A stretch of DNA of 64,000 nucleotides from positions 715,949-779,948 of the forward strand of contig NZ_KI912610.1 of the NCBI RefSeq assembly GCF_000519305.1. Direction: 5' to 3'. Within the stretch, counting starts at the first letter, position 1, and each line of letters starts with the position of its first letter. Below the pieces are notes generated by a model. It made no database searches. It was given only the letters and a program-made list of their open reading frames with translations, and was not told the origin of the DNA. The DNA is from Mesorhizobium ciceri WSM4083. Lineage in GTDB: Bacteria; Pseudomonadota; Alphaproteobacteria; Rhizobiales; Rhizobiaceae. The position numbers and the translations under genes were made by a program. Below are positions 1-64,000 of this stretch, piece by piece.

Positions 1-912
1 CAGGAAGCCTTCGGCCTTCAGCTCACTCGCCGGAAACGGCTTTCCGCCGACGCGCTTGATGCCCATATCAGCCCATTGCGAGATTTTCTTGCCCTGGTCC
101 GGGCCTTCCAGCGAACAGGAAACGCTTTCCGGCACCGTCACCTCGAAACCCCAGCCGCGGCCCTTTACCCAGCCATAGTGGACGAGATAATTGGCGATCG
201 AGGCCAGCACGTCCGGCGTCGACTTCCAGATGTCGACGCGGCCGTCGCCGTCGAAATCGACGGCATGTTTCAGGAACGAGGTCGGCATGAATTGCGGCTG
301 GCCGAGCGCGCCGGCCCAGGACGATTTCATCGCGCCGACAGGAGCCAGACCACGCTCGACGATCTCGAGTGCCGCAAGCAGTTCAGTGCGGAAGAAGTCC
401 TTCCTGGTCGACATGAACGCCTTGGTGCCCAGCACCTCGAAGGCGTCGTAGGGTATCTTCGCCGCGCCGAATCCGGTCTCGCGGCCCCAGATCGCCAGCA
501 GCACTTCGCCCGGCACACCATAGCGCCTTTCGATGGCGGCAAGTGTCCTGGCATTGGTGGCTTCGCGCGCCCGCCCGCCCGCCGTCACCGCGCGAACCGT
601 CTTCTCGGCGAAATAGGCGCCGGGCGAACCGAATTCGGCCTGGTGCTGTTTCCGCGGCGTGGTCGCCTTCTCGCCGGGCTTGACCAGGTCGGGCAGCTTC
701 AGATTGGGCTTGATGCCGTCGAAGGCGGCATCAAAGGTGGTTTTGGAAATGCCTTGTGACTTGGCCTGCGGCCAGAGGTCGTTCTGCAGCCAGGCGCGGA
801 ACTGGTCGTCGATCTTTGCGGCGGAGGCGGGGGTGGGAAGGAAGAGACTGGCTAGCGCGGCCAGAAGAAGTGCAGAGATGAGATTGCGAAGGTTGCGTTC
901 CGTGGCAGTCAT
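1..912 (-). CDS. Lytic murein transglycosylase, MltB/SLT_2 family (3' end outside window)
   Basis: The reading frame starts at 912 and is still open at base 1, giving 304 residues without a stop. Residues 1-32 form a signal peptide ending in an ASAA cleavage region, so the enzyme is exported. The MltB-type core follows, with the motif IWGRETGFG placing the catalytic glutamate at about residue 145, then GALGQPQFMPTSF and FDGDGRVDIW, both typical of the SLT_2 fold. Enzymes of this family cleave the MurNAc-GlcNAc bond of peptidoglycan with formation of anhydro-MurNAc. There is no lipobox, so it is probably a soluble periplasmic form. It lies 26 bases downstream of recR on the same strand and may be read through from it. 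Confidence 0.93.
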   Translation of the reverse strand, partial: MTATERNLRNLISALLLAALASLFLPTPASAAKIDDQFRAWLQNDLWPQAKSQGISKTTFDAAFDGIKPNLKLPDLVKPGEKATTPRKQHQAEFGSPGAYFAEKTVRAVTAGGRAREATNARTLAAIERRYGVPGEVLLAIWGRETGFGAAKIPYDAFEVLGTKAFMSTRKDFFRTELLAALEIVERGLAPVGAMKSSWAGALGQPQFMPTSFLKHAVDFDGDGRVDIWKSTPDVLASIANYLVHYGWVKGRGWGFEVTVPESVSCSLEGPDQGKKISQWADMGIKRVGGKPFPASELKAEGFL

Positions 913-938
913 CTAAGCAAGCATCCCCGCCAATTGCG

Positions 939-1544
939 TCAAAACGCCGTCCGCGAGCGTAGCGCCGCGGCCAGCGTGCCCTCGTCGAGATAGTCGAGTT
1001 CGCCGCCGACCGGCACGCCATGCGCGAGCCGTGTCACCTTGATGTCGAAGCCGGACAGCTGATCGGTGAGGTAATGCGCGGTCGTCTGGCCCTCCACCGT
1101 CGCATTGACGGCGAGGATGATCTCCTTGACCTCGCCACCGGCAACGCGGTCGACCAGCGAGCGCATGTTGAGCTGGTCGGGGCCGATGCCGTCGAGCGGC
1201 GACAATGTGCCGCCGAGAACGTGGTAGCGCACATTCATCGCCGCCGCGCGCTCCAGCGCCCACAGGTCGGAGACGTCCTCGACGACGATGATGGTGCCGG
1301 CATCACGGCGCGGATCGGTGCAGATCATGCAAGGGTCCGATGTGTCGACATTGCCGCAGGTCGAGCAGATGCGCACTTTGTCGGCCGCCTCGGCCATGGC
1401 GGCGGCAAGCGGCGACAAAAGCTGCTCCTTCTTCTTGATCAGATGAAGGGCGGCACGCCTGGCCGAACGGGGTCCCAGCCCCGGCACCTTGGCCAGGAGT
1501 TGGATCAGGCGTTCGATCTCGGGACCGGCGATTCGCTTCGACAT
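939..1544 (-). CDS. recR: Recombination mediator protein RecR
   Basis: This 201-residue protein has the usual RecR length and layout: an N-terminal helix-hairpin-helix region ([11 protein letters not shown], residues 20-30), a four-cysteine zinc finger (C60, C63, C72, C75), then a Toprim domain with IIVVEDVSD and a C-terminal [15 protein letters not shown] segment. RecR acts with RecF and RecO to load RecA on SSB-coated single-stranded DNA. In many bacteria it follows dnaX and ybaB directly; here the same order is kept on the minus strand, but two other genes and a palindromic repeat separate it from ybaB, so it may have its own promoter. Confidence 0.97.
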
Positions 1545-1556
1545 CGCTCTGATTTA

Positions 1557-1682
1557 GAGCAATTCCAGGAAAAGTGCGAAGCGGTTTTCCCGGGAAAAGC
1601 GCGAAGCGCTTCCCTTGGGAATTGCGTCAAAACGAAAAGCTGGAGCGGTTCACCGTTTCCGCGAAACGGTGAACCGCTCCAG
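1557..1682. repeat. Rhizobial palindromic intergenic repeat, family A, copy 1
   Basis: The element begins GAGCAATTCCAGGAAAAG and ends in a near-perfect hairpin (1642-1680: arms of 18 bases around a 3-base loop, GGAGCGGTTCACC.../...GGTGAACCGCTCC). A second inverted repeat lies inside (TTTTCCCGGGAAAA and GCGCGAAGCGCTTCCC). A shorter copy of the same element is at 7673-7775 and a degenerate reversed copy at 2889-2953. It fills most of the gap upstream of recR. It resembles RIME-like mosaic elements of rhizobia, though I could not search for the family. Confidence 0.85.
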
Positions 1683-1771
1683 GATTTTTCAGAGCGCTTT
1701 GGAACATCCCGCATCCGCATGAACCCGCCATATCGGCTTGGCGGACCATTGGACAGACCATAGAACGCAGA

Positions 1772-2704
1772 TCAGTTGGCTTCGAGCGGCCGGCCCTGGC
1801 TGACAATCATCGCGCCGACGGCATCGGTGTTCTCAGGCGTCGACTGGAATCCCATCGACGCCTCCTGCGGCGCGTCCTCGACCGAGGAGATGACCCTTGT
1901 CCTTGCGTTCAAGGTTCCGCCAAAACGGGCGGCATCCGGTTCCTCCATCGGCTCCTGCATCGCCACCACCGTCGGCTCCGCCGAGACACGCGCGGATTTC
2001 GCGGCCGGCGCGGCGGTCGCTGTCACATAGGTCTGCAGGGCAGGGACGGACCGGACGGTGGCCGGCTTGGCCGGACGCACCGGCTCGGCGGACGCGACCA
2101 GCGTTACCGGTTCGGCTGACTTCTGCGGCGCCGCCGAGGCAATGGCGACCTGCGGCTCATCCGGCAGCGGCTGCCAGTTGCGGCCGCGCTTCTCGTAGAA
2201 GGCATTGCCGCCGGCAACCATGGTGTAATGCATGTTCTTGTAGGGGAAGCGCAGGCCGGCGGTGTGGAAAAACATCGTGTTCTTGAGCTTGGCCTTGCGC
2301 TCACCCTTGAGCACCGCGTCGGCGGCTTCCTCGACATCGGGCATTGCGCGTGAATTCATCGGCCTTGTCATGACGCCGGGGGCAAACTGCCCGCGCTCGC
2401 CCACCACCTGGCAGATGGTGCTACCGTGCTTGCCGGAGCGCAGCCGGTTCATCACCACAGTGCCGACCGCGATCATGCCGTCGCGGCTCGAGCGGTTGGA
2501 TTCAAAGAACATCGCCCGTTCCAGGCATTCCTTGTCCTTTGGCGTGTGGCTGTAGGCCCGGGAGCTCAGGAAGCCCGGCGTGATGGCGTCGGTCAGGCTG
2601 GCGACGGACATGCCGTGTGAAGTGGTCTGGCTGCAGGCAGCCAAAAACAGGGGTGAAATGACGGCGCCGAGCAACAGCGGCGTCTTCCATCGCGTGGAAA
2701 TCAA
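1772..2704 (-). CDS. Cell-wall hydrolase of the SleB (Hydrolase_2) family, lipoprotein
   Basis: The 310-residue product starts at a TTG (2702-2704) preceded by GAGAGGG at a 7-base spacing. Residues 1-24 form a lipoprotein signal with lipobox LAAC (Cys24). Residues about 57-180 match the SleB/CwlJ hydrolase fold: AMFFESNRSSRDG with the probable catalytic Glu68, VGTVVMNRL, GERGQFAPG and MHYTMVAGGNAFYEKRG. The remaining 130 residues are Ala/Pro/Val-rich and low in complexity, probably a flexible periplasmic region. In non-spore-forming alphaproteobacteria such proteins are thought to remodel peptidoglycan during growth or division. The gene stands between ybaB and recR, which is not the usual arrangement. 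Confidence 0.88.
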   Translation of the reverse strand: MISTRWKTPLLLGAVISPLFLAACSQTTSHGMSVASLTDAITPGFLSSRAYSHTPKDKECLERAMFFESNRSSRDGMIAVGTVVMNRLRSGKHGSTICQVVGERGQFAPGVMTRPMNSRAMPDVEEAADAVLKGERKAKLKNTMFFHTAGLRFPYKNMHYTMVAGGNAFYEKRGRNWQPLPDEPQVAIASAAPQKSAEPVTLVASAEPVRPAKPATVRSVPALQTYVTATAAPAAKSARVSAEPTVVAMQEPMEEPDAARFGGTLNARTRVISSVEDAPQEASMGFQSTPENTDAVGAMIVSQGRPLEAN

Positions 2705-2888
2705 CAGGTAACCCTCTCACTTCATGCCCGCCCCCAGGCTGCGGCAAGAATGAGACACTTTCGGGCAAAATGATGGCCAAAACGTTATTAAGAATGCACT
2801 GTTGCCAAATTGGCACAATTTCGTGGCTTTCCAGATAGATCGAGCCATCATTTCACAAAACCGATGACCCCTCTCTCTTTCTTTCGCC

Positions 2889-2953
2889 GCAATTGCCCCA
2901 AGGGAAAGCACTACGCGCTTCTCCCGGGCAAACGCTGTTCATTTTTGCTGGAA
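2889..2953. repeat. Degenerate reversed copy of repeat family A
   Basis: The stretch GCAATTGCCCCAAGGG ... CGCGCTTCTCCCGGGCAAA ... TTTTTGCTGGA aligns base for base, with about ten changes, to the reverse complement of the left half of the 1557-1682 element. The strong right-hand hairpin is missing. It lies in the 254-base gap upstream of the SleB-family gene. I see no other gene in that gap. Confidence 0.65.
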
Positions 2954-2958
2954 CCGGT

Positions 2959-3366
2959 CTATCGCCCAGCCGCAATCACGGCCGGCTGGCCAGGCTCAAG
3001 TTCCTCGACCTTCTCCGAAAACAGGCCGCGCCGGAGGAACAGCGTCCGTGCCTCCCTGGCCGTCGGCGCAATCTTTCCCGGCCAGTCGCTGTCTATGAAC
3101 TCGGCCTTGGTGAAGTCCGGATTTGTCTCGCTTGCCGCCTCCAGGAATTCGGCGATCTCAAGCACGATCGCGCGCTCGTCCTTTGAAAGCGCGGATGTGC
3201 CGGCTTCGATCGACGGGCGATGGACGAAATCCTCGAACAGATAGAAATAGCCCTTGATGCCGACGAGATCGACGCCGTCGTCACAATCGGCCAGGATTTC
3301 CAGGATCTCGTAGATCCTGTTGCGGATACGCTGCTCGATCAGTCTCTCGGAGGGCTCTTCGGTCAT
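2959..3366 (-). CDS. Conserved-looking protein of unknown function (135 aa)
   Basis: I do not recognise a family. The 135-residue product is acidic, without a signal peptide or membrane segment, and is predicted mostly helical (RIRNRIYEILEILADCDDG, DERAIVLEIAEFLEAASE). It has an aromatic patch, GIKGYFYLFEDF, and a terminal region rich in Glu/Pro/Ala. It begins 21 bases after the ybaB stop on the same strand, so it is probably cotranscribed with dnaX and ybaB. That position suggests a soluble cytoplasmic protein, but gives no firm functional clue. Codon use looks like its neighbours, so it is very likely a real gene. Confidence 0.75.
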   Translation of the reverse strand: MTEEPSERLIEQRIRNRIYEILEILADCDDGVDLVGIKGYFYLFEDFVHRPSIEAGTSALSKDERAIVLEIAEFLEAASETNPDFTKAEFIDSDWPGKIAPTAREARTLFLRRGLFSEKVEELEPGQPAVIAAGR

Positions 3367-3387
3367 GTCGATCAGGCGCGCCGAATG

Positions 3388-3711
3388 CTAGAAGGGCAGT
3401 TTCATTCCCGGCGGGATCGGCAGACCTGCTGTCAGCGCCTTGGTCTTTTCCTGCATGATCTGCTCGACCTTGGTCTTGGCGTCGTTGTGAGCGGCCAGCA
3501 CCAGGTCTTCCAGGATCTCGACATCGTCTTCCTTGAACAGAGACGGATCGATCTTCAGCGACTTCATCTCGAATTTTCCGGTCAGCGTCACGTTGACCAT
3601 GCCGCCGCCGGCCTGGCCGGACGCTTCCAGCGTGGCGATCTCGTCCTGCATGGCCTGGAACTTGGCCTGCATTTCCTTCGCCTTGCCCATCAGGCCGAGA
3701 AGATCTTTCAT
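3388..3711 (-). CDS. ybaB: YbaB/EbfC family nucleoid-associated protein
   Basis: The product has 107 residues, the family's usual size. It opens with the [25 protein letters not shown] helix and continues with the central strands [21 protein letters not shown], ending in the proline-rich [11 protein letters not shown] tail typical of alphaproteobacterial members. YbaB/EbfC proteins form dimers shaped like tweezers that bind DNA and influence nucleoid structure. It starts 30 bases after dnaX and is almost certainly in the same transcript, an order kept across many bacteria. Confidence 0.96.
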
Positions 3712-3741
3712 GGTCGGGTCCTTTGCGGATTCGTGGCTGGA

Positions 3742-5553
3742 TCAGGGTTCATCGTCGTCAGCCGGCGGCTCGACCGGCACGTCGGCCTCGGTCGTTTCGG
3801 CTTCCGGCGCGTCTGGAATGCGCACGTCGATGATCTTGGCGCCGGGAAAGCGCGCCAGGATGGCGGCCACAGTCGGGTCGCTCTTGGCATCGAGAAAAGC
3901 CGTCTCGCGTTTGGCCGATTCCATTTCGGCGAGCGTCTGGCCGCCCTCTTCCTTCGACAGCGAGACCAGCCAGCTGCGGCCGGTCCAGGCGCGAAGCTTC
4001 GTCGTCAGGTCGTTGAGCAGCATCTTGGGCGCATCGCTGGTCAGGCCGACGTCGATGCGGCCGGGCTCGATGCGCACAAACCGGATGCAACTCTTGACCA
4101 GCACCTTGAAGGCGATGTCGCGCTGCGCGTCGGCCAGGGCAATGATGTCGGCCAGCGATTTCAGCGGCGCCGATTGCGTCTCCACGACCGGTTCCGGGGG
4201 AGCGACGAAGGCAACGGGAGCAGGCGAGGCTTCGACCAGCCGCATGGTCTGCGCGCCGCCCGGACCGGCGGGCATGCGCGTCTGCGTCACCGCGCTGGCG
4301 CCATTGCCTCCCCCTGCAGGCGCCCCATTCGGGCGTGGCGCGCCATTTTGCATGGGCGCAGCGCCCTCGAGCGACCTCAGCGCCTCGTCCAGCGTCGGCA
4401 GATCGGCGGCATGCGCCAGCCGGATCAGCACCATTTCGGCGGCACTCACCGGCCGGTTGGAGGACTGCACTTCGGGAATGCCCTTGAGCAGCATCTGCCA
4501 TGTCCGTGACAGCACCCTGACCGACAGCGTCCTGGCGAAATCGGCGCCGCGCTGCCGCTCGTCCTCAGACAGCGAGGCATCCTCGATGGCCGTTGGCACG
4601 AAACGCAGCCGGGTGACGAGATGGTTGAATTCGGCAAGATCGGTCAGCACGGCTGCCGGATCGGCGCCGGTATCGTATTGCGCGCGGAATTCGCCAAGGG
4701 CTGCCGCCACATCGCCCTTCATCACATGTTCGAACAGGTCGACGATGCGGGCGCGGTCGGCAAGTCCCAGCATCGCCCGCACAGCCGCGGCACCGACAGT
4801 GCCGGCGCCATGGGCAATCGCCTGGTCGAGGATGGAGAGCGAATCACGGGCCGAGCCTTCGGCGGCGCGCGCGATCATCGCCAGCGCGTCGTCGTCGACC
4901 GAAATGCCTTCCTGGGCCGAGATCGAGGACAGATGCGCGACCAGAGCGCCGGCGTCGATGCGCCTCAGGTCGAAGCGTTGGCAGCGCGACAGGACGGTGA
5001 TCGGGACCTTGCGGATTTCGGTGGTGGCGAAGATGAATTTGACGTGCGGCGGCGGCTCTTCCAGCGTCTTCAGCAGGCCGTTGAAGGCCTGCGTCGACAG
5101 CATGTGCACTTCGTCGATGATGTAGACCTTGTAGCGGGCCGAGACCGGCGCATAACGCACGCGCTCGATGATATCCCTGATGTCGTCGATGCCGGTGTGC
5201 GAGGCGGCGTCCATCTCGATGACGTCGACATGGCGGCCTTCCATGATCGCCAGGCAATGCTCGCCGAGCACCGCGAGGTCGACCGAAGGCTGGTCGATAT
5301 CGGCGGTTTTATAATTCAGAGCCCGCGCGAGTATGCGCGCCGTCGTGGTCTTGCCGACGCCGCGCACGCCGGTCAGCATCCAGGCCTGGGCGATGCGGCC
5401 GGTGGCAAAGGCATTGGTGAGGGTACGCACCATCGGCTCCTGGCCGACCAGCTCGGAAAAATTCGAAGGACGGTATTTGCGTGCCAGCACGCGATAGGCG
5501 GCGGCCTTGCCTATCTCCAGGCTTTTTGGTCCCGAATTTCCGGCTTCGCTCAT
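3742..5553 (-). CDS. dnaX: DNA polymerase III subunit gamma/tau
   Basis: I place the start at ATG 5553 (product MSEAGNSG..., 603 aa), because homology to DnaX begins soon after and a GGAG lies 12 bases upstream; an in-frame ATG at 5625 would add 24 residues. The AAA+ clamp-loader domain has Walker A GVRGVGKTT (62-70), Walker B IIDEVH (145-150), and sensor segments FIFATTEIRKVP and LSRCQRFDLRR. The zinc-binding cysteine cluster of enterobacterial DnaX is absent; only Cys100 remains, which I believe is normal in this class. The C-terminal third (from about residue 370) carries the tau-like region, with a Gly/Pro/Ala-rich linker. The subunit loads the beta clamp and couples polymerases. Confidence 0.96.
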   Translation of the reverse strand: MSEAGNSGPKSLEIGKAAAYRVLARKYRPSNFSELVGQEPMVRTLTNAFATGRIAQAWMLTGVRGVGKTTTARILARALNYKTADIDQPSVDLAVLGEHCLAIMEGRHVDVIEMDAASHTGIDDIRDIIERVRYAPVSARYKVYIIDEVHMLSTQAFNGLLKTLEEPPPHVKFIFATTEIRKVPITVLSRCQRFDLRRIDAGALVAHLSSISAQEGISVDDDALAMIARAAEGSARDSLSILDQAIAHGAGTVGAAAVRAMLGLADRARIVDLFEHVMKGDVAAALGEFRAQYDTGADPAAVLTDLAEFNHLVTRLRFVPTAIEDASLSEDERQRGADFARTLSVRVLSRTWQMLLKGIPEVQSSNRPVSAAEMVLIRLAHAADLPTLDEALRSLEGAAPMQNGAPRPNGAPAGGGNGASAVTQTRMPAGPGGAQTMRLVEASPAPVAFVAPPEPVVETQSAPLKSLADIIALADAQRDIAFKVLVKSCIRFVRIEPGRIDVGLTSDAPKMLLNDLTTKLRAWTGRSWLVSLSKEEGGQTLAEMESAKRETAFLDAKSDPTVAAILARFPGAKIIDVRIPDAPEAETTEADVPVEPPADDDEP

Positions 5554-5657
5554 ACGCCCGTAAAGCTCCAAATGGCCGCGCCCGAAGGCGGCCGATTCCT
5601 GCGCATAGTCTCGCCCGCGCTGCAATGCGTCGTCAATGTCGCGAGAGGGGCCGATGA

Positions 5658-5758
5658 GGTGGGAGGCTGGAACAATGACCCGTTCCGGGCTCGTTAGGGC
5701 TGCTTCCTTCCGGACCTGACCCGGTTGGCGAGTGGATCGTCCACCACCAACCTCCCGC
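5658..5758 (-). ncRNA. ffs: Signal recognition particle RNA, small bacterial type (4.5S)
   Basis: On the minus strand the sequence contains the nearly invariant SRP core GGTCAGGTCCGGAAGGAAGC (about 5703-5722), which forms the GGAA tetraloop and the Ffh-binding asymmetric loop. The ends pair as GGGAGGTTGG at the 5' side and CCAGCCTCCC at the 3' side, closing a hairpin of about 100 bases. The RNA joins Ffh and targets membrane proteins cotranslationally. It is 100 bases upstream of dnaX on the same strand, an arrangement seen in other rhizobia. The exact ends are set by the terminal pairing only. Confidence 0.95.
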
Positions 5759-5924
5759 TTTCCATATCGGCAATTGCGCGACGAAATGCAAGTCCGCCGA
5801 AGAAATCGTTAAATACCGAATCGGCGCACCAAACCGTGAGGGCGCAATGATTCACTTGCAGCCCCCTTGCCGCCGCTCTAGCCTTCATGTGTTGAGCAAA
5901 CCAAGAAAAGCAAGGGAAACGCCG

Positions 5925-6344
5925 ATGCTGCCGGGCCTGGAGGCCGGATTCACGCTGGACGCACGGCTGGAGGCGGACAGCGAACAGTTGATGTGGCTTG
6001 GTCTGTGCGAACTGCGGGTGATGAACGACCGCCGCTGGCCGTGGCTGCTGCTGGTTCCGCAGCGGCCCGGCGCGGAGGAAATCCATGACATGACGCCGCT
6101 CGACCAGGCGATGCTGACCTTCGAAACCAACATGGTAGCGCAGGCGCTGAAAGAAGCGACCGGCTGCACCAAGATCAACACCGGCGCGCTCGGCAACATC
6201 GTGCGCCAGCTGCACATCCATGTCATCGCGCGTTCGGAAGGCGATCCCGGCTGGCCAGGCCCGGTGTGGGGACACGGCCTGCGTGAGCCCTATCAACGTT
6301 CCGACCTGCGACGGTTTGCCGAAACGATCAAGGCGGCGCTATAA
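5925..6344 (+). CDS. HIT domain protein
   Basis: The start ATG at 5925 has AAGGGA just upstream; a longer frame from 5847 adds 26 residues unlike the family. The 139-residue product has the HIT-fold core, with INTGALGNIVRQLHIHVIAR near the end. The classical histidine triad HxHxH reads QLHIH here, so the first histidine is Gln and two histidines remain; this variant, followed by WPGPVWG, is typical of a bacterial HIT branch. HIT enzymes hydrolyse dinucleoside polyphosphates or nucleotide conjugates; the true substrate is unknown. nudC, another nucleotide hydrolase gene, follows after 41 bases. Confidence 0.88.
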   Translation: MLPGLEAGFTLDARLEADSEQLMWLGLCELRVMNDRRWPWLLLVPQRPGAEEIHDMTPLDQAMLTFETNMVAQALKEATGCTKINTGALGNIVRQLHIHVIARSEGDPGWPGPVWGHGLREPYQRSDLRRFAETIKAAL

Positions 6345-6385
6345 GCGTTCCCAGTGTCCATCCCTCAACATATTCCAGAGTCCCC

Positions 6386-7330
6386 ATGAGCTTCCGCCTG
6401 TTTGACGCGCCTTTGCGCGAGCCGAGCCAGTTCGTCGGCTTCGCCGGCAACACGATCGACCGCCAGTCCGAGAACCGCGCCGACGATTCGGTCGACAAGG
6501 CGCTGGCCGATCCGGCGACGCGGCTGCTTCTGATGCATGGCGGCCGGCTCTATTTGAAGCTCGGCGATGGCGGCGCTCTCGATCCCTGGTTCGGCGCCAC
6601 CGAGAGCGAGCCCTTCAAGGTTTCCCTGGCGCAAGGCATCCTGCTCGGCTTTTCCGAACGAGGACCGGTGCTGGCCGTGCCCGCCGGCGTCGAACCCGAA
6701 CAGCTTCCGGAAACAGTCAAGGCCATCGACTATCGCTCGGTCTATATGCAAGGGCTGATCGACGAGGCGGCGGCTGGCGCGATGGCGCAAGGGGCGGCCC
6801 TGCTTGCCTGGCATGCCAGCCATCGCTTCTGCAGCAAATGCGGTACGGAATCGCAGATGCGGGCCGGCGGCTACAAGCGCCATTGCCCGAATTGCGGCAC
6901 CGAGCATTTTCCGCGCACCGACCCGGTGGCGATCATGCTGACGGCGACGCGGGAGAAGTGCCTGCTCGGGCGCGGCCGGCATTTCGCGCCGGGCATGTAT
7001 TCGGCCCTTGCCGGCTTCATCGAGCCGGGCGAGACGATCGAGGCGGCGGTGCGTCGCGAGACGCTGGAAGAGGCCGGCATCAGGCTTGGCCGCGTCGTCT
7101 ACCACGCCAGCCAGCCCTGGCCGTTTCCCTATTCGCTGATGATCGGCTGCTTCGGCGAGCCGCTCAATGACGATATCCAGGCCGACCTCAACGAGCTTGA
7201 GGACTGCCGCTGGTTTTTTCGCGACGAGGTGCGCCTGATGCTGGAAAGGACGCACAAGGACAATCTGGTCACGCCGCCGAAAGGCGCCATTGCGCATCAC
7301 CTCATCCGCGCCTGGGTCGATTCACAATGA
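6386..7330 (+). CDS. nudC: NAD+ diphosphatase / NADH-capped RNA decapping enzyme NudC
   Basis: The 314-residue protein has the full NudC layout: a variable N-terminal domain, a zinc ribbon with Cys149, Cys152, Cys167 and Cys170, and a Nudix domain with the box GFIEPGE...RETLEEAG at about 210-232. The SQPWPFP motif that follows the Nudix box is diagnostic of the NADH pyrophosphatase group. The enzyme splits NAD(H) into NMN(H) and AMP and removes NAD caps from RNA in E. coli. It probably shares a transcript with the HIT gene upstream. Confidence 0.95.
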   Translation: MSFRLFDAPLREPSQFVGFAGNTIDRQSENRADDSVDKALADPATRLLLMHGGRLYLKLGDGGALDPWFGATESEPFKVSLAQGILLGFSERGPVLAVPAGVEPEQLPETVKAIDYRSVYMQGLIDEAAAGAMAQGAALLAWHASHRFCSKCGTESQMRAGGYKRHCPNCGTEHFPRTDPVAIMLTATREKCLLGRGRHFAPGMYSALAGFIEPGETIEAAVRRETLEEAGIRLGRVVYHASQPWPFPYSLMIGCFGEPLNDDIQADLNELEDCRWFFRDEVRLMLERTHKDNLVTPPKGAIAHHLIRAWVDSQ

Positions 7331-7367
7331 TGGCAGCGATTATTCAAAGACATTGCAGGAGCAGGAC

Positions 7368-7673
7368 ATGATCCGTCACACCGTCGTTTTCACGCTGAAG
7401 CATCCGCCGCATTCGCTGGAGGAAAAGCGGTTCCTGGTCGACGCCAAGAAAATCCTCACCGCGATCAGGGGCGTCACGCATTTCGAGCAATTGCGGCAGA
7501 TCAGCCCCAAGAACGACTATCGTTTCGGCTTCTCGATGGAGTTCGCCGACCAGGCCGCCTACACCAGGTACAACGACCATCCCGACCATGTCGCCTTCGT
7601 GCGCGACCGCTGGGTGCCGGAGGTCGAGGCGTTCATGGAAATAGACTACGTGCCGCTGGGCGCGGTGATCTAG
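7368..7673 (+). CDS. Dabb (stress-responsive A/B barrel) domain protein
   Basis: The start ATG at 7368 follows GCAGGA; the product has 101 residues. It begins MIRHTVVFTLKH and continues with FGFSMEFADQAAYTRYNDHPDHVAFV, the pattern of the dimeric alpha/beta barrel Dabb family (PF07876). The function in bacteria is not settled; family members include stress-induced plant proteins and small cyclase-like enzymes. The gene follows nudC by 37 bases. Its stop codon TAG is the first three bases of a palindromic repeat (7673 onward for the GAGC core). Confidence 0.9.
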   Translation: MIRHTVVFTLKHPPHSLEEKRFLVDAKKILTAIRGVTHFEQLRQISPKNDYRFGFSMEFADQAAYTRYNDHPDHVAFVRDRWVPEVEAFMEIDYVPLGAVI

Positions 7674-7775
7674 AGCAATTCCAGGAAAAGTGTGAAACGG
7701 TTTTCCGTCCGGAATTGCGTAAAAACAAGGAGTTAGAACGGGTCGCCGTTTCCGTGAAACGGTGAACTGCTCTAG
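7673..7775. repeat. Rhizobial palindromic intergenic repeat, family A, copy 2
   Basis: This is a shorter copy of the 1557-1682 element: GAGCAATTCCAGGAAAAGTG at the left, GGAATTGCGT in the middle, and the hairpin CGCCGTTTCC/GTGAAACGGTG at the right. It occupies the whole gap between two convergent genes. Its ends TAGAGC and GCTCTAG supply the TAG stop codons of both the Dabb gene (7671-7673) and pheA (7772-7774). The hairpin could also act as a two-way terminator, though neither side has a T run. Confidence 0.85.
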
Positions 7776-8635
7776 TCCGCAACCTTCCACTGCTCACGCG
7801 ACTCACTGGCCGGATAGACGCCCAGAATCCGCACTTCGCGCGAGAAGAAACGAAGCTCATCCAGCGCCAGCTTGACCAGCGGATCGTCGGGATGGCCCTC
7901 GATGTCGGCGTAAAACAGCGTCGCCGTGAAAGCGCCCAGCTGGTAGCTCTCCAGCTTGGTCATGTTGATGCCGTTGGTGGCGAAGCCGCCCATCGCCTTG
8001 TAGAGCGCGGCCGGCACGTTGCGGACGCGGAAGATGAAGGTCGTCATCATCTTGACGTCAGGCGACGGGCGCTCGGCCCACTGCTTGTTCTTGGTCAGGA
8101 CGACGAAACGGGTGACGTTTGAGTCGGTATCCTCGACGTTTCGCTCGATGATATCGAGCCCGTAGAGGGTCGCTGCCAGTGCGGGCGACAGCGCCGCCAT
8201 GGTGTGGTCCTTGACCTCGGAGACCATCTTGGCGGCGCCAGCCGTGTCGCCGGCGACGATCGCCTTCCAGCCGTTCTTGCGGATGTATTTGCGGCACTGG
8301 CCAAGCGCGTGGATGTGGCTGTGCACCGTCTTGATCTCGTCGCGCTTGACGCCCGGCAGCACCATCAGCTGGAAATGGATCGGCAGGAAATATTCGCCGA
8401 TGATGTGCAGCTTCGATTCCGGCAAGAGATGATGGATATCGGCGACGCGCCCGGCAATGGTGTTTTCGATCGGGATCATGGCGAGATCGGCCTTGCCGGT
8501 CTCGACCGCGTTGAACGCATCCTCGAAGGTCGGACACGGCAACGGCTCCATCGATGGATAGACGTTGCGCGAGGCGGTGTCGGAATTGGCGCCCGGCTCG
8601 CCCTGGAAGGATATTCTGTTGGTCTTTTCAGGCAT
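7772..8635 (-). CDS. pheA: Prephenate dehydratase
   Basis: The 287-residue product is the monofunctional type without a chorismate mutase domain. It has the periplasmic-binding-like catalytic domain with ISFQGEPGANSD at the start, the segment IPIENTIAGRV and the catalytic NVTRF motif near residue 180, then a C-terminal ACT domain (TTFIFRVRNVPAALYKAMG...) ending about residue 270. It converts prephenate to phenylpyruvate in phenylalanine synthesis, with the ACT domain giving feedback control. It starts 9 bases after the kdsB stop and is probably cotranscribed with it. Its stop codon lies within the palindromic repeat. Confidence 0.96.
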   Translation of the reverse strand: MPEKTNRISFQGEPGANSDTASRNVYPSMEPLPCPTFEDAFNAVETGKADLAMIPIENTIAGRVADIHHLLPESKLHIIGEYFLPIHFQLMVLPGVKRDEIKTVHSHIHALGQCRKYIRKNGWKAIVAGDTAGAAKMVSEVKDHTMAALSPALAATLYGLDIIERNVEDTDSNVTRFVVLTKNKQWAERPSPDVKMMTTFIFRVRNVPAALYKAMGGFATNGINMTKLESYQLGAFTATLFYADIEGHPDDPLVKLALDELRFFSREVRILGVYPASESREQWKVAD

Positions 8636-8644
8636 GCCGATATC

Positions 8645-9373
8645 TCAGGTTGAAAGGATCTGTCTGGCGCGTTCTAGGTCTTCCGGCGTGTCGACGCCGA
8701 GCGGCAGCGACAGGACAATCTCGGCGTCGATGCGCATGCCGGCTTCCAGCGCCCGCAACTGTTCCAGCCGCTCGCGCCGTTCGAGCGGCGACGGCTTCAG
8801 CGCGACGAAACGCTCGAGTGCTTCGCGGCGGTAAGCATAGAGGCCGACATGATGGTAGAGCGGCCCCTCGCCCCAAGGCGCCGTGGCACGGGTGAAATAG
8901 AGCGCCCTCAGCCTGGTGCCGGAAAGTGGCGAACCGACGATCTTGACGACATTGGGGTTGGTCTTTTCCTCGTCGCGGACGATCTCGACGCCGAGCGTGG
9001 CGATGTCCACCGCACTGTCCTCGAAAGGCCTGAGCGACGCGGCGATGATCTGGGGATCGATCGTCGGCAGGTCGCCCTGCACATTGACGATGGTTTCGAC
9101 CTTGCGCCCGGGGTCGAGCGCGATCAGCGCCTCGTGGATGCGGTCGGAGCCGGATTCGTGATCCATGCGCGTCATCACAGCCTCGAAACCGTGCGCGCGC
9201 ACCGCTTGCGCCACGCTTTGCGTATCGGTCGCCACCACCACCCGGCCAAGGCCGGCTTCGGCGGCGCGGCGGGCGACATGGACGATCATCGGGGCGCCTG
9301 CGATGTCGGCCAGTGGCTTGCCCGGCAGGCGGGTCGAGGCCATGCGGGCCGGGATCAGGATCAGCGTGGACAT
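8645..9373 (-). CDS. kdsB: 3-deoxy-manno-octulosonate cytidylyltransferase
   Basis: The start ATG at 9373 gives 242 residues, the usual KdsB length. Diagnostic features are the nucleotide-binding [14 protein letters not shown] near the N terminus, [10 protein letters not shown], the motif [16 protein letters not shown], and [12 protein letters not shown]. The enzyme activates Kdo as CMP-Kdo for lipopolysaccharide inner core synthesis in the cytoplasm. It is divergent from the cytochrome c gene across a 193-base gap. pheA follows 9 bases later, a pairing I recall from other rhizobia. Confidence 0.96.
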
Positions 9374-9566
9374 TTCGGGTGCAAGGCGTCTCGAAAGAGG
9401 ACAGGGAAAGTGGCAAAAGGTCTCACTGGAAGCGCCCTTATAGGTGTTGCAACGCCGCAGCAAAAGACCTAGTTTCCGCCCGATTTGACCGCCCTGGCAG
9501 GACGGGTCACGATACCGACGGACGGAGTGGACGGTTCTGTCCGCCGGAAAAGGGAGCAAGGGGCGT

Positions 9567-10253
9567 ATGGATTCCAACGAAGTCAACAAACTGCTCGCCG
9601 GATTGCTCGGAACCGTTTTCGTCGTCTTCTCGGTCGGCCTGGTGTCCGATGCGCTGTTTGCCTCGCCGGCGCCGGAAAAGCCCGGCTTCGCCATCGAGGC
9701 CGCGGAGCCCGCCGAAGGCGGTCCGGCCGCGCCTGCCGCCGCGGCCAAGCCGATCGCCGATCTGCTGGCAACCGCCAATGTCGAGCAAGGTGCTGCCGTC
9801 TTCAAGAAGTGCCAGGCCTGCCATTCCGGCGAAAAGGGTGGCCCCAACAAGGTCGGCCCCGACCTGTGGGATCTCATCGACCGCCCGGTCGCCGAGCATG
9901 AAGGCTTTGCCTATTCGGCCGGCATGAAGGAATTCTCCAAGGGCGGCGCCGAGAAGTGGACCTACGACAATCTCAACCACTTCATCACCTCGCCGAAGAA
10001 ATTCGTGAAGGGCACCGCCATGGGCTTCGCCGGCCTGCCCAAGGACGAGGACCGCGCCAACGTCATCGCCTATCTGCGCACGCTGTCGGACAATCCCAAG
10101 CCGCTGCCGGCACCGGGTGCTGCCGCCGATGCAGGCGCCAAGCCTGCCGATGCAGCCGCTCCGGCAAAGCCGGCTGAGGGCGCCAAGCCAGCAGCGCCGG
10201 CCGCTCCCGCCGCCCCGGCTCCGGCCGCACCGGCCCCAGCGCCTGCCCAATAA
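9567..10253 (+). CDS. Membrane-anchored class I cytochrome c (CycM / c552 type)
   Basis: The 228-residue product has an N-terminal signal anchor (residues 8-32) and an Ala/Pro linker, then a heme domain with CQACH at 82-86 and an axial methionine in GTAMGFAG. The spacing and the [17 protein letters not shown] segment match the CycM/cytochrome c552 group, which carries electrons from the bc1 complex to terminal oxidases at the periplasmic face. The last 55 residues are an Ala/Pro/Lys low-complexity tail, longer than I expect for the family. A strong terminator follows. Confidence 0.93.
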
Positions 10254-10280
10254 TTTCGATATCATCTCGACGACCTTGAA

Positions 10281-10306
10281 AAAGCCGGGTTCAGCCCGGC
10301 TTTTTT
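10281..10306 (+). terminator. Rho-independent terminator of the cytochrome c gene
   Basis: AAGCCGGG and CCCGGCTT pair across a short loop (TTCAG), followed directly by a run of six T, 28 bases after the stop codon. This is the clearest intrinsic terminator in the window and separates the cytochrome gene from the yej operon. Confidence 0.92.
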
Positions 10307-10409
10307 GTTGGGAAAACCGCATAGGCGGCGACAAAGCCGCGCATGGCGGTTTTCACGAGCGCCAAATCATCTAGATTGCCCAAGAACGGCATTGCGAAGA
10401 GGATAGTGC

Positions 10410-12287
10410 ATGACGGTTGGCCGAACGCTTCTCAACTCGTTGCTGGCGGCAGCCCTTCTGGCGGCGGGATTGCAGGCTGCCCGCGCCGACGAATGGCGCA
10501 CCACCTCATCGCTGATCGGCGAATCCAAATACGGCGCCAATTTCCAGCACTACGACTACGTCAACCCGAACGCGCCCAAGGGCGGCACGCTGAACTCGGT
10601 GGTGCCAGGCACATTCGACAGCTTCAACCCCTACGTCGTCCAGGGATCGCCGGCCGCGGGCCTGGTCGGGTTCGGCGGCGGCCTGCTCTACGACACGCTG
10701 ATGGAGCAGGCGACCGACGAAGGCAGCACCAGCCATCCGCTGATCGCCGATGCCTACAAATATCCTGATGACTATTCCTCCGCGACCTACCGGCTCGACC
10801 CGCGTGCCAAATGGCATGACGGCCAGCCGATCACCGTCGATGACGTGATCTGGTCGTTCCAGGTACTCAAGGCCAACAGCCCGCAATACAGCCGCTATTT
10901 CGAGAATGTCACCGATGCGGTGGCGATTTCGGATCGCGAGGTGGAGTTCCATTTCAACCAGAAGGGCAATCGCGAACTGCCCAAGATCATCGGCGACCTT
11001 GCCGTGCTGCCGAAACATTGGTGGGAAGGCACCGATGCCAACGGCAAGAAACGCGACGTGACCAAGCCGACCCTGGAAATCCCGCTCGGTTCGGCCGCCT
11101 ACAAGATCGCCAGCTTCAAGCCGGGTTCGGAGGTCATTTGGCAGCGTGTGCCGGACTACTGGGCGGCCAAGCTGCCGGTGAAGATCGGCCGCGAGAACTT
11201 CGACACGCGACGCTACACCTATATCCTCGACGACAACGCTGCCTGGCTCGCCTTCACCAAGGGCGGGCTGGAAGACATCAACCGCGAATACAGTTCGCGC
11301 AAATGGGCGACGGCCTACAATTTTCCGGCGTTCCAGGCCGGCGATGTCATCAAGAAGGATTTTCAGACCAAGGCGCCGGCAGCGATGCAGGGCTTCGTCC
11401 TCAACCAGCGGAGGCCACTGTTTCAGGACCGGCTGGTGCGTGAGGCGCTGACCATCCCATTCGATTTCGAGAGCATGAACCGCACGCTGTTCTTCGGCTT
11501 CAACACCCGAACGTCGAGCTATTTCCAGGGCACCGAACTGGCGTCGAGCGGATTGCCGCAAGGCAAGGAACTGGAGATCCTGGAAAAATACCGCGACAAG
11601 CTGCCGCCCGAACTTTTCACCCAGGAATTCAAGCTGCCGGTCTATGATTCCCCGCAGGCGGAACGGAAGTACCTGAAACAGGCGGTCGATCTCTTCGCCA
11701 AGGCGGGCTGGGTGATCAAGGGCGGCAAGATGGTCAATGCCAAGACCGGCGCGCCGTTCAAGTTCGAAATCCTCGGCTGGAACGACACCGACCAGGTGAT
11801 CGCCAGCCCCTACATCGCCAATCTGCGCAAGATCGGTGTCGACGCCACTTTGCGCATCATCGACCAGACGCAGTACATCAACCGCGTCAACAATTTCGAT
11901 TTCGATGTCGTCACAGGCATCCTCCAGCAGTCGGAATCGCCGGGCAACGAGCAACGCGACTTCTGGAGCTCGAAAGCCGCCGGCTCGCCCGGTTCGCGCA
12001 ATCTGATGGGCATCAAGGATCCGACCGTCGACGCGCTGGTCGATCGCATCATCTTCGCCACCGACCGCGACGATCTCGTCGCCGCCACCCATGCGCTCGA
12101 TCGCATCCTGTTGTGGAACTTCTACGTCGTTCCGCAATATTACCGGTCGGCCGTGTGGCTGGCCTATTGGGACAAGTTCAAATTCCCCGACAAGCAGCCT
12201 GCCTATGTCGGAGCCGACATCGACTCCTGGTGGATCGACCCGGACAAGGAGAAGGCCTTGGCGGCCAAATACAAGGGTGGCAATTGA
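10410..12287 (+). CDS. yejA1: Peptide ABC transporter substrate-binding protein, YejA-like copy 1
   Basis: The 625-residue product has a Sec signal peptide (about residues 1-26, ending AARADE) and the SBP_bac_5 fold. Typical segments are HYDYVNPNAPKGG, FDSFNPYVVQGSP, and ATYRLDPRAKWHDGQPITVDDV, and a family-specific FVLNQRRPLFQDRLVREAL. It sits in the periplasm and delivers peptides to the YejBEF pore. The stop overlaps the start of the second binding protein (TGATG), so the two are translationally coupled. In Sinorhizobium the equivalent Yej transporter has been linked to tolerance of plant NCR peptides; this role here is inferred. Confidence 0.9.
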   Translation: MTVGRTLLNSLLAAALLAAGLQAARADEWRTTSSLIGESKYGANFQHYDYVNPNAPKGGTLNSVVPGTFDSFNPYVVQGSPAAGLVGFGGGLLYDTLMEQATDEGSTSHPLIADAYKYPDDYSSATYRLDPRAKWHDGQPITVDDVIWSFQVLKANSPQYSRYFENVTDAVAISDREVEFHFNQKGNRELPKIIGDLAVLPKHWWEGTDANGKKRDVTKPTLEIPLGSAAYKIASFKPGSEVIWQRVPDYWAAKLPVKIGRENFDTRRYTYILDDNAAWLAFTKGGLEDINREYSSRKWATAYNFPAFQAGDVIKKDFQTKAPAAMQGFVLNQRRPLFQDRLVREALTIPFDFESMNRTLFFGFNTRTSSYFQGTELASSGLPQGKELEILEKYRDKLPPELFTQEFKLPVYDSPQAERKYLKQAVDLFAKAGWVIKGGKMVNAKTGAPFKFEILGWNDTDQVIASPYIANLRKIGVDATLRIIDQTQYINRVNNFDFDVVTGILQQSESPGNEQRDFWSSKAAGSPGSRNLMGIKDPTVDALVDRIIFATDRDDLVAATHALDRILLWNFYVVPQYYRSAVWLAYWDKFKFPDKQPAYVGADIDSWWIDPDKEKALAAKYKGGN

Positions 12288-14155
12288 TGGCGGCCCTTGC
12301 CCGTCGCGACTTTCTCGCCCTGGGCAGTGCCGCGGCAGCAGCCGCCCTGCTGCCAGGCCGGGCCTTCGGCGACACTGCGACCGGCACCAAGCTGCATGGC
12401 CTGTCGGCCTTCGGCGACCTCAAATACAGGCCGGACTTCGCGCATTTCGACTACGTCAATCCGGACGCCCCAAAGGGCGGCCAGATGAATTTCGCGCCGC
12501 CGAACGCAACCCTCAATCAGAGCTTCCTGACCTTCAACACCTTGAACTCACTGGTGCTGAAGGGGGAAGCGCCGCCGCGCACCGAACTCTGTTTCGATTC
12601 GCTGATGACAAGCGCGCTCGATGAGCCGGATGCGGCCTACGGCCTGCTCGCCGAAACCGTTACCCTGTCGCCCGACCGCAACGGTTTCCGCTTCGCGCTG
12701 CGACCGCAAGCGCGTTTCCACGACGGCTCGCCGCTGACCGCGGACGACGTTGTCTTCGCGCTGAAGCTTTTTAAGGACAAGGGCCATCCGAACCTTTCCC
12801 AGGCGTTGCGGTACATGACCGACGCGGTTGCGGTCGATCCCGCCACCGTCGATCTCACCCTCAACGGCAAGCAGTCGGCGCAAAACATCCTTGCGATCGT
12901 GGGGATGCCGATCGTCTCCAAGGCCTTTTATACGGCCAATGATTTCGATGCTTCGACCATGACACCGCCGCTTGGCTCGGGTCCCTACAAGATTGGACGC
13001 GTGGCGGCCGGACAGACGGTCGAATATGACCGCGTGGCCGACTATTGGGGCCGCGATCTGCCAGTGAACCGCGGCCTCTACAATTTCGACCGCATCCGCA
13101 TCGACTTCTATCTTGACCGGCAGGCGGCGTTCGAGGCCTTCAAGAAAGGCGACACGCATTTCCGCGAGGAATTCACCTCGCGGGTATGGGCGACCGGCTA
13201 CGACTTTCCGGCGCTAAAGGACGGCAAGGTCGTCAAACGGGAATTTCCCGGTGAGAAGACGCCGGACATGCAGAGCGTCGCGCTGAATCAGCGCCGTCCG
13301 CAATTCCGCGATGAGCGGGTGCGGCGGGCGATCGCCCGGTGCTTCGATTTCGAATGGATGAAGCGGGCCTTGTTTTACGGCTCCTACGAGCGTTCTCAAT
13401 CGAATTTCGAACGATCGGATTACAAGGCCGAAGGCCTGCCCTCGCCTGAGGAATTGGCCCTGCTGGAGCCGTTCCGGGCCGAGTTGCCGCCAGAGGTTTT
13501 CGGTGAAGCGGTAACACAGCCCCTGTCCGACGGTTCGGGCCATGACCGCAAGCTGCTGGGCGAGGCTTCGAGATTGCTCGCGCAAGCCGGCTGGAAACGC
13601 GATGGCAGTTTCGTCGTCGACGACAAGGGTGAGCGACTGCGGGTCGAAATGCTGGCGGAGGACGACGGCATCGTTCGCATCTACACCCCGTGGTCCGAGA
13701 ATATGAAGGCGATCGGGATCGACGCATCGATCCGGCAAATCGATTCGGCGCAGTATGAGCAGCGGCACAGCAATTACGACTTCGACCTTGCCTTGCTGCA
13801 TTGGTCGATCGGGGCGACGCCGACCGACGACAGCCTGCAGATGCTCTATGATTCCCGGATGGCGAAAATCCCGGGGCAACGCAACTATCCGGGCACCGAA
13901 AGCAAGGCCATCGACGCCCTGATCGCGGCAGCCGGCAAGGCGAAAGACCGTATAGAACTCGTCACGGCGCTCAGAGCGCTCGACCGGGTCTTGCGCGCGC
14001 GCCTCGACTGGATTCCAACATACTATCTGGCGAATCACCGCGTCGCCTATTGGGACATGTTCGGCTTTGTCGAACAGAAGCCCGATTTCGGCTTTCCGGT
14101 CGAGACGCTGTGGTGGTTCGATAAGGGCAAGGCGGCAAGAATTGGCAAAGGCTGA
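12287..14155 (+). CDS. yejA2: Peptide ABC transporter substrate-binding protein, YejA-like copy 2
   Basis: The ATG at 12287 overlaps the preceding stop. The 622-residue product has a twin-arginine signal (ARRDFLALGSAAAAAALLPG), unlike the Sec signal of copy 1. It is clearly homologous to the upstream protein along its length: HFDYVNPDAPKGG, FRFALRPQARFHDGSPLTADDVVF and ALNQRRPQFRDERVRRAI line up with the same segments. The two probably arose by tandem duplication and may bind different peptides for one permease. Export by Tat suggests folding before transport. yejB follows after 30 bases. Confidence 0.9.
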   Translation: MAALARRDFLALGSAAAAAALLPGRAFGDTATGTKLHGLSAFGDLKYRPDFAHFDYVNPDAPKGGQMNFAPPNATLNQSFLTFNTLNSLVLKGEAPPRTELCFDSLMTSALDEPDAAYGLLAETVTLSPDRNGFRFALRPQARFHDGSPLTADDVVFALKLFKDKGHPNLSQALRYMTDAVAVDPATVDLTLNGKQSAQNILAIVGMPIVSKAFYTANDFDASTMTPPLGSGPYKIGRVAAGQTVEYDRVADYWGRDLPVNRGLYNFDRIRIDFYLDRQAAFEAFKKGDTHFREEFTSRVWATGYDFPALKDGKVVKREFPGEKTPDMQSVALNQRRPQFRDERVRRAIARCFDFEWMKRALFYGSYERSQSNFERSDYKAEGLPSPEELALLEPFRAELPPEVFGEAVTQPLSDGSGHDRKLLGEASRLLAQAGWKRDGSFVVDDKGERLRVEMLAEDDGIVRIYTPWSENMKAIGIDASIRQIDSAQYEQRHSNYDFDLALLHWSIGATPTDDSLQMLYDSRMAKIPGQRNYPGTESKAIDALIAAAGKAKDRIELVTALRALDRVLRARLDWIPTYYLANHRVAYWDMFGFVEQKPDFGFPVETLWWFDKGKAARIGKG

Positions 14156-14185
14156 GATGTTCGCTCAACGAGGGCAGAAGGCCTG

Positions 14186-15283
14186 ATGGGCGCCTATATC
14201 CTGCGTCGCATCCTTTTGATGATCCCGACGCTGTTCGGCATCATGGCAATATCCTTCGCCGTTATCCAGTTCGCCCCCGGCGGCCCGGTCGAACAGGTCA
14301 TCGCCCGGCTGACCAATCAGGGCGGCAGCGACCGCCTCGGCGGTGGTGGCGGCGACGCGGGTGCTGGCGGCAATTTCGATGCCGCCGGTGACGTCAGTTC
14401 GAAATATCGCGGTGCCCAGGGGCTCGATCCGGAATTCATCAAGAAGCTGGAGAAACAGTTCGGCTTCGACAAGCCGCCGCTCGAGCGCTTCGGTATGATG
14501 CTGTGGAATTATGCCCGCTTCGATTTCGGCGACAGCTATTTCCGCGACATTTCGGTGCTCGACCTGATCCTGGAAAAGATGCCGGTGTCGATCTCGATCG
14601 GGCTGTGGATCACGCTTTTGTCCTACCTGATCTCGATCCCGCTCGGCATCCGCAAGGCGGTCAAGGACGGCACTCCGTTCGACGTCTGGACCAGCGGCGT
14701 CGTCATTGTCGGCTATGCCATTCCGGGCTTCCTGTTCGGCATCATGCTGATGGTGCTGTTTGCCGGCGGGTCGTTCTGGGACTGGTTTCCGCTGCGCGGC
14801 CTGACCTCGGACAATTGGGATCAATTGTCCTGGTGGGGCAAGATCGTCGACTATTTCTGGCATATGACCTTGCCGCTGACCGCGTTGGTGCTGTCTGCCT
14901 TTGCCACGACGACGCTGCTGACCAAGAACTCTTTCCTCGAAGAAATCCGCAAGCAATATGTGGTGACGGCGCGCGCCAAGGGCCTGTCGGAACGGCAGGT
15001 GCTCTACGGCCACGTCTTCCGCAACGCCATGCTGATCGTCATCGCCGGCTTTCCGGGCGCCTTCATCTCGGCCTTCTTCACCGGCTCGCTGCTGATCGAG
15101 AACATCTTCTCCCTTGATGGCCTCGGCCTGCTCGGTTTCCGGTCGGTGGTCGAGCGCGACTATCCGGTGGTGTTCGCCAACCTCTACATCTTCTCGCTTC
15201 TGGGGCTGTTCGTCGGGCTTTTGTCCGACCTGCTCTACACCTGGGTCGATCCGCGCATCGATTTCGAGCGGAGAGACGTCTGA
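14186..15283 (+). CDS. yejB: Peptide ABC transporter permease YejB
   Basis: The 365-residue protein starts with the transmembrane helix of DppB-like permeases ([20 protein letters not shown]) and carries a Gly-rich insert (about residues 45-70) between the first helix and the [15 protein letters not shown] segment, a trait I associate with YejB. Several further helices follow, and the EAA loop ([22 protein letters not shown]) contacts the ATPase. It forms the inner-membrane channel with YejE. RBS-like AGGGCAGAAGG precedes the start. The stop overlaps the yejE start. Confidence 0.94.
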
Positions 15284-16428
15284 TGTCGCAGGCTACAGTC
15301 CCCGTGGACGCGGCACCCGCGCGGATAAAGCGGCCGTTTCTGTCGCCGCTCAACAAGCGCCGCCTGCAGAATTTCAAAGCCAACCGGCGCGGCTACTGGT
15401 CGCTGTGGATATTCCTCGTCCTGTTCGTGCTGTCGCTGTTTTCCGAGTTCATCGCCAACGACAAGCCGATCATCGCTTCCTACAAGGGCGAGATCCTGTT
15501 TCCCGTCCTGGTCGCCTACCCCGAGGAAAAATTCGGTGGTTTCTATGCCGTCACCGATTATCGCGACCCGGTCATCCAGGACGAGATCAACGCCAATGGC
15601 TGGATGATCTGGCCGCCGGTGCGCTATTCCTATCAGACCGTCAACAATGCCATTCCGGAAGCAGCGCCGGCCAAGCCGTCCTGGCAGTATGACGCCACGA
15701 AGCGCTGCAACCAGTATCCGCAAGGTGCCGCCGACCCCGCCTGCATGGTCGGCAACTGGAATTGGCTCGGCACCGACGACCAGGCGCGCGACGTGCTGGC
15801 GCGCGTCATCTACGGCTTCCGCATTTCGGTTCTGTTCGGCCTGATCCTGACCGCCGGCTCGGCATTGATCGGCGTCGCGGCCGGCGCCGTGCAAGGCTAT
15901 TTCGGCGGCTGGACGGATCTCTTGTTCCAGCGCTTCATCGAAATCTGGTCGGCCATCCCGGTGCTCTATCTCCTGCTCATCGTCGCCGCCATTCTGCCGC
16001 CGGGCTTCTTCATCCTGCTCGGCCTGATGCTGCTGTTCTCCTGGGTGGCGCTGGTCGGCGTGGTGCGGGCCGAGTTCCTGCGCGCCCGCAATTTCGAATA
16101 TGTCAACGCGGCGCGCGCGCTCGGCGTGCCCAACCGCACCATCATGTTCCGGCACCTGTTGCCCAACGCCATGGTGGCGACATTGACCTTCATGCCCTTC
16201 CTGCTCTCGGGCTCGATCTCGACGCTGACCTCGCTCGACTACCTTGGTTTCGGCCTGCCGCCCGGCTCCGCCTCGCTCGGCGAACTGCTCAAGCAGGCAC
16301 AGCGCAACCTCAATGCGCCGTGGCTCGGCATTTCCGGCTTCGTCGTCATCTCGCTGATGCTGTCGCTGCTGGTCTTCGTCGGCGAGGCGACGCGCGACGC
16401 CTTCGATCCGCGCAAGACGTTCAGATGA
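15283..16428 (+). CDS. yejE: Peptide ABC transporter permease YejE
   Basis: The 381-residue permease has an N-terminal OppC-type domain with one helix at about residues 37-60, a large periplasmic loop of about 130 residues (typical for YejE, with HWLGTDDQARDVLARV-like spacing: NWLGTDDQARD), and a BPD_transp_1 core. The EAA loop reads NAARALGVPNRTIMFRHLLPNA, close to the C-terminal SLDYLGFGLPPG motif. Start and stop overlap with its neighbours by 1 and 4 bases, so all five yej genes form one tightly coupled operon. Confidence 0.94.
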   Translation: MSQATVPVDAAPARIKRPFLSPLNKRRLQNFKANRRGYWSLWIFLVLFVLSLFSEFIANDKPIIASYKGEILFPVLVAYPEEKFGGFYAVTDYRDPVIQDEINANGWMIWPPVRYSYQTVNNAIPEAAPAKPSWQYDATKRCNQYPQGAADPACMVGNWNWLGTDDQARDVLARVIYGFRISVLFGLILTAGSALIGVAAGAVQGYFGGWTDLLFQRFIEIWSAIPVLYLLLIVAAILPPGFFILLGLMLLFSWVALVGVVRAEFLRARNFEYVNAARALGVPNRTIMFRHLLPNAMVATLTFMPFLLSGSISTLTSLDYLGFGLPPGSASLGELLKQAQRNLNAPWLGISGFVVISLMLSLLVFVGEATRDAFDPRKTFR

Positions 16429-18056
16429 GCGAAGCCCCCTTGCTCAGCGTACAGGACCTCAGCGTCGCCTTCAGCCAGGGCGGCGGCCAGTCGACGGCTG
16501 TCGACCACATCTCGTTCGACATCGCCAAGGGCGAGACGGTGGCGCTGGTCGGCGAATCCGGTTCCGGCAAATCGGTCTCGGCGCTTTCGGTGCTGAAGCT
16601 GCTGCCCTATCCAAGCGCCAGCCACCCCTCGGGAAAGATCGTGTTCCAGGGCGCCGACCTGCTGGCGATGAGCGAAAAGCAGTTGCGGCAGGTGCGCGGC
16701 AACAAGATCACCATGATCTTCCAGGAGCCGATGACCTCGCTCAATCCGCTGCACACGATCGAGCAGCAGATCGTCGAGATCCTGAAGCTGCACCAGGGCA
16801 TGGCCGACCGCCCGGCCAAGGAACGCACACTGGCCCTGCTCAACGAGGTCGGCATCCGCGATCCGCACAAGCGCCTCGATGCCTATCCGCACCAGTTGTC
16901 CGGCGGCCAGCGCCAGCGCGTGATGATCGCCATGGCGTTGGCCAACGAGCCCGAACTTCTGATCGCCGACGAGCCGACGACGGCGCTCGACGTCACCGTG
17001 CAGGCGCAGATCCTCGAATTGCTGGCCGGCTTGAAGAGCCGCAAGGGCATGTCGATGCTGTTCATCACCCATGATCTCGGCATCGTGCGCAAGATTGCCG
17101 ACCGCGTCTGCGTGATGACCAAGGGCAAGATCGTCGAGACCGGGCCGACCAAGGAGATCTTCGCCAATCCGCAGCATGCCTATACGCGGCATCTGCTGGC
17201 GGCCGAGCCGAAGGGCAAGCCGCCGGCCGCCAATGCCGACGCCAAGCCTGTCATGACCGGCAAGGACATAAAGGTCTGGTTCCCGATCAAGCAGGGCTTC
17301 TTCCGCCGCACCGTCGACAATGTGAAGGCGGTCGACGGCATCGATGTCACCGTGCGCGCCGGCCAGACGCTTGGCGTGGTCGGCGAATCCGGCTCCGGCA
17401 AGACGACGCTCGGCCTGGCGCTGGCGCGCATGATCTCGTCGACCGGCATGATCCAGTTCAACGGCCGCGACATCAACCAGCTGTCCTTCAACGCCATGCG
17501 GCCGCTCAGGCGCGAATTGCAGATCGTCTTCCAGGATCCGTTCGGCTCGCTCAGCCCGCGCATGTCGATCGCCGAGATCATCGAGGAAGGCCTCAAGATC
17601 CACGAGCCGAAGCTGTCGCCCGACGAGCGCGACGACAAGGTGGCCGCCGTGCTGAAGGAGGTCGGGCTCGATCCGGCGACACGCAACCGCTATCCGCACG
17701 AGTTTTCCGGCGGCCAGCGCCAGCGCGTTGCCATCGCACGCGCCATGGTGCTCAACCCGCGCTTCGTCATGCTGGACGAGCCGACATCGGCGCTCGACAT
17801 GAGCGTGCAGGCGCAGGTCGTCGACCTCCTGCGCAGCCTGCAGGCCAAGCACGACCTCGCCTATCTCTTCATCAGCCATGATTTGAAAGTCATCCGCGCG
17901 CTGGCCAACGACGTCATCGTCATGCGCAATGGCAGGATCGTCGAAGCCGGCCCTTCCCAGCAGATTTTTGAAAATCCGCAAACCGACTATACTCGGGCGC
18001 TGATCTCGGCCGCCTTCAAGATCGAGACGGCGCCGGTCGGCATCGTCAGCGAGTGA
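16425..18056 (+). CDS. yejF: Peptide ABC transporter ATP-binding protein YejF, two fused ATPase domains
   Basis: The ATG at 16425 overlaps the yejE stop; a longer open frame upstream is a shadow of yejE. The 543-residue product has two complete nucleotide-binding domains, each with Walker [10 protein letters not shown], a Q loop, the signature LSGGQRQR or FSGGQRQR, and Walker [13 protein letters not shown] or [11 protein letters not shown]. Each ends with the oligopeptide-transporter C-terminal extension. It powers YejBE from the cytoplasm. The next gene starts 29 bases later and may be read through. Confidence 0.95.
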
Positions 18057-18085
18057 TTTGCGTGGAGAGGGACTAAAAGACCGCA

Positions 18086-19027
18086 ATGGAAAAAGGCCGC
18101 ATCCTGCTTGCCGTCACCGGCTTTCATCCGCAGCGCTGGCGCGAACTGCTGTCGGCCGAACGCGAGGTGGTGCTGGAGCCGGACGGCGCCAGCGATCCCT
18201 CGATCACCTATGCCGTGGTGTGGAAGCAGAAGCCGAACATTCTGGCGTCGCTGCCCAATCTGCGCGCCATCTTCTCGATCGGCGCCGGCGTCGACCATAT
18301 CTTCGCCGATCCCGGCCTGCCCGATGTGCCGATCGTCAAGGTCGTCGCCGACAACCTCACCCAGTACATGACCGAATATGTCGTCTGGCGGGTGCTCGAC
18401 CATCACCGCCAGGGCCTGCTCTACCGGTCGCAGCAGCCGAAGAAGATCTGGCACGAGCCGCAGCAGAGACCTGCCGGTGACATTTCGGTCGGCATCATGG
18501 GGCTCGGCAGCCTCGGCCGGGCCGCGGCATCGGTGCTGCTCTCGCTCGGCTTTGCCGTCAATGGCTGGTCGCGCAGCGACAAGGCCATGGAAGGCGTCGC
18601 GACCTATTCCGGCGAGGCCGGACTTATCCCCTTCCTCAAGGCAACCGACATCCTGGTGGTGCTCTTGCCGCTGACGCCTGAGACCAAGGGCATCATCAAC
18701 TACGGCGTGCTGAAGGAGCTGCGGAAACGCAACGGTCTCGGCGGCTCGGTGCTGATCAATGCCGGGCGCGGCCGCCTGCAGAAGGATACCGACATTTTGC
18801 GGGCGCTGGATGACGGCACATTGAAGGAGGCAAGCCTCGACGTGTTCGAGGTCGAACCGCTGCCGAAGACCAGTCCGCTGTGGGGGCATCCAAAAGTGTT
18901 CGTGACGCCGCACGCGGCGGCGACCTCCGATCCGGTGCATCTGGCGCCCATCATGCTACGCCAGATGGACGCCTTCGAACGCGGCGAAAAGCTCGACAAT
19001 CTGGTGGACCGCAAGGCGGGGTACTAG
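18086..19027 (+). CDS. D-2-hydroxyacid dehydrogenase, GhrA-like (glyoxylate/hydroxypyruvate reductase)
   Basis: The 313-residue product has the D-isomer dehydrogenase fold. It shows the nucleotide-binding motif GIMGLGSLGRA, the catalytic Arg in NAGRGRLQ, the Glu in FEVEPLP and the His in VTPHAAA. The N-terminal segment FSIGAGVDHI is typical of the GhrA group, which reduces glyoxylate and hydroxypyruvate with NADPH. It follows yejF by 29 bases on the same strand. Its stop shares a CTAG palindrome with the stop of the convergent lipoprotein gene. Confidence 0.9.
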   Translation: MEKGRILLAVTGFHPQRWRELLSAEREVVLEPDGASDPSITYAVVWKQKPNILASLPNLRAIFSIGAGVDHIFADPGLPDVPIVKVVADNLTQYMTEYVVWRVLDHHRQGLLYRSQQPKKIWHEPQQRPAGDISVGIMGLGSLGRAAASVLLSLGFAVNGWSRSDKAMEGVATYSGEAGLIPFLKATDILVVLLPLTPETKGIINYGVLKELRKRNGLGGSVLINAGRGRLQKDTDILRALDDGTLKEASLDVFEVEPLPKTSPLWGHPKVFVTPHAAATSDPVHLAPIMLRQMDAFERGEKLDNLVDRKAGY

Positions 19028-19386
19028 CCAGGCAGAGCGATCTTCTTCTGCTTCTCCGGCTGGCCGCAGTCGCGTCGGTCGATCGACCGGTTCATGGCAT
19101 CGATCTCACCGCTCGCCTTGTCGGTATCGCGTTTGGCCTTGGAGCGCATGTCAGGCGTGAACGGGCCGAAGCCCATCGCCGGATTGGAGAAGGTCGGCTT
19201 GGCCTTCGTCGCAAGGTTGTATTGCTGCGCCAAGCCATTGCGCTGCGCCAGCAACTGGTCGCACGGCACGGTGTCATATTGCAGCGAGGACTGGACGTTC
19301 GCATCCTGCTGTTCCGACATCGAAGTGCCGCCGACGCAGCCGGCGGTCAGCAGGCAAGAGGCCAAGATCATCATGTTCCAGCGCAT
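19024..19386 (-). CDS. Small predicted lipoprotein of unknown function
   Basis: The 120-residue product has a lipoprotein signal with lipobox LTAGC (Cys17), preceded by a strong ribosome site (GGAGGAG). The mature part has a second and third cysteine (VPCDQLLAQRNGLAQQYN and RRDCGQ) and is Lys/Asp/Gln rich and probably helical. I recognise no catalytic domain. It is likely attached to a membrane on the periplasmic side. The gene is monocistronic and ends tail to tail with the dehydrogenase gene, the two stops sharing four bases. Confidence 0.82.
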   Translation of the reverse strand: MRWNMMILASCLLTAGCVGGTSMSEQQDANVQSSLQYDTVPCDQLLAQRNGLAQQYNLATKAKPTFSNPAMGFGPFTPDMRSKAKRDTDKASGEIDAMNRSIDRRDCGQPEKQKKIALPG

Positions 19387-19531
19387 CGGCTATGCTCCTC
19401 CTGATATCCCGCCCTGATGCGAGCAGATCGCAAATATCAGTCGCGCATGCAAATCGGACTTTTTCACAGCAAGAATGTTTGCGGGGCGGCGACGGACCCT
19501 TCGCCGGCGCGTGGCTGACGGAGCGTCAAAC

Positions 19532-19554
19532 AAAAAAACCGCCTGTGCGGCGGG
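19532..19554 (-). terminator. Rho-independent terminator downstream of the TPR-methyltransferase gene
   Basis: On the minus strand CCGCCGCACAGGCGG folds into a short hairpin followed by seven T. It lies about 130 bases after the stop of the methyltransferase gene at 19685, within a 298-base gap in which I see no other gene. Confidence 0.75.
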
Positions 19555-19684
19555 TCACCGGCGCAAATCAGCACCATAGCCAAATATGTACCATAGCTGA
19601 GGTCATGTGTCAAGAAAAAATTCCTATCACGTTGCCCGGCAAAAAGCTGCCGACACCGCCAAACCGGCTGTCGCCAGGTCTTTG

Positions 19685-20602
19685 TCAAGCTGAGTTCGGA
19701 GCCCTGGCCACAACGACCAACCCGTTGACGTGTTCCCCACGATCCTGCCGGATCACGGTTGGTTCCAGCGACAGGACCGAAAGCCCGTTGGCGGCCAGCA
19801 CGTCGCGCACATAGCGTTGCGCATGCGCATAGCGGCGCGACGGCAGCAGCACGAAATCGCCATCGCCGGCCAGCGTCTCGACGGAAAACGCGAACAGGCC
19901 ATCCATGGCCAGCAAGCCGGCAATCGTCTTCACCACGCCGTCCAGCGCGCCGACATAGATGAAAACATCGGCCACCGTCACCAGATCGGCTTTCGGACCG
20001 GCATAGGGAAAATCCCGCAGATCGGCCTTATCGAGGAAATCGTAGACGCCCTTGGCCCGCGCCTTTCTCAGCATTTTGGCCGAAATGTCATACCCCTCCA
20101 GCCGGTCGGCGATCGGCCGCAGCCTCTGCCCCATCAGGCCGGTGCCGCAGCCGAGATCGAGCGCCAGCGCAAAGCGGCCCGGCCTTGCCGCTCGAATGGC
20201 CTGGTCGAGCATCTCAGGCAGCCGGTACCCCAGCCTGCCGACCAGGGACTCGTCGAAGCTCTCGGCATAATGGTCGAACAGTGTCTCGACGAAGGCGCTG
20301 GGGAGCGCATCGACCGCCGGCGCCTTGCCGATCAATTGCAGGTTCAGCGCAGCGCCCTGACGATCCGATGGATCGAGTTGCAACGACATCGTCCAGGCCT
20401 GTGCGGCCAGATCCGCCGCGCCCGCCGCCTGCTGCATCTCGCCGAGGCGAAACCAGCCCATCGCCCATTGCGGTGTCATTTCCAGCGCGCCGAGCAGCAA
20501 TTCCGCCGCCGCCGCATGATCGCCGTCCGCATGCAGCATCTCGGCATAGTCGGCGCGACGATCGGCGTTCAAGTCGCCGGACGAGGCCTGAAGCGGTTTC
20601 AT
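19685..20602 (-). CDS. TPR-containing class I SAM-dependent methyltransferase
   Basis: The 305-residue protein has two parts. Residues about 15-95 form two or three TPR-like helical repeats (ADYAEMLHADGDHAAAAELL, MGWFRLGEMQQAAGAADLAAQAW). Residues about 110-305 form a Rossmann methyltransferase domain with motif I LDLGCGTGL, YDISAKMLRKARAKGVYD and VTVADVFIYVG. This layout is found in many alphaproteobacterial proteins whose substrate is unknown. It is divergent from the exonuclease gene with a 106-base gap between the starts. Nothing in the sequence gives the methyl acceptor. Confidence 0.85.
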   Translation of the reverse strand: MKPLQASSGDLNADRRADYAEMLHADGDHAAAAELLLGALEMTPQWAMGWFRLGEMQQAAGAADLAAQAWTMSLQLDPSDRQGAALNLQLIGKAPAVDALPSAFVETLFDHYAESFDESLVGRLGYRLPEMLDQAIRAARPGRFALALDLGCGTGLMGQRLRPIADRLEGYDISAKMLRKARAKGVYDFLDKADLRDFPYAGPKADLVTVADVFIYVGALDGVVKTIAGLLAMDGLFAFSVETLAGDGDFVLLPSRRYAHAQRYVRDVLAANGLSVLSLEPTVIRQDRGEHVNGLVVVARAPNSA

Positions 20603-20708
20603 GGCGATGGGTCCTGCCGGAGGATCGTGCCGGCGGTGCTCTATGCGGGAGTCAGCAGTGACTTACAACAGGCTTCCCGCCGCGGAATTATATCCTATCT
20701 TGAGGATC

Positions 20709-21719
20709 ATGCGCGCCAGCGACCTGCTTCATCCCCGGCCCGAGGGCCTCTATTGCCCGCCGGGCGATTTCTTCATCGACCCGGTGCGGCCGGTCGATCG
20801 GGCACTGATCACGCATGGCCATTCCGACCATGCGCGTTCCGGCCACCGCTCTGTGCTGGCAACGCGGCAGACGCTCGACATTATGGGCCTGCGCTACGGC
20901 GAGGATTTCGCTGGCACGACGCAAGCGGCCAGGCTGGGGGAGACGATTGTCCTCAACGGTGTCAGCGTCAGTTTCCATCCGGCCGGCCATGTGCTGGGCT
21001 CGGCGCAGATATCCGTCGAGCATCAGGGCACGCGCATCGTCGCGTCCGGTGACTACAAGCGGCAGAGAGACGCGACCTGCGCGCCATTCGAGCCGATCCG
21101 GTGCGATGTGTTCATCACCGAAGCGACCTTCGGCCTGCCGGTGTTTCGCCATCCCCCCGACACAGAAGAAATCGCCCGCCTGCTGAAATCGGCGGCGCAG
21201 TTTCCCGAACGCTCGCATCTGGTCGGCGCCTATGCGTTGGGCAAGGCGCAACGGGTGATGCGGCTGTTGCGCGACGCCGGCTACGACAGGCCGCTCTACA
21301 TCCATGGCGCACTGGCCAAGCTCAGCGAGTACTATCAGAGCCAAGGCATAGACCTTGGGCGGCTGGAGCCGGCAACCGTCGAAAGCGGCGGCAAGGATGA
21401 TTTTACAGGCGCCATCGTCGTCGGCCCGCCATCGGCCTTCGCCGATCGCTGGGCGCGGCGCTTTCCCGATCCGATCTCTTGCTTTGCCTCCGGCTGGATG
21501 CGCATCCGCCAGCGCGCCAAGCAAGGCGGCGTCGAACTGCCGCTGATCATCTCGGACCATGCCGACTGGGATGAGCTGACCGCCACCATCAAGGAGACCG
21601 GAGCCGAGGAGATCTGGGTGACGCATGGCCGCGAGGAAGCGTTGGTGCGCTGGTGCGAGCTCGAAGGCATCGCGGCGCGGCCGCTGCATCTGGTCGGCTA
21701 CGAGGACGAGGGCGATTGA
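20709..21719 (+). CDS. Ligase-associated DNA exonuclease (metallo-beta-lactamase fold)
   Basis: The start ATG at 20709 has GAGG five bases upstream; a longer open frame begins at 20601 but adds unrelated residues. The 336-residue product has the metal-binding motif THGHSDHA (HxHxDH at 36-41), FHPAGHVLGSAQI, VASGDYK, and SDHADWDEL near the end: the beta-lactamase/beta-CASP pattern of the SNM1/Artemis-like nucleases. In many bacteria this family is coded beside an ATP-dependent ligase, a Lhr-type helicase and a phosphoesterase; here only the ligase follows. It probably trims DNA ends or crosslink-repair intermediates. Confidence 0.92.
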   Translation: MRASDLLHPRPEGLYCPPGDFFIDPVRPVDRALITHGHSDHARSGHRSVLATRQTLDIMGLRYGEDFAGTTQAARLGETIVLNGVSVSFHPAGHVLGSAQISVEHQGTRIVASGDYKRQRDATCAPFEPIRCDVFITEATFGLPVFRHPPDTEEIARLLKSAAQFPERSHLVGAYALGKAQRVMRLLRDAGYDRPLYIHGALAKLSEYYQSQGIDLGRLEPATVESGGKDDFTGAIVVGPPSAFADRWARRFPDPISCFASGWMRIRQRAKQGGVELPLIISDHADWDELTATIKETGAEEIWVTHGREEALVRWCELEGIAARPLHLVGYEDEGD

Positions 21720-21749
21720 TGGCACGTTTGGCCGATTTGGCGCCCTACG

Positions 21750-21910
21750 GCGCCCCCCTCTGGCCTGCCGGCCATCTCCCCCTCCAGGGGGGAGATCGGC
21801 TGCCGTGCCGGCTTTCGCCAATCTCCAACCTCGTAAAGGGAGAGCCGTCAGCGAAGCTGCCAATCTCCCCCCTTGAGGGGGAGATGTCCGGCAGAACAGA
21901 GGGGGGCGCC
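21750..21910. repeat. Palindromic intergenic repeat, family B, copy 1
   Basis: The 161-base element starts GCGCCCCCCTCTGGCCTGCC and ends CAGAACAGAGGGGGGCGCC, forming long terminal inverted repeats. Each end holds its own hairpin: TCTCCCCCTCCAGGGGGGAGA on the left, CTCCCCCCTTGAGGGGGAG on the right. A second copy with the same length and order is at 48904-49064. It sits between the exonuclease and ligase genes, which should still be cotranscribed unless the hairpins stop transcription. Confidence 0.88.
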
Positions 21911-21951
21911 ACAGAACGCAAGCCGCCATCATTGGCCTGGTCCACACGCCC

Positions 21952-23553
21952 ATGAACCGCTTCGCCGAGCTTCTCGACCGCCTGGTGCTGACGCCGTCGC
22001 GCAATGGCAAGCTGACCTTGCTGACCGACTATTTCCGAGCCGTGGAGGATCCCGATCGCGGGCTGGCGCTGGCTGCCATCACCGGCGATCTCAATATCGC
22101 CGCGGTCAAGCCGGCGATGCTGCGCATGCTGGTCACCGAACGCATGGATCCGGTGCTGTTCGGCTATTCCTACGACTATGTCGGCGATCTCGCCGAAACG
22201 GTGTCGCTGGTCTGGCCGCAAACGCCCGGAAAAATCGCCAACCGCGAGCCGACGCTTGGCGAGGTTGTTGCCAAACTGCAGGCGGCAAGCCGCTCCGACG
22301 GGCCCAAGGTGCTGGCAGGGCTGCTCGACAGCGCCGGCATCTCAGCGCGCTTTGCCATCATCAAGCTGGTCACCGGCGGGCTGCGCATCGGCGTATCGGC
22401 GCGGCTGGCCAAACAGGCGCTGGCCGATTTCGGCAAGATCGACGTCGCCGAGATCGAGGAGCTCTGGCACGGGTTGACGCCGCCTTACACAGCGCTGTTC
22501 GCGTGGCTGGAGGGCAAGGCCGAAAAACCCAGGAACACGGCGTTGGCATTGTTTCGCCCGGTGATGCTGTCGAACCCGGTTGGCGACGGCGATCTCGAAA
22601 AGCTCGATCCGGCGGATTATGCCGCCGAATGGAAATGGGACGGCATCCGTGTCCAGGCGGTGGCCGAGGGCGGCATCCGCCGGCTCTATTCGCGCACCGG
22701 CGATGACGTTTCGGGTGCCTTTCCGGACCTCGCCGATGCCATGCATTTTTCCGCGACGCTGGACGGCGAACTGCTTGTCGGCGATCCCCGGGAGGCGACG
22801 GGAACCTTCTCGGATCTGCAGCAACGGCTGAATCGCAAGACGGTGACACCGAAGATGCAGCAGCAATACCCGGCCTTCATGCGCTGCTACGATCTGCTCC
22901 AGGTCGGCGGCGAGGATCTGCGCGCGCTGCCGTTTCGCGAGCGGCGCGGCCGGCTGGAGAGCTTTGTCGGGACGCTCGATCCGAGCCGTTTCGATCTGTC
23001 GCCATTCGTCGACTTCACGGATTGGCAAACGCTGGAGGAGCTGCGCCGGGCGCCGCCGCATCCGATCATCGAAGGCGTCATGCTGAAGCGCTGGGACTCG
23101 GCCTATGTCGCCGGCCGGCCGAAAGGTCCATGGTTCAAATGGAAACGCGATCCGCACACGGTGGACGCGGTGCTGATGTATGCCCAGCGCGGCCACGGCA
23201 AACGCTCCAGCTTCTATTCCGACTATACGTTCGGTGTCTGGACAGGTGCCGAAGGCGAGGAGGAACTGGTGCCGGTCGGCAAGGCCTATTTCGGCTTCAC
23301 CGACGAGGAGTTGAAGCAGATCGACAAATATGTCCGCGACAACACGATCGAGCGTTTCGGGCCGGTGCGCTCGGTGCGGGCCGACCGCGACAACGGCCTG
23401 GTGCTGGAAGTCGCCTTCGAAGGGCTCAACCGCTCGACCCGGCACAAATCCGGCGTCGCCATGCGCTTTCCCCGCATTTCGCGGCTGCGCTGGGACAAGC
23501 CGGCCAACGAGGCCGACCGCATCGAAACGCTGCAGGCGCTGCTCGATCGCTGA
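21952..23553 (+). CDS. ATP-dependent DNA ligase
   Basis: The 533-residue product has the ligase layout: an N-terminal DNA-binding domain (residues 1-200), an adenylation domain with the nucleophile lysine in EWKWDGIR (Lys228), then LDGELLVG and EGVMLKRWDS (motifs III and IV), and an OB-fold ending with WFKWKRD and VEVAFEGLNRSTRHKSGVAMRFPR. This is the bacterial LigB/LigC-like group linked to the exonuclease upstream, not the essential NAD-dependent LigA. Such pairs are thought to serve an accessory repair route. There is no clear RBS; the repeat element precedes the start. Confidence 0.95.
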   Translation: MNRFAELLDRLVLTPSRNGKLTLLTDYFRAVEDPDRGLALAAITGDLNIAAVKPAMLRMLVTERMDPVLFGYSYDYVGDLAETVSLVWPQTPGKIANREPTLGEVVAKLQAASRSDGPKVLAGLLDSAGISARFAIIKLVTGGLRIGVSARLAKQALADFGKIDVAEIEELWHGLTPPYTALFAWLEGKAEKPRNTALALFRPVMLSNPVGDGDLEKLDPADYAAEWKWDGIRVQAVAEGGIRRLYSRTGDDVSGAFPDLADAMHFSATLDGELLVGDPREATGTFSDLQQRLNRKTVTPKMQQQYPAFMRCYDLLQVGGEDLRALPFRERRGRLESFVGTLDPSRFDLSPFVDFTDWQTLEELRRAPPHPIIEGVMLKRWDSAYVAGRPKGPWFKWKRDPHTVDAVLMYAQRGHGKRSSFYSDYTFGVWTGAEGEEELVPVGKAYFGFTDEELKQIDKYVRDNTIERFGPVRSVRADRDNGLVLEVAFEGLNRSTRHKSGVAMRFPRISRLRWDKPANEADRIETLQALLDR

Positions 23554-23574
23554 TTTCGCGCGGTGCCGGGTGCG

Positions 23575-24714
23575 CTACGGCTCGATCGAGACGCGGATTT
23601 CGTAGATGTCCGCGGCCTTGCCCTGCTTGTCGAAGTCGGAATTGATGGCAATGGTGCCGGCCGAGCCCGGACGCTTGTCGGGAAACTGCACATCGAACAG
23701 ATATTCGTTCTGCTGCTGGCCGACCGCATAGCGCTTGCGGCCGCAGTCGCCGAGTTCGCCGAAATTGCAGTCGACCGAAATCTGCGTCTCCTTGCCTTCT
23801 TCGGAGCGGGCAATGATGTCGAACACGGCATGTTTGCCGGCCAGTTTCTCCAGCACGCCTTGTCCGACGTCGAAGCTGATCGCCGAACCGGACGCACCGG
23901 AACGGATGCGCAGGAACGAACCGGTATCGTCCTTCATCACCTCGGCCCTGGCGTCCGACGGCGCGCTGACATGCGATGCATCGGCCGGCGAAAACACATT
24001 GATCCAGTCGCGCGCCTGGTCCGCGGCGCCGGGTTTTGCCGGACCGCCGTCGGCCGGTGTGAAATCGTCGTCCTCGACGGTCGGCGGCGCCTGCGGCGGG
24101 GCGGTGTCGAGTTGCGCGGATGTCTTGAACACGCCGGTCTGCACGGCGAAGAACAGGCCGATGCCGACAGCGGCGAGCAGTGTCACGGTCAGGAAGATGG
24201 CGGTCAGCGGCAGGCGACGCCCCCTTATGCGCCGTTCATCGCGGTCGGGCGCCACTTCCGTCGTCGCGCCGGCCGAGGCCGGAACCGACATGTCGATGGC
24301 CGGAGCATCGGGAAGCGTGGCGTCCGGCATGATGTCGGGAACGACCGGCAGGACGCGCGAGCGCGGTGCATCGGCAGCAGATTGCACGGGTCCGTCGACG
24401 ACGACATCGGGGGATGATGCCTGTCGGCCGGTTTCGACCGCGGGCGCCGAGTCCGCTCCGAGTTCGACCGCCGGTGCATCGCCCTGCGGGCCGACATCCG
24501 GCACCGCCGGCAGGAACTCGGATTCGATTTCGGTGATTTTCGCCTGGATTGCCTTGCGGCGCTTGATGGCGACCTCAACGGTCACACCGGGATTGGCCTG
24601 GAGCGCGCGATCAAGCGCGGCAAAAGCCGAGCGATAGACCCTCTCGCGAAACGCGCGGTCCTCGGCATTGCCTTTCTCCAAGGCGTTCCGGATCGCTTTT
24701 TCGATCGCGTCCAA
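23575..24714 (-). CDS. Single-pass membrane protein of unknown function with C-terminal beta-rich domain
   Basis: I take the TTG at 24714 as start since GAGGGA lies six bases upstream and the conserved-looking sequence begins there (379 aa); an ATG at 24822 would add 36 residues. Residues about 1-65 are helical and charged (RAFRERVYRSAFAALDRAL), residues 80-165 are a Pro/Ala/Asp linker, one membrane helix follows (AIFLTVTLLAAVGIGLFFAV), and the last 130 residues form a probable beta-sandwich (FLRIRSGASGSAISFDVGQ, HAVFDIIARSEEG). The C-terminal part is probably periplasmic and resembles carbohydrate-binding folds in pattern only. Function unknown. Confidence 0.72.
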   Translation of the reverse strand: MDAIEKAIRNALEKGNAEDRAFRERVYRSAFAALDRALQANPGVTVEVAIKRRKAIQAKITEIESEFLPAVPDVGPQGDAPAVELGADSAPAVETGRQASSPDVVVDGPVQSAADAPRSRVLPVVPDIMPDATLPDAPAIDMSVPASAGATTEVAPDRDERRIRGRRLPLTAIFLTVTLLAAVGIGLFFAVQTGVFKTSAQLDTAPPQAPPTVEDDDFTPADGGPAKPGAADQARDWINVFSPADASHVSAPSDARAEVMKDDTGSFLRIRSGASGSAISFDVGQGVLEKLAGKHAVFDIIARSEEGKETQISVDCNFGELGDCGRKRYAVGQQQNEYLFDVQFPDKRPGSAGTIAINSDFDKQGKAADIYEIRVSIEP

Positions 24715-25041
24715 GCGGGTCCCTCTGTCTTTGCCAACCTTGCCGTGATCGTTAGCCGCAGGCGACCAATCAATCAACGGGCGAGCGGCGCATTCTGCCT
24801 CGCAGAGGTGTGCAAAGTCCATTCCGGCGCTGTTCCGGCAACAAAATCAGCATGTTTGGCCGATTTTCACGCGCAGGGAGCGCACGCACCGTGCGCCGCA
24901 TTCCTTGGCGATTGATCGGCGGACAAGGCGGCGGCAGGCTTTCGAGGGTGCCATGACGCCGCAGGAATTGCCAAGTCGCATCTTGAATTCGCGCCCGGTT
25001 GCGTCTATCACCGCCGCATCTTGGAGGCCTTGGCTTCCCGG
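24715..25041. other. Noncoding stretch upstream of tRNA-Thr
   Basis: The 327 bases between the TTG start of the membrane-protein gene and tRNA-Thr hold no gene I can support. If the ATG at 24822 is the true start of that gene, the gap shrinks to 219 bases. It should contain the promoter of the membrane-protein gene and that of the tRNA. Confidence 0.5.
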
Positions 25042-25117
25042 GCCGCTTTAGCTCAGTTGGTAGAGCACCGCATTCGTAATGCGGGGGTCGCGTGTTCGAG
25101 TCACGCAAGCGGCACCA
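25042..25117 (+). tRNA. tRNA-Thr (anticodon CGT)
   Basis: The cloverleaf is complete: acceptor arms GCCGCTT and AAGCGGC, D arm GCTC/GAGC with loop AGTTGGTA, anticodon stem CCGCA/TGCGG enclosing TTCGTAA (anticodon CGT), and T arm GCGTG/CACGC with loop TTCGAGT. The discriminator is A and the CCA end is encoded. It reads ACG codons. No integrase gene or direct repeat of the 3' end was seen nearby. Confidence 0.98.
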
Positions 25118-25249
25118 TTTCCCCCTCCGTTTCGTCGTCTACCCCTTCGCATCTGGCGCAAAGGATTGCGGCGCCGGCTTGGCAGATCTGCCATTGTCGA
25201 GACCCCGGTTTGGTGTGAAACTCATGGCCTCAGCATGGGAGGTCAAAAA

Positions 25250-25438
25250 ATGCCCAACAATTTCAAGACCGGAGACGTCGTCAAGCTGAAATCCGGAGGC
25301 CCCAGGATGACGGTCAGCGATGGCGCGGCCTCGGGCATGTATCTGTGCCATTGGTTCAATCGCGAGGGCGAGGTGTGGACCCCGCAGCATGCCGGGTTCA
25401 AGCCCGAACAACTGATTGCGGCCGACCAGTCGGACTAG
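25250..25438 (+). CDS. YodC/DUF2158 family small protein
   Basis: The start ATG at 25250 is preceded by GGGAGG at eight bases. The 62-residue product begins MPNNFKTGDVVKLKSGGPRM, the pattern of the DUF2158 (YodC-like) family, and continues with YLCHWFNREGEVWTPQHAGFKPEQL. The fold is a small beta barrel of about 60 residues; the function is unknown in general, and no partner is evident here. The gene stands alone between tRNA-Thr and the EF-hand gene. Confidence 0.88.
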   Translation: MPNNFKTGDVVKLKSGGPRMTVSDGAASGMYLCHWFNREGEVWTPQHAGFKPEQLIAADQSD

Positions 25439-25601
25439 AGTTCCTTCCATCCCGATCAGGTCGGGATGGGCACCCTCTGTTGTCCTGGGATGAACGGATC
25501 AGCACGTGCGACCGACGGATTTTCCGGGTCGCGGCGTTTAACGGTTGAAGCGCGATGGCGGCATAAGCCGTCTGCGTCGCGCCAAGCTGGAGACGCACAA
25601 C

Positions 25602-26027
25602 ATGATCAGCCGTTCGATATTAGTCGTTGCCTTGAGTTTGCAGACCGTTGCGGCTCTCGCCCAGGCAACGACGCCACCTCCGACCGCCGCGCCACTTGCC
25701 GCGCCAGGCGCCTCGGGGACCAGGTCCGACGTCACACTGGCCAAATTCCAGAAGCGGCGCGAAAAGGCGATCATGGCGGCCGACACGGATGGCGACGGCA
25801 AGATCAGCCTGCTGGAATGGGAGGCCTTTCAGGCGAAGCGCAACGTCAAGGGCGACGCCGCCAAATCCTTCGCGCGGATCGATTCCAACCATGACGGCTT
25901 CATCGATCGTGCCGAACTCAATGCATTCTTCGCCAAGCGCTTCGCCCGGCTGGACAAGAATGCCGACGGCATTTTGACGGCCGACGAACTGCCGGGCCAC
26001 AAAACCGCTCCCAAGCAAGAGCAATGA
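25602..26027 (+). CDS. Secreted EF-hand calcium-binding protein
   Basis: The ATG at 25602 follows GGAG and gives 141 residues with a Sec signal peptide (1-20, LQTVAALAQA). Three EF-hand loops are visible: D61-E72 (DTDGDGKISLLE), D94-E105 (DSNHDGFIDRAE) and D118-E129 (DKNADGILTADE), all with intact acidic positions. It should bind calcium in the periplasm, perhaps as a sensor or buffer. The sigma factor gene follows 45 bases later on the same strand, so the two are probably cotranscribed; a link between calcium or envelope stress and the sigma factor is an inference. Confidence 0.9.
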   Translation: MISRSILVVALSLQTVAALAQATTPPPTAAPLAAPGASGTRSDVTLAKFQKRREKAIMAADTDGDGKISLLEWEAFQAKRNVKGDAAKSFARIDSNHDGFIDRAELNAFFAKRFARLDKNADGILTADELPGHKTAPKQEQ

Positions 26028-26072
26028 CCAAGAGGCAATGACGCGCGATGAACATCGGGAGTGCGCCGACTG

Positions 26073-26615
26073 ATGGCTCCGGATCCGGACGAGGAGCTGG
26101 TTCGCCGTGTTGGCGCCGGCGAGCCGGCAGCCGTGCAAACGCTCGTCGCGCGCAAGCTGCCGCGTATCCTGGCGCTTGCCGTGCGCATGCTCGGCGATGC
26201 GACGGAGGCCGAGGATGTCGCGCAGGAAACCTTCGTGCGGATCTGGCGCCATGCCGCGAGCTGGCGGCGCGGCAATGCGCGCTTCGACAGCTGGATCCAC
26301 CGGGTGACGCTCAACCTTTGCTACGACCGGCTGCGTCGCAGACGCGAGTGGGTGACCGGCGACCTGCCGGAAATGGTCGACCCCGCAGCACTTCCCGACG
26401 CCCCTCACCAGGAGGACGCGCTTCGGGTCGAACGGGCGCTGCAAGCCATAGCACCGCGCCAGCGCGAAGCGATCGTTCTGGTCTACTATCAGGAGATGTC
26501 CAATATCGAGGCGGCAGCGACATTGCAGGTCAGCGTCGATGCCCTGGAAAGTCTGCTCGCGCGCGGCCGGCGGTCGCTGCAGGCGATCCTGGCGGGGGAT
26601 GGCGCCGATGAGTAA
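26073..26615 (+). CDS. ECF-type RNA polymerase sigma factor
   Basis: I choose the ATG at 26073, since GGGAG lies 11 bases upstream; a GTG at 26061 is possible. The 180-residue product has region 2 (LVARKLPRILALAVRMLGDATEAEDVAQETFVRIWRH-like, with the DAEDVAQ pattern) and region 4 (LPPRQ-like LQAIAPRQREAIVLVYYQEMSNIEAAATLQVS...). No region 3 is present, so it is an extracytoplasmic-function sigma factor. The two genes after it are a membrane protein that may be its anti-sigma partner and a Metal_resist-like protein. I could not identify a target promoter with confidence. Confidence 0.93.
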   Translation: MAPDPDEELVRRVGAGEPAAVQTLVARKLPRILALAVRMLGDATEAEDVAQETFVRIWRHAASWRRGNARFDSWIHRVTLNLCYDRLRRRREWVTGDLPEMVDPAALPDAPHQEDALRVERALQAIAPRQREAIVLVYYQEMSNIEAAATLQVSVDALESLLARGRRSLQAILAGDGADE

Positions 26616-26701
26616 GCACCGGGCAAGCACCAACGCAGCACGGCCATTGCGCCTTGCTGGTGGCGCCTGGCGCTCGGCGCCGGCGGGCAAGGGGGCGACA
26701 C

Positions 26702-27154
26702 ATGGCTGAAAGGTCCAGGAACGAACCCGCAATGGATGCCAGGCGCTTTGCCGCCTTGGCGCAGGCCTATGGCGGCGACTTGCGGCGATGGCCCGAGGCC
26801 GAGCGAATGGCCGGCACGGTCTTTGCCGCAAGCGACGCGGGCAAGGCCATCTTGAAGCAGGCCGGGACACTTGACGCGCGGCTCGACAGCTACCGCGTCG
26901 ACGCCCCGGACAAGGCACTGCACAGCAGCATTCTGCAGGCCGCCGGCCGGCACCTCGTCCAGCGCCGGCGTCAGTGGTTCTGGTGGCTGGGACTTGGACT
27001 TGCCGGCATTGGTCTGGCCGGCGCCGTGGCAGGACTGGCCCTGGTGACCATCGTCACGCCGGAGGTCCAGCCGGACCACTATGTGCTGGATGCCAATGTG
27101 ACGGCGTTTGGCGATGCCGGCCCCGATGCCGAGAACGGTGAGGAAAACCTATGA
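26702..27154 (+). CDS. Predicted single-pass membrane protein, possible anti-sigma factor
   Basis: The ATG at 26702 has AAGGGGG upstream and gives 150 residues. The first 90 are cytoplasmic and helical (FAALAQAYGGDLRRWPEAERMAG, ILKQAGTLDARLDSY), one membrane helix spans about 100-122 (WWLGLGLAGIGLAGAVAGLAL), and a short acidic tail ends the protein outside. It is placed just after an ECF sigma gene and overlaps the next gene by four bases. That topology and position fit an anti-sigma factor, but there is no zinc (ZAS) motif and no recognised domain, so the call stays tentative. Confidence 0.72.
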   Translation: MAERSRNEPAMDARRFAALAQAYGGDLRRWPEAERMAGTVFAASDAGKAILKQAGTLDARLDSYRVDAPDKALHSSILQAAGRHLVQRRRQWFWWLGLGLAGIGLAGAVAGLALVTIVTPEVQPDHYVLDANVTAFGDAGPDAENGEENL

Positions 27155-27615
27155 GCCCGCGCTGGATCCGTGGCCTGGTCATTGCTTCCGTGGTGCTGAA
27201 CGTCTTTCTTGCAGGCGCATTTGCTGGCAGTGCGGTCTGGCTGAGAAATGCCAAAGCGGGCGCGGGTGTCTCGCTGGAATCGGCTGGCCGACAGCTTCCC
27301 AACCAGGACCGCAAGGCGTTCCGCCTGGCGCTGCGCCAGGTTCGCGTGGAGTCCCGCCAGATCATTCTCGATGGCCAGCAGGCGAGGCAGGAGGCCGCCG
27401 ACCTGTTGTTGCAGCAGCCTGTCATGGACAAGGCCGCCTTGTCCGCCGCCCTGGAGCGGGCACGCAATGCCGATGTGACGGTGCGCACCCGGCTCGAACA
27501 GGCCATTGTCGACTTCGCGGCGAGCACATCGCCCGAAAACCGGAGCGTGCTGGCACAGGCGTTGCTGCGCCATATGGAACGCCGCGCCACCGTTGCGCCA
27601 AAAAAATCGCCATGA
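27151..27615 (+). CDS. Periplasmic heavy-metal sensor / Metal_resist-like protein
   Basis: The start overlaps the preceding stop (ATGA). The 154-residue product has an N-terminal anchor helix (residues 7-30) and a helical periplasmic part (AFRLALRQVRVESRQIILDGQQARQEAADLLLQQP, LSAALERARNADVTVRTRLEQAIVDFAA) like the CnrX/NccX and CpxP-related family (PF13801). Such proteins sense metals or misfolded proteins and often control an ECF sigma system. Because it is in one operon with the sigma factor and a membrane protein, a three-part envelope-sensing unit is likely; the signal is unknown. Confidence 0.8.
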   Translation: MSPRWIRGLVIASVVLNVFLAGAFAGSAVWLRNAKAGAGVSLESAGRQLPNQDRKAFRLALRQVRVESRQIILDGQQARQEAADLLLQQPVMDKAALSAALERARNADVTVRTRLEQAIVDFAASTSPENRSVLAQALLRHMERRATVAPKKSP

Positions 27616-27726
27616 CGACCGACGGAAAAGGCCGGAGACGCCGTTTAACGAAGAGAAGGGACAAGCCTGCCCTGTGCATCATACGGGACGGCCATCTTCA
27701 TCATCGAAAGCACTCGGAGTCCAATT

Positions 27727-28014
27727 ATGAGTCGCCTGAAAAACTATGCAGCAACCGCTATCCTGGCCATCGGTGGAACTGTCGTGACAGCCTCCGCGTC
27801 CAGCGCAATGCCCATCGTCTCCGTTGCCAAGCCAGCCACCCCGGCACTGGTCGAGCATATCCGCTGGGGCTGCGGCATCGGCTGGCACCCTAACAGATGG
27901 GGCCGCTGCGTGCCGAACGGCGTCGTCGTCGTGCGCCCGCGCTACCATTACTGGCACGGTCCGGCCTACGTCTGGCACCCGCATCATCACTGGCGCCACT
28001 GGCGCCATTACTGA
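27727..28014 (+). CDS. Small secreted His/Trp-rich protein
   Basis: The 95-residue product has a signal peptide (about 1-28, ending ASSAMP), a motif GCGIGWHPNRWGRCVPNG with two cysteines, and a terminal run of His, Trp, Arg and Tyr (WHPHHHWRHWRHY). Proteins with the GCGxGWHPNRWGRC pattern are common in rhizobia and have no known function. The His-rich tail could bind metal ions, which would fit the Metal_resist-like gene upstream, but this is inferred. A GC-rich hairpin follows. Confidence 0.8.
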   Translation: MSRLKNYAATAILAIGGTVVTASASSAMPIVSVAKPATPALVEHIRWGCGIGWHPNRWGRCVPNGVVVVRPRYHYWHGPAYVWHPHHHWRHWRHY

Positions 28015-28023
28015 TCAAAGCAC

Positions 28024-28057
28024 CGCGGGGCCAGGCACCTTTCGGGGCGGCCCCGCG
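28024..28057. other. GC-rich hairpin downstream of the His-rich protein gene
   Basis: CGCGGGGCC and GGCCCCGCG pair over a 16-base loop, ten bases after the stop. No T run follows, so it is a weak terminator candidate or a message-stabilising structure. The next 110 bases are AT-rich (GGTTAAATTCACTATACATTTG) and likely hold the promoter of the sulfatase-fold gene. Confidence 0.5.
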
Positions 28058-28176
28058 CGAGCGCTGGCGCGCACCGGACAATCCCGACCAGCCGAGTTAA
28101 GGTTAAATTCACTATACATTTGTTCTTAGCCTACGAATAATCGAAGAGTTTCCCGAAACTATGCTCAGGCATATTC

Positions 28177-29925
28177 ATGGGAAAATCTGTGGCTCAGCTT
28201 CACAATCTTGGTCGGCTGCTCTGTCATCCGCTGACGCTGGCCGTGGTCAGCCTAGCCGGTGTCTTCGCCGCCGGACGGGCCGAGCACGAATGGCTGTCGG
28301 TGCCGTTCTCGCTGGCGCTGGTGGCAGCCCTTGCCGGACTTCTGTTCCTGGCTTCGGGGCGCCTTGCCTTTTCCGTCTATCTCGCCTGGATGGGCATTGC
28401 CTTCGTCACCGTGGTTTCGGCGATCAAGTTCAGGATGAAGGGGTTTTCGCTGCACTTCTACGACACGGTCTTCGTGTCGAAGGATCCGGAAGTGTACCGC
28501 TTCCTGCTCGGCTCCTACCTCCATCTGATCGCACCGGTCGTCATTGCCCTGGGGCTCGGCATTACGGCGGCGGTGCTTCTGTTCCGGATCGATCGAAAAA
28601 TCGGCTGGCCGGTATCGGCACGCGTCCTGGTCATGGCGGCGCTCGTCGTTCTGGTGCCGCTGACCTTTCCGGCCGAGGCCTCGAAGGACCGTTATTTCTA
28701 CTACATGCAGGGCCGGCACATGTCGGCCTTCTTCGTTTCGCTGCTGGATTTGCACAACCTGGTTGTTGAATCGGGCTTCGAAAAGCGGCTGCAAGCCGTC
28801 GCGCCGCAGCCGCCTTTTGCCGACACGGTCGATTGCGGCGAGCGGGCTGATCTTCCCGACGTCTTTTTCGTGCTCAGCGAAAGCCAGTCCGATCCCGGCT
28901 ATTTTCCGCAGGTCGGCAACGGCGCGGGATTCCTGCAAAGATTCGCACCGGGGGCCGGCACGCCGCATCCGATGCAGGTCGAGACGTTTGGCGGCGGCAC
29001 CTGGATCACCAATCTGTCGCTGATGACCGGCCTGTCGGCCACCGATTTCGGCTGGCGAAGCCCCTATCTGACCATCACCCTGCAGGACAAGGTCGCAGGA
29101 GCCCTGCCGGAGGTGCTGGCGCGCTGCGGCTATCGAACTGTCGTGATGACGCCGATGGACTTTTCGTTCGTCAATGAAGGGCCGTTCCTGAAATCGATCG
29201 GTTTCGAGACCGTGCTCGACATCAAGGACATCGCCGCGCCCTTCTATCACCTGCGCGACAACTTCTACTATCACGCAGCCGAGGCGTTCATCGCCAGGCA
29301 CCGCAAGGAAGACGGCCGGCCGCTGTTCCTCGAAATCCAGACCATGTTTCCGCACTCACCCTATGAGGGGCGGATGGAGCCTGAAATGAAGGTCGAGGGC
29401 GAGCCTTTCTCGGGCGATTTCCAGGCCAATGAATATCTGCGCCGGATGGCGGTGGCGCGCGGCGATTTCCAGGATTTCCTCGACAACAGGCAAGCGGATG
29501 CCGGCCAACGCGGCGCCGTGGTGCTCGAGTTCGGCGATCACCAGTCGTCGGCGACCAAGCCGTTCGTCGACGCCATCGCCGGCGACGACGCCTTGGCGAC
29601 GCCAGGCTCGCTCGCCTACCGCACCTTCTACACGCTCACCACCTTCAACCATCCACTGCGCCACCCGATGCCTGACCTGGCGCCGCTCGACGTCGGCTTC
29701 CTCAGCGCAAGCCTGCTCGACGCCGCCGGCCTGCCGATGTCGCCTGTCATGGCCGATCTCGTGCGCCTGCGCGACCATTGCGGCGGCAGGTTCCATGGTT
29801 GTCAGGATCGAGCCGAAGTGGATGCGCATCTGCGTCGGCGCGTCGATTCAGGGCTCTTGCATCTGTTCCCGGAAGCGGTGCCGTTGCGCGGGCTGGCGCC
29901 AGTCCAATCTGTGGATGCCCGCTAG
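28177..29925 (+). CDS. LtaS/OpgB-type sulfatase-fold membrane enzyme
   Basis: The 582-residue product has about five membrane helices in the first 200 residues, then a large extracytoplasmic domain of the alkaline-phosphatase/sulfatase superfamily: PDVFFVLSESQSDP (metal-binding), GGGTWITNLSLMTGL (probable Thr nucleophile), VVMTPMDFSF and VVLEFGDHQSS (metal ligands). Such enzymes move phosphoglycerol or phosphoethanolamine groups; in rhizobia related proteins decorate cyclic glucans. Gram-negative LtaS itself is unlikely. It ends tail to tail with the IorB gene, the two stops sharing CTAG. Confidence 0.82.
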   Translation: MGKSVAQLHNLGRLLCHPLTLAVVSLAGVFAAGRAEHEWLSVPFSLALVAALAGLLFLASGRLAFSVYLAWMGIAFVTVVSAIKFRMKGFSLHFYDTVFVSKDPEVYRFLLGSYLHLIAPVVIALGLGITAAVLLFRIDRKIGWPVSARVLVMAALVVLVPLTFPAEASKDRYFYYMQGRHMSAFFVSLLDLHNLVVESGFEKRLQAVAPQPPFADTVDCGERADLPDVFFVLSESQSDPGYFPQVGNGAGFLQRFAPGAGTPHPMQVETFGGGTWITNLSLMTGLSATDFGWRSPYLTITLQDKVAGALPEVLARCGYRTVVMTPMDFSFVNEGPFLKSIGFETVLDIKDIAAPFYHLRDNFYYHAAEAFIARHRKEDGRPLFLEIQTMFPHSPYEGRMEPEMKVEGEPFSGDFQANEYLRRMAVARGDFQDFLDNRQADAGQRGAVVLEFGDHQSSATKPFVDAIAGDDALATPGSLAYRTFYTLTTFNHPLRHPMPDLAPLDVGFLSASLLDAAGLPMSPVMADLVRLRDHCGGRFHGCQDRAEVDAHLRRRVDSGLLHLFPEAVPLRGLAPVQSVDAR

Positions 29926-31499
29926 ATCGTATCCGGCCCCAGTGTCGCCACTGTCTTCAGCGCACCGTCCAGCATGTCGCCCTTCTCGTCCTTCAGCGCC
30001 ATCTCGCGCAGGCGGCGGATCCAGTCGGCGGCATCCGTGCGGCCCTTGACCAGATCGAGTGCGGACAGCACGCGGTCGAATTTCGACTGTGCCCGGACAT
30101 GGGTGTCGCTGTAGCCCTTGATCAGCCGGCGGCAATTGAGGATTTCGACGGCCAGTGCGTAATCCTGGGGAACATGGCCGAGTGCCAGCGCGTACCAGCG
30201 GTCGAGATGCGCGACCTCGACCTTGTGGCGCAGCAGACTGCGGCGCCAGCGGCGCAGGCCGCCGATGAACCACAAGGCTGCAAAGCCGGCAAAACTGTCG
30301 GTGCGGATGCGGCGGCCATGGTTGATGCGGCGATCGAGAAAGGCGGCGAGCTTCGGCCGGTCCTCGATGTAGCTGCCCAGACCCGCTGGCAGCGTGCCGC
30401 AGAACTCCTCGATGCGCGGGTGGAAATACTCGGTCACCTGAAGGATCGAGCCATCCTTGACGCCAACCTCGCGGCGCACGCGTTTGCCGCGCGTCGAGCG
30501 CGTCTTGAGATCGGCGACGCGGATCATATCGTCGTAGCATAGCGCGTTGGCCAGATGCTTTGCGGCAGCGATCGACAGGCCGTAGCCCTGAACCGGCCCG
30601 TCCAGCGCGACGGCCTTGTCCAGCCGGTCGAGATACTCGCGCCCATAGGCGATGTCCTGATAGTCGACGACCTTTCTCAAGCCCCGAAGCGCCATGTCGC
30701 GCACGGCCACCGGCAACAGATCGATGCGGGCGGCCAAGGCCTGCCAGCCCTGAAGCAGGTTTAGCGGGCCACTCACCTGTCCTGTGCCCGAGGCAGATTC
30801 GACAATTGCGGGCTCAGCCGGCTTCGGCGCCGGTGCTGCCGTGCCGCGCGCGCGGTCAAACGCAGCACCGAAGGCGGCGAGGCTGGCCTTGACGCCCCGG
30901 CCGCCAGCACCGATCGCCTGTTCGTAGCTTTCGCGGGTGAACGGCAGCGCGTCGGACCCCGCCAGCGCACCAAGCAGGCTGGCCGAGATCATCGAGCCAT
31001 TGTCGGCTGCGATCTTTTCCATGTCGAAAGCGATGAAGCGCTTCGATGCGGCTTCCGCCGTAGCATGCACCTTGGAGGACGAAGCCCGGCCGTCGCCCGG
31101 CTCGATCTTTTCCGACACGGCGGAGATGCGGTGCGACGAGGCAATCAGCGTGGTGCGCTCGGGCGTGACGAAGCCGCGGATGATGGCGCGGCCGGCTTCC
31201 ATCAGTTCAGCGGCGATCAGGATGTCGACATCGCCCTGCGAGGGCGACAGCGCGAAGACCGGCAGACGGCCGGTATCGCGGGCCATCTCGACATAGTAAA
31301 TGGTGGCACCGGTGCGCTGGGCGACGCCGGCGACCGAGGTCGATTGCGCGACAAAACCGTTGCGCTCGGCAACGTCGGTGATCCAGTCGGCGAGCACGCC
31401 ACCGCCCTGGCCACCGACCGCCAGCACTGCGAGCCTGATGACGCGCTCACTATCCTGAGCGCCGGCGTGGGCGCGAAGTGGGGGGACGGCGTCAAGCAT
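29922..31499 (-). CDS. Indolepyruvate oxidoreductase-like enzyme, beta subunit (IorB-like) with long C-terminal domain
   Basis: The 525-residue product has an N-terminal POR gamma-type domain (LAVLAVGGQGGGVLADWI, TSVAGVAQRTGATIYYVEM, about residues 20-200) and a helical C-terminal domain of about 280 residues found in aerobic relatives. It overlaps the alpha-subunit gene by eight bases. The pair oxidatively decarboxylates a 2-oxoacid with CoA, passing electrons to ferredoxin or another acceptor. In this cluster I infer isatinate, or an arylpyruvate, as substrate rather than indolepyruvate itself. The C-terminal domain may help the enzyme work in air. Confidence 0.88.
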   Translation of the reverse strand: MLDAVPPLRAHAGAQDSERVIRLAVLAVGGQGGGVLADWITDVAERNGFVAQSTSVAGVAQRTGATIYYVEMARDTGRLPVFALSPSQGDVDILIAAELMEAGRAIIRGFVTPERTTLIASSHRISAVSEKIEPGDGRASSSKVHATAEAASKRFIAFDMEKIAADNGSMISASLLGALAGSDALPFTRESYEQAIGAGGRGVKASLAAFGAAFDRARGTAAPAPKPAEPAIVESASGTGQVSGPLNLLQGWQALAARIDLLPVAVRDMALRGLRKVVDYQDIAYGREYLDRLDKAVALDGPVQGYGLSIAAAKHLANALCYDDMIRVADLKTRSTRGKRVRREVGVKDGSILQVTEYFHPRIEEFCGTLPAGLGSYIEDRPKLAAFLDRRINHGRRIRTDSFAGFAALWFIGGLRRWRRSLLRHKVEVAHLDRWYALALGHVPQDYALAVEILNCRRLIKGYSDTHVRAQSKFDRVLSALDLVKGRTDAADWIRRLREMALKDEKGDMLDGALKTVATLGPDTI

Positions 31500-33645
31500 C
31501 GGCGAAGGTCAGGCGCCGGCTTTCGCGGCGGCGCTGCAACAGGCTGATGGTGGCGCGGCGCGCGGCTTCCAGGAAGCGATCCCAGCGGCTCGGATTGTGC
31601 ACGACGTCGGCGCGGTAGAAGGATGGGCACAGCACTGCCGCATCGGCGACCTCGCCGCAATTGCCGCAGCCGACGCAACTCTGGTCGATATGCGCGACCG
31701 GGTCGTCGCGCAGCGGATCGTCTGTTGACTTGACCGACAGCGAGGGACAGCCGGACAGCCGCATGCAGGCATGGTCGCCCGTGCAAATGTCCTCGTCGAC
31801 GCCGAACTTTGGTTTCACGACACGGGTCCCGCCCTTGATCGCCTTGTCGACCAGCGGCTTTTCGCGGCGCTGCCGGTTGAGCATGCATTCGGACGAAGCG
31901 ACGATGACCTTCGGCCCTTTCTCCTCCGTCGTCAGCGCCTCGCGCAGCGTGTCCTGCATCTTGGTCACGTCATAGGTGCGGTCGACATGGCGCAGCCATT
32001 TGACGCCCATGCCTTTCACCGCCTCGGTGATCGGATGTTTCGTCGACTTGGTCTTGTTGCCCGCGCGGGACGAGAGGATGTCCTGGCCGCCGGTCGCGGC
32101 CGAGTAAAAATTGTCGACGATGACGATGACGCCGTCGTTCTTGTTGAACACCGCATTGCCGATCGAGGAGGTCAGGCCGTTGTGCCAGAAGCCGCCATCG
32201 CCGACGAAGGAGATCGAGCGGCGCTTGGCATCAGGCGAATTGAACGCCGAGGCGGAAGCCGGCCCCAGCCCATAGCCCATGGTGGTGGCGCCGAGCTCGA
32301 AAGGCGGCATGATCGAGAACAGATGGCAGCCGATGTCGGAGGCGATGTGGTGCTTGCCGAGTTCCTGCTCGACCAGCTTGGTCGCGGCAAAGATCGGACG
32401 TTCCGGGCAACCGATGCAGAAACCCGGCGGCCGGCCCGGCACGACGTTGATCAGGTCGGCTGCGTCGACGCCGTCACCGACCTTGTTGGGCGCCCGCACC
32501 TCGCCCGGCAACAGATGCGGCGCCTCAGCACGCAGGAAGGCGCCGATGCCGTCGAGCATGACCTGGCCGGTATATTCGCCGGCCATCGGCAGGTACTCCT
32601 TGCCGACCAGCCTGGTGCCGCGGCCCGCCTTGTGCAGCATCGAGGCAAAGGCCTGTTCGATGTAGTTGGGCTGGCCTTCCTCGACGACCAGCACCGACTG
32701 CTTGCCCTCGCAGAACGACAGGAACTCGTCATCGATCAAGGGATAGACGGCATTGAGCACATAGAGCGGCACGTCGGTGTCGCCATAAATGTCGGCAAGG
32801 CCGAGCCGCTGCAGCGCGCGGATGACCGAGTTGTACATGCCGCCCTGCATGACGATGCCGACCGAACCATGATCCGAGCCGAAGAACTCGTTGATCTTGT
32901 TCCTGGCGATGAAGTCCACCGCCGCCGGCCAGCGCTTCTGCACCTTCTCCTTCTCATGCAGGAAGGAAGCGGGCGGCAGCACGATGCGGCCGGTGTCGCG
33001 GCGCGGGGCGTCAAGTGCATCGGCGACCGTCATCGGCGGCCGCTTGTTGTCCTTGGCGATGAAATGGCCGTGGACATGGCAGCAGCGGATGCGAACCTGC
33101 AGCATGACCGGCGTGTTGGAAATCTCCGACAGCTCGAAACCATCCTCCACCGCCTTGACGATCGATGGCAGGTTGGGTCGCGGATCGAGCAGCCAGACCT
33201 GGCTCTTCATGGCGAAGGCATGGCTGCGCTCCTGCATGATCGAGGAGCCTTCGCCATAATCCTCGCCGACAATGATCAGCGCACCGCCGGTGACGCCGCC
33301 GGAAGCCAGATTGGCCAACGCGTCGGAGGCGACATTGGTGCCGACGGTCGACTTGAAGGTGGCCGCCCCACGGATCGGGTAGTGCACCGAGGCGGCCAGC
33401 ATGGCGGTGGCGGTGGCTTCCGAGGCGCTGGCCTCGAAATGCACGCCGAGCTCGCCCAGAATGTCCTGCGCGTCGGCCAGCACGTCCATCAGATGGCTGA
33501 TCGGCGCGCCCTGATAGCCGCCGACATAGCCGACGCCGCATTGCAGCAGCGCCTTGGTGATGGCGAGGATGCCTTCGCCGGCAAATTCCTCGCCGGCGCC
33601 GAGCCGGAGTTTTTCGACTTCCTTGGCAAAAGACCGTTCAGCCAT
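31492..33645 (-). CDS. Indolepyruvate oxidoreductase-like enzyme, alpha subunit (IorA-like)
   Basis: The 717-residue product has the POR pyrimidine-binding domain near the N terminus (QCGVGYVGGYQGAPISHL), the thiamine-diphosphate domain with FVGDGGFWHNGL at about residue 478 and VDNFYSAATGGQD, and a C-terminal ferredoxin-like part with ICTGDHACMRLSGCPSL and CVGCGNCG (about 655). Two iron-sulfur sites are therefore likely. The start has a strong GGGAGA ribosome site. Together with IorB it forms the CoA-dependent 2-oxoacid oxidoreductase of the cluster; it would yield an acyl-CoA without a ligase. Confidence 0.92.
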   Translation of the reverse strand: MAERSFAKEVEKLRLGAGEEFAGEGILAITKALLQCGVGYVGGYQGAPISHLMDVLADAQDILGELGVHFEASASEATATAMLAASVHYPIRGAATFKSTVGTNVASDALANLASGGVTGGALIIVGEDYGEGSSIMQERSHAFAMKSQVWLLDPRPNLPSIVKAVEDGFELSEISNTPVMLQVRIRCCHVHGHFIAKDNKRPPMTVADALDAPRRDTGRIVLPPASFLHEKEKVQKRWPAAVDFIARNKINEFFGSDHGSVGIVMQGGMYNSVIRALQRLGLADIYGDTDVPLYVLNAVYPLIDDEFLSFCEGKQSVLVVEEGQPNYIEQAFASMLHKAGRGTRLVGKEYLPMAGEYTGQVMLDGIGAFLRAEAPHLLPGEVRAPNKVGDGVDAADLINVVPGRPPGFCIGCPERPIFAATKLVEQELGKHHIASDIGCHLFSIMPPFELGATTMGYGLGPASASAFNSPDAKRRSISFVGDGGFWHNGLTSSIGNAVFNKNDGVIVIVDNFYSAATGGQDILSSRAGNKTKSTKHPITEAVKGMGVKWLRHVDRTYDVTKMQDTLREALTTEEKGPKVIVASSECMLNRQRREKPLVDKAIKGGTRVVKPKFGVDEDICTGDHACMRLSGCPSLSVKSTDDPLRDDPVAHIDQSCVGCGNCGEVADAAVLCPSFYRADVVHNPSRWDRFLEAARRATISLLQRRRESRRLTFADA

Positions 33646-33699
33646 TTTTTCTCCCTTCCGTTACCGCCCGGGGTTGGCGGCGCGTAGGTCTATCTGCTT

Positions 33700-33748
33700 G
33701 AGCATGACCTCTTCCGAAAACCGGGATCCACTTTTCGGGGTCATGCTA
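33700..33748. repeat. RIME-like short palindromic repeat
   Basis: GAGCATGACC at the left pairs with GGTCATGCT at the right, and inside CCGAAAACC pairs in part with CTTTTCGG. The pattern is the common rhizobial element of the type ATGAC...TTCCGAAAA...TTTTCGG...GTCAT. It fills the gap between iorA and the MarR gene. The last bases, GCTA, supply the TAG stop of the MarR gene (33746-33748). Confidence 0.8.
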
Positions 33749-34228
33749 GATATCGTGCTTGCGAATGTTCTTCAGCATCTTCAAAAGCGTCGAGATGAGC
33801 GCGGAATATTCGGCGTCGTCGATATCGTCGAACATCGTCTCGAAGGCGTCATGCATGGCCGGCCAGGCGCGCGCGAATTCGGCGCGGCCCTCATCGGTCA
33901 GGAACACATGGCGGATGCGGCTGTCGGTGACGCCCTGCTCGCGCCGCACAAGGCCCTGGCCCTCCAGTGAGTCGAGCGTCCGGCTCAAGGTCGACTGCTC
34001 GATCACCGTATAGACCGAGAGGTCGTTGACGGTGATGCCGTCGGTGACCGACAGCACGGCCAGCGTGCGCACCTGCGGAATGGTCAGGCCCTGCTTGCGG
34101 AAATCGTCGCGCAAGGTGGCGTTGTAGCGGCCCATGATGCGGTTCATCAGATAGGGCGCGAATTGCTGCAGGCCGATCTGTCCCAGGGTCGAAATGCACT
34201 GGCGCTTTTCCGCGACCTTCTCTTCCAT
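33746..34228 (-). CDS. MarR family transcriptional regulator, copy 1
   Basis: The ATG at 34228 gives 160 residues; upstream frame is a shadow of the flavoprotein gene. The winged-helix region is clear: LTIPQVRTLAVLSVTDGITVNDLSVYTVIEQSTLSRTLDSLEGQGLVRREQG, followed by the wing RIRHVFLTDEG. MarR proteins usually repress nearby catabolic genes and are released by an aromatic ligand or its CoA ester. Its start overlaps the stop of the flavoprotein gene (TGATG). Palindromes at 36697, 44462, 52165 and 52260 are candidate operators for this protein or its paralogue at 47590. Confidence 0.94.
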   Translation of the reverse strand: MEEKVAEKRQCISTLGQIGLQQFAPYLMNRIMGRYNATLRDDFRKQGLTIPQVRTLAVLSVTDGITVNDLSVYTVIEQSTLSRTLDSLEGQGLVRREQGVTDSRIRHVFLTDEGRAEFARAWPAMHDAFETMFDDIDDAEYSALISTLLKMLKNIRKHDI

Positions 34229-35799
34229 CACAGCCTCCCCGCCAGGAGAAAGCCGGAACCGCCGCCGAGACCCGCGCCCGGGTGGGTCGAGGCGCCGATA
34301 TGGTAGAGACCCTTGATGCCGGTCTGATGGTTGCGGCTGCTCTTGAACGGCCGCCACAGGAAGGACTGGTCGATGGTCGAGGAGCCGCCATAGGGGTCGC
34401 CGCCGACCAGGTTGATGTTCATCGCCTCCAGATCGGCCGGCGAATAGGAACGCCGCGCAATGACGCTGTCCTTGAAGCCGTCGATGTGGCCGGCGAGGAT
34501 CGCCTCGGCGCGATCGGCATAGGCTTCGCGCAGCGCATCGGTCCATTGCCCATCTGCCGGTGCCAGCAGCTTGCCGGCGGCGTCGCCCTTGATGTGGCGA
34601 GGCGCCTCGGGCAGTTGCAGCCAGAGGATCGCCTTGCCCTGGGGGCAGCGCGACGGGTCGAGCGCATGCGGCTGGCCAACACAGATGGTCGGCACCTCCG
34701 GCAGCATGCCGCGCGCCGCCTCGTTGCAGGCTTTCGAGACGCCATCCAGCCCCGGCGTCAGGTGCAGCAGCGCGACCTTGTCCAGGCCTTCGCCGCGCCA
34801 TGCGGGCGGTTTGTCCAAGGCGTAGTGGATCTGGAAATTGCCTTTGCCGTAGCGGTACTTTTGCGTCGCCTCGACATCGGCTTTGGGAGCATCCGCGCCA
34901 AGCAGCCTGCCATAGAGCTGCGTCGGTGTAACCGAACAGATGACGCCCTTGTTGGCCGTGATTGTCTCGCCCGAGACCAGCCGCACGCCGGTTGCCCGGC
35001 CATTGCTTTGAACGATCGAACTGACATCGGCTCCCGTGCGGATGTCGCCGCCGCGTTCCCGGATCAGGGCCTCGAAGGCGGCCAGCAGGTTCTGCGCCCC
35101 GCCCTTGACGATCGGCGCGCCGGCTGCCTCAAGTGCAAAGGCGATCACCTTGGCGATCTGGCCGGAGAATGCGTCTTCCGGCCCAAGTCCGGCATGCAGC
35201 ACCCAGGGTGCCCACAGCGCACGGACGGTTTCGGATTGGTAGGTGCTTTCCAGCCAGCCGCGCGCCGGTACCAGTGCCTCGCCGAGAAAGGCGGCAAGGC
35301 CGCGCGGGCCACGCCGCCAGCCATCACCGGCCAGCAGCCTGGCGGTCGGGTAGGACCACAGGCTGCCGCCGAGCAGGCCGAACAGCAGGCCGGCATTGCG
35401 CTCGATGCCGCCGACATCATCCGCGTGCCGGTCACCGTCGCCTGCCGCGATTGCGTTGAGGGCGGCGACGTTGGCGGCGCGGTCTATGCTGAGCACGGCA
35501 TGGCTGCCGTCCGGCCGCAGCACGCCGGTCGGCGTGCCGGTGTGGCAGAACTCCAGCCCGTGCCGTGCGAGGTCGGCGCCCAGTGCCGCAAAGGCCGGCG
35601 AGGTGATGAACAGCACGAAGGTCGTCGCCATCACATCATGGATGAAGCCGGGCGCGGTGATCTCCTCGGTGCGCAGGCAGCCGCCGATGCGGTCGTTGCG
35701 CTCCAGGACGAGCACACGCGCCCCTTTGCCGCCAAGCATCGCCGCGCAGACCAGCGCGTTGATGCCGCTGCCGACGATGATGTGATCCGGCTGGCTCAC
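34228..35799 (-). CDS. CrtI/phytoene-desaturase-like FAD oxidoreductase, copy 1
   Basis: The 523-residue product starts at GTG (35797-35799). It has the dinucleotide motif IIVGSGINALVCA, the FAD-ring segment RIGGCLRTEE, and the C-terminal pair GGDPYGGSS ... GASTHPGAGLGGGSGF. This is the broad CrtI-like amine oxidase/desaturase superfamily; members in catabolic clusters are little studied. It is 15 bases after the cyclase gene in one operon with MarR. A second protein of the same kind (36727-38301) lies on the other side of the cyclase, divergently transcribed. The substrate is unknown; a dehydrogenation step before isatin is one guess. Confidence 0.86.
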   Translation of the reverse strand: MSQPDHIIVGSGINALVCAAMLGGKGARVLVLERNDRIGGCLRTEEITAPGFIHDVMATTFVLFITSPAFAALGADLARHGLEFCHTGTPTGVLRPDGSHAVLSIDRAANVAALNAIAAGDGDRHADDVGGIERNAGLLFGLLGGSLWSYPTARLLAGDGWRRGPRGLAAFLGEALVPARGWLESTYQSETVRALWAPWVLHAGLGPEDAFSGQIAKVIAFALEAAGAPIVKGGAQNLLAAFEALIRERGGDIRTGADVSSIVQSNGRATGVRLVSGETITANKGVICSVTPTQLYGRLLGADAPKADVEATQKYRYGKGNFQIHYALDKPPAWRGEGLDKVALLHLTPGLDGVSKACNEAARGMLPEVPTICVGQPHALDPSRCPQGKAILWLQLPEAPRHIKGDAAGKLLAPADGQWTDALREAYADRAEAILAGHIDGFKDSVIARRSYSPADLEAMNINLVGGDPYGGSSTIDQSFLWRPFKSSRNHQTGIKGLYHIGASTHPGAGLGGGSGFLLAGRL

Positions 35800-35814
35800 G
35801 GCAAACGCTTTCGC

Positions 35815-36606
35815 TTAGCCCTTCGAAACCAGCGCCAGCGCGCGGATCGGGCTGCCGGTGCCGTGCTCGATCTTCAGCGGCGCCGCGATCAGGATGGCGC
35901 CCTTCGGCGGCAACTGGTCGAGGTTGCAAAGGCTGGCGAGGCCGTAGCGGTTGGCCTTGTGCATCAGCGTGTGCGCCGGGAACGGCGGCTCCATGCCACC
36001 GGCTTTGCCGGCATCGGTGCCGATCGTCTCCGAGCCCCAGCCCTTGATGTCCTTGCTGATCAGGAACTGGATGGCTTCGGCCGTCGGGCCGGGCGTGTGC
36101 GGGCCGGTCTCGTTGGCGTTGAGGAACTCGGCTTCCGAGCCGTTGCGCTTGTACCAGTCGGTGCGCATCACGACCCATTCGCCGGCATTGATCGCGCCAT
36201 GCTTGGCTTCCCAGGCCTTGATGTGGTCGACGGTGAGCAGGAAATCGTGGTCGGCGGCGGCTTCCTTCGAACAGTCGATGACATTGACCGGGCCGACGAA
36301 ATTCTGCGCCGGAATGGTGTCGGTGGCGCCGTCCGGATAATCCTTGCCGGAGATCCAGTGCTGCGGCGCGTCGAAATGCGTGCCGGAATGTTCGCCGAGC
36401 TTCAGCCAGTTCCAGGCCCACCACGGACCGTTCTTGTCGTAACGGGAGATGTTGTGGATCTCGACCTTCGGCGTGTCGACGGCGAGTTCCGGCGGCAGCT
36501 TGATCAACGGCGTGTCCGGCCCGAGCGGCGCCGACAGGTCGACCACCTTGATGGCGCCTGAAAGAAGCTGGCTGGCGACTTCGCCGAGGAGTTTTTGCGT
36601 ATCCAT
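35815..36606 (-). CDS. Cyclase-family metal hydrolase, isatin hydrolase-like
   Basis: The ATG at 36606 follows GAGGGAA; the product has 263 residues. It belongs to the cyclase family (PF04199, with kynurenine formamidase and isatin hydrolase). The metal-binding motif HSGTHFDAPQHW sets His73, His77, Asp79 and His83, followed by Trp84, and Ser225 lies in GLASL. As I recall isatin hydrolase of Labrenzia, it uses the same arrangement and a serine at this place. The reaction would be hydrolytic opening of isatin to isatinate (2-aminophenylglyoxylate). Kynurenine formamidase is the main alternative, but no other kynurenine gene is near. Confidence 0.78.
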   Translation of the reverse strand: MDTQKLLGEVASQLLSGAIKVVDLSAPLGPDTPLIKLPPELAVDTPKVEIHNISRYDKNGPWWAWNWLKLGEHSGTHFDAPQHWISGKDYPDGATDTIPAQNFVGPVNVIDCSKEAAADHDFLLTVDHIKAWEAKHGAINAGEWVVMRTDWYKRNGSEAEFLNANETGPHTPGPTAEAIQFLISKDIKGWGSETIGTDAGKAGGMEPPFPAHTLMHKANRYGLASLCNLDQLPPKGAILIAAPLKIEHGTGSPIRALALVSKG

Positions 36607-36696
36607 GGTTTGAAGTTCCCTCTTTCGTGTGATGATCAAGGCTCGTCTCGGCCCTTTAATATCCTACTAGACGAAAACATATGCATCTGCAATTAT

Positions 36697-36710
36697 CTTT
36701 AAGCATAAAG
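36697..36710. promoter_or_regulatory. Putative MarR operator, CTTTAAGCATAAAG
   Basis: The 14-base sequence has perfect 5-base arms (CTTTA/TAAAG) around AGCA. It lies in the 120-base gap between the divergent cyclase and second flavoprotein genes. The core TTTAAGCATAAA matches the palindromes at 44462, 52165 and 52260. A MarR protein bound here could repress both directions. Confidence 0.6.
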
Positions 36711-36726
36711 GAAATGGGGACGGGGC

Positions 36727-38301
36727 GTGAGCGAGTTCGACGCCATCTTTGTTGGGGCGGGCCACAACAGTCTGGCATGCGCCGCGCATTTGGCGCTCAA
36801 AGGCTGGAAAACCGGGATTTTCGAGCGCAGCGCAGCAATCGGCGGCGCCGTCCAGACGCGCGAATTCACCCTCCCTGGCTTTCGCCACGATTTCGGCGCG
36901 ATGAATCTGAGCCTCTTCGCCGGCTCGGCCTTCCACCGGAAATATGCAAATGAATTGAAAGTGCAGGGGCTGGAATTCGCCCCGGTCGCCGACTGTTTCG
37001 CCAGCGCCTTCCCCGACGGACGCTGGTTCGGCGTCAGCAACGACCTGGAAAAGACCGCCGCGCGCATCGCCGCCTTCTCCGCCGCCGACGCCCAGACATG
37101 GCGCAGGCTGGTTGCCGCCTTCCCGGCTGAGGCCGAACACCTGTCCCGGCTGCTGGGATCGCCGATGAGCGCCCGCGCGCTTGCCGGGACGGCGTGGAAC
37201 CTGTGGCGCAAGAAGGGCATGTCCGGGGCGCTCGATACGGGCCGCCTGCTGTTGTCCTCGCCCCGCGCCTGGCTGGAGGAGAATTTCGAGTCGCCGCATA
37301 TCAGGGCAACGCTCGCCACCTGGGGCATGCATCTCGACTTCGCGCCCGACATCGCCGGCGGTGCTGTGTTCCCCTATCTGGAATCGATGGCCAACCAGAG
37401 TTTCGGCATGGTGCTGGGCAAGGGCGGCGCCGACACCATCATCCGGGCCATCTCGGGCATGGTGACCTCCGCCGGCGGCAAGGTCGTCACCGATGCCGAA
37501 GTGGCCGAGATCACGGTTTCCGCCGGCAAGGCGACCGGCGTGCGGCTCGCTTCGGGCGAGACGCATACCGCCACCAAGGCGGTCATTGCCAGCGTCGCGC
37601 CCAAGGCGCTGACTGGTAAGCTGCTGCCCAATGGTTCGGGCGACGCCGGCTTCGACACGGCGATGCAAAAGTTCCGCCATGCGCCGGGCACGATGATGAT
37701 CCATCTGGCGCTGGACGATCTGCCCGACTGGCGCGCCGGAACGGAGCTTCGGCAGTTCGCCTATGTGCATCTGTCGCCGTCGCTCGACGCCATGTCGCGC
37801 ACCTATCAGCAGGCGATGGCGGGCATGCTGCCGGACGAGCCGGTGCTGGTCGTCGGCCAGCCGACGGCGATCGACCCATCGCGGGCGCCTGAGGGAAAGC
37901 ATGTGCTGTGGGTGCAGGTGCGCATGTTGCCCGCCGAAATCCTGGGCGATGCCGCCGGCAAGATCGCACCGGACCATTGGGACAAGGTGAAGGAAGCCTA
38001 CGCCGAGCGTGCCCTCGACATCATCGAGACCTATGCGCCCGGCCTGCGAAACCAGATCCTTGGCCGGGCCGTGTTTTCGCCCATCGATCTCGAGCGCGAG
38101 AACCCGAACCTCGTCGGCGGCGATCAGGTCTGCGGCAGCCATCATCTGGCGCAGAATTTCTTGTTCCGGCCGGCGCGTGGCTATGCCGGATGGAACACGC
38201 CGGTGGCCAATCTGCACCTCACCGGGGCCGCGACATGGCCGGGCGCCGGCACCGGTGCGGCGTCGGGCTTCATGCTCGCACAACAGCTTGGCGGGAGGTA
38301 G
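36727..38301 (+). CDS. CrtI/phytoene-desaturase-like FAD oxidoreductase, copy 2
   Basis: The 524-residue product starts at GTG 36727. It has VGAGHNSLACAAHLAL, SAAIGGAVQTREF and the C-terminal GGDQVCGSHH...GAATWPGAGTGAASGF, matching copy 1 at 34228-35799 at both ends and in the central LDPSR/IDPSR region. The two are paralogues, perhaps acting on related substrates or together. It leads the plus-strand operon that continues with the ABC importer genes. The preceding gap has the putative MarR operator. I cannot assign the substrate. Confidence 0.86.
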   Translation: MSEFDAIFVGAGHNSLACAAHLALKGWKTGIFERSAAIGGAVQTREFTLPGFRHDFGAMNLSLFAGSAFHRKYANELKVQGLEFAPVADCFASAFPDGRWFGVSNDLEKTAARIAAFSAADAQTWRRLVAAFPAEAEHLSRLLGSPMSARALAGTAWNLWRKKGMSGALDTGRLLLSSPRAWLEENFESPHIRATLATWGMHLDFAPDIAGGAVFPYLESMANQSFGMVLGKGGADTIIRAISGMVTSAGGKVVTDAEVAEITVSAGKATGVRLASGETHTATKAVIASVAPKALTGKLLPNGSGDAGFDTAMQKFRHAPGTMMIHLALDDLPDWRAGTELRQFAYVHLSPSLDAMSRTYQQAMAGMLPDEPVLVVGQPTAIDPSRAPEGKHVLWVQVRMLPAEILGDAAGKIAPDHWDKVKEAYAERALDIIETYAPGLRNQILGRAVFSPIDLERENPNLVGGDQVCGSHHLAQNFLFRPARGYAGWNTPVANLHLTGAATWPGAGTGAASGFMLAQQLGGR

Positions 38302-38410
38302 GAGCCGAGGATTTCCTTGAGGCTACGAGGGGCAAGGCGCTGCTGCCCAAGAAGCCTGAACCGATGACCTAAGACGCCGCGCAGAAACAAAACCAACAAG
38401 GGGAACGACC

Positions 38411-39940
38411 ATGACAATCAACAGACGTGAATTGCTGGGATACAGCGCCGCGGCACTCGGGGCGGCCGCCGTCGGCCTGCCGCAGATCGCCAAGGCAGCG
38501 GCCGGCGAACTGACCATCGCCTACAACGTCAACCTGCCATCCTGGGATCCGACCACCGGCCCGTCGGCCGTCAACCCGACCATCCAGGGGCTTTACCAGT
38601 CGGTGTTCGACCAGTTCATCCCGCAGAAGCCCGATTTGTCCTTCGCGCCTGGCCTGCTCACCGAATGGGGCTGGAACGATGACCGCACCAAGATCATGAT
38701 GACGGTGCGCGAAGGCGTGACCTGGCATGACGGCTCGCCGTTCACGGCCGAGGACGTCGTCTGGTCGCTGCAGCGGGCAGGCGACGAAAAGACCGGCAAC
38801 CCGATCCAGTTCGTCTGGAAGAACGTCAACAACTTCAAGATCGACGGCAACAAGATCACCGGCGACGTCGTGCAGTTCGACCCGGTCTATTTCAAATGGA
38901 TGTCGTTCCTGACCGGCTACATCATGCCGAGGGCCTATTACGAGAAGGTCGGCGCCGAAGGTTTCGAGAAGGCGCCGATCGGCACCGGCCCCTATATGGT
39001 CGAAAAGTTCGAGCGCAACGCCTTCCTGCGGCTCAAGGCAAACCCGAACTATTGGGGCGGCAAGCCGGCCTTCGAGAATGTGACGATCAAGTTCGTCGCC
39101 GACGCGGCGAGCCGCGTCGCCGAGATCGAATCCGGCTCCTCGCAAGTGACGCTGGAAATCCCCTATGAGGAGTATGACCGGTTGATCGCCAAGGACGGGC
39201 TGGCAGGCTCCTGCAAGAACGTCTCCGACATCGGCATGATCTTCTTCAACGACATCGAGGCGATGCTGGACAAGAACGTCCGCCAGGCCGCCGTGATGGC
39301 CGTCGACAAGAAGCTGCTGGTCGATCGCCTGCTGCGCGGCTACGGCCAGCCGATCGATACGCTGGAAACGCCGGAATACGCATCCTACGACGCGTCGATC
39401 AAGGTCGAGCACAATCCGGAAAAGGCCAAGGAATTGCTGGCTGCTTCCGGCTATTCGCCGGAAAAGCCGGTCAAGTTCACCATCCAGACGACCAAGGGCT
39501 TCAAGCCCAAGGACTATGAGATGATCCAGGCGATCGTCGGCATGTGGCGCAAGGTCGGCATCGAGGCGACGATCGAAGTCTACGAGATCGCCAAGCACTA
39601 CGAGCTGCGCGCCGCCGACAAGCTGGCGCCGGCCGCCTTCTACAATTGGGGCAACGCCATCGGCGATCCGACCACCTCGACCGGCTTTGCCATGTACGGC
39701 CCGAGCCCGCATTCGGTGTGGGACAGCCAGGATTTGATCGACATGATCAACCCGCTGTGGGGCGAAAAGGACGAGGCCAAGCGCATCGCCGGCTGGAAGG
39801 CTGTCGACAAATACATCGCCGAGCAGGCCTATGTGCTGCCGCTGATGCAGTATGCGCAGCCGATCGTGCATGCCAAGGGCGTCAATGTGGTGCAGCATGT
39901 GTCCGGCGCGCTGCTGCCGGCGCTGATGACCCCGGCCTGA
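38411..39940 (+). CDS. ABC transporter substrate-binding protein, family 5, Tat signal
   Basis: The 509-residue product has a twin-arginine signal (NRRELLGYSAAALGAAAVG) and an SBP_bac_5 fold with REGVTWHDGSPFTAEDVVWSLQR and GTGPYMVEKFERN. A strong AAGGGG ribosome site precedes it. It is the first of a five-gene importer (two permeases and two ATPases follow after a repeat). Family 5 proteins usually bind peptides, nickel, opines or sugars; the place inside an aromatic catabolic island suggests it may import the island's substrate or a conjugate of it, which is inference. Confidence 0.9.
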   Translation: MTINRRELLGYSAAALGAAAVGLPQIAKAAAGELTIAYNVNLPSWDPTTGPSAVNPTIQGLYQSVFDQFIPQKPDLSFAPGLLTEWGWNDDRTKIMMTVREGVTWHDGSPFTAEDVVWSLQRAGDEKTGNPIQFVWKNVNNFKIDGNKITGDVVQFDPVYFKWMSFLTGYIMPRAYYEKVGAEGFEKAPIGTGPYMVEKFERNAFLRLKANPNYWGGKPAFENVTIKFVADAASRVAEIESGSSQVTLEIPYEEYDRLIAKDGLAGSCKNVSDIGMIFFNDIEAMLDKNVRQAAVMAVDKKLLVDRLLRGYGQPIDTLETPEYASYDASIKVEHNPEKAKELLAASGYSPEKPVKFTIQTTKGFKPKDYEMIQAIVGMWRKVGIEATIEVYEIAKHYELRAADKLAPAAFYNWGNAIGDPTTSTGFAMYGPSPHSVWDSQDLIDMINPLWGEKDEAKRIAGWKAVDKYIAEQAYVLPLMQYAQPIVHAKGVNVVQHVSGALLPALMTPA

Positions 39941-39996
39941 CCAATATGGGAGGGCACGCCGTTCGCGAGACGGCGTGTCTTCTTGAACGACGCAGG

Positions 39997-40115
39997 CCCC
40001 CTCATCCGGCCCTTCGGGCCACCTTCTCCCCGCTGGGGAGAAGAGACTGGCTCAGCCGTCGGCGACCTCTTCTCCCCTCGGGGAGAAGGTGGCCGCAAGC
40101 GGCCGGATGAGGGGG
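39997..40115. repeat. Palindromic repeat of rhizobial type between binding protein and permease genes
   Basis: CCCCCTCATCCGG at the left pairs with CCGGATGAGGGGG at the right, and the inner arms CCTTCTCCCC/GGGGAGAAGG repeat twice, giving a cruciform-like element of 119 bases. It lies in the 216-base gap between the substrate-binding protein and the first permease. It may partly stop transcription so that the binding protein is made in excess; no T run is present beyond TTTT. Confidence 0.85.
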
Positions 40116-40156
40116 TTTTCGTTCCAGCCACCGAAACGCAGTAGGCCTACGCCGGA

Positions 40157-41164
40157 ATGCTCCTGCAACGATTCCTGATCCGTCTGCTGACGATGCTGAT
40201 CACGCTGTTCGGCGTGGCCGTCGTCGTCTTTGTCGTGATCCGCGTCGCGCCCGGCGATCCGATCGCCATGATGCTGCCACCTGGTGCTACGGATGCCGAC
40301 ATCGCCCGGCTGCGCGCGCTCTACGGCCTCGACAAGACCATCGTGCAGCAGTTCTTCATCTGGCTGTCCGGCGTCGCCAGGGGCGATTTCGGCACCTCGA
40401 TCTCGCTGCGGCAGGATGTGCTCGGCCTCGTCTTCAACCGGCTGCCGGCGACGCTGGAACTTGCCATCGTCGCGCTTGTGATGGCGGTGGCGATCGGCGG
40501 CACGACGGCAATCATCGGCGCGCGCGAACGCGGCACGGCGGTCGAGGCCGGCATCGACATCGCCAGCGGCGCTGCGCTTTCCATTCCCGACTTCCTGTGG
40601 GGCCTGGTGCTGATCCTGCTGTTCGGCGTGCTGGTGCCGATCTTCGACATTTCCGGCAGGGTGTCGCCGCAACTGGACCTGCCCTTCGTCACCCAGTTCT
40701 ATCTGTTCGAGAGCCTGTTGCGCCTGCGCCTCGACCTGACCTGGGATCTCCTGAAGCACATGCTGATGCCGGCCGTGGCGCTGGCACTGCCGCTGGCGGC
40801 GATCATCTCGCAGCTGCTGAAACAGTCGCTGAAGGAAGTGCTCGACCTCGACTATGTCGTGCTGGCGCGGGTGAAGGGGTTTTCGGAAACGCAGGTCATC
40901 CTGCGCGAGGCGCTGAAGAACGCAGCGCTGCCGACGCTGACGCTGGTCGGCGTGCAGTTCACCTTCCTGATCGGCGGCACCGTCATCGTCGAACGGCTGT
41001 TCTCCTATGAAGGCCTCGGCAATATGGCGATCGATGCCGTCATCAACCGCGACCTGCCGCTGATCCAGGGCATCGTGCTGGTCTTCGCGCTGCTGTTCGT
41101 GCTGATCAACCTCAGCGTCGACATGATGTACGCGCTGCTCAATCCGAGGCTGCGCCATGGATGA
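40157..41164 (+). CDS. ABC transporter permease, DppB-like
   Basis: The 335-residue product has the DppB/OppB pattern: LLQRFLIRLLTMLITLFGVAVVVFVVIRVAPGDP at the N terminus, about six membrane helices and the EAA loop VVLARVKGFSETQVILREALKNA. It forms half of the channel of the importer begun by the 38411 gene. It overlaps the next permease gene by eight bases. There is a palindromic repeat upstream. Confidence 0.93.
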   Translation: MLLQRFLIRLLTMLITLFGVAVVVFVVIRVAPGDPIAMMLPPGATDADIARLRALYGLDKTIVQQFFIWLSGVARGDFGTSISLRQDVLGLVFNRLPATLELAIVALVMAVAIGGTTAIIGARERGTAVEAGIDIASGAALSIPDFLWGLVLILLFGVLVPIFDISGRVSPQLDLPFVTQFYLFESLLRLRLDLTWDLLKHMLMPAVALALPLAAIISQLLKQSLKEVLDLDYVVLARVKGFSETQVILREALKNAALPTLTLVGVQFTFLIGGTVIVERLFSYEGLGNMAIDAVINRDLPLIQGIVLVFALLFVLINLSVDMMYALLNPRLRHG

Positions 41165-42005
41165 GGGCCGTGCTCGAAGGCGAGGTGTGCCGCCACGCCT
41201 GTGGCTGGCCGGCGGCTGGCTGCTGCTGGCGCTTCTGGCGGCGATCTTCGCGCCGCTGGTCGCGCCGCAGGATCCGCTGGCGCAGGATTTGATGCTGGAG
41301 CGGCTGCCACCGTTTTGGATGGCCGGTGCCGATCCCGGCTACTGGCTCGGCACCGACAGCCTTGGCCGGGATCTTCTGTCCCGGCTGATCTTCGGCGGCC
41401 GCATCGCCTTTATCGTCGCGTTCGCCGCGGCCATTGCGGCGTGCCTGGTCGGCTCGGCGCTGGGCCTGATCGCCGGCTATTTCGGCGGTTGGGCCGACCG
41501 CATCATCTCGCGCATCGTCGATGTCTGGATGGCATTTCCGCCAGTGCTGTTCGCCATCCTGCTGGTGGCGGTGCTCGGCACCGGCCTCAGTTCCGTCATC
41601 CTGGCCATCGCCATCATCGACTGGACGCGTTTTTGCCGGGTGATCCGTGCCGAGACGATGGGCCAGTCGCGCATGGACTATGTCGAGAATGCCCGCATCG
41701 CCGGCTATGGCCGCATCGGCATCATGCTGCGCGAGGTGCTGCCCAATGTGGTGCCGTCGATCGTCGCGCTGCTGTCGCTGGAAATGGGCATCGCCGTCAT
41801 CGTCGAGGCGATCCTGTCCTTCGTCAATCTGTCGATCTCGACCGACGATCCGACCTGGGGCGGCATCATCGCCGAGGGCCGGCTGTCGATCCATCAGGCC
41901 TGGTGGGTGCTGGTGTTCCCGCTGGTCACGCTGATCCTGACCGTATTGTCGTTCAGCCAGTTCGGCGAGGCGTTGAAGACGCGCTTCGATCCGGTGCTGC
42001 GATGA
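41157..42005 (+). CDS. ABC transporter permease, DppC-like
   Basis: The 282-residue product has the OppC/DppC layout with WLGTDSLGRDLLSRLIFGGR after the first helix, several membrane helices, and the EAA loop ENARIAGYGRIGIMLREVLPNV. It is the second half of the channel. Its start overlaps the DppB-like gene and its stop overlaps the first ATPase gene, so the operon is tightly coupled. Confidence 0.93.
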   Translation: MDEGRARRRGVPPRLWLAGGWLLLALLAAIFAPLVAPQDPLAQDLMLERLPPFWMAGADPGYWLGTDSLGRDLLSRLIFGGRIAFIVAFAAAIAACLVGSALGLIAGYFGGWADRIISRIVDVWMAFPPVLFAILLVAVLGTGLSSVILAIAIIDWTRFCRVIRAETMGQSRMDYVENARIAGYGRIGIMLREVLPNVVPSIVALLSLEMGIAVIVEAILSFVNLSISTDDPTWGGIIAEGRLSIHQAWWVLVFPLVTLILTVLSFSQFGEALKTRFDPVLR

Positions 42006-42883
42006 GTGCGATCTGTCTGGACATCAGGGATCTTAGCGCCGTGCTGCCCAACGGCCAGCGCGTGCTGCGCTCGGTGTCGCTTGCCGTCCAGCCCGGCGAG
42101 GTTCGCGCGCTGGTCGGCGAAAGCGGCGCCGGCAAGACGATGATCGGCAAGGCGGTGCTCGGTGTGCTGCCGTCAAGCGTGCGCATTGTCGAAGGCGACA
42201 TGCTGCTTGAAGGCGAAGACCTCGGCAAGCTTCAGCCCAAGGCGCGACGCACGCTGATCGGGGCACGCACGGCGCTGATCCCGCAGGATCCGCTGACCGC
42301 GCTCAACCCGTCGCGGCGCATCGGCCCGCAGATGACCGACCGGCTGGTGCGCATCCTCGGCTGGAGCGGCGAGAAGGCCGATACCCGCATTCGGCAGTTG
42401 CTCGACGAGGTGCAGATCCGCGACCCCGACCGCGTGCTGAAAAGCTATCCGCACGAGCTTTCCGGCGGCATGCGCCAGCGCGTGCTGATCGCCGCCGCCT
42501 TCGCCGCGGAGCCAAGGCTGATCGTCGCCGACGAGCCAACGACGGCACTCGACGTCACAGTGCAGAAGCAGATCCTGCGGCTGATCGTGCAATTGCAGCG
42601 CGAACACGGCACGGCGATCCTGTTCGTCACCCATGATCTCGGCGTCGTCGCCAAGATCAGCCAGAGGGTCTCGGTGCTTTATGCCGGCAAGGTGGTGGAG
42701 GAGGCCGACACGGCTGCCCTCTTCGCAGCACCGCAGCACCCCTACACGCGAGCGCTGATGGCGGCGACGCCGCGCTACACCGATCCTTTCGCCTCGCTGA
42801 AGCCGGTGGACGAGGCGGTTCTGGCCGGGCTTGCCTCGGAGATCGCCGCCGCAGACCAGGCCTGGAGGCGGTCGCATGGCTGA
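42002..42883 (+). CDS. ABC transporter ATP-binding protein, DppD-like
   Basis: The 293-residue protein starts at ATG 42002, overlapping the permease stop by four bases. It has Walker A GESGAGKT (about 37-44), Q loop, signature LSGGMRQR, Walker [13 protein letters not shown] and the C-terminal extension PYTRALMAATPR of the oligopeptide type. It overlaps the next ATPase by eight bases. The signature carries GGM instead of GGQ, a common variant in this family. Confidence 0.93.
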   Translation: MSAICLDIRDLSAVLPNGQRVLRSVSLAVQPGEVRALVGESGAGKTMIGKAVLGVLPSSVRIVEGDMLLEGEDLGKLQPKARRTLIGARTALIPQDPLTALNPSRRIGPQMTDRLVRILGWSGEKADTRIRQLLDEVQIRDPDRVLKSYPHELSGGMRQRVLIAAAFAAEPRLIVADEPTTALDVTVQKQILRLIVQLQREHGTAILFVTHDLGVVAKISQRVSVLYAGKVVEEADTAALFAAPQHPYTRALMAATPRYTDPFASLKPVDEAVLAGLASEIAAADQAWRRSHG

Positions 42884-43712
42884 GCCGCTGTTTTCCGTGC
42901 GTCGGCTGAAGGTCGCGCTGCCCGACATGACGCGCAAGCCACTGATCGGCCGCGCGCCATTGGTCGAAATCCTGAAGGGCCTGGACTTCGACCTGCCGCG
43001 GGGCTCGGTGACCGGCATTGTCGGCGAATCCGGTTCCGGCAAGTCGACGCTCGGCCGCGCTTTGGTGCGCCTGCTGGAACCCAGCGCAGGCAGCATCACT
43101 TTCGACGGCCGCGACATCACCCATCTGCCGGAAGCGGAACTGCGGCCTCTGCGCCGCAATCTGCAGATGATCTTCCAGGATCCGATGTCGTCGCTCAACC
43201 CGCGCCGCACCATTGCCAGCATTATCGCCGCGCCACTCAAGCAAAATGGCCTCGGCGACAATCTCAAGGCGCGCGTGGCTGAGGCGCTGCAGCGTGTCGG
43301 CCTGCCGCAAAGTTTCGCCAGCCGCTATCGGCACGAACTGTCGGGCGGCCAGCGCCAGCGCGTCGGCATTGCGCGGGCGCTGGCGCTGTCCCCGAAATTC
43401 GTGCTGGCCGACGAGATCGTCTCCGGGCTGGATGTGTCGACCCAGGCGCAGATCCTGACCCTGCTGGAGAAGCTGGCGGCGGAAATGGGGCTGACCGTCG
43501 CTTTCATCAGCCACGATCTGTCTGTCATTCGGCGGCTGTGCCGGCAAGTGATCGTCATGCGCGAAGGCGTGATCGTCGAAGCGAGCGCCACCGACGCCTT
43601 ATTCGACAAGCCGCAGCAGGCCTACACGCGCGATCTCATCGCGGCCATTCCGCTGCCCGAGATCGATGCTGGATGGCTGGACATCCCCGCCGCCGCCAAG
43701 GCGCCGACATGA
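42876..43712 (+). CDS. ABC transporter ATP-binding protein, DppF-like
   Basis: The 278-residue protein starts at 42876 after GGAGG. It has Walker [11 protein letters not shown]-loop segment IFQDPMSSLNPRR, signature LSGGQRQR and a Walker B FVLADEIVSGLD, with Glu then Ile-Val after the catalytic Glu as seen in several DppF-like proteins. It completes the importer set of one binding protein, two permeases and two ATPases. The VOC protein gene follows after 78 bases. Confidence 0.93.
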   Translation: MAEPLFSVRRLKVALPDMTRKPLIGRAPLVEILKGLDFDLPRGSVTGIVGESGSGKSTLGRALVRLLEPSAGSITFDGRDITHLPEAELRPLRRNLQMIFQDPMSSLNPRRTIASIIAAPLKQNGLGDNLKARVAEALQRVGLPQSFASRYRHELSGGQRQRVGIARALALSPKFVLADEIVSGLDVSTQAQILTLLEKLAAEMGLTVAFISHDLSVIRRLCRQVIVMREGVIVEASATDALFDKPQQAYTRDLIAAIPLPEIDAGWLDIPAAAKAPT

Positions 43713-43790
43713 ATGCATACGCACGCCGAAGAGCGGGCCTCGGACGTGCGACCACAAAGACCCAAGTCCCGTCAAATGGAGAGGACTGAC

Positions 43791-44390
43791 ATGAAGACGA
43801 CAATCGCAATTGCAACGCTCGCCGCCGCGATGCTCGGCAGCGCCAGCATAGCCTCGGCGGATTCGATCCCGGGCATGCGCGGCCACGACCACACCGGCAT
43901 CACCGTTCCCGACATGAAGCAAGCGGTCGACTTCTTCACCGAAGTGGTCGGTTGCAAGAAGGCGATGTCGTTCGGTCCGTTCGCCGACGACAAGGGCACC
44001 TTCATGCAGGATCTCCTGGGCGTCGACCCGAAGGCGGTGATCGAAGAGGTCACCATGGTCCGCTGCGGCTATGGATCGAACATAGAGCTGTTCAAATACA
44101 CCGCACCGGACCAGAAGGACCTGACGCCGAAGAACAGCGACATTGGCGGCTTCCACATAGCCTTCTATGTCGACGACGTCGCTGCCGCCAAAGCCTATCT
44201 CGAAGGCAAGGGCGTCAAGACGCGGATGGGGCCGCTGCCGGTCAAGGAAGGGCCGGCCGCCGGCCAGACCATCCTCTATTTCCAGGCGCCGTGGGGGCTG
44301 CAACTGGAAGCGATCAGCTATCCCGACGGAATGGCCTATGAGAAGGACGCCGAGACGGTGCTGTGGAGCCCGAAGAACCCGGAAAAGTGA
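43791..44390 (+). CDS. Exported VOC (glyoxalase/bleomycin-resistance) family protein
   Basis: The ATG at 43791 has GGAGAGG upstream; the product has 199 residues with an N-terminal signal peptide (1-22, SASIASADS). The VOC fold follows with two halves: GHDHTGITVPDMKQAVDFFTEVVGCK (metal His) and DIGGFHIAFYVDDVAAAKAYLEGKGV, and LQLEAISY supplies another metal ligand. VOC proteins are normally cytoplasmic, so export is unusual. It could bind or open a ring of a periplasmic metabolite, or act as an antirestriction-like binding protein; neither is supported by more than context. Confidence 0.85.
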   Translation: MKTTIAIATLAAAMLGSASIASADSIPGMRGHDHTGITVPDMKQAVDFFTEVVGCKKAMSFGPFADDKGTFMQDLLGVDPKAVIEEVTMVRCGYGSNIELFKYTAPDQKDLTPKNSDIGGFHIAFYVDDVAAAKAYLEGKGVKTRMGPLPVKEGPAAGQTILYFQAPWGLQLEAISYPDGMAYEKDAETVLWSPKNPEK

Positions 44391-44396
44391 TCCGGC

Positions 44397-44428
44397 AGCG
44401 CGCTTGCGCGATGACACGCAGGCGCGCT
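44397..44428 (+). terminator. Possible terminator after the VOC gene
   Basis: AGCGCGCTTGC pairs with GCAGGCGCGCT (one wobble) across a 10-base loop, followed by only TT. It ends 38 bases after the VOC stop and could separate the importer operon from the degradation operon. The missing T run makes it a weak call. Confidence 0.4.
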
Positions 44429-44461
44429 TTCGCCATGTCAGGACAATCGTTTTGATATAAA

Positions 44462-44477
44462 ACTTTAAGCTTGAAAT
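44462..44477. promoter_or_regulatory. Putative MarR operator, ACTTTAAGCTTGAAAT
   Basis: An imperfect palindrome centred on AAGCTT, 55 bases upstream of the bifunctional monooxygenase start and next to AT-rich sequence (TTTGATATAAAA) that may be the promoter. It agrees with the palindromes at 36697, 52165 and 52260 in the pattern TTT(A/C)AAGCnT(A/G)AAA. Confidence 0.6.
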
Positions 44478-44531
44478 ATCTTGTCGCCGGCGCGATACTG
44501 AACTCCAGCAAGCGAAGAGGAGATCGCAGAC

Positions 44532-46826
44532 ATGAAGGTTGCGGTTCTCGGCGGCGGACCAGCCGGCCTCTACTTTGCCATTTCGATGAAGCTGAGGGAC
44601 GCCGCGCACGATGTGACGGTGTTCGAGCGCAACCGCGCCGACGACACGTTCGGCTGGGGCGTCGTGCTGTCGGCCGAGACGCTCGACAATCTGTCGAAAA
44701 ACGACCCGGTCAGCGCCGTCTGGATCAAGAAGCACTTTGCCTACTGGGACGACATCGCCGTCATCCATGACGGCGTGCGCACGGTCTCGTCAGGGCACGG
44801 TTTCTGCGGCATCGGCCGCAAGCGGCTGCTGGTCCTGTTGCAGCGCCGGGCGCGCGAACTCGGCGTCAAGCTGATGTTCGAGACCGACATTGCAGATCCC
44901 AAGCCCTACATGGAGACGCATGATCTGGTCGTCGCGGCCGACGGCCTGAACTCCAGGGCGCGCAACAGCTTCGTCGACATCTTCAAGCCCGACATCGACA
45001 CCCGCAAATGCAAGTTCGTCTGGCTCGGCACGCAACAGAAGTTCGACGACGCCTTCACCTTCATCTTCGAGAAGACCGAGCATGGCTGGGTGTGGGCGCA
45101 CGCCTACCAGTTCGACAGCGACACCGCGACCTTCATCGTCGAGTGCAGCGAACAGACCTGGACTGCCTTCGGCTTCGGCGCGATGTCGCAGCAGGAATCG
45201 ATCGCCGTCTGCGAGCGGATCTTCGAAAAACATCTCGGCGGCCACGCGCTGATGACCAATGCCAACCACATCCGTGGTTCGGCCTGGATCAATTTCCCGC
45301 GCGTGCTGTGCGAGCGCTGGTCTTACAAGAACCTCGCACTGATGGGCGATGCGGCGGCATCGGCGCATTTCTCGATCGGCTCCGGCACCAAACTCGCATT
45401 GGAAAGCGCCGTAGCGCTGGCCGAGTATGTCGAAACCGAGCCGGACCTCGAGGCTGCTTTCCGTAGATATGAGGACGCCCGCCGCACCGAGGTGCTGAAG
45501 CTGCAATCGGCGGCGCGCAATTCGCTGGAATGGTTCGAGGAGGTCGAGCGCTATCTCGGCCTCGATCCGGTGCAGTTCAACTATTCGCTTTTGACCCGCT
45601 CGCAGCGTATCAGCCACGAGAATTTGCGGCTGCGCGATGCCGAATGGCTTGAAAGCGCCGAAGAATGGTTCCAGCGCCAGGCGGGCGCCGGCGGCAACAG
45701 CCTGCGCCGCGCGCCGATGTTCGCGCCGTTCAAGCTGCGCGACATGAGGCTGCAGAACCGCGTCGTCGTTTCGCCGATGGCGCAGTACAAGGCCGTAGAC
45801 GGCTGTCCGACCGACTGGCATTTCACCCATTATGCCGAGCGGGCCAAGGGCGGCGCCGGGCTCATCTATATCGAGATGACCTGCGTCAGCCCGGAAGGGC
45901 GGATCACGCCTGGCTGTCCCGGATTCTATGCGCCCGAGCATGAGGTGGCGTGGAAGCGGCTGGTCGTTTTCGTCCATACCGAGACCGAGGCGAAGATCTG
46001 CGCCCAGATCGGCCATTCCGGCGCCAAGGGTTCGACCCGGCTCGGCTGGGAGGGCACCGACGTGCCGCTGACCTCGGGCAACTGGCCGGTGATGGCGGCC
46101 TCGGACGTCGCGTGGTCGCCTGGGAATCAGGTGCCGAAGGCGATGGACCGCGCCTACATGGACAAAGTGCGCGACGAATTCGTCGCCTCGGCCGAGATGG
46201 CCGATCGCTGCGGCTTCGACATGCTCGAGATCCACGCCGCGCACGGCTATCTGCTGTCGTCCTTCATCACGCCGGTCACCAACCGGCGCACGGATGAATA
46301 TGGCGGTTCGCTGGAAAACCGTATGCGTTATCCCCTCGAAATCTTCCGTGCGGTACGCGCCGCCTGGCCGGCGGAGAAGCCGATCTCGATGCGCATCTCG
46401 GCCAATGACTGGGTCGGCATCGAAGGCGTCACACCAGCCGACGCGGTCGAGATCGCCCGGCTGCTGCATGAGGCCGGCGTCGACATTTGCGACGTCTCGG
46501 CCGGCCAGACATCGGCACTGGCAAAGCCGGTCTACGGCCGTATGTTCCAGACGCCATTTTCCGACCGTATCCGCAACGAGGTCGGTATGGCGACGATGGC
46601 GGTCGGCAACATCTACGAGCCGGACCATGTCAATTCGATCCTGATGGCCGGCCGCGCCGACCTGGTGGCGCTGGCACGGCCGCATCTCGCCGATCCCTAC
46701 TGGACGCTGCATGCCGCAGTCACGCTCGGCGACCGTGGCGTGAAGTGGCCGGATCCCTATCTGCCCGGACGCGACCAGCTCTACCGTCTGGCCGAGCGCG
46801 ACGCGGCGGCGGGGCTGAAAGTATGA
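44532..46826 (+). CDS. Fused flavin monooxygenase / OYE-type reductase (2-aminobenzoyl-CoA monooxygenase/reductase type)
   Basis: The 764-residue product has two enzymes in one chain. Residues 1-380 are a flavin monooxygenase ([10 protein letters not shown] at 7-16; [17 protein letters not shown]). Residues about 395-764 are an old-yellow-enzyme reductase ([27 protein letters not shown]). This fusion is known from 2-aminobenzoyl-CoA monooxygenase/reductase of Azoarcus; databases often name it salicylyl-CoA 5-hydroxylase/oxidoreductase. It hydroxylates and then reduces the ring, removing aromaticity. The surrounding SDR, crotonase, acyl-CoA dehydrogenase and RidA genes fit later steps. The start follows GGAG; the SDR gene overlaps its end by four bases. 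Confidence 0.92.
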
Positions 46827-47596
46827 GTAGCGTCTCGACGATCCCCGGCAAGCACGCGCTGGTCACCGGCGGCGGCTCCGGTGTCGGCAGGGTTATCGCG
46901 CTGGCGCTGGCGGGTGCCGGCATCGACGTGACCATCTGCGGCCGCCGGGAAGCGGAGCTCGCCAAGGTGGCCGGGGAAAACGACCGCATCTACGGCATCG
47001 CCGCGGACGTCACCGATGAGGCGGCAGTGGCGGCGCTCTACGAGGCGGCGCAAGCAGCGCGCGGACCGTTCGACATCGTCGTCGCCAATGCCGGCATGGC
47101 CGGCAGCGCCCCGGCGCACAAAACCGCGCTCAGCGACTGGCAGCGGACGGTCGACGTCAATTTGACCGGCGCTTTCCTGACGGTGAAACCGGCGCTGGCC
47201 GGCATGGCCGCGCGCAAGACGGGCCGGATTGTCTTCATCGCCTCCACGGCAGGGCTGAAAGGCTACGCCTATGTCGCGCCTTACGTCGCCGCCAAGCATG
47301 GCGTCGTCGGCCTGATGCGGGCGCTGGCGGCCGAGACGGCGAAATCCGGCGTGACTGTCAATGCCGTGTGCCCAGGCTTTGTCGAGACCGAAATGCTGGA
47401 GGAGTCCATCCAGCGCATCATCCAGAAGACCGGCCGCTCGGTCGAGCAGGCACGGTCAAGCCTTGCCTCGACCAATCCGCAAGGCCGCTTCATCCAGCCG
47501 GATGAAATTGCCGCCGCCGTGCTGTGGCTGTGCGGCGACGCCGCCCAGTCGATAACCGGACAGGCGATTTCCATCTCAGGAGGCGAAACATGGTAG
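46823..47596 (+). CDS. Short-chain dehydrogenase/reductase
   Basis: The ATG at 46823 overlaps the monooxygenase stop; 257 residues. It has the cofactor motif GGGSGVG (16-22), NAG at about 90, the catalytic Ser in FIASTAG, and Tyr154-x3-Lys158 (YVAAK). The C-terminal SGGETW ending is common in 3-oxoacyl-ACP/3-hydroxyacyl-CoA type SDRs. In this operon it may reduce a ring keto group or oxidise a 3-hydroxyacyl-CoA after dearomatisation. It overlaps the MarR gene by seven bases. Confidence 0.92.
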
Positions 47597-48060
47597 CCGG
47601 CCCCCTGCCCGCGCCGTCGGGACCCGGCAAGGACCGCTTGCGTCTGTGGATCAGGCTGCTGCGTGCGTCGCGCACGATCGAGGCCGAGCTGCGCGAGCGC
47701 CTCAAGAAGGACTTCAACACGACGCTGCCGCGCTTCGATGTAATGGCCGCCCTCTATCGCGCGCCGGAAGGCATGCTGATGAGCGACCTGTCGCGCTTCC
47801 TGCTGGTTTCGAACGGTAATGTCACGGGCATCGTCGACCGGCTGGTTTCGGAAGGACTTGTCGCGCGCGCGCGGCGCAATGGCGACCGCCGCACGTCGAT
47901 GGTGCGGCTAACCGAGGAAGGCACGCAGGCCTTTGCCACCATCGCTGCGGCGCATGAGGGCTGGATCGGTGAATTGCTGGGCAAGGTCAGCGAGGACGAC
48001 GCGCGCCGGCTGACCGGCATGCTGACCTCGTTCCGCAGCAACTGGGAGGGACGCGAATGA
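47590..48060 (+). CDS. MarR family transcriptional regulator, copy 2
   Basis: The 156-residue product has the MarR winged-helix: [66 protein letters not shown]. It is coded between catabolic genes in one coupled operon, overlapping the SDR upstream and the crotonase downstream. It likely controls its own operon, perhaps through the AAGCTT-centred palindrome at 44462. Its ligand is probably an aromatic CoA ester or acid of the pathway, by analogy with other MarR regulators. Confidence 0.94.
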
Positions 48061-48869
48061 CCGCAATGGCCGGGCGCAAGCCGAAGCATTTCCTGTGGGA
48101 AGTCGAGGGCAGGATCGCAAAGGTCCGGCTCGACCGGCCGGAGCGCAAGAACCCGCTGACCTTCGACAGCTATGCGGAACTCCGCGACACGTTCCGCGAC
48201 CTCGTCTATGCCGACGACGTCGACGCCGTGGTGTTCCTCTCCAATGGCGGTAATTTCTGCTCCGGCGGCGATGTCCACGAGATCATCGGCCCGCTGGTCA
48301 AGATGGACATGAAGCAGCTTCTCGCCTTCACCCGCATGACCGGCGATTTCGTCAAGGCGATGCTGAATTGCGGCAAGCCAATCATTGCGGCCGTCGATGG
48401 CGTCGCGGTCGGCGCCGGCGCCATCATTGCCATGAGCTCCGATATCCGCATCGCCACGCCGGAAGCCAAGACCGCGTTCCTGTTCACCCGCGTCGGCCTC
48501 GCCGGCTGCGACATGGGCGCCTGTGCGATCCTGCCGCGCATCATCGGCCAGGGCCGCGCCGCCGAACTGCTCTACACCGGTCGCACGATGACGGCTGATG
48601 AAGGCGAGCGCTGGGGTTTCTACAACAGGCTGGTCGATGCCGCAGCGCTGGAGGCCGACGCGCTCGACATGGCGGCGCGCATCGTCTCCGGCCCGACCTT
48701 CGCGCACGGCATCACCAAGACGCAGCTCAACCAGGAATGGTCGATGGGTCTCGACCAGGCGATCGAGGCGGAAGCGCAGGCGCAAGCGATCTGCATGCAG
48801 ACCCGCGACTTCGAGCGCGCCTACAAGGCGTTCGTGGCCAAGGAAAAGCCGGTGTTCGAGGGGGATTGA
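48057..48869 (+). CDS. Enoyl-CoA hydratase / crotonase family enzyme
   Basis: The 270-residue product starts in an ATGA overlap. It has the oxyanion-hole motif [23 protein letters not shown], and [27 protein letters not shown]. One of the two usual catalytic glutamates (the PELG position) reads Cys-Asp here, so it may be a hydrolase or ring-opening enzyme rather than a plain hydratase. BadI-type 2-oxocyclohexanecarboxyl-CoA hydrolases belong to this fold and would suit the inferred pathway. A palindromic repeat follows. Confidence 0.88.
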
Positions 48870-48903
48870 GGATGATGCATTCCGTGGAGACGTCGGCGGG
48901 ACA

Positions 48904-49064
48904 GCGCCCCCCTCTGTCCTACCGGACATCTCCCCCTCTAGGGGGGAGATCGGCTGTCACGCACGCCTTCGCAAATCGCCAACGTCTCAAGAAGGGCGCC
49001 GACGCCGACGCAGCCAATCTCCCCCCTAGAGGGGGAGATGTCCGGCAGGACAGAGGGGGGCGCC
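48904..49064. repeat. Palindromic intergenic repeat, family B, copy 2
   Basis: The 161-base element is built like that at 21750-21910: terminal GCGCCCCCCTCTGTCCTACC and GGACAGAGGGGGGCGCC, inner hairpins TCTCCCCCTCTAGGGGGGAGA and CTCCCCCCTAGAGGGGGAG. It separates the crotonase from the acyl-CoA dehydrogenase gene in an otherwise continuous operon. An open frame runs from it into the dehydrogenase but is not its true start. Confidence 0.88.
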
Positions 49065-49103
49065 GTGGAGCGCAGGGCCTGGGGAATAGTGGTGGAAGCA
49101 CCC

Positions 49104-50252
49104 ATGCCTGATCGTTCCTTCCTCCATTGGCCGTTCTTCGAAGACCGCCATCGTCAGCTCGCCGAGCGCCTCGATGCATGGTGCGCGAAAAACCTGCCCG
49201 TCTCCCACCATGATGTCGACGCCGCCTGCCGCGAGCTGGTCAGCAAGCTCGGGCGAGACGGCTGGCTGAAGCCGACGGCGCTCGACACGGACAATCCGGG
49301 GCCACTCGACGTCCGCACGTTGTGCATCGCGCGCGAGACGCTTGCCCGCCATGACGGATTGGCCGATTTCGCCTTCGCCATGCAGGGGCTTGGCACCGGC
49401 GCGCTCAGCCTATTCGGCACGCCGGAGCAACAGGAATGGCTTGCGAAGACACGTGCCGGCAAGGCGATATCAGCCTTCGCCCTGTCGGAACCGCGCTCGG
49501 GATCGGATGTCGCCAACACCGAAATGACGGCGACCCGCGACGGCGATTGCTATGTCCTGTCCGGCGAGAAGACGTGGATCTCCAATGGCGGCATCGCCGA
49601 CCTCTATGTCGTCTTTGCCCGCACCGGCGAGGCGCCGGGCGCCAAGGGGCTTTCCGCCTTCCTCGTGCCTGGCGACGCCAAGGGCCTCGGCATCGCCGAA
49701 CGGCTGGAAGTGATCGCGCCGCACCCGCTGGCGCGGCTGTCTTTCGATCAGGTCCGCCTGCCGGCCGCTGCGCTGATCGGCAGACCCGGCGACGGCTTCC
49801 GCATCGCTATGTCGGTGCTCGACGTGTTCCGCTCGACCGTTGGTGCGGCGGCACTCGGCTTTGCCCGCCGCGCGCTGGATGAAAGCATCAAACGGGTGGC
49901 CGAGCGCAAACTGTTCGGCGCGCCGATGGCCGAGCTGCAAATGGTGCAGGGCCATATCGCCGATATGGCGCTCGATGTCGACGCGGCAGCCCTGCTGGTC
50001 TACCGCGCCGCGTGGACCAAGGACATGGGTGCCGCGCGGGTTACCCGCGAGGCGGCGATGGCCAAGCTGTTTGCCACCGACAAGGCGCAAGAGGTGATCG
50101 ACAAGGCGGTGCAGTTGCATGGCGGCGACGGTGTCCGCAAGGGCCACATCATCGAAAGCCTGTATCGCGAGATCCGCGCGCTGCGCATCTATGAAGGTGC
50201 CTCCGACGTGCAGAAAGTGGTGATTGCGCGGCAGGTGATGGGCGCGGCCTGA
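49104..50252 (+). CDS. Acyl-CoA dehydrogenase
   Basis: The ATG at 49104 has GGAAG upstream; an earlier in-frame ATG at 49038 lies in the repeat and is rejected. The 382-residue protein has the family layout: an N-terminal helical domain, a beta domain with [17 protein letters not shown] and [10 protein letters not shown], and a C-terminal helical domain with [13 protein letters not shown] and YEGASDVQK, the latter carrying the probable catalytic Glu. FAD-dependent; electrons go to ETF. It likely dehydrogenates a pathway acyl-CoA after ring opening. Confidence 0.94.
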
Positions 50253-50316
50253 CGGCAGAGATTTTGACGAGCGTTCGATTTTGAAAATTGGGTTTTGGAA
50301 TACCGGGAGGTTTTGA

Positions 50317-50712
50317 ATGCACAGGATTCTGCAGCCCGAAGGCTGGGCAAAACCCGTCGGCTACGCCAATGGCGTCGCGGCGCGCGGGCAGTTCGTCTTC
50401 GTCGGCGGACAGGTCGGCTGGAACGGCCAATGCCAGTTCGAGACCGACGATTTTGTCGGACAGGTGAAGCAGACGCTCGAAAACATCGTCGCGGTGCTGG
50501 CCGAAGCCGGTGCCGGACCGCAGCACATCACCTCGATGACCTGGTATTTCACCAACAAGGCCGAGTATTTGGCCAACCTCAGGGGCATCGGCGAGGCCTA
50601 TCGCGAGGTGATCGGCCGGCATTTTCCGGCGATGGCCGCCATGCAGGTGGTGGCGCTGGTCGAGGATCGGGCCAAGGTGGAGATTCAGGCGACTGCGGTT
50701 ATCCCGGACTAA
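50317..50712 (+). CDS. RidA family enamine/imine deaminase
   Basis: The 131-residue product follows GGGAGG. It has the RidA/YjgF pattern: GVAARGQFVFVGGQVGWNG, QVKQTLENIVAVLAEAGAG, HITSMTWYF, and VEIQATAVIPD at the end. The Arg that binds the carboxylate of RidA substrates is not clear, so it is a subgroup member. RidA enzymes hydrolyse reactive enamines and imines. Within this cluster, deamination of a 2-amino-cyclohexenyl-CoA enamine is an attractive role. The RutA-like flavoprotein gene is next, on the other strand. Confidence 0.92.
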   Translation: MHRILQPEGWAKPVGYANGVAARGQFVFVGGQVGWNGQCQFETDDFVGQVKQTLENIVAVLAEAGAGPQHITSMTWYFTNKAEYLANLRGIGEAYREVIGRHFPAMAAMQVVALVEDRAKVEIQATAVIPD

Positions 50713-50744
50713 GGAATTCGTTCGTCAGGAATAAACGCCCTCGC

Positions 50745-50928
50745 TTCGTCATCCACGGGCGGAGCAAGGAGCGAAGCGACGCGGTGCAGACCCGAGAATC
50801 CATACCGGGACTCCAAAGCGTCACCACGGTCCAGAATTCTGCACCTGCACTCCACGGCCGAAGTCGCGGCATGGATCCCAGGGTCTCCGCGACGGAGCTT
50901 CGCTCCTGCTCCGCCCGTGGATGACGAA
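50745..50928. repeat. Palindromic intergenic repeat, family C, copy 1
   Basis: TTCGTCATCCACGGGCGG at the left pairs with CCGCCCGTGGATGACGAA at the right; inner sequence includes AGCGAAGCGACGCGGTGCAGACCC and GGATCCCAGGGTCT. A matching copy is at 55591-55771. It occupies most of the 315-base gap between the RidA gene and the convergent flavoprotein gene; I see nothing else there. Confidence 0.88.
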
Positions 50929-51027
50929 GTTGGGAAGGGTTCGGCAAATTCCGAATTCTCTATCCAAACTGATGATGAAATCCCTGACCGCCAACAGGCA
51001 GCCCGATGGCTTCCCGGAGCAATGCTA

Positions 51028-52119
51028 CTATGCGCGCAGTCCCGCTTGCCGCAAAATCGGCAGCACGTGATCGCAGAAATAGGGCAACTCCCTGGTGTAG
51101 TTGACGAAGGACAGCGCGATGCCCTGGTAGCCATGCTCGGTGATGGCGGCCATGTCGGCGGCGATCGTTTCCGGCGTTCCGATCAGCGGGTAGGTGCCGG
51201 CGCCGCCGGCGAAGCGTTGCCGGTAGCGGTCATAGGCATGCGGGTCGTGCGACTGCGAGAATTCCTTCTTGCCCGCCATATGGGCATCGACAGCTTCGTG
51301 ATCGGCCATATCGACCGCATAGCTGTTATAATAGGCCTGCGCCTCTTCCATCGTCGGGCGGCAGACGACATGCGCCACAGTGTAGACGCCGACATCGCGA
51401 CCTGCCTTGTCGGCCCGCTCGCTGATATCGGCGACATGCTTGCCGGCATCGCTCATTTCCGAAAAGGTCGTGAACAGATAATCGCATCTGGCGGCAGCAA
51501 AATCTCGTCCCGGCCCGCCGAAAGCGGCGTTCATGGTCACCGGGCGCGGAACCTGCAGGCTGGCCGGCCGGCTGAGGGCTTCCTTGAGGCGATAATAGGT
51601 GCCCTCATAATCGAGCGGTTCGGCCGAGGCATAAAGCTTTTCCAGGATTTCGATCCATTCGGCCGCCTGGTCGTAGCCCTTCTCGACCAGCGGCGTGCCG
51701 AACATGCCGAATTCCTTCGGGCTCCAGCCGCAGACGATGTTCAAGCCCGCGCGGCCCTGGCTGATATGGTCGACCGTCGCCAGCGCCTTGGCGGCATAGA
51801 GCGGATGCACCAGCGGCACATGCACGGTCATGAACAGGCCGATCTGTTCGGTGGCCATGGCGAGTGCCGCCGCCCAGGTGAAGGTCTCGAACGACCATTC
51901 GCGCACCTTGTTGCGGCCGCCGAAGCCGCGCCAGCGCGCGATCGGCAGCATGAACTCCAGACCTGCCCGGTCGGCGATCTGCGCCGCCGTCACATTGTCC
52001 TGCCAGCTCGCCGTCCAGCGTTCCGGCACGTCTGTGATAGCAAGCCCGCCATCGGCATTGGTCGAAAAGACGCCGAGCTTCAGTCTGTTCGGGCCGTGCA
52101 AGGGATGTGGTTTGTTCAT
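51028..52119 (-). CDS. LLM-class flavin monooxygenase, RutA-like
   Basis: The ATG at 52119 has GGGAGG upstream; the longer frame to 52245 is rejected. The 363-residue product has the bacterial-luciferase-like barrel: LKLGVFSTNADGGL, IARWRGFGG, VDHISQGRAGLNIVCGW, and AGRDVGVYTVAHVV, closely like the same positions of RutA, which oxidises uracil using FMNH2 and oxygen. A RidA-family gene next to it recalls the rutA-rutC pairing. It may attack a nitrogen heterocycle in the island's pathway. The operator-like palindromes at 52165 and 52260 lie upstream. Confidence 0.85.
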   Translation of the reverse strand: MNKPHPLHGPNRLKLGVFSTNADGGLAITDVPERWTASWQDNVTAAQIADRAGLEFMLPIARWRGFGGRNKVREWSFETFTWAAALAMATEQIGLFMTVHVPLVHPLYAAKALATVDHISQGRAGLNIVCGWSPKEFGMFGTPLVEKGYDQAAEWIEILEKLYASAEPLDYEGTYYRLKEALSRPASLQVPRPVTMNAAFGGPGRDFAAARCDYLFTTFSEMSDAGKHVADISERADKAGRDVGVYTVAHVVCRPTMEEAQAYYNSYAVDMADHEAVDAHMAGKKEFSQSHDPHAYDRYRQRFAGGAGTYPLIGTPETIAADMAAITEHGYQGIALSFVNYTRELPYFCDHVLPILRQAGLRA

Positions 52120-52164
52120 GTCGCGACCTCCCGGCGAAGATCGCACGCTAGGCCCGTGCGAAGA

Positions 52165-52182
52165 TATTTCAAGCCTGAAATA
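52165..52182. promoter_or_regulatory. Putative MarR operator, perfect 18-base palindrome
   Basis: TATTTCAAGCCTGAAATA is perfectly symmetric outside its central AGCC. It lies 46 bases upstream of the RutA-like gene start on that gene's strand. It is the strongest member of the TTT(A/C)AAGCnT(T/G)AAA set in this window. Confidence 0.65.
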
Positions 52183-52259
52183 GCTTCGCGTCGCCATCGC
52201 TTGCGGGTATTGGTTCCAGCGGTCCGCACCGTGTCCGCGACGCAACGGACACCGCAGCT

Positions 52260-52273
52260 TTTTAAGCTTAAAA
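52260..52273. promoter_or_regulatory. Putative MarR operator, TTTTAAGCTTAAAA
   Basis: A perfect 14-base palindrome, centred about 93 bases from the one at 52165. It lies between the RutA-like gene and the amino-acid binding-protein gene, so two sites may act together on the flavoprotein promoter. Confidence 0.6.
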
Positions 52274-52624
52274 CTTTCGCCTTGAAAAGCGCCGCACTTT
52301 GGATAAGCATTCCGGAGTCAATGGCGATTGCCGTGCGGGACGGGCTTGCCGGCCAGTCTATCGCGCAGACCAGTCCATCGTGCCGGCCAGTCCATCGTGG
52401 GTGCTTCGGGTGGGAGTCTCAGTTCTTGTCGTTCATACTGCCCCAGTCATCATCCAACACGCGCCATGCCTTCGATGACGTGCGCGCGGATTCGCGGTCT
52501 GCAACACACAACATCGCCAACCGTGACCGCATGGTCGCTGCCATGAATTGACGCCCTGCGTAAAGCGGGGCGGCAAAAAACCGTGCGGGAGCAACCCGCC
52601 CGATCAACAACAGAGGGAACACAA

Positions 52625-53422
52625 ATGAGCTTCACGCGCCGCAAATTGCTTCTTCTTGCCGCCGCCATCGGCATCGCCGCCGGCCCCGCCACCGCTTATG
52701 CCGCGGATGTGCTGAATGTCGGCGCCTACCCGACCAATCCGCCCTTCGAATTCAAGAACGAGGGCGGTACCTTCGAAGGCTTCGAAGTCGACATCGTCAA
52801 CGAGGCCGCCAAGCGCATCGGCATGACCACCGACATCGCCGATCTCGGTTTCCAGGCGCTGTTCGCCGCCACCACCTCGAAGCGCATCGACGTCGCCATC
52901 TCGTCGATCACCATCACGGCGGAGCGGCTGAAGTCGCAGTCGTTCACGCAGCCTTATTATGATTCCGACATGGGCATCGCCACCAAGACCGACAGCGCTA
53001 TCAAGGCCGAGGCCGACCTCAAGGGCAAGATCATCGGCGTCCTGTCCGGTTCGACCGGCGAAACCTGGGTCAAGGCGCATCAGGAAGCCGACGGCTTCAG
53101 CGACGTGAAGGGCTACGACACGCAGCAGAACCTGCTGCTCGACCTCAGCGCCGGCCGCGTCGATGCGGCAGTCAGCGACATTCCGGGCATGGAATATTCC
53201 TTCACCAAGATGAAGGACCTGGTGGTCAAGGAGCGCATCAAGACCGGTGAGCAATACGGCCTGATGATGACCAAGGACCATCCCCTGCTCGGCAAGCTGA
53301 ACGACGCGCTGAGCGCGATGAAGAAGGACGGCACGCTGGCCGCCATCCACAAGAAGTGGTTCGGCAGCGACGCGCCCGCCGACTCTTCGACCATGAAGGA
53401 AATGCCGCTGCCGAAGGCCTGA
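52625..53422 (+). CDS. Amino-acid-type ABC transporter substrate-binding protein
   Basis: The ATG at 52625 follows AGAGGGA. The 265-residue protein has an N-terminal signal with RRKLLLLAAAIG (Tat-like) and the SBP_bac_3 fold: PPFEFKNEGGTFEGFEVDIVNEAAKRIG, ITITAERLKSQSFTQPYYDSD, DAAVSDIPGMEY. Such proteins bind polar amino acids or their derivatives. A permease follows after a strong stem-loop, but no ATPase gene is next to them. The catabolic island upstream may or may not be related. Confidence 0.92.
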   Translation: MSFTRRKLLLLAAAIGIAAGPATAYAADVLNVGAYPTNPPFEFKNEGGTFEGFEVDIVNEAAKRIGMTTDIADLGFQALFAATTSKRIDVAISSITITAERLKSQSFTQPYYDSDMGIATKTDSAIKAEADLKGKIIGVLSGSTGETWVKAHQEADGFSDVKGYDTQQNLLLDLSAGRVDAAVSDIPGMEYSFTKMKDLVVKERIKTGEQYGLMMTKDHPLLGKLNDALSAMKKDGTLAAIHKKWFGSDAPADSSTMKEMPLPKA

Positions 53423-53441
53423 GCTGAAAGCTGCGCTGACA

Positions 53442-53468
53442 TCGTGCCGGCTTTCCAGGCCGGCACGA
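53442..53468 (+). other. Strong stem-loop between binding-protein and permease genes
   Basis: TCGTGCCGGC pairs perfectly with GCCGGCACGA over a 7-base loop (TTTCCAG), then TTCATTTCATG. Without a clean T run it may be a partial terminator or an RNA-stabilising hairpin that raises binding-protein level over permease, a common arrangement in ABC operons. Confidence 0.65.
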
Positions 53469-53544
53469 TTCATTTCATGCTCCAGCGCCGGCTTCCGCAC
53501 AGACCGCCTCGCCATCTGCGAGGCATATTGGTTTTAACCTGAGC

Positions 53545-54249
53545 ATGATTGCTCTCGGGTTCGGGAACGCTCCCATGTCGCTGCTGGATACCTTCTTCAA
53601 CCCCGACGTCATCATGTCCAGCCTGCCGGCGCTGCTGCGCGGCTTCCTGAACACACTGCTGCTTGGCATTTTGAGCATCGGCATCGGCATCCCGATCGGC
53701 CTTGGGATCAGCCTGGTGCGGCTCTATGCGCCGAAGCCGCTGCGGTGGCTCGCGGTCGGCTACACCGACATCTTCCGCGCCCTGCCGGTGCTGGTCGTGC
53801 TGATCCTGATCTACTATGCGCTGCCCTTCCTCGGCATACGCCTGTCGTCCTGGGCATCCGCCGTGACGGCCTTCGCCTTCATCATGTCGGCTTACTCGGC
53901 CGAGGTGTTCCGCTCCGGCATCGAAAGCATTCCGCGTGGCCAGTTCGAGGCGTCGCAGGCGCTTGGCCTGCCGTTCCTGCTGACCTTGCGCAAGGTGGTG
54001 TTGCCGCAAGCGATCCGCGTCGTCATCCCGCCGATGACCAGCAACTGCGTCTCGATGTTCAAGGACACCTCGCTCGCCTCCACCGTGGCGCTGCCGGAAC
54101 TCTTGAAGGAAGCGACAAACGCGCAGTCGCTCTACGCCAACCCCTCGCCGCTGATCGGCGCTGCCCTCGTCTATCTCATCTTCCTCTGGCCGATGGTCCG
54201 CCTCGTCAGCCTGCTTGAAGAGCGCTTCAAGACCGAAAAGAAGCGCTAA
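53545..54249 (+). CDS. Amino-acid-type ABC transporter permease
   Basis: The 234-residue permease (or 224 residues if the ATG at 53575 is used) has the HisMQ/GlnP pattern: LPALLRGFLNTLLLGILSIGIGIPIGLGISLVRL at the start, FRALPVLVVLILIYYALPFLG, and the EAA loop PRGQFEASQALGLPFLLTLRKVVLPQAIRVVIPPMTS. A single permease could form a homodimer. It lacks a dedicated ATPase gene in the window, so it probably shares one. The aminotransferase gene follows after 47 bases. Confidence 0.92.
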   Translation: MIALGFGNAPMSLLDTFFNPDVIMSSLPALLRGFLNTLLLGILSIGIGIPIGLGISLVRLYAPKPLRWLAVGYTDIFRALPVLVVLILIYYALPFLGIRLSSWASAVTAFAFIMSAYSAEVFRSGIESIPRGQFEASQALGLPFLLTLRKVVLPQAIRVVIPPMTSNCVSMFKDTSLASTVALPELLKEATNAQSLYANPSPLIGAALVYLIFLWPMVRLVSLLEERFKTEKKR

Positions 54250-54296
54250 CCTCCGCCATCTGATCCCCGCCCAAGTCCTTTGCAGGAGCCTACCCC

Positions 54297-55571
54297 GTGA
54301 ACAAGCATCAAACCGACAATGCGAATGCCACCGCGTTCCCCGTCGACGCCATCCGTGCCATGTTTCCAGCTTTACAGCGGGCTGGCGACTTCATCTTCTT
54401 GGACAATGCCGCCGGCGCGCAAATTCCGCAGAGCGTACTCGACGCGGTGACCAACCATCTGGTTTCGCACAATGTGCAGCGTGGCGGCCGCTATGGCCGC
54501 AGCGTCACTGTCGACCAGTCGGTTGCCGATGCGCGGACAAGCGTCGCGCTGCTCATCAACGCCTATAGCCCGGCGGAAATCTGCTTCGGCATGAACGCCA
54601 CCTCGTTCATCCGCCTGGTCAGCCTCGGCATCGGCCAGATGCTGCAAGAGCGCGACGAGATCGTCATCACCGACATGGACCACGACGCCAACATCGCGAC
54701 CTGGCTGGCGCTGGAATCGGCCGGTGCGAAATTCAAATGGTGGCGGATGCGCGAGGACGGCAATCTGCATGTCGACGATCTGCGCCCGCTGGTTTCCGAC
54801 CGCACCCGCCTCGTCGCCTGCACGGTCACCGCGCATTCGATCGGTTCGATCGTCGATGTGGCTTCAGTGGCTGGGATCGCGCATGCGGCCGGTGCCGAAG
54901 TGTTCCTCGATTGCGTGCATTACGGGCCGCACGGGCTGATCGACGTGCAGGCCTGGGATTGCGACTATCTCGTCTGCTCAGGCTACAAGAATTTCTCGCC
55001 GCATATGGGCTTCCTGTGGGGCCGCTTCGAAACGCTGAAGCGGCTGCCTACCTTCCGCGAGGATTTCATCCCCGACGAGCCGCCCTACAAGGTCGAGGCC
55101 GGCACCTTCATCTACGAGAACGTCTCGGGCATGGATGCGGCCGTGCAGTATCTCGAACTGATCGGCCGCAATCTTGCGCCGTCCAACAACCGCTCGCGGC
55201 GCGACAACATCGTCGCCGGCATGGGCGCCATCCGCGACTATGAGCTGGTGCTGGCGCGTGAGATGCTGGCCGTGCTGAAAAGTTGCGGCGCGACCATCTA
55301 CGGCGTTGCCGACGAGGCCCGCATCAATGAGCGCGTGCCGACCTTCTGCTTCAACATCGGCAAGCTGTCGCCGCAGCGGATCGTCGAGGAAATGGCCGAG
55401 ATGCAGATCGGTATCCGCGACGGCCACATGTACGCGCCACGGCTGATGAAGCGTCTCAACCTCTCGATGGACAGTGGCGCCATCCGCGCCTCGCTGGTCC
55501 ACTACAACACGATCGAGGAAGTCCGGCGCTTCGGCGAAGCACTGCGCGCGATCATCGCGAAGTTGTCCTGA
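54297..55571 (+). CDS. Class V aminotransferase, cysteine desulfurase-like
   Basis: The 424-residue product begins at GTG 54297 with GCAGGAG upstream. It has the class V PLP fold: [45 protein letters not shown], and the PLP lysine Lys231 in [12 protein letters not shown]. It belongs to a cysteine-desulfurase-related subgroup (VC1184-like) whose reaction is not established. As it follows an amino-acid-type importer, it may process the imported amino compound. The gene ends before a family C repeat. Confidence 0.87.
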
Positions 55572-55590
55572 GCGGCGGCCTCTCCAGCGT

Positions 55591-55771
55591 CGTCATCCAC
55601 GGGCGGAACAAGGAGCGTAGCGACGCAGTGCAGACCCGAGGATCCATGCCGTGACGTTCGAGTGTTGCCACGGTGCAGAATTCTGCTCCGCTGCACCTTT
55701 CGGCTGAGGTAAACGGCATGGATCCTAGGGTCTGCGCGACGCTTCGCGCCGCTCCGCCCTAGGATGACGAA
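55591..55771. repeat. Palindromic intergenic repeat, family C, copy 2
   Basis: CGTCATCCACGGGCGGAAC at the left and CCGCCCTAGGATGACGAAG at the right, with the same internal order as the copy at 50745-50928 (GTAGCGACGCAGTGCAGACCCGAGGATCC, then GGATCCTAGGGTCT). It lies between convergent genes, the aminotransferase and dppF. Confidence 0.86.
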
Positions 55772-55777
55772 GAGACG

Positions 55778-56608
55778 TTAAGCCGCCTTCTTCTTCGCCA
55801 GCCTCGCCTTGATCGAGGCGACGTCGGCACGCGGCGTCGCGGCGAACAGCGTCCTGGTGTAGCTGTGCTTGGGGTCGGCGAAGACCTCGTCGCGCGAGCC
55901 GTATTCGACCGCTTCGCCGAAATACATCACCATCACATCGTCGGCGATGTAGCGCACCACGGACAGATCGTGGCTGATGAAGACATAGGTCAGCTGGAAC
56001 TCGTCCTGCAGGTCGGCAAGCAGGTTGAGCACCTGCGCCTGCACCGACAGGTCGAGCGCCGAGACCGGTTCATCGAGCACCAGCAGGCTCGGGTTGAGCA
56101 TCAGCGCGCGGGCGATTGCGATGCGCTGGCGCTGGCCGCCCGAGAACATGTGCGGGTAGCGGTTGTAGTGCTCGTGACCGAGGCCGACCTTCTTCAGCAT
56201 CTTCATCGCCAGGTCGCGCCGCTCGGCCGCCGACTTGTCGGTGTTGATCAAAAGCGGCTCGCCCAGCACGTCGCCGATCTTCTGGCGCGGATTGAGCGAT
56301 CCATAGGGGTTCTGGAAGACGATCTGGACCTTGCGGCGCATCTCTTTGGTCAATCCGCCCTTGGCGATATCGACCTTGTTGCCGTCGATGAACAGGTCGC
56401 CTGACGTCGCCGGATCGATCAGCGTGATGATACGGGCGAGCGTGGACTTGCCGCAGCCGCTTTCGCCGACGATGGCCAGCGTCTTGCCCTTGTCCACCTT
56501 GAAGGAGACGCCCTTGACCGCATGTACCGTGCGCGGCCCGGTAAACAGGCCGCCGCCGATGTGGTAGTCGCGGACAATGTTCTTGCCTTCGAGGACCGTG
56601 GTGCTCAT
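55778..56608 (-). CDS. dppF: Dipeptide ABC transporter ATP-binding protein DppF
   Basis: The 276-residue product has Walker A GESGCGKST (about 37-45), IVFQNPYGSLNPRQK, signature FSGGQRQR, Walker B LLVLDEPVSALD and the DppF-type tail ADPKHSYTRTLFAATPR. It is the last gene of a five-gene operon on the minus strand and overlaps dppD by four bases. It energises import of di- or oligopeptides together with DppD. Confidence 0.93.
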   Translation of the reverse strand: MSTTVLEGKNIVRDYHIGGGLFTGPRTVHAVKGVSFKVDKGKTLAIVGESGCGKSTLARIITLIDPATSGDLFIDGNKVDIAKGGLTKEMRRKVQIVFQNPYGSLNPRQKIGDVLGEPLLINTDKSAAERRDLAMKMLKKVGLGHEHYNRYPHMFSGGQRQRIAIARALMLNPSLLVLDEPVSALDLSVQAQVLNLLADLQDEFQLTYVFISHDLSVVRYIADDVMVMYFGEAVEYGSRDEVFADPKHSYTRTLFAATPRADVASIKARLAKKKAA

Positions 56609-57462
56609 GAGGCCACTCCCGCAGCAGAGGGGGCCGGCTCGAACAGCATGTCGGAAACGGTCGGCAGCCGGTCGCCGACGGCGTTCTCCGGCAGCGCCGA
56701 CAACAGCGCACGCGTGTAATTGCTTTTCGGCGATTCAAACAGCGACAGCACGTCGGCCTCTTCCATCTTGCGGCCCTTGTACTGGACGATGACGCGGTCG
56801 GCGGTCTCGGCGACCACGCCCATATTGTGGGTGATCATGATCAGGCCCATGCCGTATTTGGCCTGCAGCGAAACCAGCAGATCGAGGATCTGCTTCTGGA
56901 TGGTGACGTCGAGCGCCGTCGTCGGCTCGTCGGCGATCAGCAGCTTCGGATTGCAGGCGATGGCTATGGCGATCATGACGCGCTGGCATTGGCCGCCCGA
57001 CATCTGGTGCGGAAACGAGCTCAGCCGCTCTTCCGGGTCGGCGATGCCAACCAGCTTCATCAATTCGATGGCCCGCGCCCGCCGCTGAGCGCGATCCATA
57101 CCCATGTGGAAGCGCAGCACCTCCTCGATCTGGAAGCCGACGGTGAAGCACGGATTGAGGCTGGCGATCGGCTCCTGGAAGATCATCGAGATGTCCTTGC
57201 CGACGATCTTGCGGCGTTCGGACGGGCTGAGCTTCAGGAGATCGACGCCGTCGAAGGCCATGCGGTCTGCCTTGACGGTTGCCGTGTTGGGCAACAGGCC
57301 CATCACCGCCAGCATCGCCACCGACTTGCCGGAACCGGATTCGCCGACGATCGCCAGCACTTCGCGCGGCTCGACCGACAGGTCGATGCCTTGCACGGCC
57401 ATGAACGGTCCGGCCGCGGTGTCGAAGGAAACGGTGAGGTTCTTGATCTCGAGCAGAGGCAT
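56605..57462 (-). CDS. dppD: Dipeptide ABC transporter ATP-binding protein DppD
   Basis: I choose ATG 57462, since AGAGG lies eight bases upstream; a GTG at 57468 is too close to that site. The 285-residue product has Walker [23 protein letters not shown], signature MSGGQCQR (Cys instead of Arg within the motif, LSGGQ core kept), Walker [13 protein letters not shown], and the tail [13 protein letters not shown]. It overlaps dppF and is close to dppC. Confidence 0.93.
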
Positions 57463-57464
57463 GC

Positions 57465-58388
57465 TCACGACCTCTTCAGCTTGGGGTCGAGCGCATCACG
57501 CAGGCCGTCGCCGATCAGATTGATGGCAAAGACGGTGATCAGGATGGCGAGGCCGGGGAAAGTCACCACCCACCAGGCGCGCAGGATGAACTCGCGCGCT
57601 TCGGCCAGCATGGTTCCCCATTCCGGCGTCGGCGGCTGCGCGCCCATGCCGAGGAAGCCAAGGGCCGCCGCCTCGAGGATGGCGTTGGAGAAGGACAAAG
57701 TCGCCTGCACGATCAATGGCGCGATGCAGTTGGGCAGGATGGTGACCAGCATCAGCCTGAGATGGCTGGCCCCGGCGACCTTGGCCGAGACAACGTATTC
57801 GCGGGTCTTCTCGGCCATCACGGCGGCGCGGGTGAGCCGGGCGAAATGCGGCTGCAGCACGAAGGCGATGGCGATCATGGCGTTGACCAGGCCAGGGCCG
57901 AGCACCGCGACCAGCACCAGGGCCAGCAGCAGCGACGGAAACGCCAGGATGATGTCCATGATGCGCATGATCAGCGTATCGACCCAGCCGCGGCAGTAAC
58001 CGGCGAGCAGGCCGAGGATGACGCCTGAGATAAGCGCTGACGTGACGACGACGAAGCCGATGGCGAGCGAGAAGCGCGAGCCGTAGATCAGCCGCGACAG
58101 CATATCGCGACCGACGGCGTCGGTGCCGAGCAGGAATTGCGCGTTGCCGCCCTCCTGCCAGGCCGGCGGCGTCAGGAAGAAGTCGCGGAACTGATCGTCC
58201 GGCGAATGCGGCGCCAGCAGTGGCGCGAAGATGGCGATCAGGATCAGCAGCGCAAAGACGAAGAGCCCGATCACCGCGCCCTTGTTGACGGAGAAGTAGT
58301 GCCAGAACTCGCCGAACATCTGCAGCCTGGCGTCCTGCGGCTTGACGACGGTGGCGGCTTCGATGGTGGCTGGGCCTTCGTTGCTCAT
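57465..58388 (-). CDS. dppC: Dipeptide ABC transporter permease DppC
   Basis: The 307-residue permease has an OppC N-terminal region with a helix at about 33-55, FLLGTDAVGRDMLSRLIYGSR, several membrane helices, the EAA loop VSAKVAGASHLRLMLVTILPNC, and EAAALGFLGMGAQPPTPEWG near the end. It forms the dipeptide channel with DppB. Its start is one base from the dppB stop. Confidence 0.93.
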   Translation of the reverse strand: MSNEGPATIEAATVVKPQDARLQMFGEFWHYFSVNKGAVIGLFVFALLILIAIFAPLLAPHSPDDQFRDFFLTPPAWQEGGNAQFLLGTDAVGRDMLSRLIYGSRFSLAIGFVVVTSALISGVILGLLAGYCRGWVDTLIMRIMDIILAFPSLLLALVLVAVLGPGLVNAMIAIAFVLQPHFARLTRAAVMAEKTREYVVSAKVAGASHLRLMLVTILPNCIAPLIVQATLSFSNAILEAAALGFLGMGAQPPTPEWGTMLAEAREFILRAWWVVTFPGLAILITVFAINLIGDGLRDALDPKLKRS

Positions 58389-58389
58389 G

Positions 58390-59397
58390 TCAATTGGCCC
58401 GGATGCGTGGGTTGATGACGGCGTAGAGCACGTCGACGATCAGGTTCACCGACATGACGATCAGCGCGATCAAAAGCAACCCGCCCTGCACGGTGAAATA
58501 GTCGCGCTTGGAAATGGCGTCGATCATCCATTTGCCGATGCCGGGCCACGAGAAGATGCTCTCGGTCAGGATGGCGCCGGTCAAAAGCGTGCCGACCTGC
58601 AGGCCGATGGTGGTCACGACCGGGATCAGCGCGTTGCGGAAAGCATGCAGGCCGACGACCCGGAACGGGGTCAGGCCCTTGGCGCGCGCGGTGCGCACAT
58701 AATCTTCGCCCAGCACTTCGAGCATGGCCGACCGCGTCTGCCTGGCGATGACCGCGAGCGGGATGGTGCCGAGCACGACGGTCGGCAAGATCAGGTGCGA
58801 CAGCGCCGAACGGAAGGCGCCCTTCTGGCCCGAGATCAGGGAATCGATGGTCATGAAGCCGGTCACCGGCTTGAAGAAATAGAGAAGGTCGATGCGGCCG
58901 GAAACCGGCGTCCAGTGCAACGTGCCGGAAAACACGATGATCAGCAGCAGGCCCCACCAGAAGATCGGCATGGAATAGCCTGCGAGTGCCGTGCCCATGG
59001 TCAGCTGATCGAACCAGGAGCCGCGGCGGATGGCGGCGAAAATGCCGGCGGCGACACCCAGGATGACGGCAAAGATCATGGCGAAGATGGCGAGTTCGAC
59101 CGTTGCCGGAAAGCGCACCAGGAAATCCCTGAGCACCGGCGTCTTGGTGGAAAACGAGGTGCCGAAATCACCGCCGAGGATGTTGGTCAGATAGGTCAGA
59201 TATTGTTGCCAGATCGGCAGATCGAAACCGAACTGGTGCATGAGCGCCGTGTGGCGTTCGGGCGACAGGCCGCGTTCGCCCGCAAGCACCAGCACCGGAT
59301 CACCGGGCAGGATGCGCACGAAGCCAAAGGCGAGGATGGTTATCCCGATGAAGGTCGGGATGATGAGGGCGAGCTTGCCGAGGATATAACGCAGCAT
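58390..59397 (-). CDS. dppB: Dipeptide ABC transporter permease DppB
   Basis: The 335-residue permease has the DppB start MLRYILGKLALIIPTFIGITILAFGFVRILPGDP, six likely membrane helices, and the EAA loop VRTARAKGLTPFRVVGLHAFRNA. It follows dppA after a 50-base gap with a strong hairpin and precedes dppC. Together they import dipeptides across the inner membrane. Confidence 0.94.
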   Translation of the reverse strand: MLRYILGKLALIIPTFIGITILAFGFVRILPGDPVLVLAGERGLSPERHTALMHQFGFDLPIWQQYLTYLTNILGGDFGTSFSTKTPVLRDFLVRFPATVELAIFAMIFAVILGVAAGIFAAIRRGSWFDQLTMGTALAGYSMPIFWWGLLLIIVFSGTLHWTPVSGRIDLLYFFKPVTGFMTIDSLISGQKGAFRSALSHLILPTVVLGTIPLAVIARQTRSAMLEVLGEDYVRTARAKGLTPFRVVGLHAFRNALIPVVTTIGLQVGTLLTGAILTESIFSWPGIGKWMIDAISKRDYFTVQGGLLLIALIVMSVNLIVDVLYAVINPRIRAN

Positions 59398-59408
59398 GGC
59401 GGGCGAGT

Positions 59409-59436
59409 GGGGGCGTCACCACATGGTGGCGCCCCC
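59409..59436 (-). other. Stem-loop between dppA and dppB
   Basis: GGGGGCGTCACCA and TGGTGGCGCCCCC pair with one mismatch across a 2-base loop, in the gap after the dppA stop. No T run follows on the minus strand. As in the 53442 case, it may hold dppA expression above that of the channel genes. Confidence 0.6.
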
Positions 59437-59447
59437 GTTTCGCAACC

Positions 59448-61040
59448 TTATTCGGCGATATCGACGCCGTCGAAGCGATGGATACCGAGCGGATCCATCG
59501 CAAAGCCGGTGACGGTCTTCTGCATCGGCATGAACACCTTGGAATGAGCGAGCGTCGCCCAGGGTGCCTGTTCCTTGAAGATGACCTGTGCCTGTTCATA
59601 GAGCTTGGTGCGCTCGGCCTGGTCCGAAACGGTCTTGGCCTTGTTGATGAGCGCATCGAAGTCCTTGTTGCACCATTCCGCGCGGTTGTTCGAACCGACG
59701 GAAGCGCAGCTCAGGAGCACGCCGAGGAAGTTGTCCGGATCGCCATTGTCGCCGGTCCAGCCGACGATGACGGCGCCGTCGTGATCGACCGCGGAAGCGC
59801 GCTTGAGGTATTCACCCCAATCGTAGCTGACGATCTCGACGGTGACGCCGACCTTGGCGAAGTCCGCCTGGATCAGTTCGGCGGTGCGGCGCGCATTCGG
59901 CATGTAGGGGCGCGACACCGGCATGGCCCAGACGTTCATCTTGAGGTCCTTGACGCCGGCCTCTTCAAGCAGCTTCTTGGCTGCATCCGGATCGTAAGGA
60001 TCGTCCTTCACTTCCTTGTTGTAGGACCACATGGTCGGCGGGATCGGATTGATCGCCACCTGGCCGGCGCCCTGGAAGACGGCGTCGATGATGGCCTTCT
60101 TGTTGATGGCCATGTTGAGCGCCTTGCGGACGCGCACGTCGTCGAACGGCTTCTGCTGGGTGTTGTACATCAGCGCGCCGACATTGAGGCCTTCCTGCTC
60201 CTCGACCTTCAGGTTCGCATCGGCCTGCAGGCCGGCGATATCGGCCGGTGCCGGGTACGACATGATGTTGCATTCGCCGGCCTTGAGCTTCTGCGCGCGC
60301 ACCGCCGGATCGGTGGTGATGGCGAAGACCAGATCGTCGATCTTCTGCTTGCCGCCCCAATAGTCCGGGTTGGCCTTGTAGCGGATGGCGGCGTCGGTCT
60401 GGTAGTCGACGAAGATGAACGGGCCGGTGCCGATCGGCTTCTGGTTGAACAGCTCAGGCGTCTTGTCGGCCTGCAGCTTGTCGGCATATTCCTTGGAGAC
60501 GACCGAGGCGAAATCCATGCCCAGCGTCGGAATGAAGGTGATCGCCGGCTCCTTGAGGGTGAACTTCACCGTCAGGTCATCGACCTTCTCGACCTTGGTG
60601 ATGTTGTCGCCGAACTGGTCATTGTAATACTGGTAGGCAATGCCCGGAATGTACTGGAACCAGGGGCCATTCTTGTCGACCTGACGTTCGAACGAGAACA
60701 CCACGTCGTCGGCGTTGAAGTCGCGCGTCGGGGTGAAATAGTCGGTCGCGGCGAACTTGACGCCCTTGCGCAGCTTGAAGACATATTCCTTGCCATCGTC
60801 GGAGATCGTCCAGCTCTCGGCCAGGCCCGGCGAGGTCGTCGTCTTGCCGTGATCGAATTCGACAAGGCGGTTGAAGACGGTGCGCGATGACGCGTCGAAC
60901 GTCTGGCCTGCGGTATACGGCGCCGGGTCGAAACCTTCCGGCGAAGCTTCCGCGCAGTAGACCAGAGTTTTCGCATTGGCCATGCCGCCCAGGACGCTTG
61001 CAGCCAGCAACGCGGCTGCAAAAGTCAGCTTCTTATTCAT
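59448..61040 (-). CDS. dppA: Dipeptide ABC transporter substrate-binding protein DppA
   Basis: The ATG at 61040 has GGGAG at seven bases; an upstream frame to 61103 is rejected. The 530-residue product has a Sec signal peptide (1-24, GGMANAK) and the SBP_bac_5 fold: TLVYCAEASPEGFDP, SPGLAESWTISDDGKEYVFKLRKGVKF, KPIGTGPFIFVDYQTD, KANPDYWGG and DPDNFLGVLLSCAS. This matches DppA closely, which also binds heme in E. coli. It heads a complete dppABCDF operon. It is periplasmic. Confidence 0.95.
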   Translation of the reverse strand: MNKKLTFAAALLAASVLGGMANAKTLVYCAEASPEGFDPAPYTAGQTFDASSRTVFNRLVEFDHGKTTTSPGLAESWTISDDGKEYVFKLRKGVKFAATDYFTPTRDFNADDVVFSFERQVDKNGPWFQYIPGIAYQYYNDQFGDNITKVEKVDDLTVKFTLKEPAITFIPTLGMDFASVVSKEYADKLQADKTPELFNQKPIGTGPFIFVDYQTDAAIRYKANPDYWGGKQKIDDLVFAITTDPAVRAQKLKAGECNIMSYPAPADIAGLQADANLKVEEQEGLNVGALMYNTQQKPFDDVRVRKALNMAINKKAIIDAVFQGAGQVAINPIPPTMWSYNKEVKDDPYDPDAAKKLLEEAGVKDLKMNVWAMPVSRPYMPNARRTAELIQADFAKVGVTVEIVSYDWGEYLKRASAVDHDGAVIVGWTGDNGDPDNFLGVLLSCASVGSNNRAEWCNKDFDALINKAKTVSDQAERTKLYEQAQVIFKEQAPWATLAHSKVFMPMQKTVTGFAMDPLGIHRFDGVDIAE

Positions 61041-61494
61041 TGAGCACTCCCTGATGTTCTTCCAAGCCCCTCTATCAGGCTCGCGAAGCGCGCATATAAG
61101 CACCGTTTTTCCGGCTTTGGAACACCCCGTTTGCTTACCCCGCGGGAAGCAGGAAAAAAATCCGCTATTTTGCCAAATTGCAGAAAAAATTAGCAGTTTC
61201 TTCCATTCACGAGATTATTAACAACCGAATTTTTTTATTGATCACCAAGCTGACGATATAAATGTTCCGCGTGCTTCCGAGCGGCCGAGGGATGCGCCAG
61301 GATACCGTTTGGCAGCGCTGGCGGCGGCAAGGACTTTCGACGGCAAATCTTTCGCCATGTTGCCGCAAGGGCAAGACTTGCACGGTCAACAAGGGAGGCA
61401 ATACATAGGGTGCAGCGGCCGCAGCGGAGGGCGCCCTTGTCAATTCAGGGGCGAGCGCGGCGCGAATGAACAAGACTTGTCCAGGGAGGAACGG
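61041..61494. other. AT-rich control region between dppA and the acyl-CoA ligase gene
   Basis: The 454-base divergent gap has an AT-rich core (61160-61265, with TTATTAACAACCGAATTTTTTTATTG) where promoters are likely for both genes. From 61309 to 61494 an open frame continues into the ligase, but lacks a family match and I treat it as noncoding. I found no clear -35/-10 pair. Confidence 0.5.
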
Positions 61495-63501
61495 GTGGCA
61501 AAAGCATCAAGGACGACGACGCCGGTGAAAGCGGGAGCCAAGGCGCCGTCGAAAGCAGCCGGTACTGCCAAGCCGAAAGCACCCGTTGCCAAGGTCGCCA
61601 CGCCGAAGGCGGCCGCGGCGCCTGTAAGGGCAAACACCAAGCCGGCGGTGAAAGCCCCGGCCAAGGCTGTGGCCGGAAAGACGGCGCCGGGGAATAAAGC
61701 GGGGGCGGCAAAGCCCGCTGCCAGGCCGGCGTCGAAGGCCGCGGCGGCGGTGAAGACCCCACCAGCGGCAAAGCCGGCCGACGCCACCGCCAACCGATTG
61801 CCGAAAGCGCTGACGGCACTGGCCGCCGGCTTGCCGGAAAAGCCTTGGCTCAAGAGCTATCCGAAAAACGTGCAGGCGGAGATCGGCGCCCTGCCCTACA
61901 GCTCGATCGGCGATTTCCTCGTCGCCGCCTGCAAGCAGTTTTCCGCGCAGCCGGCCTTCACCTGCATGGACAAGTCCATCAGCTACACCGATGTCGAGCG
62001 GCTGTCGGCGGCCTTCGGCGCCTACCTGCAATCGAAGGGCCTGCAGAAAGGCGCGCGCGTCGCGCTAATGATGCCGAACGTGCTGCAATATCCGGTGGCG
62101 ATGATGGCCGTCTTGCGCGCCGGTTATGTCGTGGTGAACATCAATCCGCTCTACACGCCGCGCGAACTCGAACACCAGTTGAAGGATTCCGGTGCGCAAG
62201 CCATCGTCATCCTGGAGAACTTCGCCAACACCTTGCAGGCGGTGATCGCCAGGACGCCGGTCAAGCATGTGGTGGTCGCCGCGATGGGCGACATGCTTGG
62301 CGGCCTGAAGGGCACCATCGTCAATTTCGTCGTGCGCCGCGTGAAGAAGATGGTGCCGGCATGGTCGCTGCCCGGCCATGTCAAGTTCAATGCGGCCATG
62401 AAGGCCGGCGCCGGCATGGGCTTCAAGCCGGCCAATGTGGCAGCCGGCGATGTCGCTTTCCTGCAATATACGGGCGGCACCACGGGCGTGTCGAAGGGTG
62501 CCACGCTGCTGCACAGCAACGTGCTCGCCAATGTCGCGCAGAACGCGCAGTGGATGGAGGACGCCTACACGATCAAGCCGAAACCGGCGCACCCCAACTT
62601 CATCTGCGCGCTGCCGCTCTATCACATCTTCGCGCTGACGGTGAACGCGCTGATGGGCATGCAGCAGGGCGCCCGCAATGTGCTCATTCCCAACCCGCGC
62701 GACATTCCCGGCTTCGTCAAGGAACTGCAGAAATATCCGGTGCACATCTTTCCGGGCCTCAACACGCTGTTCAACGCGCTGCTCAACAATGAGGATTTCC
62801 GCAAGCTCGACTTCAAGCCGCTGGTGCTGACGTTGGGCGGCGGCATGGCGGTGCAGAAGGGCGTCGCCGAGCGCTGGAAGGCGCTGACCGGTTGTTCGGT
62901 CACCGAAGGCTACGGCCTCTCGGAAACCTCGCCGGTGGCCACCGCCAACAAGTTCACCGCCGGCGACTTCACCGGCACTATCGGCTTGCCGCTGCCCTCG
63001 ACCGAGATCGCCATCCGCGACGACGACGGCAACAATTTGCCGCTCGGCGAGGTCGGCGAGGTCTGCATCCGGGGGCCGCAAGTGATGGCGGGCTACTGGA
63101 ACCGGCCGGATGAGACCGCCAAGGTGATGACCAAGGACGGCTACTTCAAATCCGGCGACATGGGCTTCATGGACGAACGCGGCTACACCAAGATCGTCGA
63201 CCGCAAGAAGGACATGATCCTGGTCTCGGGCTTCAATGTCTATCCCAACGAGCTCGAGGAAGTCGTGGCCATGCATCCGGGCGTGCTCGAAGTGGCGGCG
63301 GTCGGCGTGCCGGACGAGCATTCGGGCGAGGTGCCGAAGCTGTTCATCGTCAAGAAAGATCCGGCGCTGACCGCCGAAGCAATCACCGCCTTCTGCCGCG
63401 AGAACCTGACCGGCTACAAGCGGCCCAGATACATCGAATTCAGGACCGAGCTGCCGAAGACGCCGGTCGGCAAGATCCTGCGGCGAGCGCTGCGCGAATG
63501 A
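61495..63501 (+). CDS. Long-chain fatty-acid-CoA ligase with histone-H1-like N-terminal tail
   Basis: The GTG at 61495 follows GGGAGG; 668 residues. The first 105 are Ala/Lys/Pro repeats (VKAGAKAPSKAAGTAKPKAP and similar), strongly basic and unlike the usual ligase start. The rest is an AMP-forming acyl-CoA synthetase: YTGGTTGVSKGATLLHSN (P loop), GYGLSETSP, GYFKSGDMG, KDMILVSGFNVYPNE and the catalytic lysine in KTPVGKILRR near the end, as in FadD. It activates fatty acids to CoA esters. The tail resembles PhaF/AlgP-type DNA- or granule-binding tails. The next gene overlaps its stop. Confidence 0.93.
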   Translation: MAKASRTTTPVKAGAKAPSKAAGTAKPKAPVAKVATPKAAAAPVRANTKPAVKAPAKAVAGKTAPGNKAGAAKPAARPASKAAAAVKTPPAAKPADATANRLPKALTALAAGLPEKPWLKSYPKNVQAEIGALPYSSIGDFLVAACKQFSAQPAFTCMDKSISYTDVERLSAAFGAYLQSKGLQKGARVALMMPNVLQYPVAMMAVLRAGYVVVNINPLYTPRELEHQLKDSGAQAIVILENFANTLQAVIARTPVKHVVVAAMGDMLGGLKGTIVNFVVRRVKKMVPAWSLPGHVKFNAAMKAGAGMGFKPANVAAGDVAFLQYTGGTTGVSKGATLLHSNVLANVAQNAQWMEDAYTIKPKPAHPNFICALPLYHIFALTVNALMGMQQGARNVLIPNPRDIPGFVKELQKYPVHIFPGLNTLFNALLNNEDFRKLDFKPLVLTLGGGMAVQKGVAERWKALTGCSVTEGYGLSETSPVATANKFTAGDFTGTIGLPLPSTEIAIRDDDGNNLPLGEVGEVCIRGPQVMAGYWNRPDETAKVMTKDGYFKSGDMGFMDERGYTKIVDRKKDMILVSGFNVYPNELEEVVAMHPGVLEVAAVGVPDEHSGEVPKLFIVKKDPALTAEAITAFCRENLTGYKRPRYIEFRTELPKTPVGKILRRALRE

Positions 63502-64000
63502 TTGCAGCCGGCGGCGCGGATGCCGTAAATGCACCTTGCCGTCCTGACCCGGCAGAATTCATCAGGACGAACATGCGCCTCGCCCCGGTGCCGTCGGTGC
63601 CTGAGATCCAGCTCTATACACCGCATCCGGCCAGTGGCCTGAGACGGCTCATAGATCCGCACCAAAGCGCTAACGACGATGACGACACGATCGAGGCGGA
63701 CAACGATGGACCTGAGCCACAGCCGCCTTACTGGGCTTATGTGTGGGCCGGCGGCGCGGTGCTTGCGCGCCACATACTGGATCACCCGCAAACGGTAGTC
63801 GGTCGCCGCGTGCTCGACCTTGGCGCCGGTTCCGGCCTTGTCGGCATTGCCGCCGCCAAGGCCGGCGCGCGCGAAGTCATCGCCGCAGAGATTGACCGCA
63901 ATGGCGTTGCTGCGATCAGCCTCAACGCGGCTGCCAACGGCGTCGAGATCATCATTGTCGACAAGGATATCACCACGGGTCCCCCGCTGGCGGTCGACCT
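63498..64000 (+). CDS. Class I methyltransferase, ETF-beta lysine methyltransferase-like (5' part)
   Basis: The ATG at 63498 overlaps the ligase stop (ATGA), and the frame is open to the window end, giving 167 codons. An internal ATG at 63573 is possible. The N-terminal part has PPYWAYVWAGGAVLARHIL, followed by motif I VLDLGAGSGLVGIAAAKAGA and AAEIDRNGVAAISLNAAANG. This is close to the bacterial relatives of METTL20, which methylate the ETF beta subunit, and to PrmA. Overlap with a fatty-acid ligase gene would fit a link to ETF and beta-oxidation. The C-terminal part is outside the window. Confidence 0.82.
   Translation, partial: MIAAGGADAVNAPCRPDPAEFIRTNMRLAPVPSVPEIQLYTPHPASGLRRLIDPHQSANDDDDTIEADNDGPEPQPPYWAYVWAGGAVLARHILDHPQTVVGRRVLDLGAGSGLVGIAAAKAGAREVIAAEIDRNGVAAISLNAAANGVEIIIVDKDITTGPPLAVD

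Follow-up and report, generated by a model that had tools for sequence, protein, structure and literature searches.

A class B isatin hydrolase gene in a conserved block of Mesorhizobium ciceri WSM4083, probably within an isatin-to-2-aminobenzoyl-CoA cluster

The window analysed here, a 64,000-nucleotide stretch of the Mesorhizobium ciceri WSM4083 genome, contains an ATG-initiated open reading frame for a cyclase-family hydrolase (Table 1). The plus strand across the same interval is likewise open for most of its length. Downstream of the hydrolase gene and on the same strand lie a flavoprotein gene (FAD1), a MarR-type regulator and the two subunits of an IorA/IorB-like oxidoreductase, while a second flavoprotein (FAD2) and a dipeptide-type ABC transporter are divergently oriented. 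The best NCBIfam matches of FAD1 are CrtO and crtI_fam, both under cut-off, and the nearest named relatives of FAD2 are CrtO ketolases, also below cut-off. IorA scores 273 bits on TIGR03336, under the cut-off of 651, with GDG..N and Cys motifs found. The best PDB matches of the MarR protein are 3cjn (E 3.2e-42) and then 7kym (E 2.8e-23), the latter named as a Bradyrhizobium japonicum MarR (PMC11630574). As judged from sequence, the hydrolase, FAD1, FAD2, MarR, IorA/IorB and the transporter form a conserved block; the VOC protein that follows is without a tblastn match in some genus-level loci.

Table 1. Genes and putative operator of the hydrolase region, in window coordinates
Feature	Position	Strand	Basis
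IorB-like subunit (POR domain + DUF6537; IadB family)	29922..31499	minus	NF006179 704 bits, cut-off 348
IorA-like alpha subunit, TPP/Fe-S 2-oxoacid:ferredoxin oxidoreductase (IadA family)	31492..33645	minus	TIGR03336, TPP_enzyme_C
MarR regulator (IadR-like); start uncertain, 34216 or 34228	33746..34228	minus	PDB matches
FAD1, CrtI/CrtO-like flavoprotein, predicted isatin-forming oxidase	34228..35799	minus	Pfam Amino_oxidase/NAD_binding_8
Predicted isatin hydrolase, B class (GLAS), 263 aa	35815..36606	minus	4J0N match, residues, GLAS, tree
Putative operator ATGCATNTGCAANTAT, between divergent hydrolase and FAD2 genes	36681..36696	plus	Spacer conservation
FAD2, second CrtI/CrtO-like flavoprotein	36727..38301	plus	39-40% identity to FAD1
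ABC substrate-binding protein, family 5 (peptide/nickel/opine type)	38411..39940	plus	SBP_bac_5, PDB relatives
ABC permease (DppB/OppB type)	40157..41164	plus	NCBIfam + Pfam
ABC permease (DppC/OppC type)	41157..42005	plus	NCBIfam + Pfam
ABC ATPase (DppD position)	42002..42883	plus	
ABC ATPase (DppF type); true start probably 3' of listed TTG	42831..43712	plus	NCBIfam + Pfam
VOC/glyoxalase-family protein	43713..44390	plus	
Bifunctional flavin monooxygenase + OYE-type reductase	44532..46826	plus	NF006101 1262 bits, cut-off 1078
SDR dehydrogenase, start uncertain	46829..47596	plus	
Second MarR regulator, start uncertain	47524..48060	plus	
Enoyl-CoA hydratase family (NF006107)	48057..48869	plus	482 bits, cut-off 330
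Acyl-CoA dehydrogenase	49038..50252	plus	
RidA-family protein (enamine/imine deaminase family)	50317..50712	plus	PF01042

The hydrolase is 70.7% identical to isatin hydrolase B (IHB) of Labrenzia (PDB 4J0N) over 259 residues with zero gaps, and its phmmer match to 4J0N/4M8D (E 2.7e-128, residues 2-262) is far beyond chance. The next structures are the isatin hydrolases A (IHA) of Labrenzia (1.5e-94; 56% identity) and Ralstonia (4.3e-89; 54%). The initial annotation had placed His73, His77, Asp79, His83, Trp84 and Ser225 in the product and expected few indels relative to the Labrenzia enzyme; each of these residues is found at exactly that position, and their spacing agrees with the Labrenzia enzyme because the 259 aligned residues contain no gaps. 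The metal motif reads HSGTHFDAPQH, and Trp63, Trp65, Asp198, Phe209, His212 and GLAS (222-225) are in place as further active-site residues. For isatin hydrolase, the motif HxG[T/A]HxDxPxH and proton-transfer residues have been named, with Phe63, Trp65, Trp84 and Phe209 lining the IHB pocket and with the signature GLAS marking the B class, GLQC the A class and I(L/I)E occupying that place in KynB; a Ser-to-Cys exchange at the signature position is described as increasing IHB activity (PMC6117287). Ser225 is thus diagnostic of the B class only, A-class enzymes carrying Cys. Among the best 80 of 378 hydrolase loci, of which the closest records in the species collection are from Mesorhizobium, 14 active-site positions are invariant in all 80, 67 of 263 positions vary, and no aligned copy contains a stop. 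Two further PF04199 proteins occur in the host genome, both without Trp84 and GLAS.

We are highly confident, from sequence comparison, that the window gene encodes isatin hydrolase (EC 3.5.2.20). It appears as a well-supported new member of a known family, class B, and ordinary as an enzyme; by analogy with its relatives, it would be a Mn2+-dependent cyclic-amide hydrolase with a His/His/Asp metal site.

It is important to note that the metal motif, which the initial annotation had described as shared, cannot by itself separate isatin hydrolase from kynurenine formamidase (KynB): both belong to PF04199, and GLAS, Trp84 and the WxW pocket are what tell them apart. That the gene instead encodes KynB, or a general formamidase merely sharing the metal motif, could be argued from this common family and motif, a weak phmmer match to KynB 4cog (E 6.9e-7), arylformamidase as the hydrolase's only NCBIfam match, and a host genome that has a tryptophan dioxygenase and kynureninase yet no protein above the KynB cut-off. 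However, the window hydrolase reaches 35.3 bits on the KynB equivalog TIGR03035 against a cut-off of 223 (188 bits short), and is outscored on the KynB model by a paralogue on contig C13 (83 versus 34 bits) that is also below cut-off. It carries Trp84, and GLAS occupies the place of the KynB motif I(L/I)E with its second-metal glutamate. In a maximum-likelihood tree of 37 rows (IQ-TREE), the 16 GLAS rows, including the window hydrolase and Labrenzia IHB, form one group (support 100/98), and the three KynB rows (two partial) form a separate one (100/98); the GLQC rows are not a single group, and three rows kept in the tree (own_C13, own_C1b, L128) sit on long branches with unsure placement. No kynurenine-pathway gene was found among the window ORFs scanned, in line with what had been said of the neighbourhood, and the single tryptophan dioxygenase gene of the host genome adjoins kynureninase on another contig (C24). 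KynB identity was accordingly rejected by phmmer, TIGR03035 score, a genome-wide KynB profile scan and the tree, and we regard it as very improbable; the initial preference for an isatin-hydrolase-like enzyme over the formamidase is borne out by all computed checks on the protein, among them the IHB tree group, the low KynB score and GLAS, and a closer tree match to KynB, named beforehand as a refuting outcome, did not occur. The most telling evidence comes from the gene neighbourhood, which the initial annotation had overlooked.

Beyond the transporter lies an operon whose first product, the bifunctional monooxygenase/reductase, is the only host-genome protein above the NF006101 cut-off. The NCBI name of that family is salicylyl-CoA 5-hydroxylase/oxidoreductase; we read the protein as a probable 2-aminobenzoyl-CoA monooxygenase/reductase, since it combines both of that enzyme's activities and since tryptophan-catabolic genes lie near its operon elsewhere. 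An enzyme of that name joining two activities was reportedly described by Langkau in 1995. Tryptophan dioxygenase or kynureninase is found in, or within 9 kb of, the operon in Thalassospira, Ruegeria and Aminobacter, and neither is annotated by the operons of Phyllobacterium, Paracoccus denitrificans and Comamonas. The order monooxygenase/reductase, SDR, MarR, enoyl-CoA hydratase (ECH), acyl-CoA dehydrogenase is the same in five annotated operons. A 2-aminobenzoate-CoA ligase is not part of the window operon, and the window gives a single AMP-binding match, a FadD-type ligase ~11 kb past RidA; the ligase that the host genome does have (82% identity to the one in the Phyllobacterium operon) is on contig C24, grouped with the tryptophan dioxygenase and kynureninase genes. 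A link between the hydrolase block and the 2-aminobenzoyl-CoA pathway is very probable.

The association of these genes extends to other genomes. We tabulated 33 hydrolase-family genes from 31 loci plus the window, in stretches of unequal length. IorA is in the same stretch as all 15 GLAS genes, and FAD1, FAD2 and the binding protein are present as well in 11 of these 15 loci; in the other four, L087, L092, L119 and L146, both flavoproteins are missing. An iadG-like thiolase accompanies 11 of 14 GLQC genes (the thiolase query itself came from one of these 11 stretches), and the motif differs in the four remaining genes (GLPA twice, GLSS, GLEN). In plasmid records with an IorA relative of at least 60% identity, an isatin-hydrolase relative of either class lies within 22 kb in at least 40 of 46; six such records (Hydrogenophaga, Variovorax and one uncultured record) have no isatin hydrolase among the matches listed (60 of 219), nor do any of the four records with IorA relatives below 60%, and records scored in this way may hold a weak match outside those 60. 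Where FAD1 is at least 59% identical (18 plasmid records), the hydrolase is adjacent in 12, elsewhere on the plasmid in five, and not among the matches listed in one. The records in these linkage counts are mostly near-copies from Sulfitobacter or Mesorhizobium. On a Mesorhizobium loti plasmid, FAD1, FAD2 and the transporter are neighbours of molybdenum hydroxylases, and the matches listed include no isatin hydrolase there; the flavoproteins may therefore serve another function.

An Azospirillum operon runs AraC, SDR, indole monooxygenase, flavin reductase, transporter, a FAD1 orthologue (72%) and a class-A isatin hydrolase. Alloyangia has, within 25 kb, the monooxygenase, SDR, monooxygenase/reductase, RidA, hydrolase, FAD1, MarR, IorAB, FAD2 and transporter. 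In Paracoccus saliphilus, a hydrolase-MarR-IorAB set adjoins a complete Rieske set, which brings a class-A hydrolase of its own.

IorAB belongs to what we take to be a CoA-dependent family of 2-oxoacid oxidoreductases, and the distribution of CoA ligases bears on its product. We counted an anthranilate-type ligase where a protein was at least 48% identical to the ligase of the host genome's kynurenine operon. Among the seven loci with both IorA and the monooxygenase/reductase (the window, Alloyangia, La6, L119, Azospirillum L152, Caballeronia and Tsukamurella), such a ligase is found in one, Tsukamurella, where it adjoins the monooxygenase/reductase and IorAB is present too; other ligases in the remaining six are iadF-like in L119 and L152 (L152 having another at 33% to iadF) and of FadD type in the window. 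Among monooxygenase/reductase loci without IorA the ligase is present in six of seven, a contrast drawn from few, author-chosen loci and with the Novosphingobium plasmids (both genes ~14 kb apart, three records) outside the count; the figure becomes six of eight if L120 is included, a contig of 6.3 kb that carries the hydrolase and the monooxygenase/reductase and on which neither IorA nor a ligase was matched. Both IorA and the ligase are absent from the Aminobacter stretch. The Deinococcus hydrolase lies in an operon together with a ligase and a TPP-binding protein, and no IorA match was found. The ligase pattern and the Deinococcus operon are as expected if IorAB joins decarboxylation with CoA transfer, and we lean towards the view that IorAB would form 2-aminobenzoyl-CoA directly from isatinate, a role that we did not find published among open-licence papers. 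It is also conceivable, if rather doubtful, that IorAB yields free anthranilate (or the aldehyde), which the CoA ligase of the kynurenine contig then activates: such a ligase exists in the host genome, and anthranilate is the reported end product of the iad pathway (PMC9613470, PMC12633357). In Variovorax, the region iadC-K2 restored anthranilate, and the main text of that 2025 preprint, which assigns steps to iadC-J, contains neither iadA nor iadB (PMC12633357); free anthranilate would thus arise there, apparently without IadAB. Against free anthranilate as the IorAB product in the window stand the presumed CoA dependence of the family and the lack of the ligase in six of the seven loci with IorA and monooxygenase/reductase.

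The spacer between the divergent hydrolase and FAD2 genes contains the 16-base sequence ATGCATCTGCAATTAT. Searching 85 such spacers with ATGCATNTGCAANTAT gave 81 exact matches, three with one mismatch and one with three (Tritonibacter), 79 of the 85 being the window and near relatives drawn from the best 80 of 378 loci. Five of the six more distant spacers (Sulfitobacter L088 and L145; L116-L118) retain the site with at most one mismatch. In the 6.85 Mb host genome, the site occurs exactly once and with one mismatch once, the reversed-pattern control giving zero; the chance expectation in the window alone, two mismatches allowed, is 0.2. In S. indolifex, the site (one mismatch) precedes the hydrolase-MarR-IorAB operon, and a second copy (one mismatch) lies 64 kb away on the plasmid, in the transporter block, where FAD1 and FAD2 flank it. 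Both copies have a 21-base core in common, and the presence of the site at both separated halves argues for one regulon. No site at two or fewer mismatches was found in the stretches of Azospirillum, Alloyangia, La6, Deinococcus, Caballeronia and Tsukamurella, so that Alloyangia and La6 have the whole block yet are without it. We infer that the MarR protein beside FAD1 binds this site. A 24-base MarR_73 site has been described, its letters not found in the main text of that paper (PMC9613470).

The block is neither a canonical iad (auxin) locus nor a canonical iif (indole) locus, because neither an IadE-type Rieske subunit nor an indole monooxygenase of the tested type was found in the genome. 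That it nevertheless degrades indole-3-acetic acid (IAA), with IadCDE elsewhere in the genome, would accord with several observations. The named components of iad include IorA/IorB (IadA/IadB) and MarR (PMC9613470), and the IadI amidase is annotated as a kynurenine formamidase (PMC12633357). The window has the IorA/IorB family and a MarR matching 7KYM, which on this reading would bind IAA; P. saliphilus carries its hydrolase-MarR-IorAB set beside a full Rieske set; and in Ruegeria a two-mismatch copy of the 16-base site lies directly before the Rieske reductase gene. However, the host genome has no match to PF00866 (the IadE-type subunit; two controls scored above cut-off), its three PF00848 (alpha-type) proteins match glycine betaine monooxygenase best, though not above that family's cut-off, and iadC, D, E, G and H are without a match in the window. 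The canonical IAA locus was rejected on these grounds, and we consider it improbable even with the oxygenase placed elsewhere. Growth on indole, the substrate of the iif-like clusters in Azospirillum and Alloyangia, is suggested by the occurrence of FAD1 with an indole/styrene monooxygenase in those two and in genome G001. The Azospirillum indole monooxygenase query, however, finds no match in the host genome and gives 62% in G001, so indole through the known monooxygenase type was rejected; a non-homologous first oxygenase would be required, and a dedicated ABC importer would not obviously be needed for indole. Growth on indole thus seems unlikely here.

We hypothesize that the hydrolase acts within an isatin-to-2-aminobenzoyl-CoA cluster, which we consider probable, and the cluster as a whole appears to serve the degradation of an indole-type compound, possibly without free anthranilate being formed on the way. 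The ABC transporter would import an indole-derived heterocycle, which FAD2 and FAD1 would oxidise at C3 to isatin. The FAD1 step is probably dioxindole to isatin. The final iif enzyme, IifA, is described as converting 3-hydroxyindolin-2-one (dioxindole) to anthranilate (PMC6221969); in the annotation of the Azospirillum operon, nothing is recognised as IifA after the transporter, and this cluster looks like an iif operon in which FAD1 and isatin hydrolase replace IifA, which is why we assign dioxindole to FAD1. We give the formation of isatin by FAD1 about an even chance; an earlier C3 oxidation by FAD2, by analogy with CrtO ketolases, is a guess. The hydrolase would then open isatin to isatinate (2-aminophenylglyoxylate), and IorA/IorB would catalyse its oxidative decarboxylation to 2-aminobenzoyl-CoA, CO2 and reduced ferredoxin. 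The monooxygenase/reductase, RidA, SDR, ECH and acyl-CoA dehydrogenase are predicted to de-aromatise, deaminate and beta-oxidise 2-aminobenzoyl-CoA, and the MarR next to FAD1 would control the divergent operons via the 16-base site. Substrates other than isatin are predictions throughout this scheme.

It is tempting to speculate, although the balance seems slightly against it, that the pathway is modular, with interchangeable upper modules feeding isatin to one lower module (IHB and IorAB). The upper modules would tentatively be the Rieske iad genes, an iif-like indole monooxygenase, or the pair of CrtI/CrtO-family flavoproteins together with a dedicated ABC importer; FAD1 would be a dioxindole-to-isatin oxidase and IorAB an isatinate:ferredoxin oxidoreductase making 2-aminobenzoyl-CoA directly, so that free anthranilate and its ATP-dependent activation are by-passed. 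If so, FAD1, FAD2 and the IadA/IadB family would gain assigned reactions, and the cluster already suggests testable functions for FAD1, FAD2 and IorAB. A review from 2018 raises the question of whether indole degradation truly passes through isatin, given that no iif gene is tied there to making or using it (PMC6221969); the neighbourhoods offer testable candidate enzymes for this question and for the role of iadA/iadB. The block is common to rhizobia and marine roseobacters and may therefore matter for the removal of indole compounds by plant- and algae-associated bacteria. Within the open-licence papers searched, we recognised no description of it.

Compared with characterized systems, the hydrolase is most like IHB of Labrenzia (Roseibium) aggregata (4J0N/4M8D) in its metal, proton-transfer and pocket residues and in GLAS, with Phe63 of that enzyme replaced by Trp63; the nearest relatives of the Labrenzia enzyme among the compared loci (Tritonibacter 93%, Sulfitobacter 91%) sit in the same gene block. 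Isatin hydrolase A (Labrenzia 5NNA/5NNB, Ralstonia 5NMP) has the fold family, metal site and reaction in common with the window hydrolase at 54-56% identity, but carries GLQC instead of GLAS.

At the level of the pathway, the cluster represents a variation on indole and auxin routes already known. With the iad locus of Variovorax and Bradyrhizobium it shares MarR, IorA/IorB, a ring-opening amidase and an ABC binding protein, whereas no Rieske oxygenase, thiolase or side-chain genes were found in the window, which instead has two CrtI/CrtO-like flavoproteins and an attached 2-aminobenzoyl-CoA-type operon. The iif/ind operon of Acinetobacter and Cupriavidus is connected to the block through the iif-like Azospirillum operon, which bears a FAD1 orthologue and an isatin hydrolase; unlike iif/ind, the window has no indole monooxygenase match. 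Finally, the aerobic 2-aminobenzoyl-CoA pathway of Phyllobacterium has the monooxygenase/reductase, SDR, MarR, ECH, acyl-CoA dehydrogenase and RidA ordered as in the window, but there a CoA ligase lies between acyl-CoA dehydrogenase and RidA, whereas in the window RidA follows acyl-CoA dehydrogenase directly.

The VOC-family gene that lies between the ABC transporter and the bifunctional monooxygenase/reductase in the window has no match in some of the genus-level loci (for example L008, L020 and L027), and in these the short-chain dehydrogenase (SDR) falls inside the fetched stretch instead; for this reason the VOC-family gene may be a variable insertion. Beyond the RidA gene the window continues with further features, listed together with the VOC-family gene below. 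The second ABC transporter comprises two ATPases, two permeases and a family-5 binding protein, and the TIGR01976 gene follows genes for the binding protein and permease of an ABC system of the amino-acid type.

Coordinates in the window of the VOC-family gene and of features beyond the RidA gene
Feature	Position	Strand	Remark
VOC-family gene	43713-44390		
Luciferase-like (LLM) flavin monooxygenase	51028-52119	-	directly past RidA, which is read from the other strand
Class-V aminotransferase / cysteine-desulfurase-like protein	54297-55571	+	TIGR01976
Second oligopeptide-type ABC transporter	55778-61103	-	close to the isatin hydrolase cluster

A PF04199 paralogue is present elsewhere in the same genome (locus L001, contig C13), matching isatin hydrolases and KynB, the kynurenine formamidase, alike only weakly, and scoring 83 bits on the KynB model against a cut-off of 223. 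Judged by eye, its neighbours resemble a dehydrogenase of the zinc type and an ABC permease of the sugar type.

The plasmid matches from Hydrogenophaga, Variovorax and MN536506 (H180-H185) are close relatives of IorA (68.8%), with no accompanying isatin hydrolase among the matches listed. In Alloyangia pacifica T6124 the FAD2 relative (L091, 18617-20148) is matched in two frames and appears frameshifted, while in the other Alloyangia record (H213) it is matched in a single piece. Plasmid pML2037 of Mesorhizobium loti NZP2037 (L151, L156), on which no isatin hydrolase was found among the matches listed, carries FAD1 (70%), FAD2 (63%), a transporter of the same kind and a VOC gene, and this set adjoins genes for a xanthine-dehydrogenase-type molybdenum hydroxylase, RidA and a fumarylacetoacetase-like protein. 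This set of genes on pML2037 hints that the flavoproteins FAD1 and FAD2 act on N-heterocycles.
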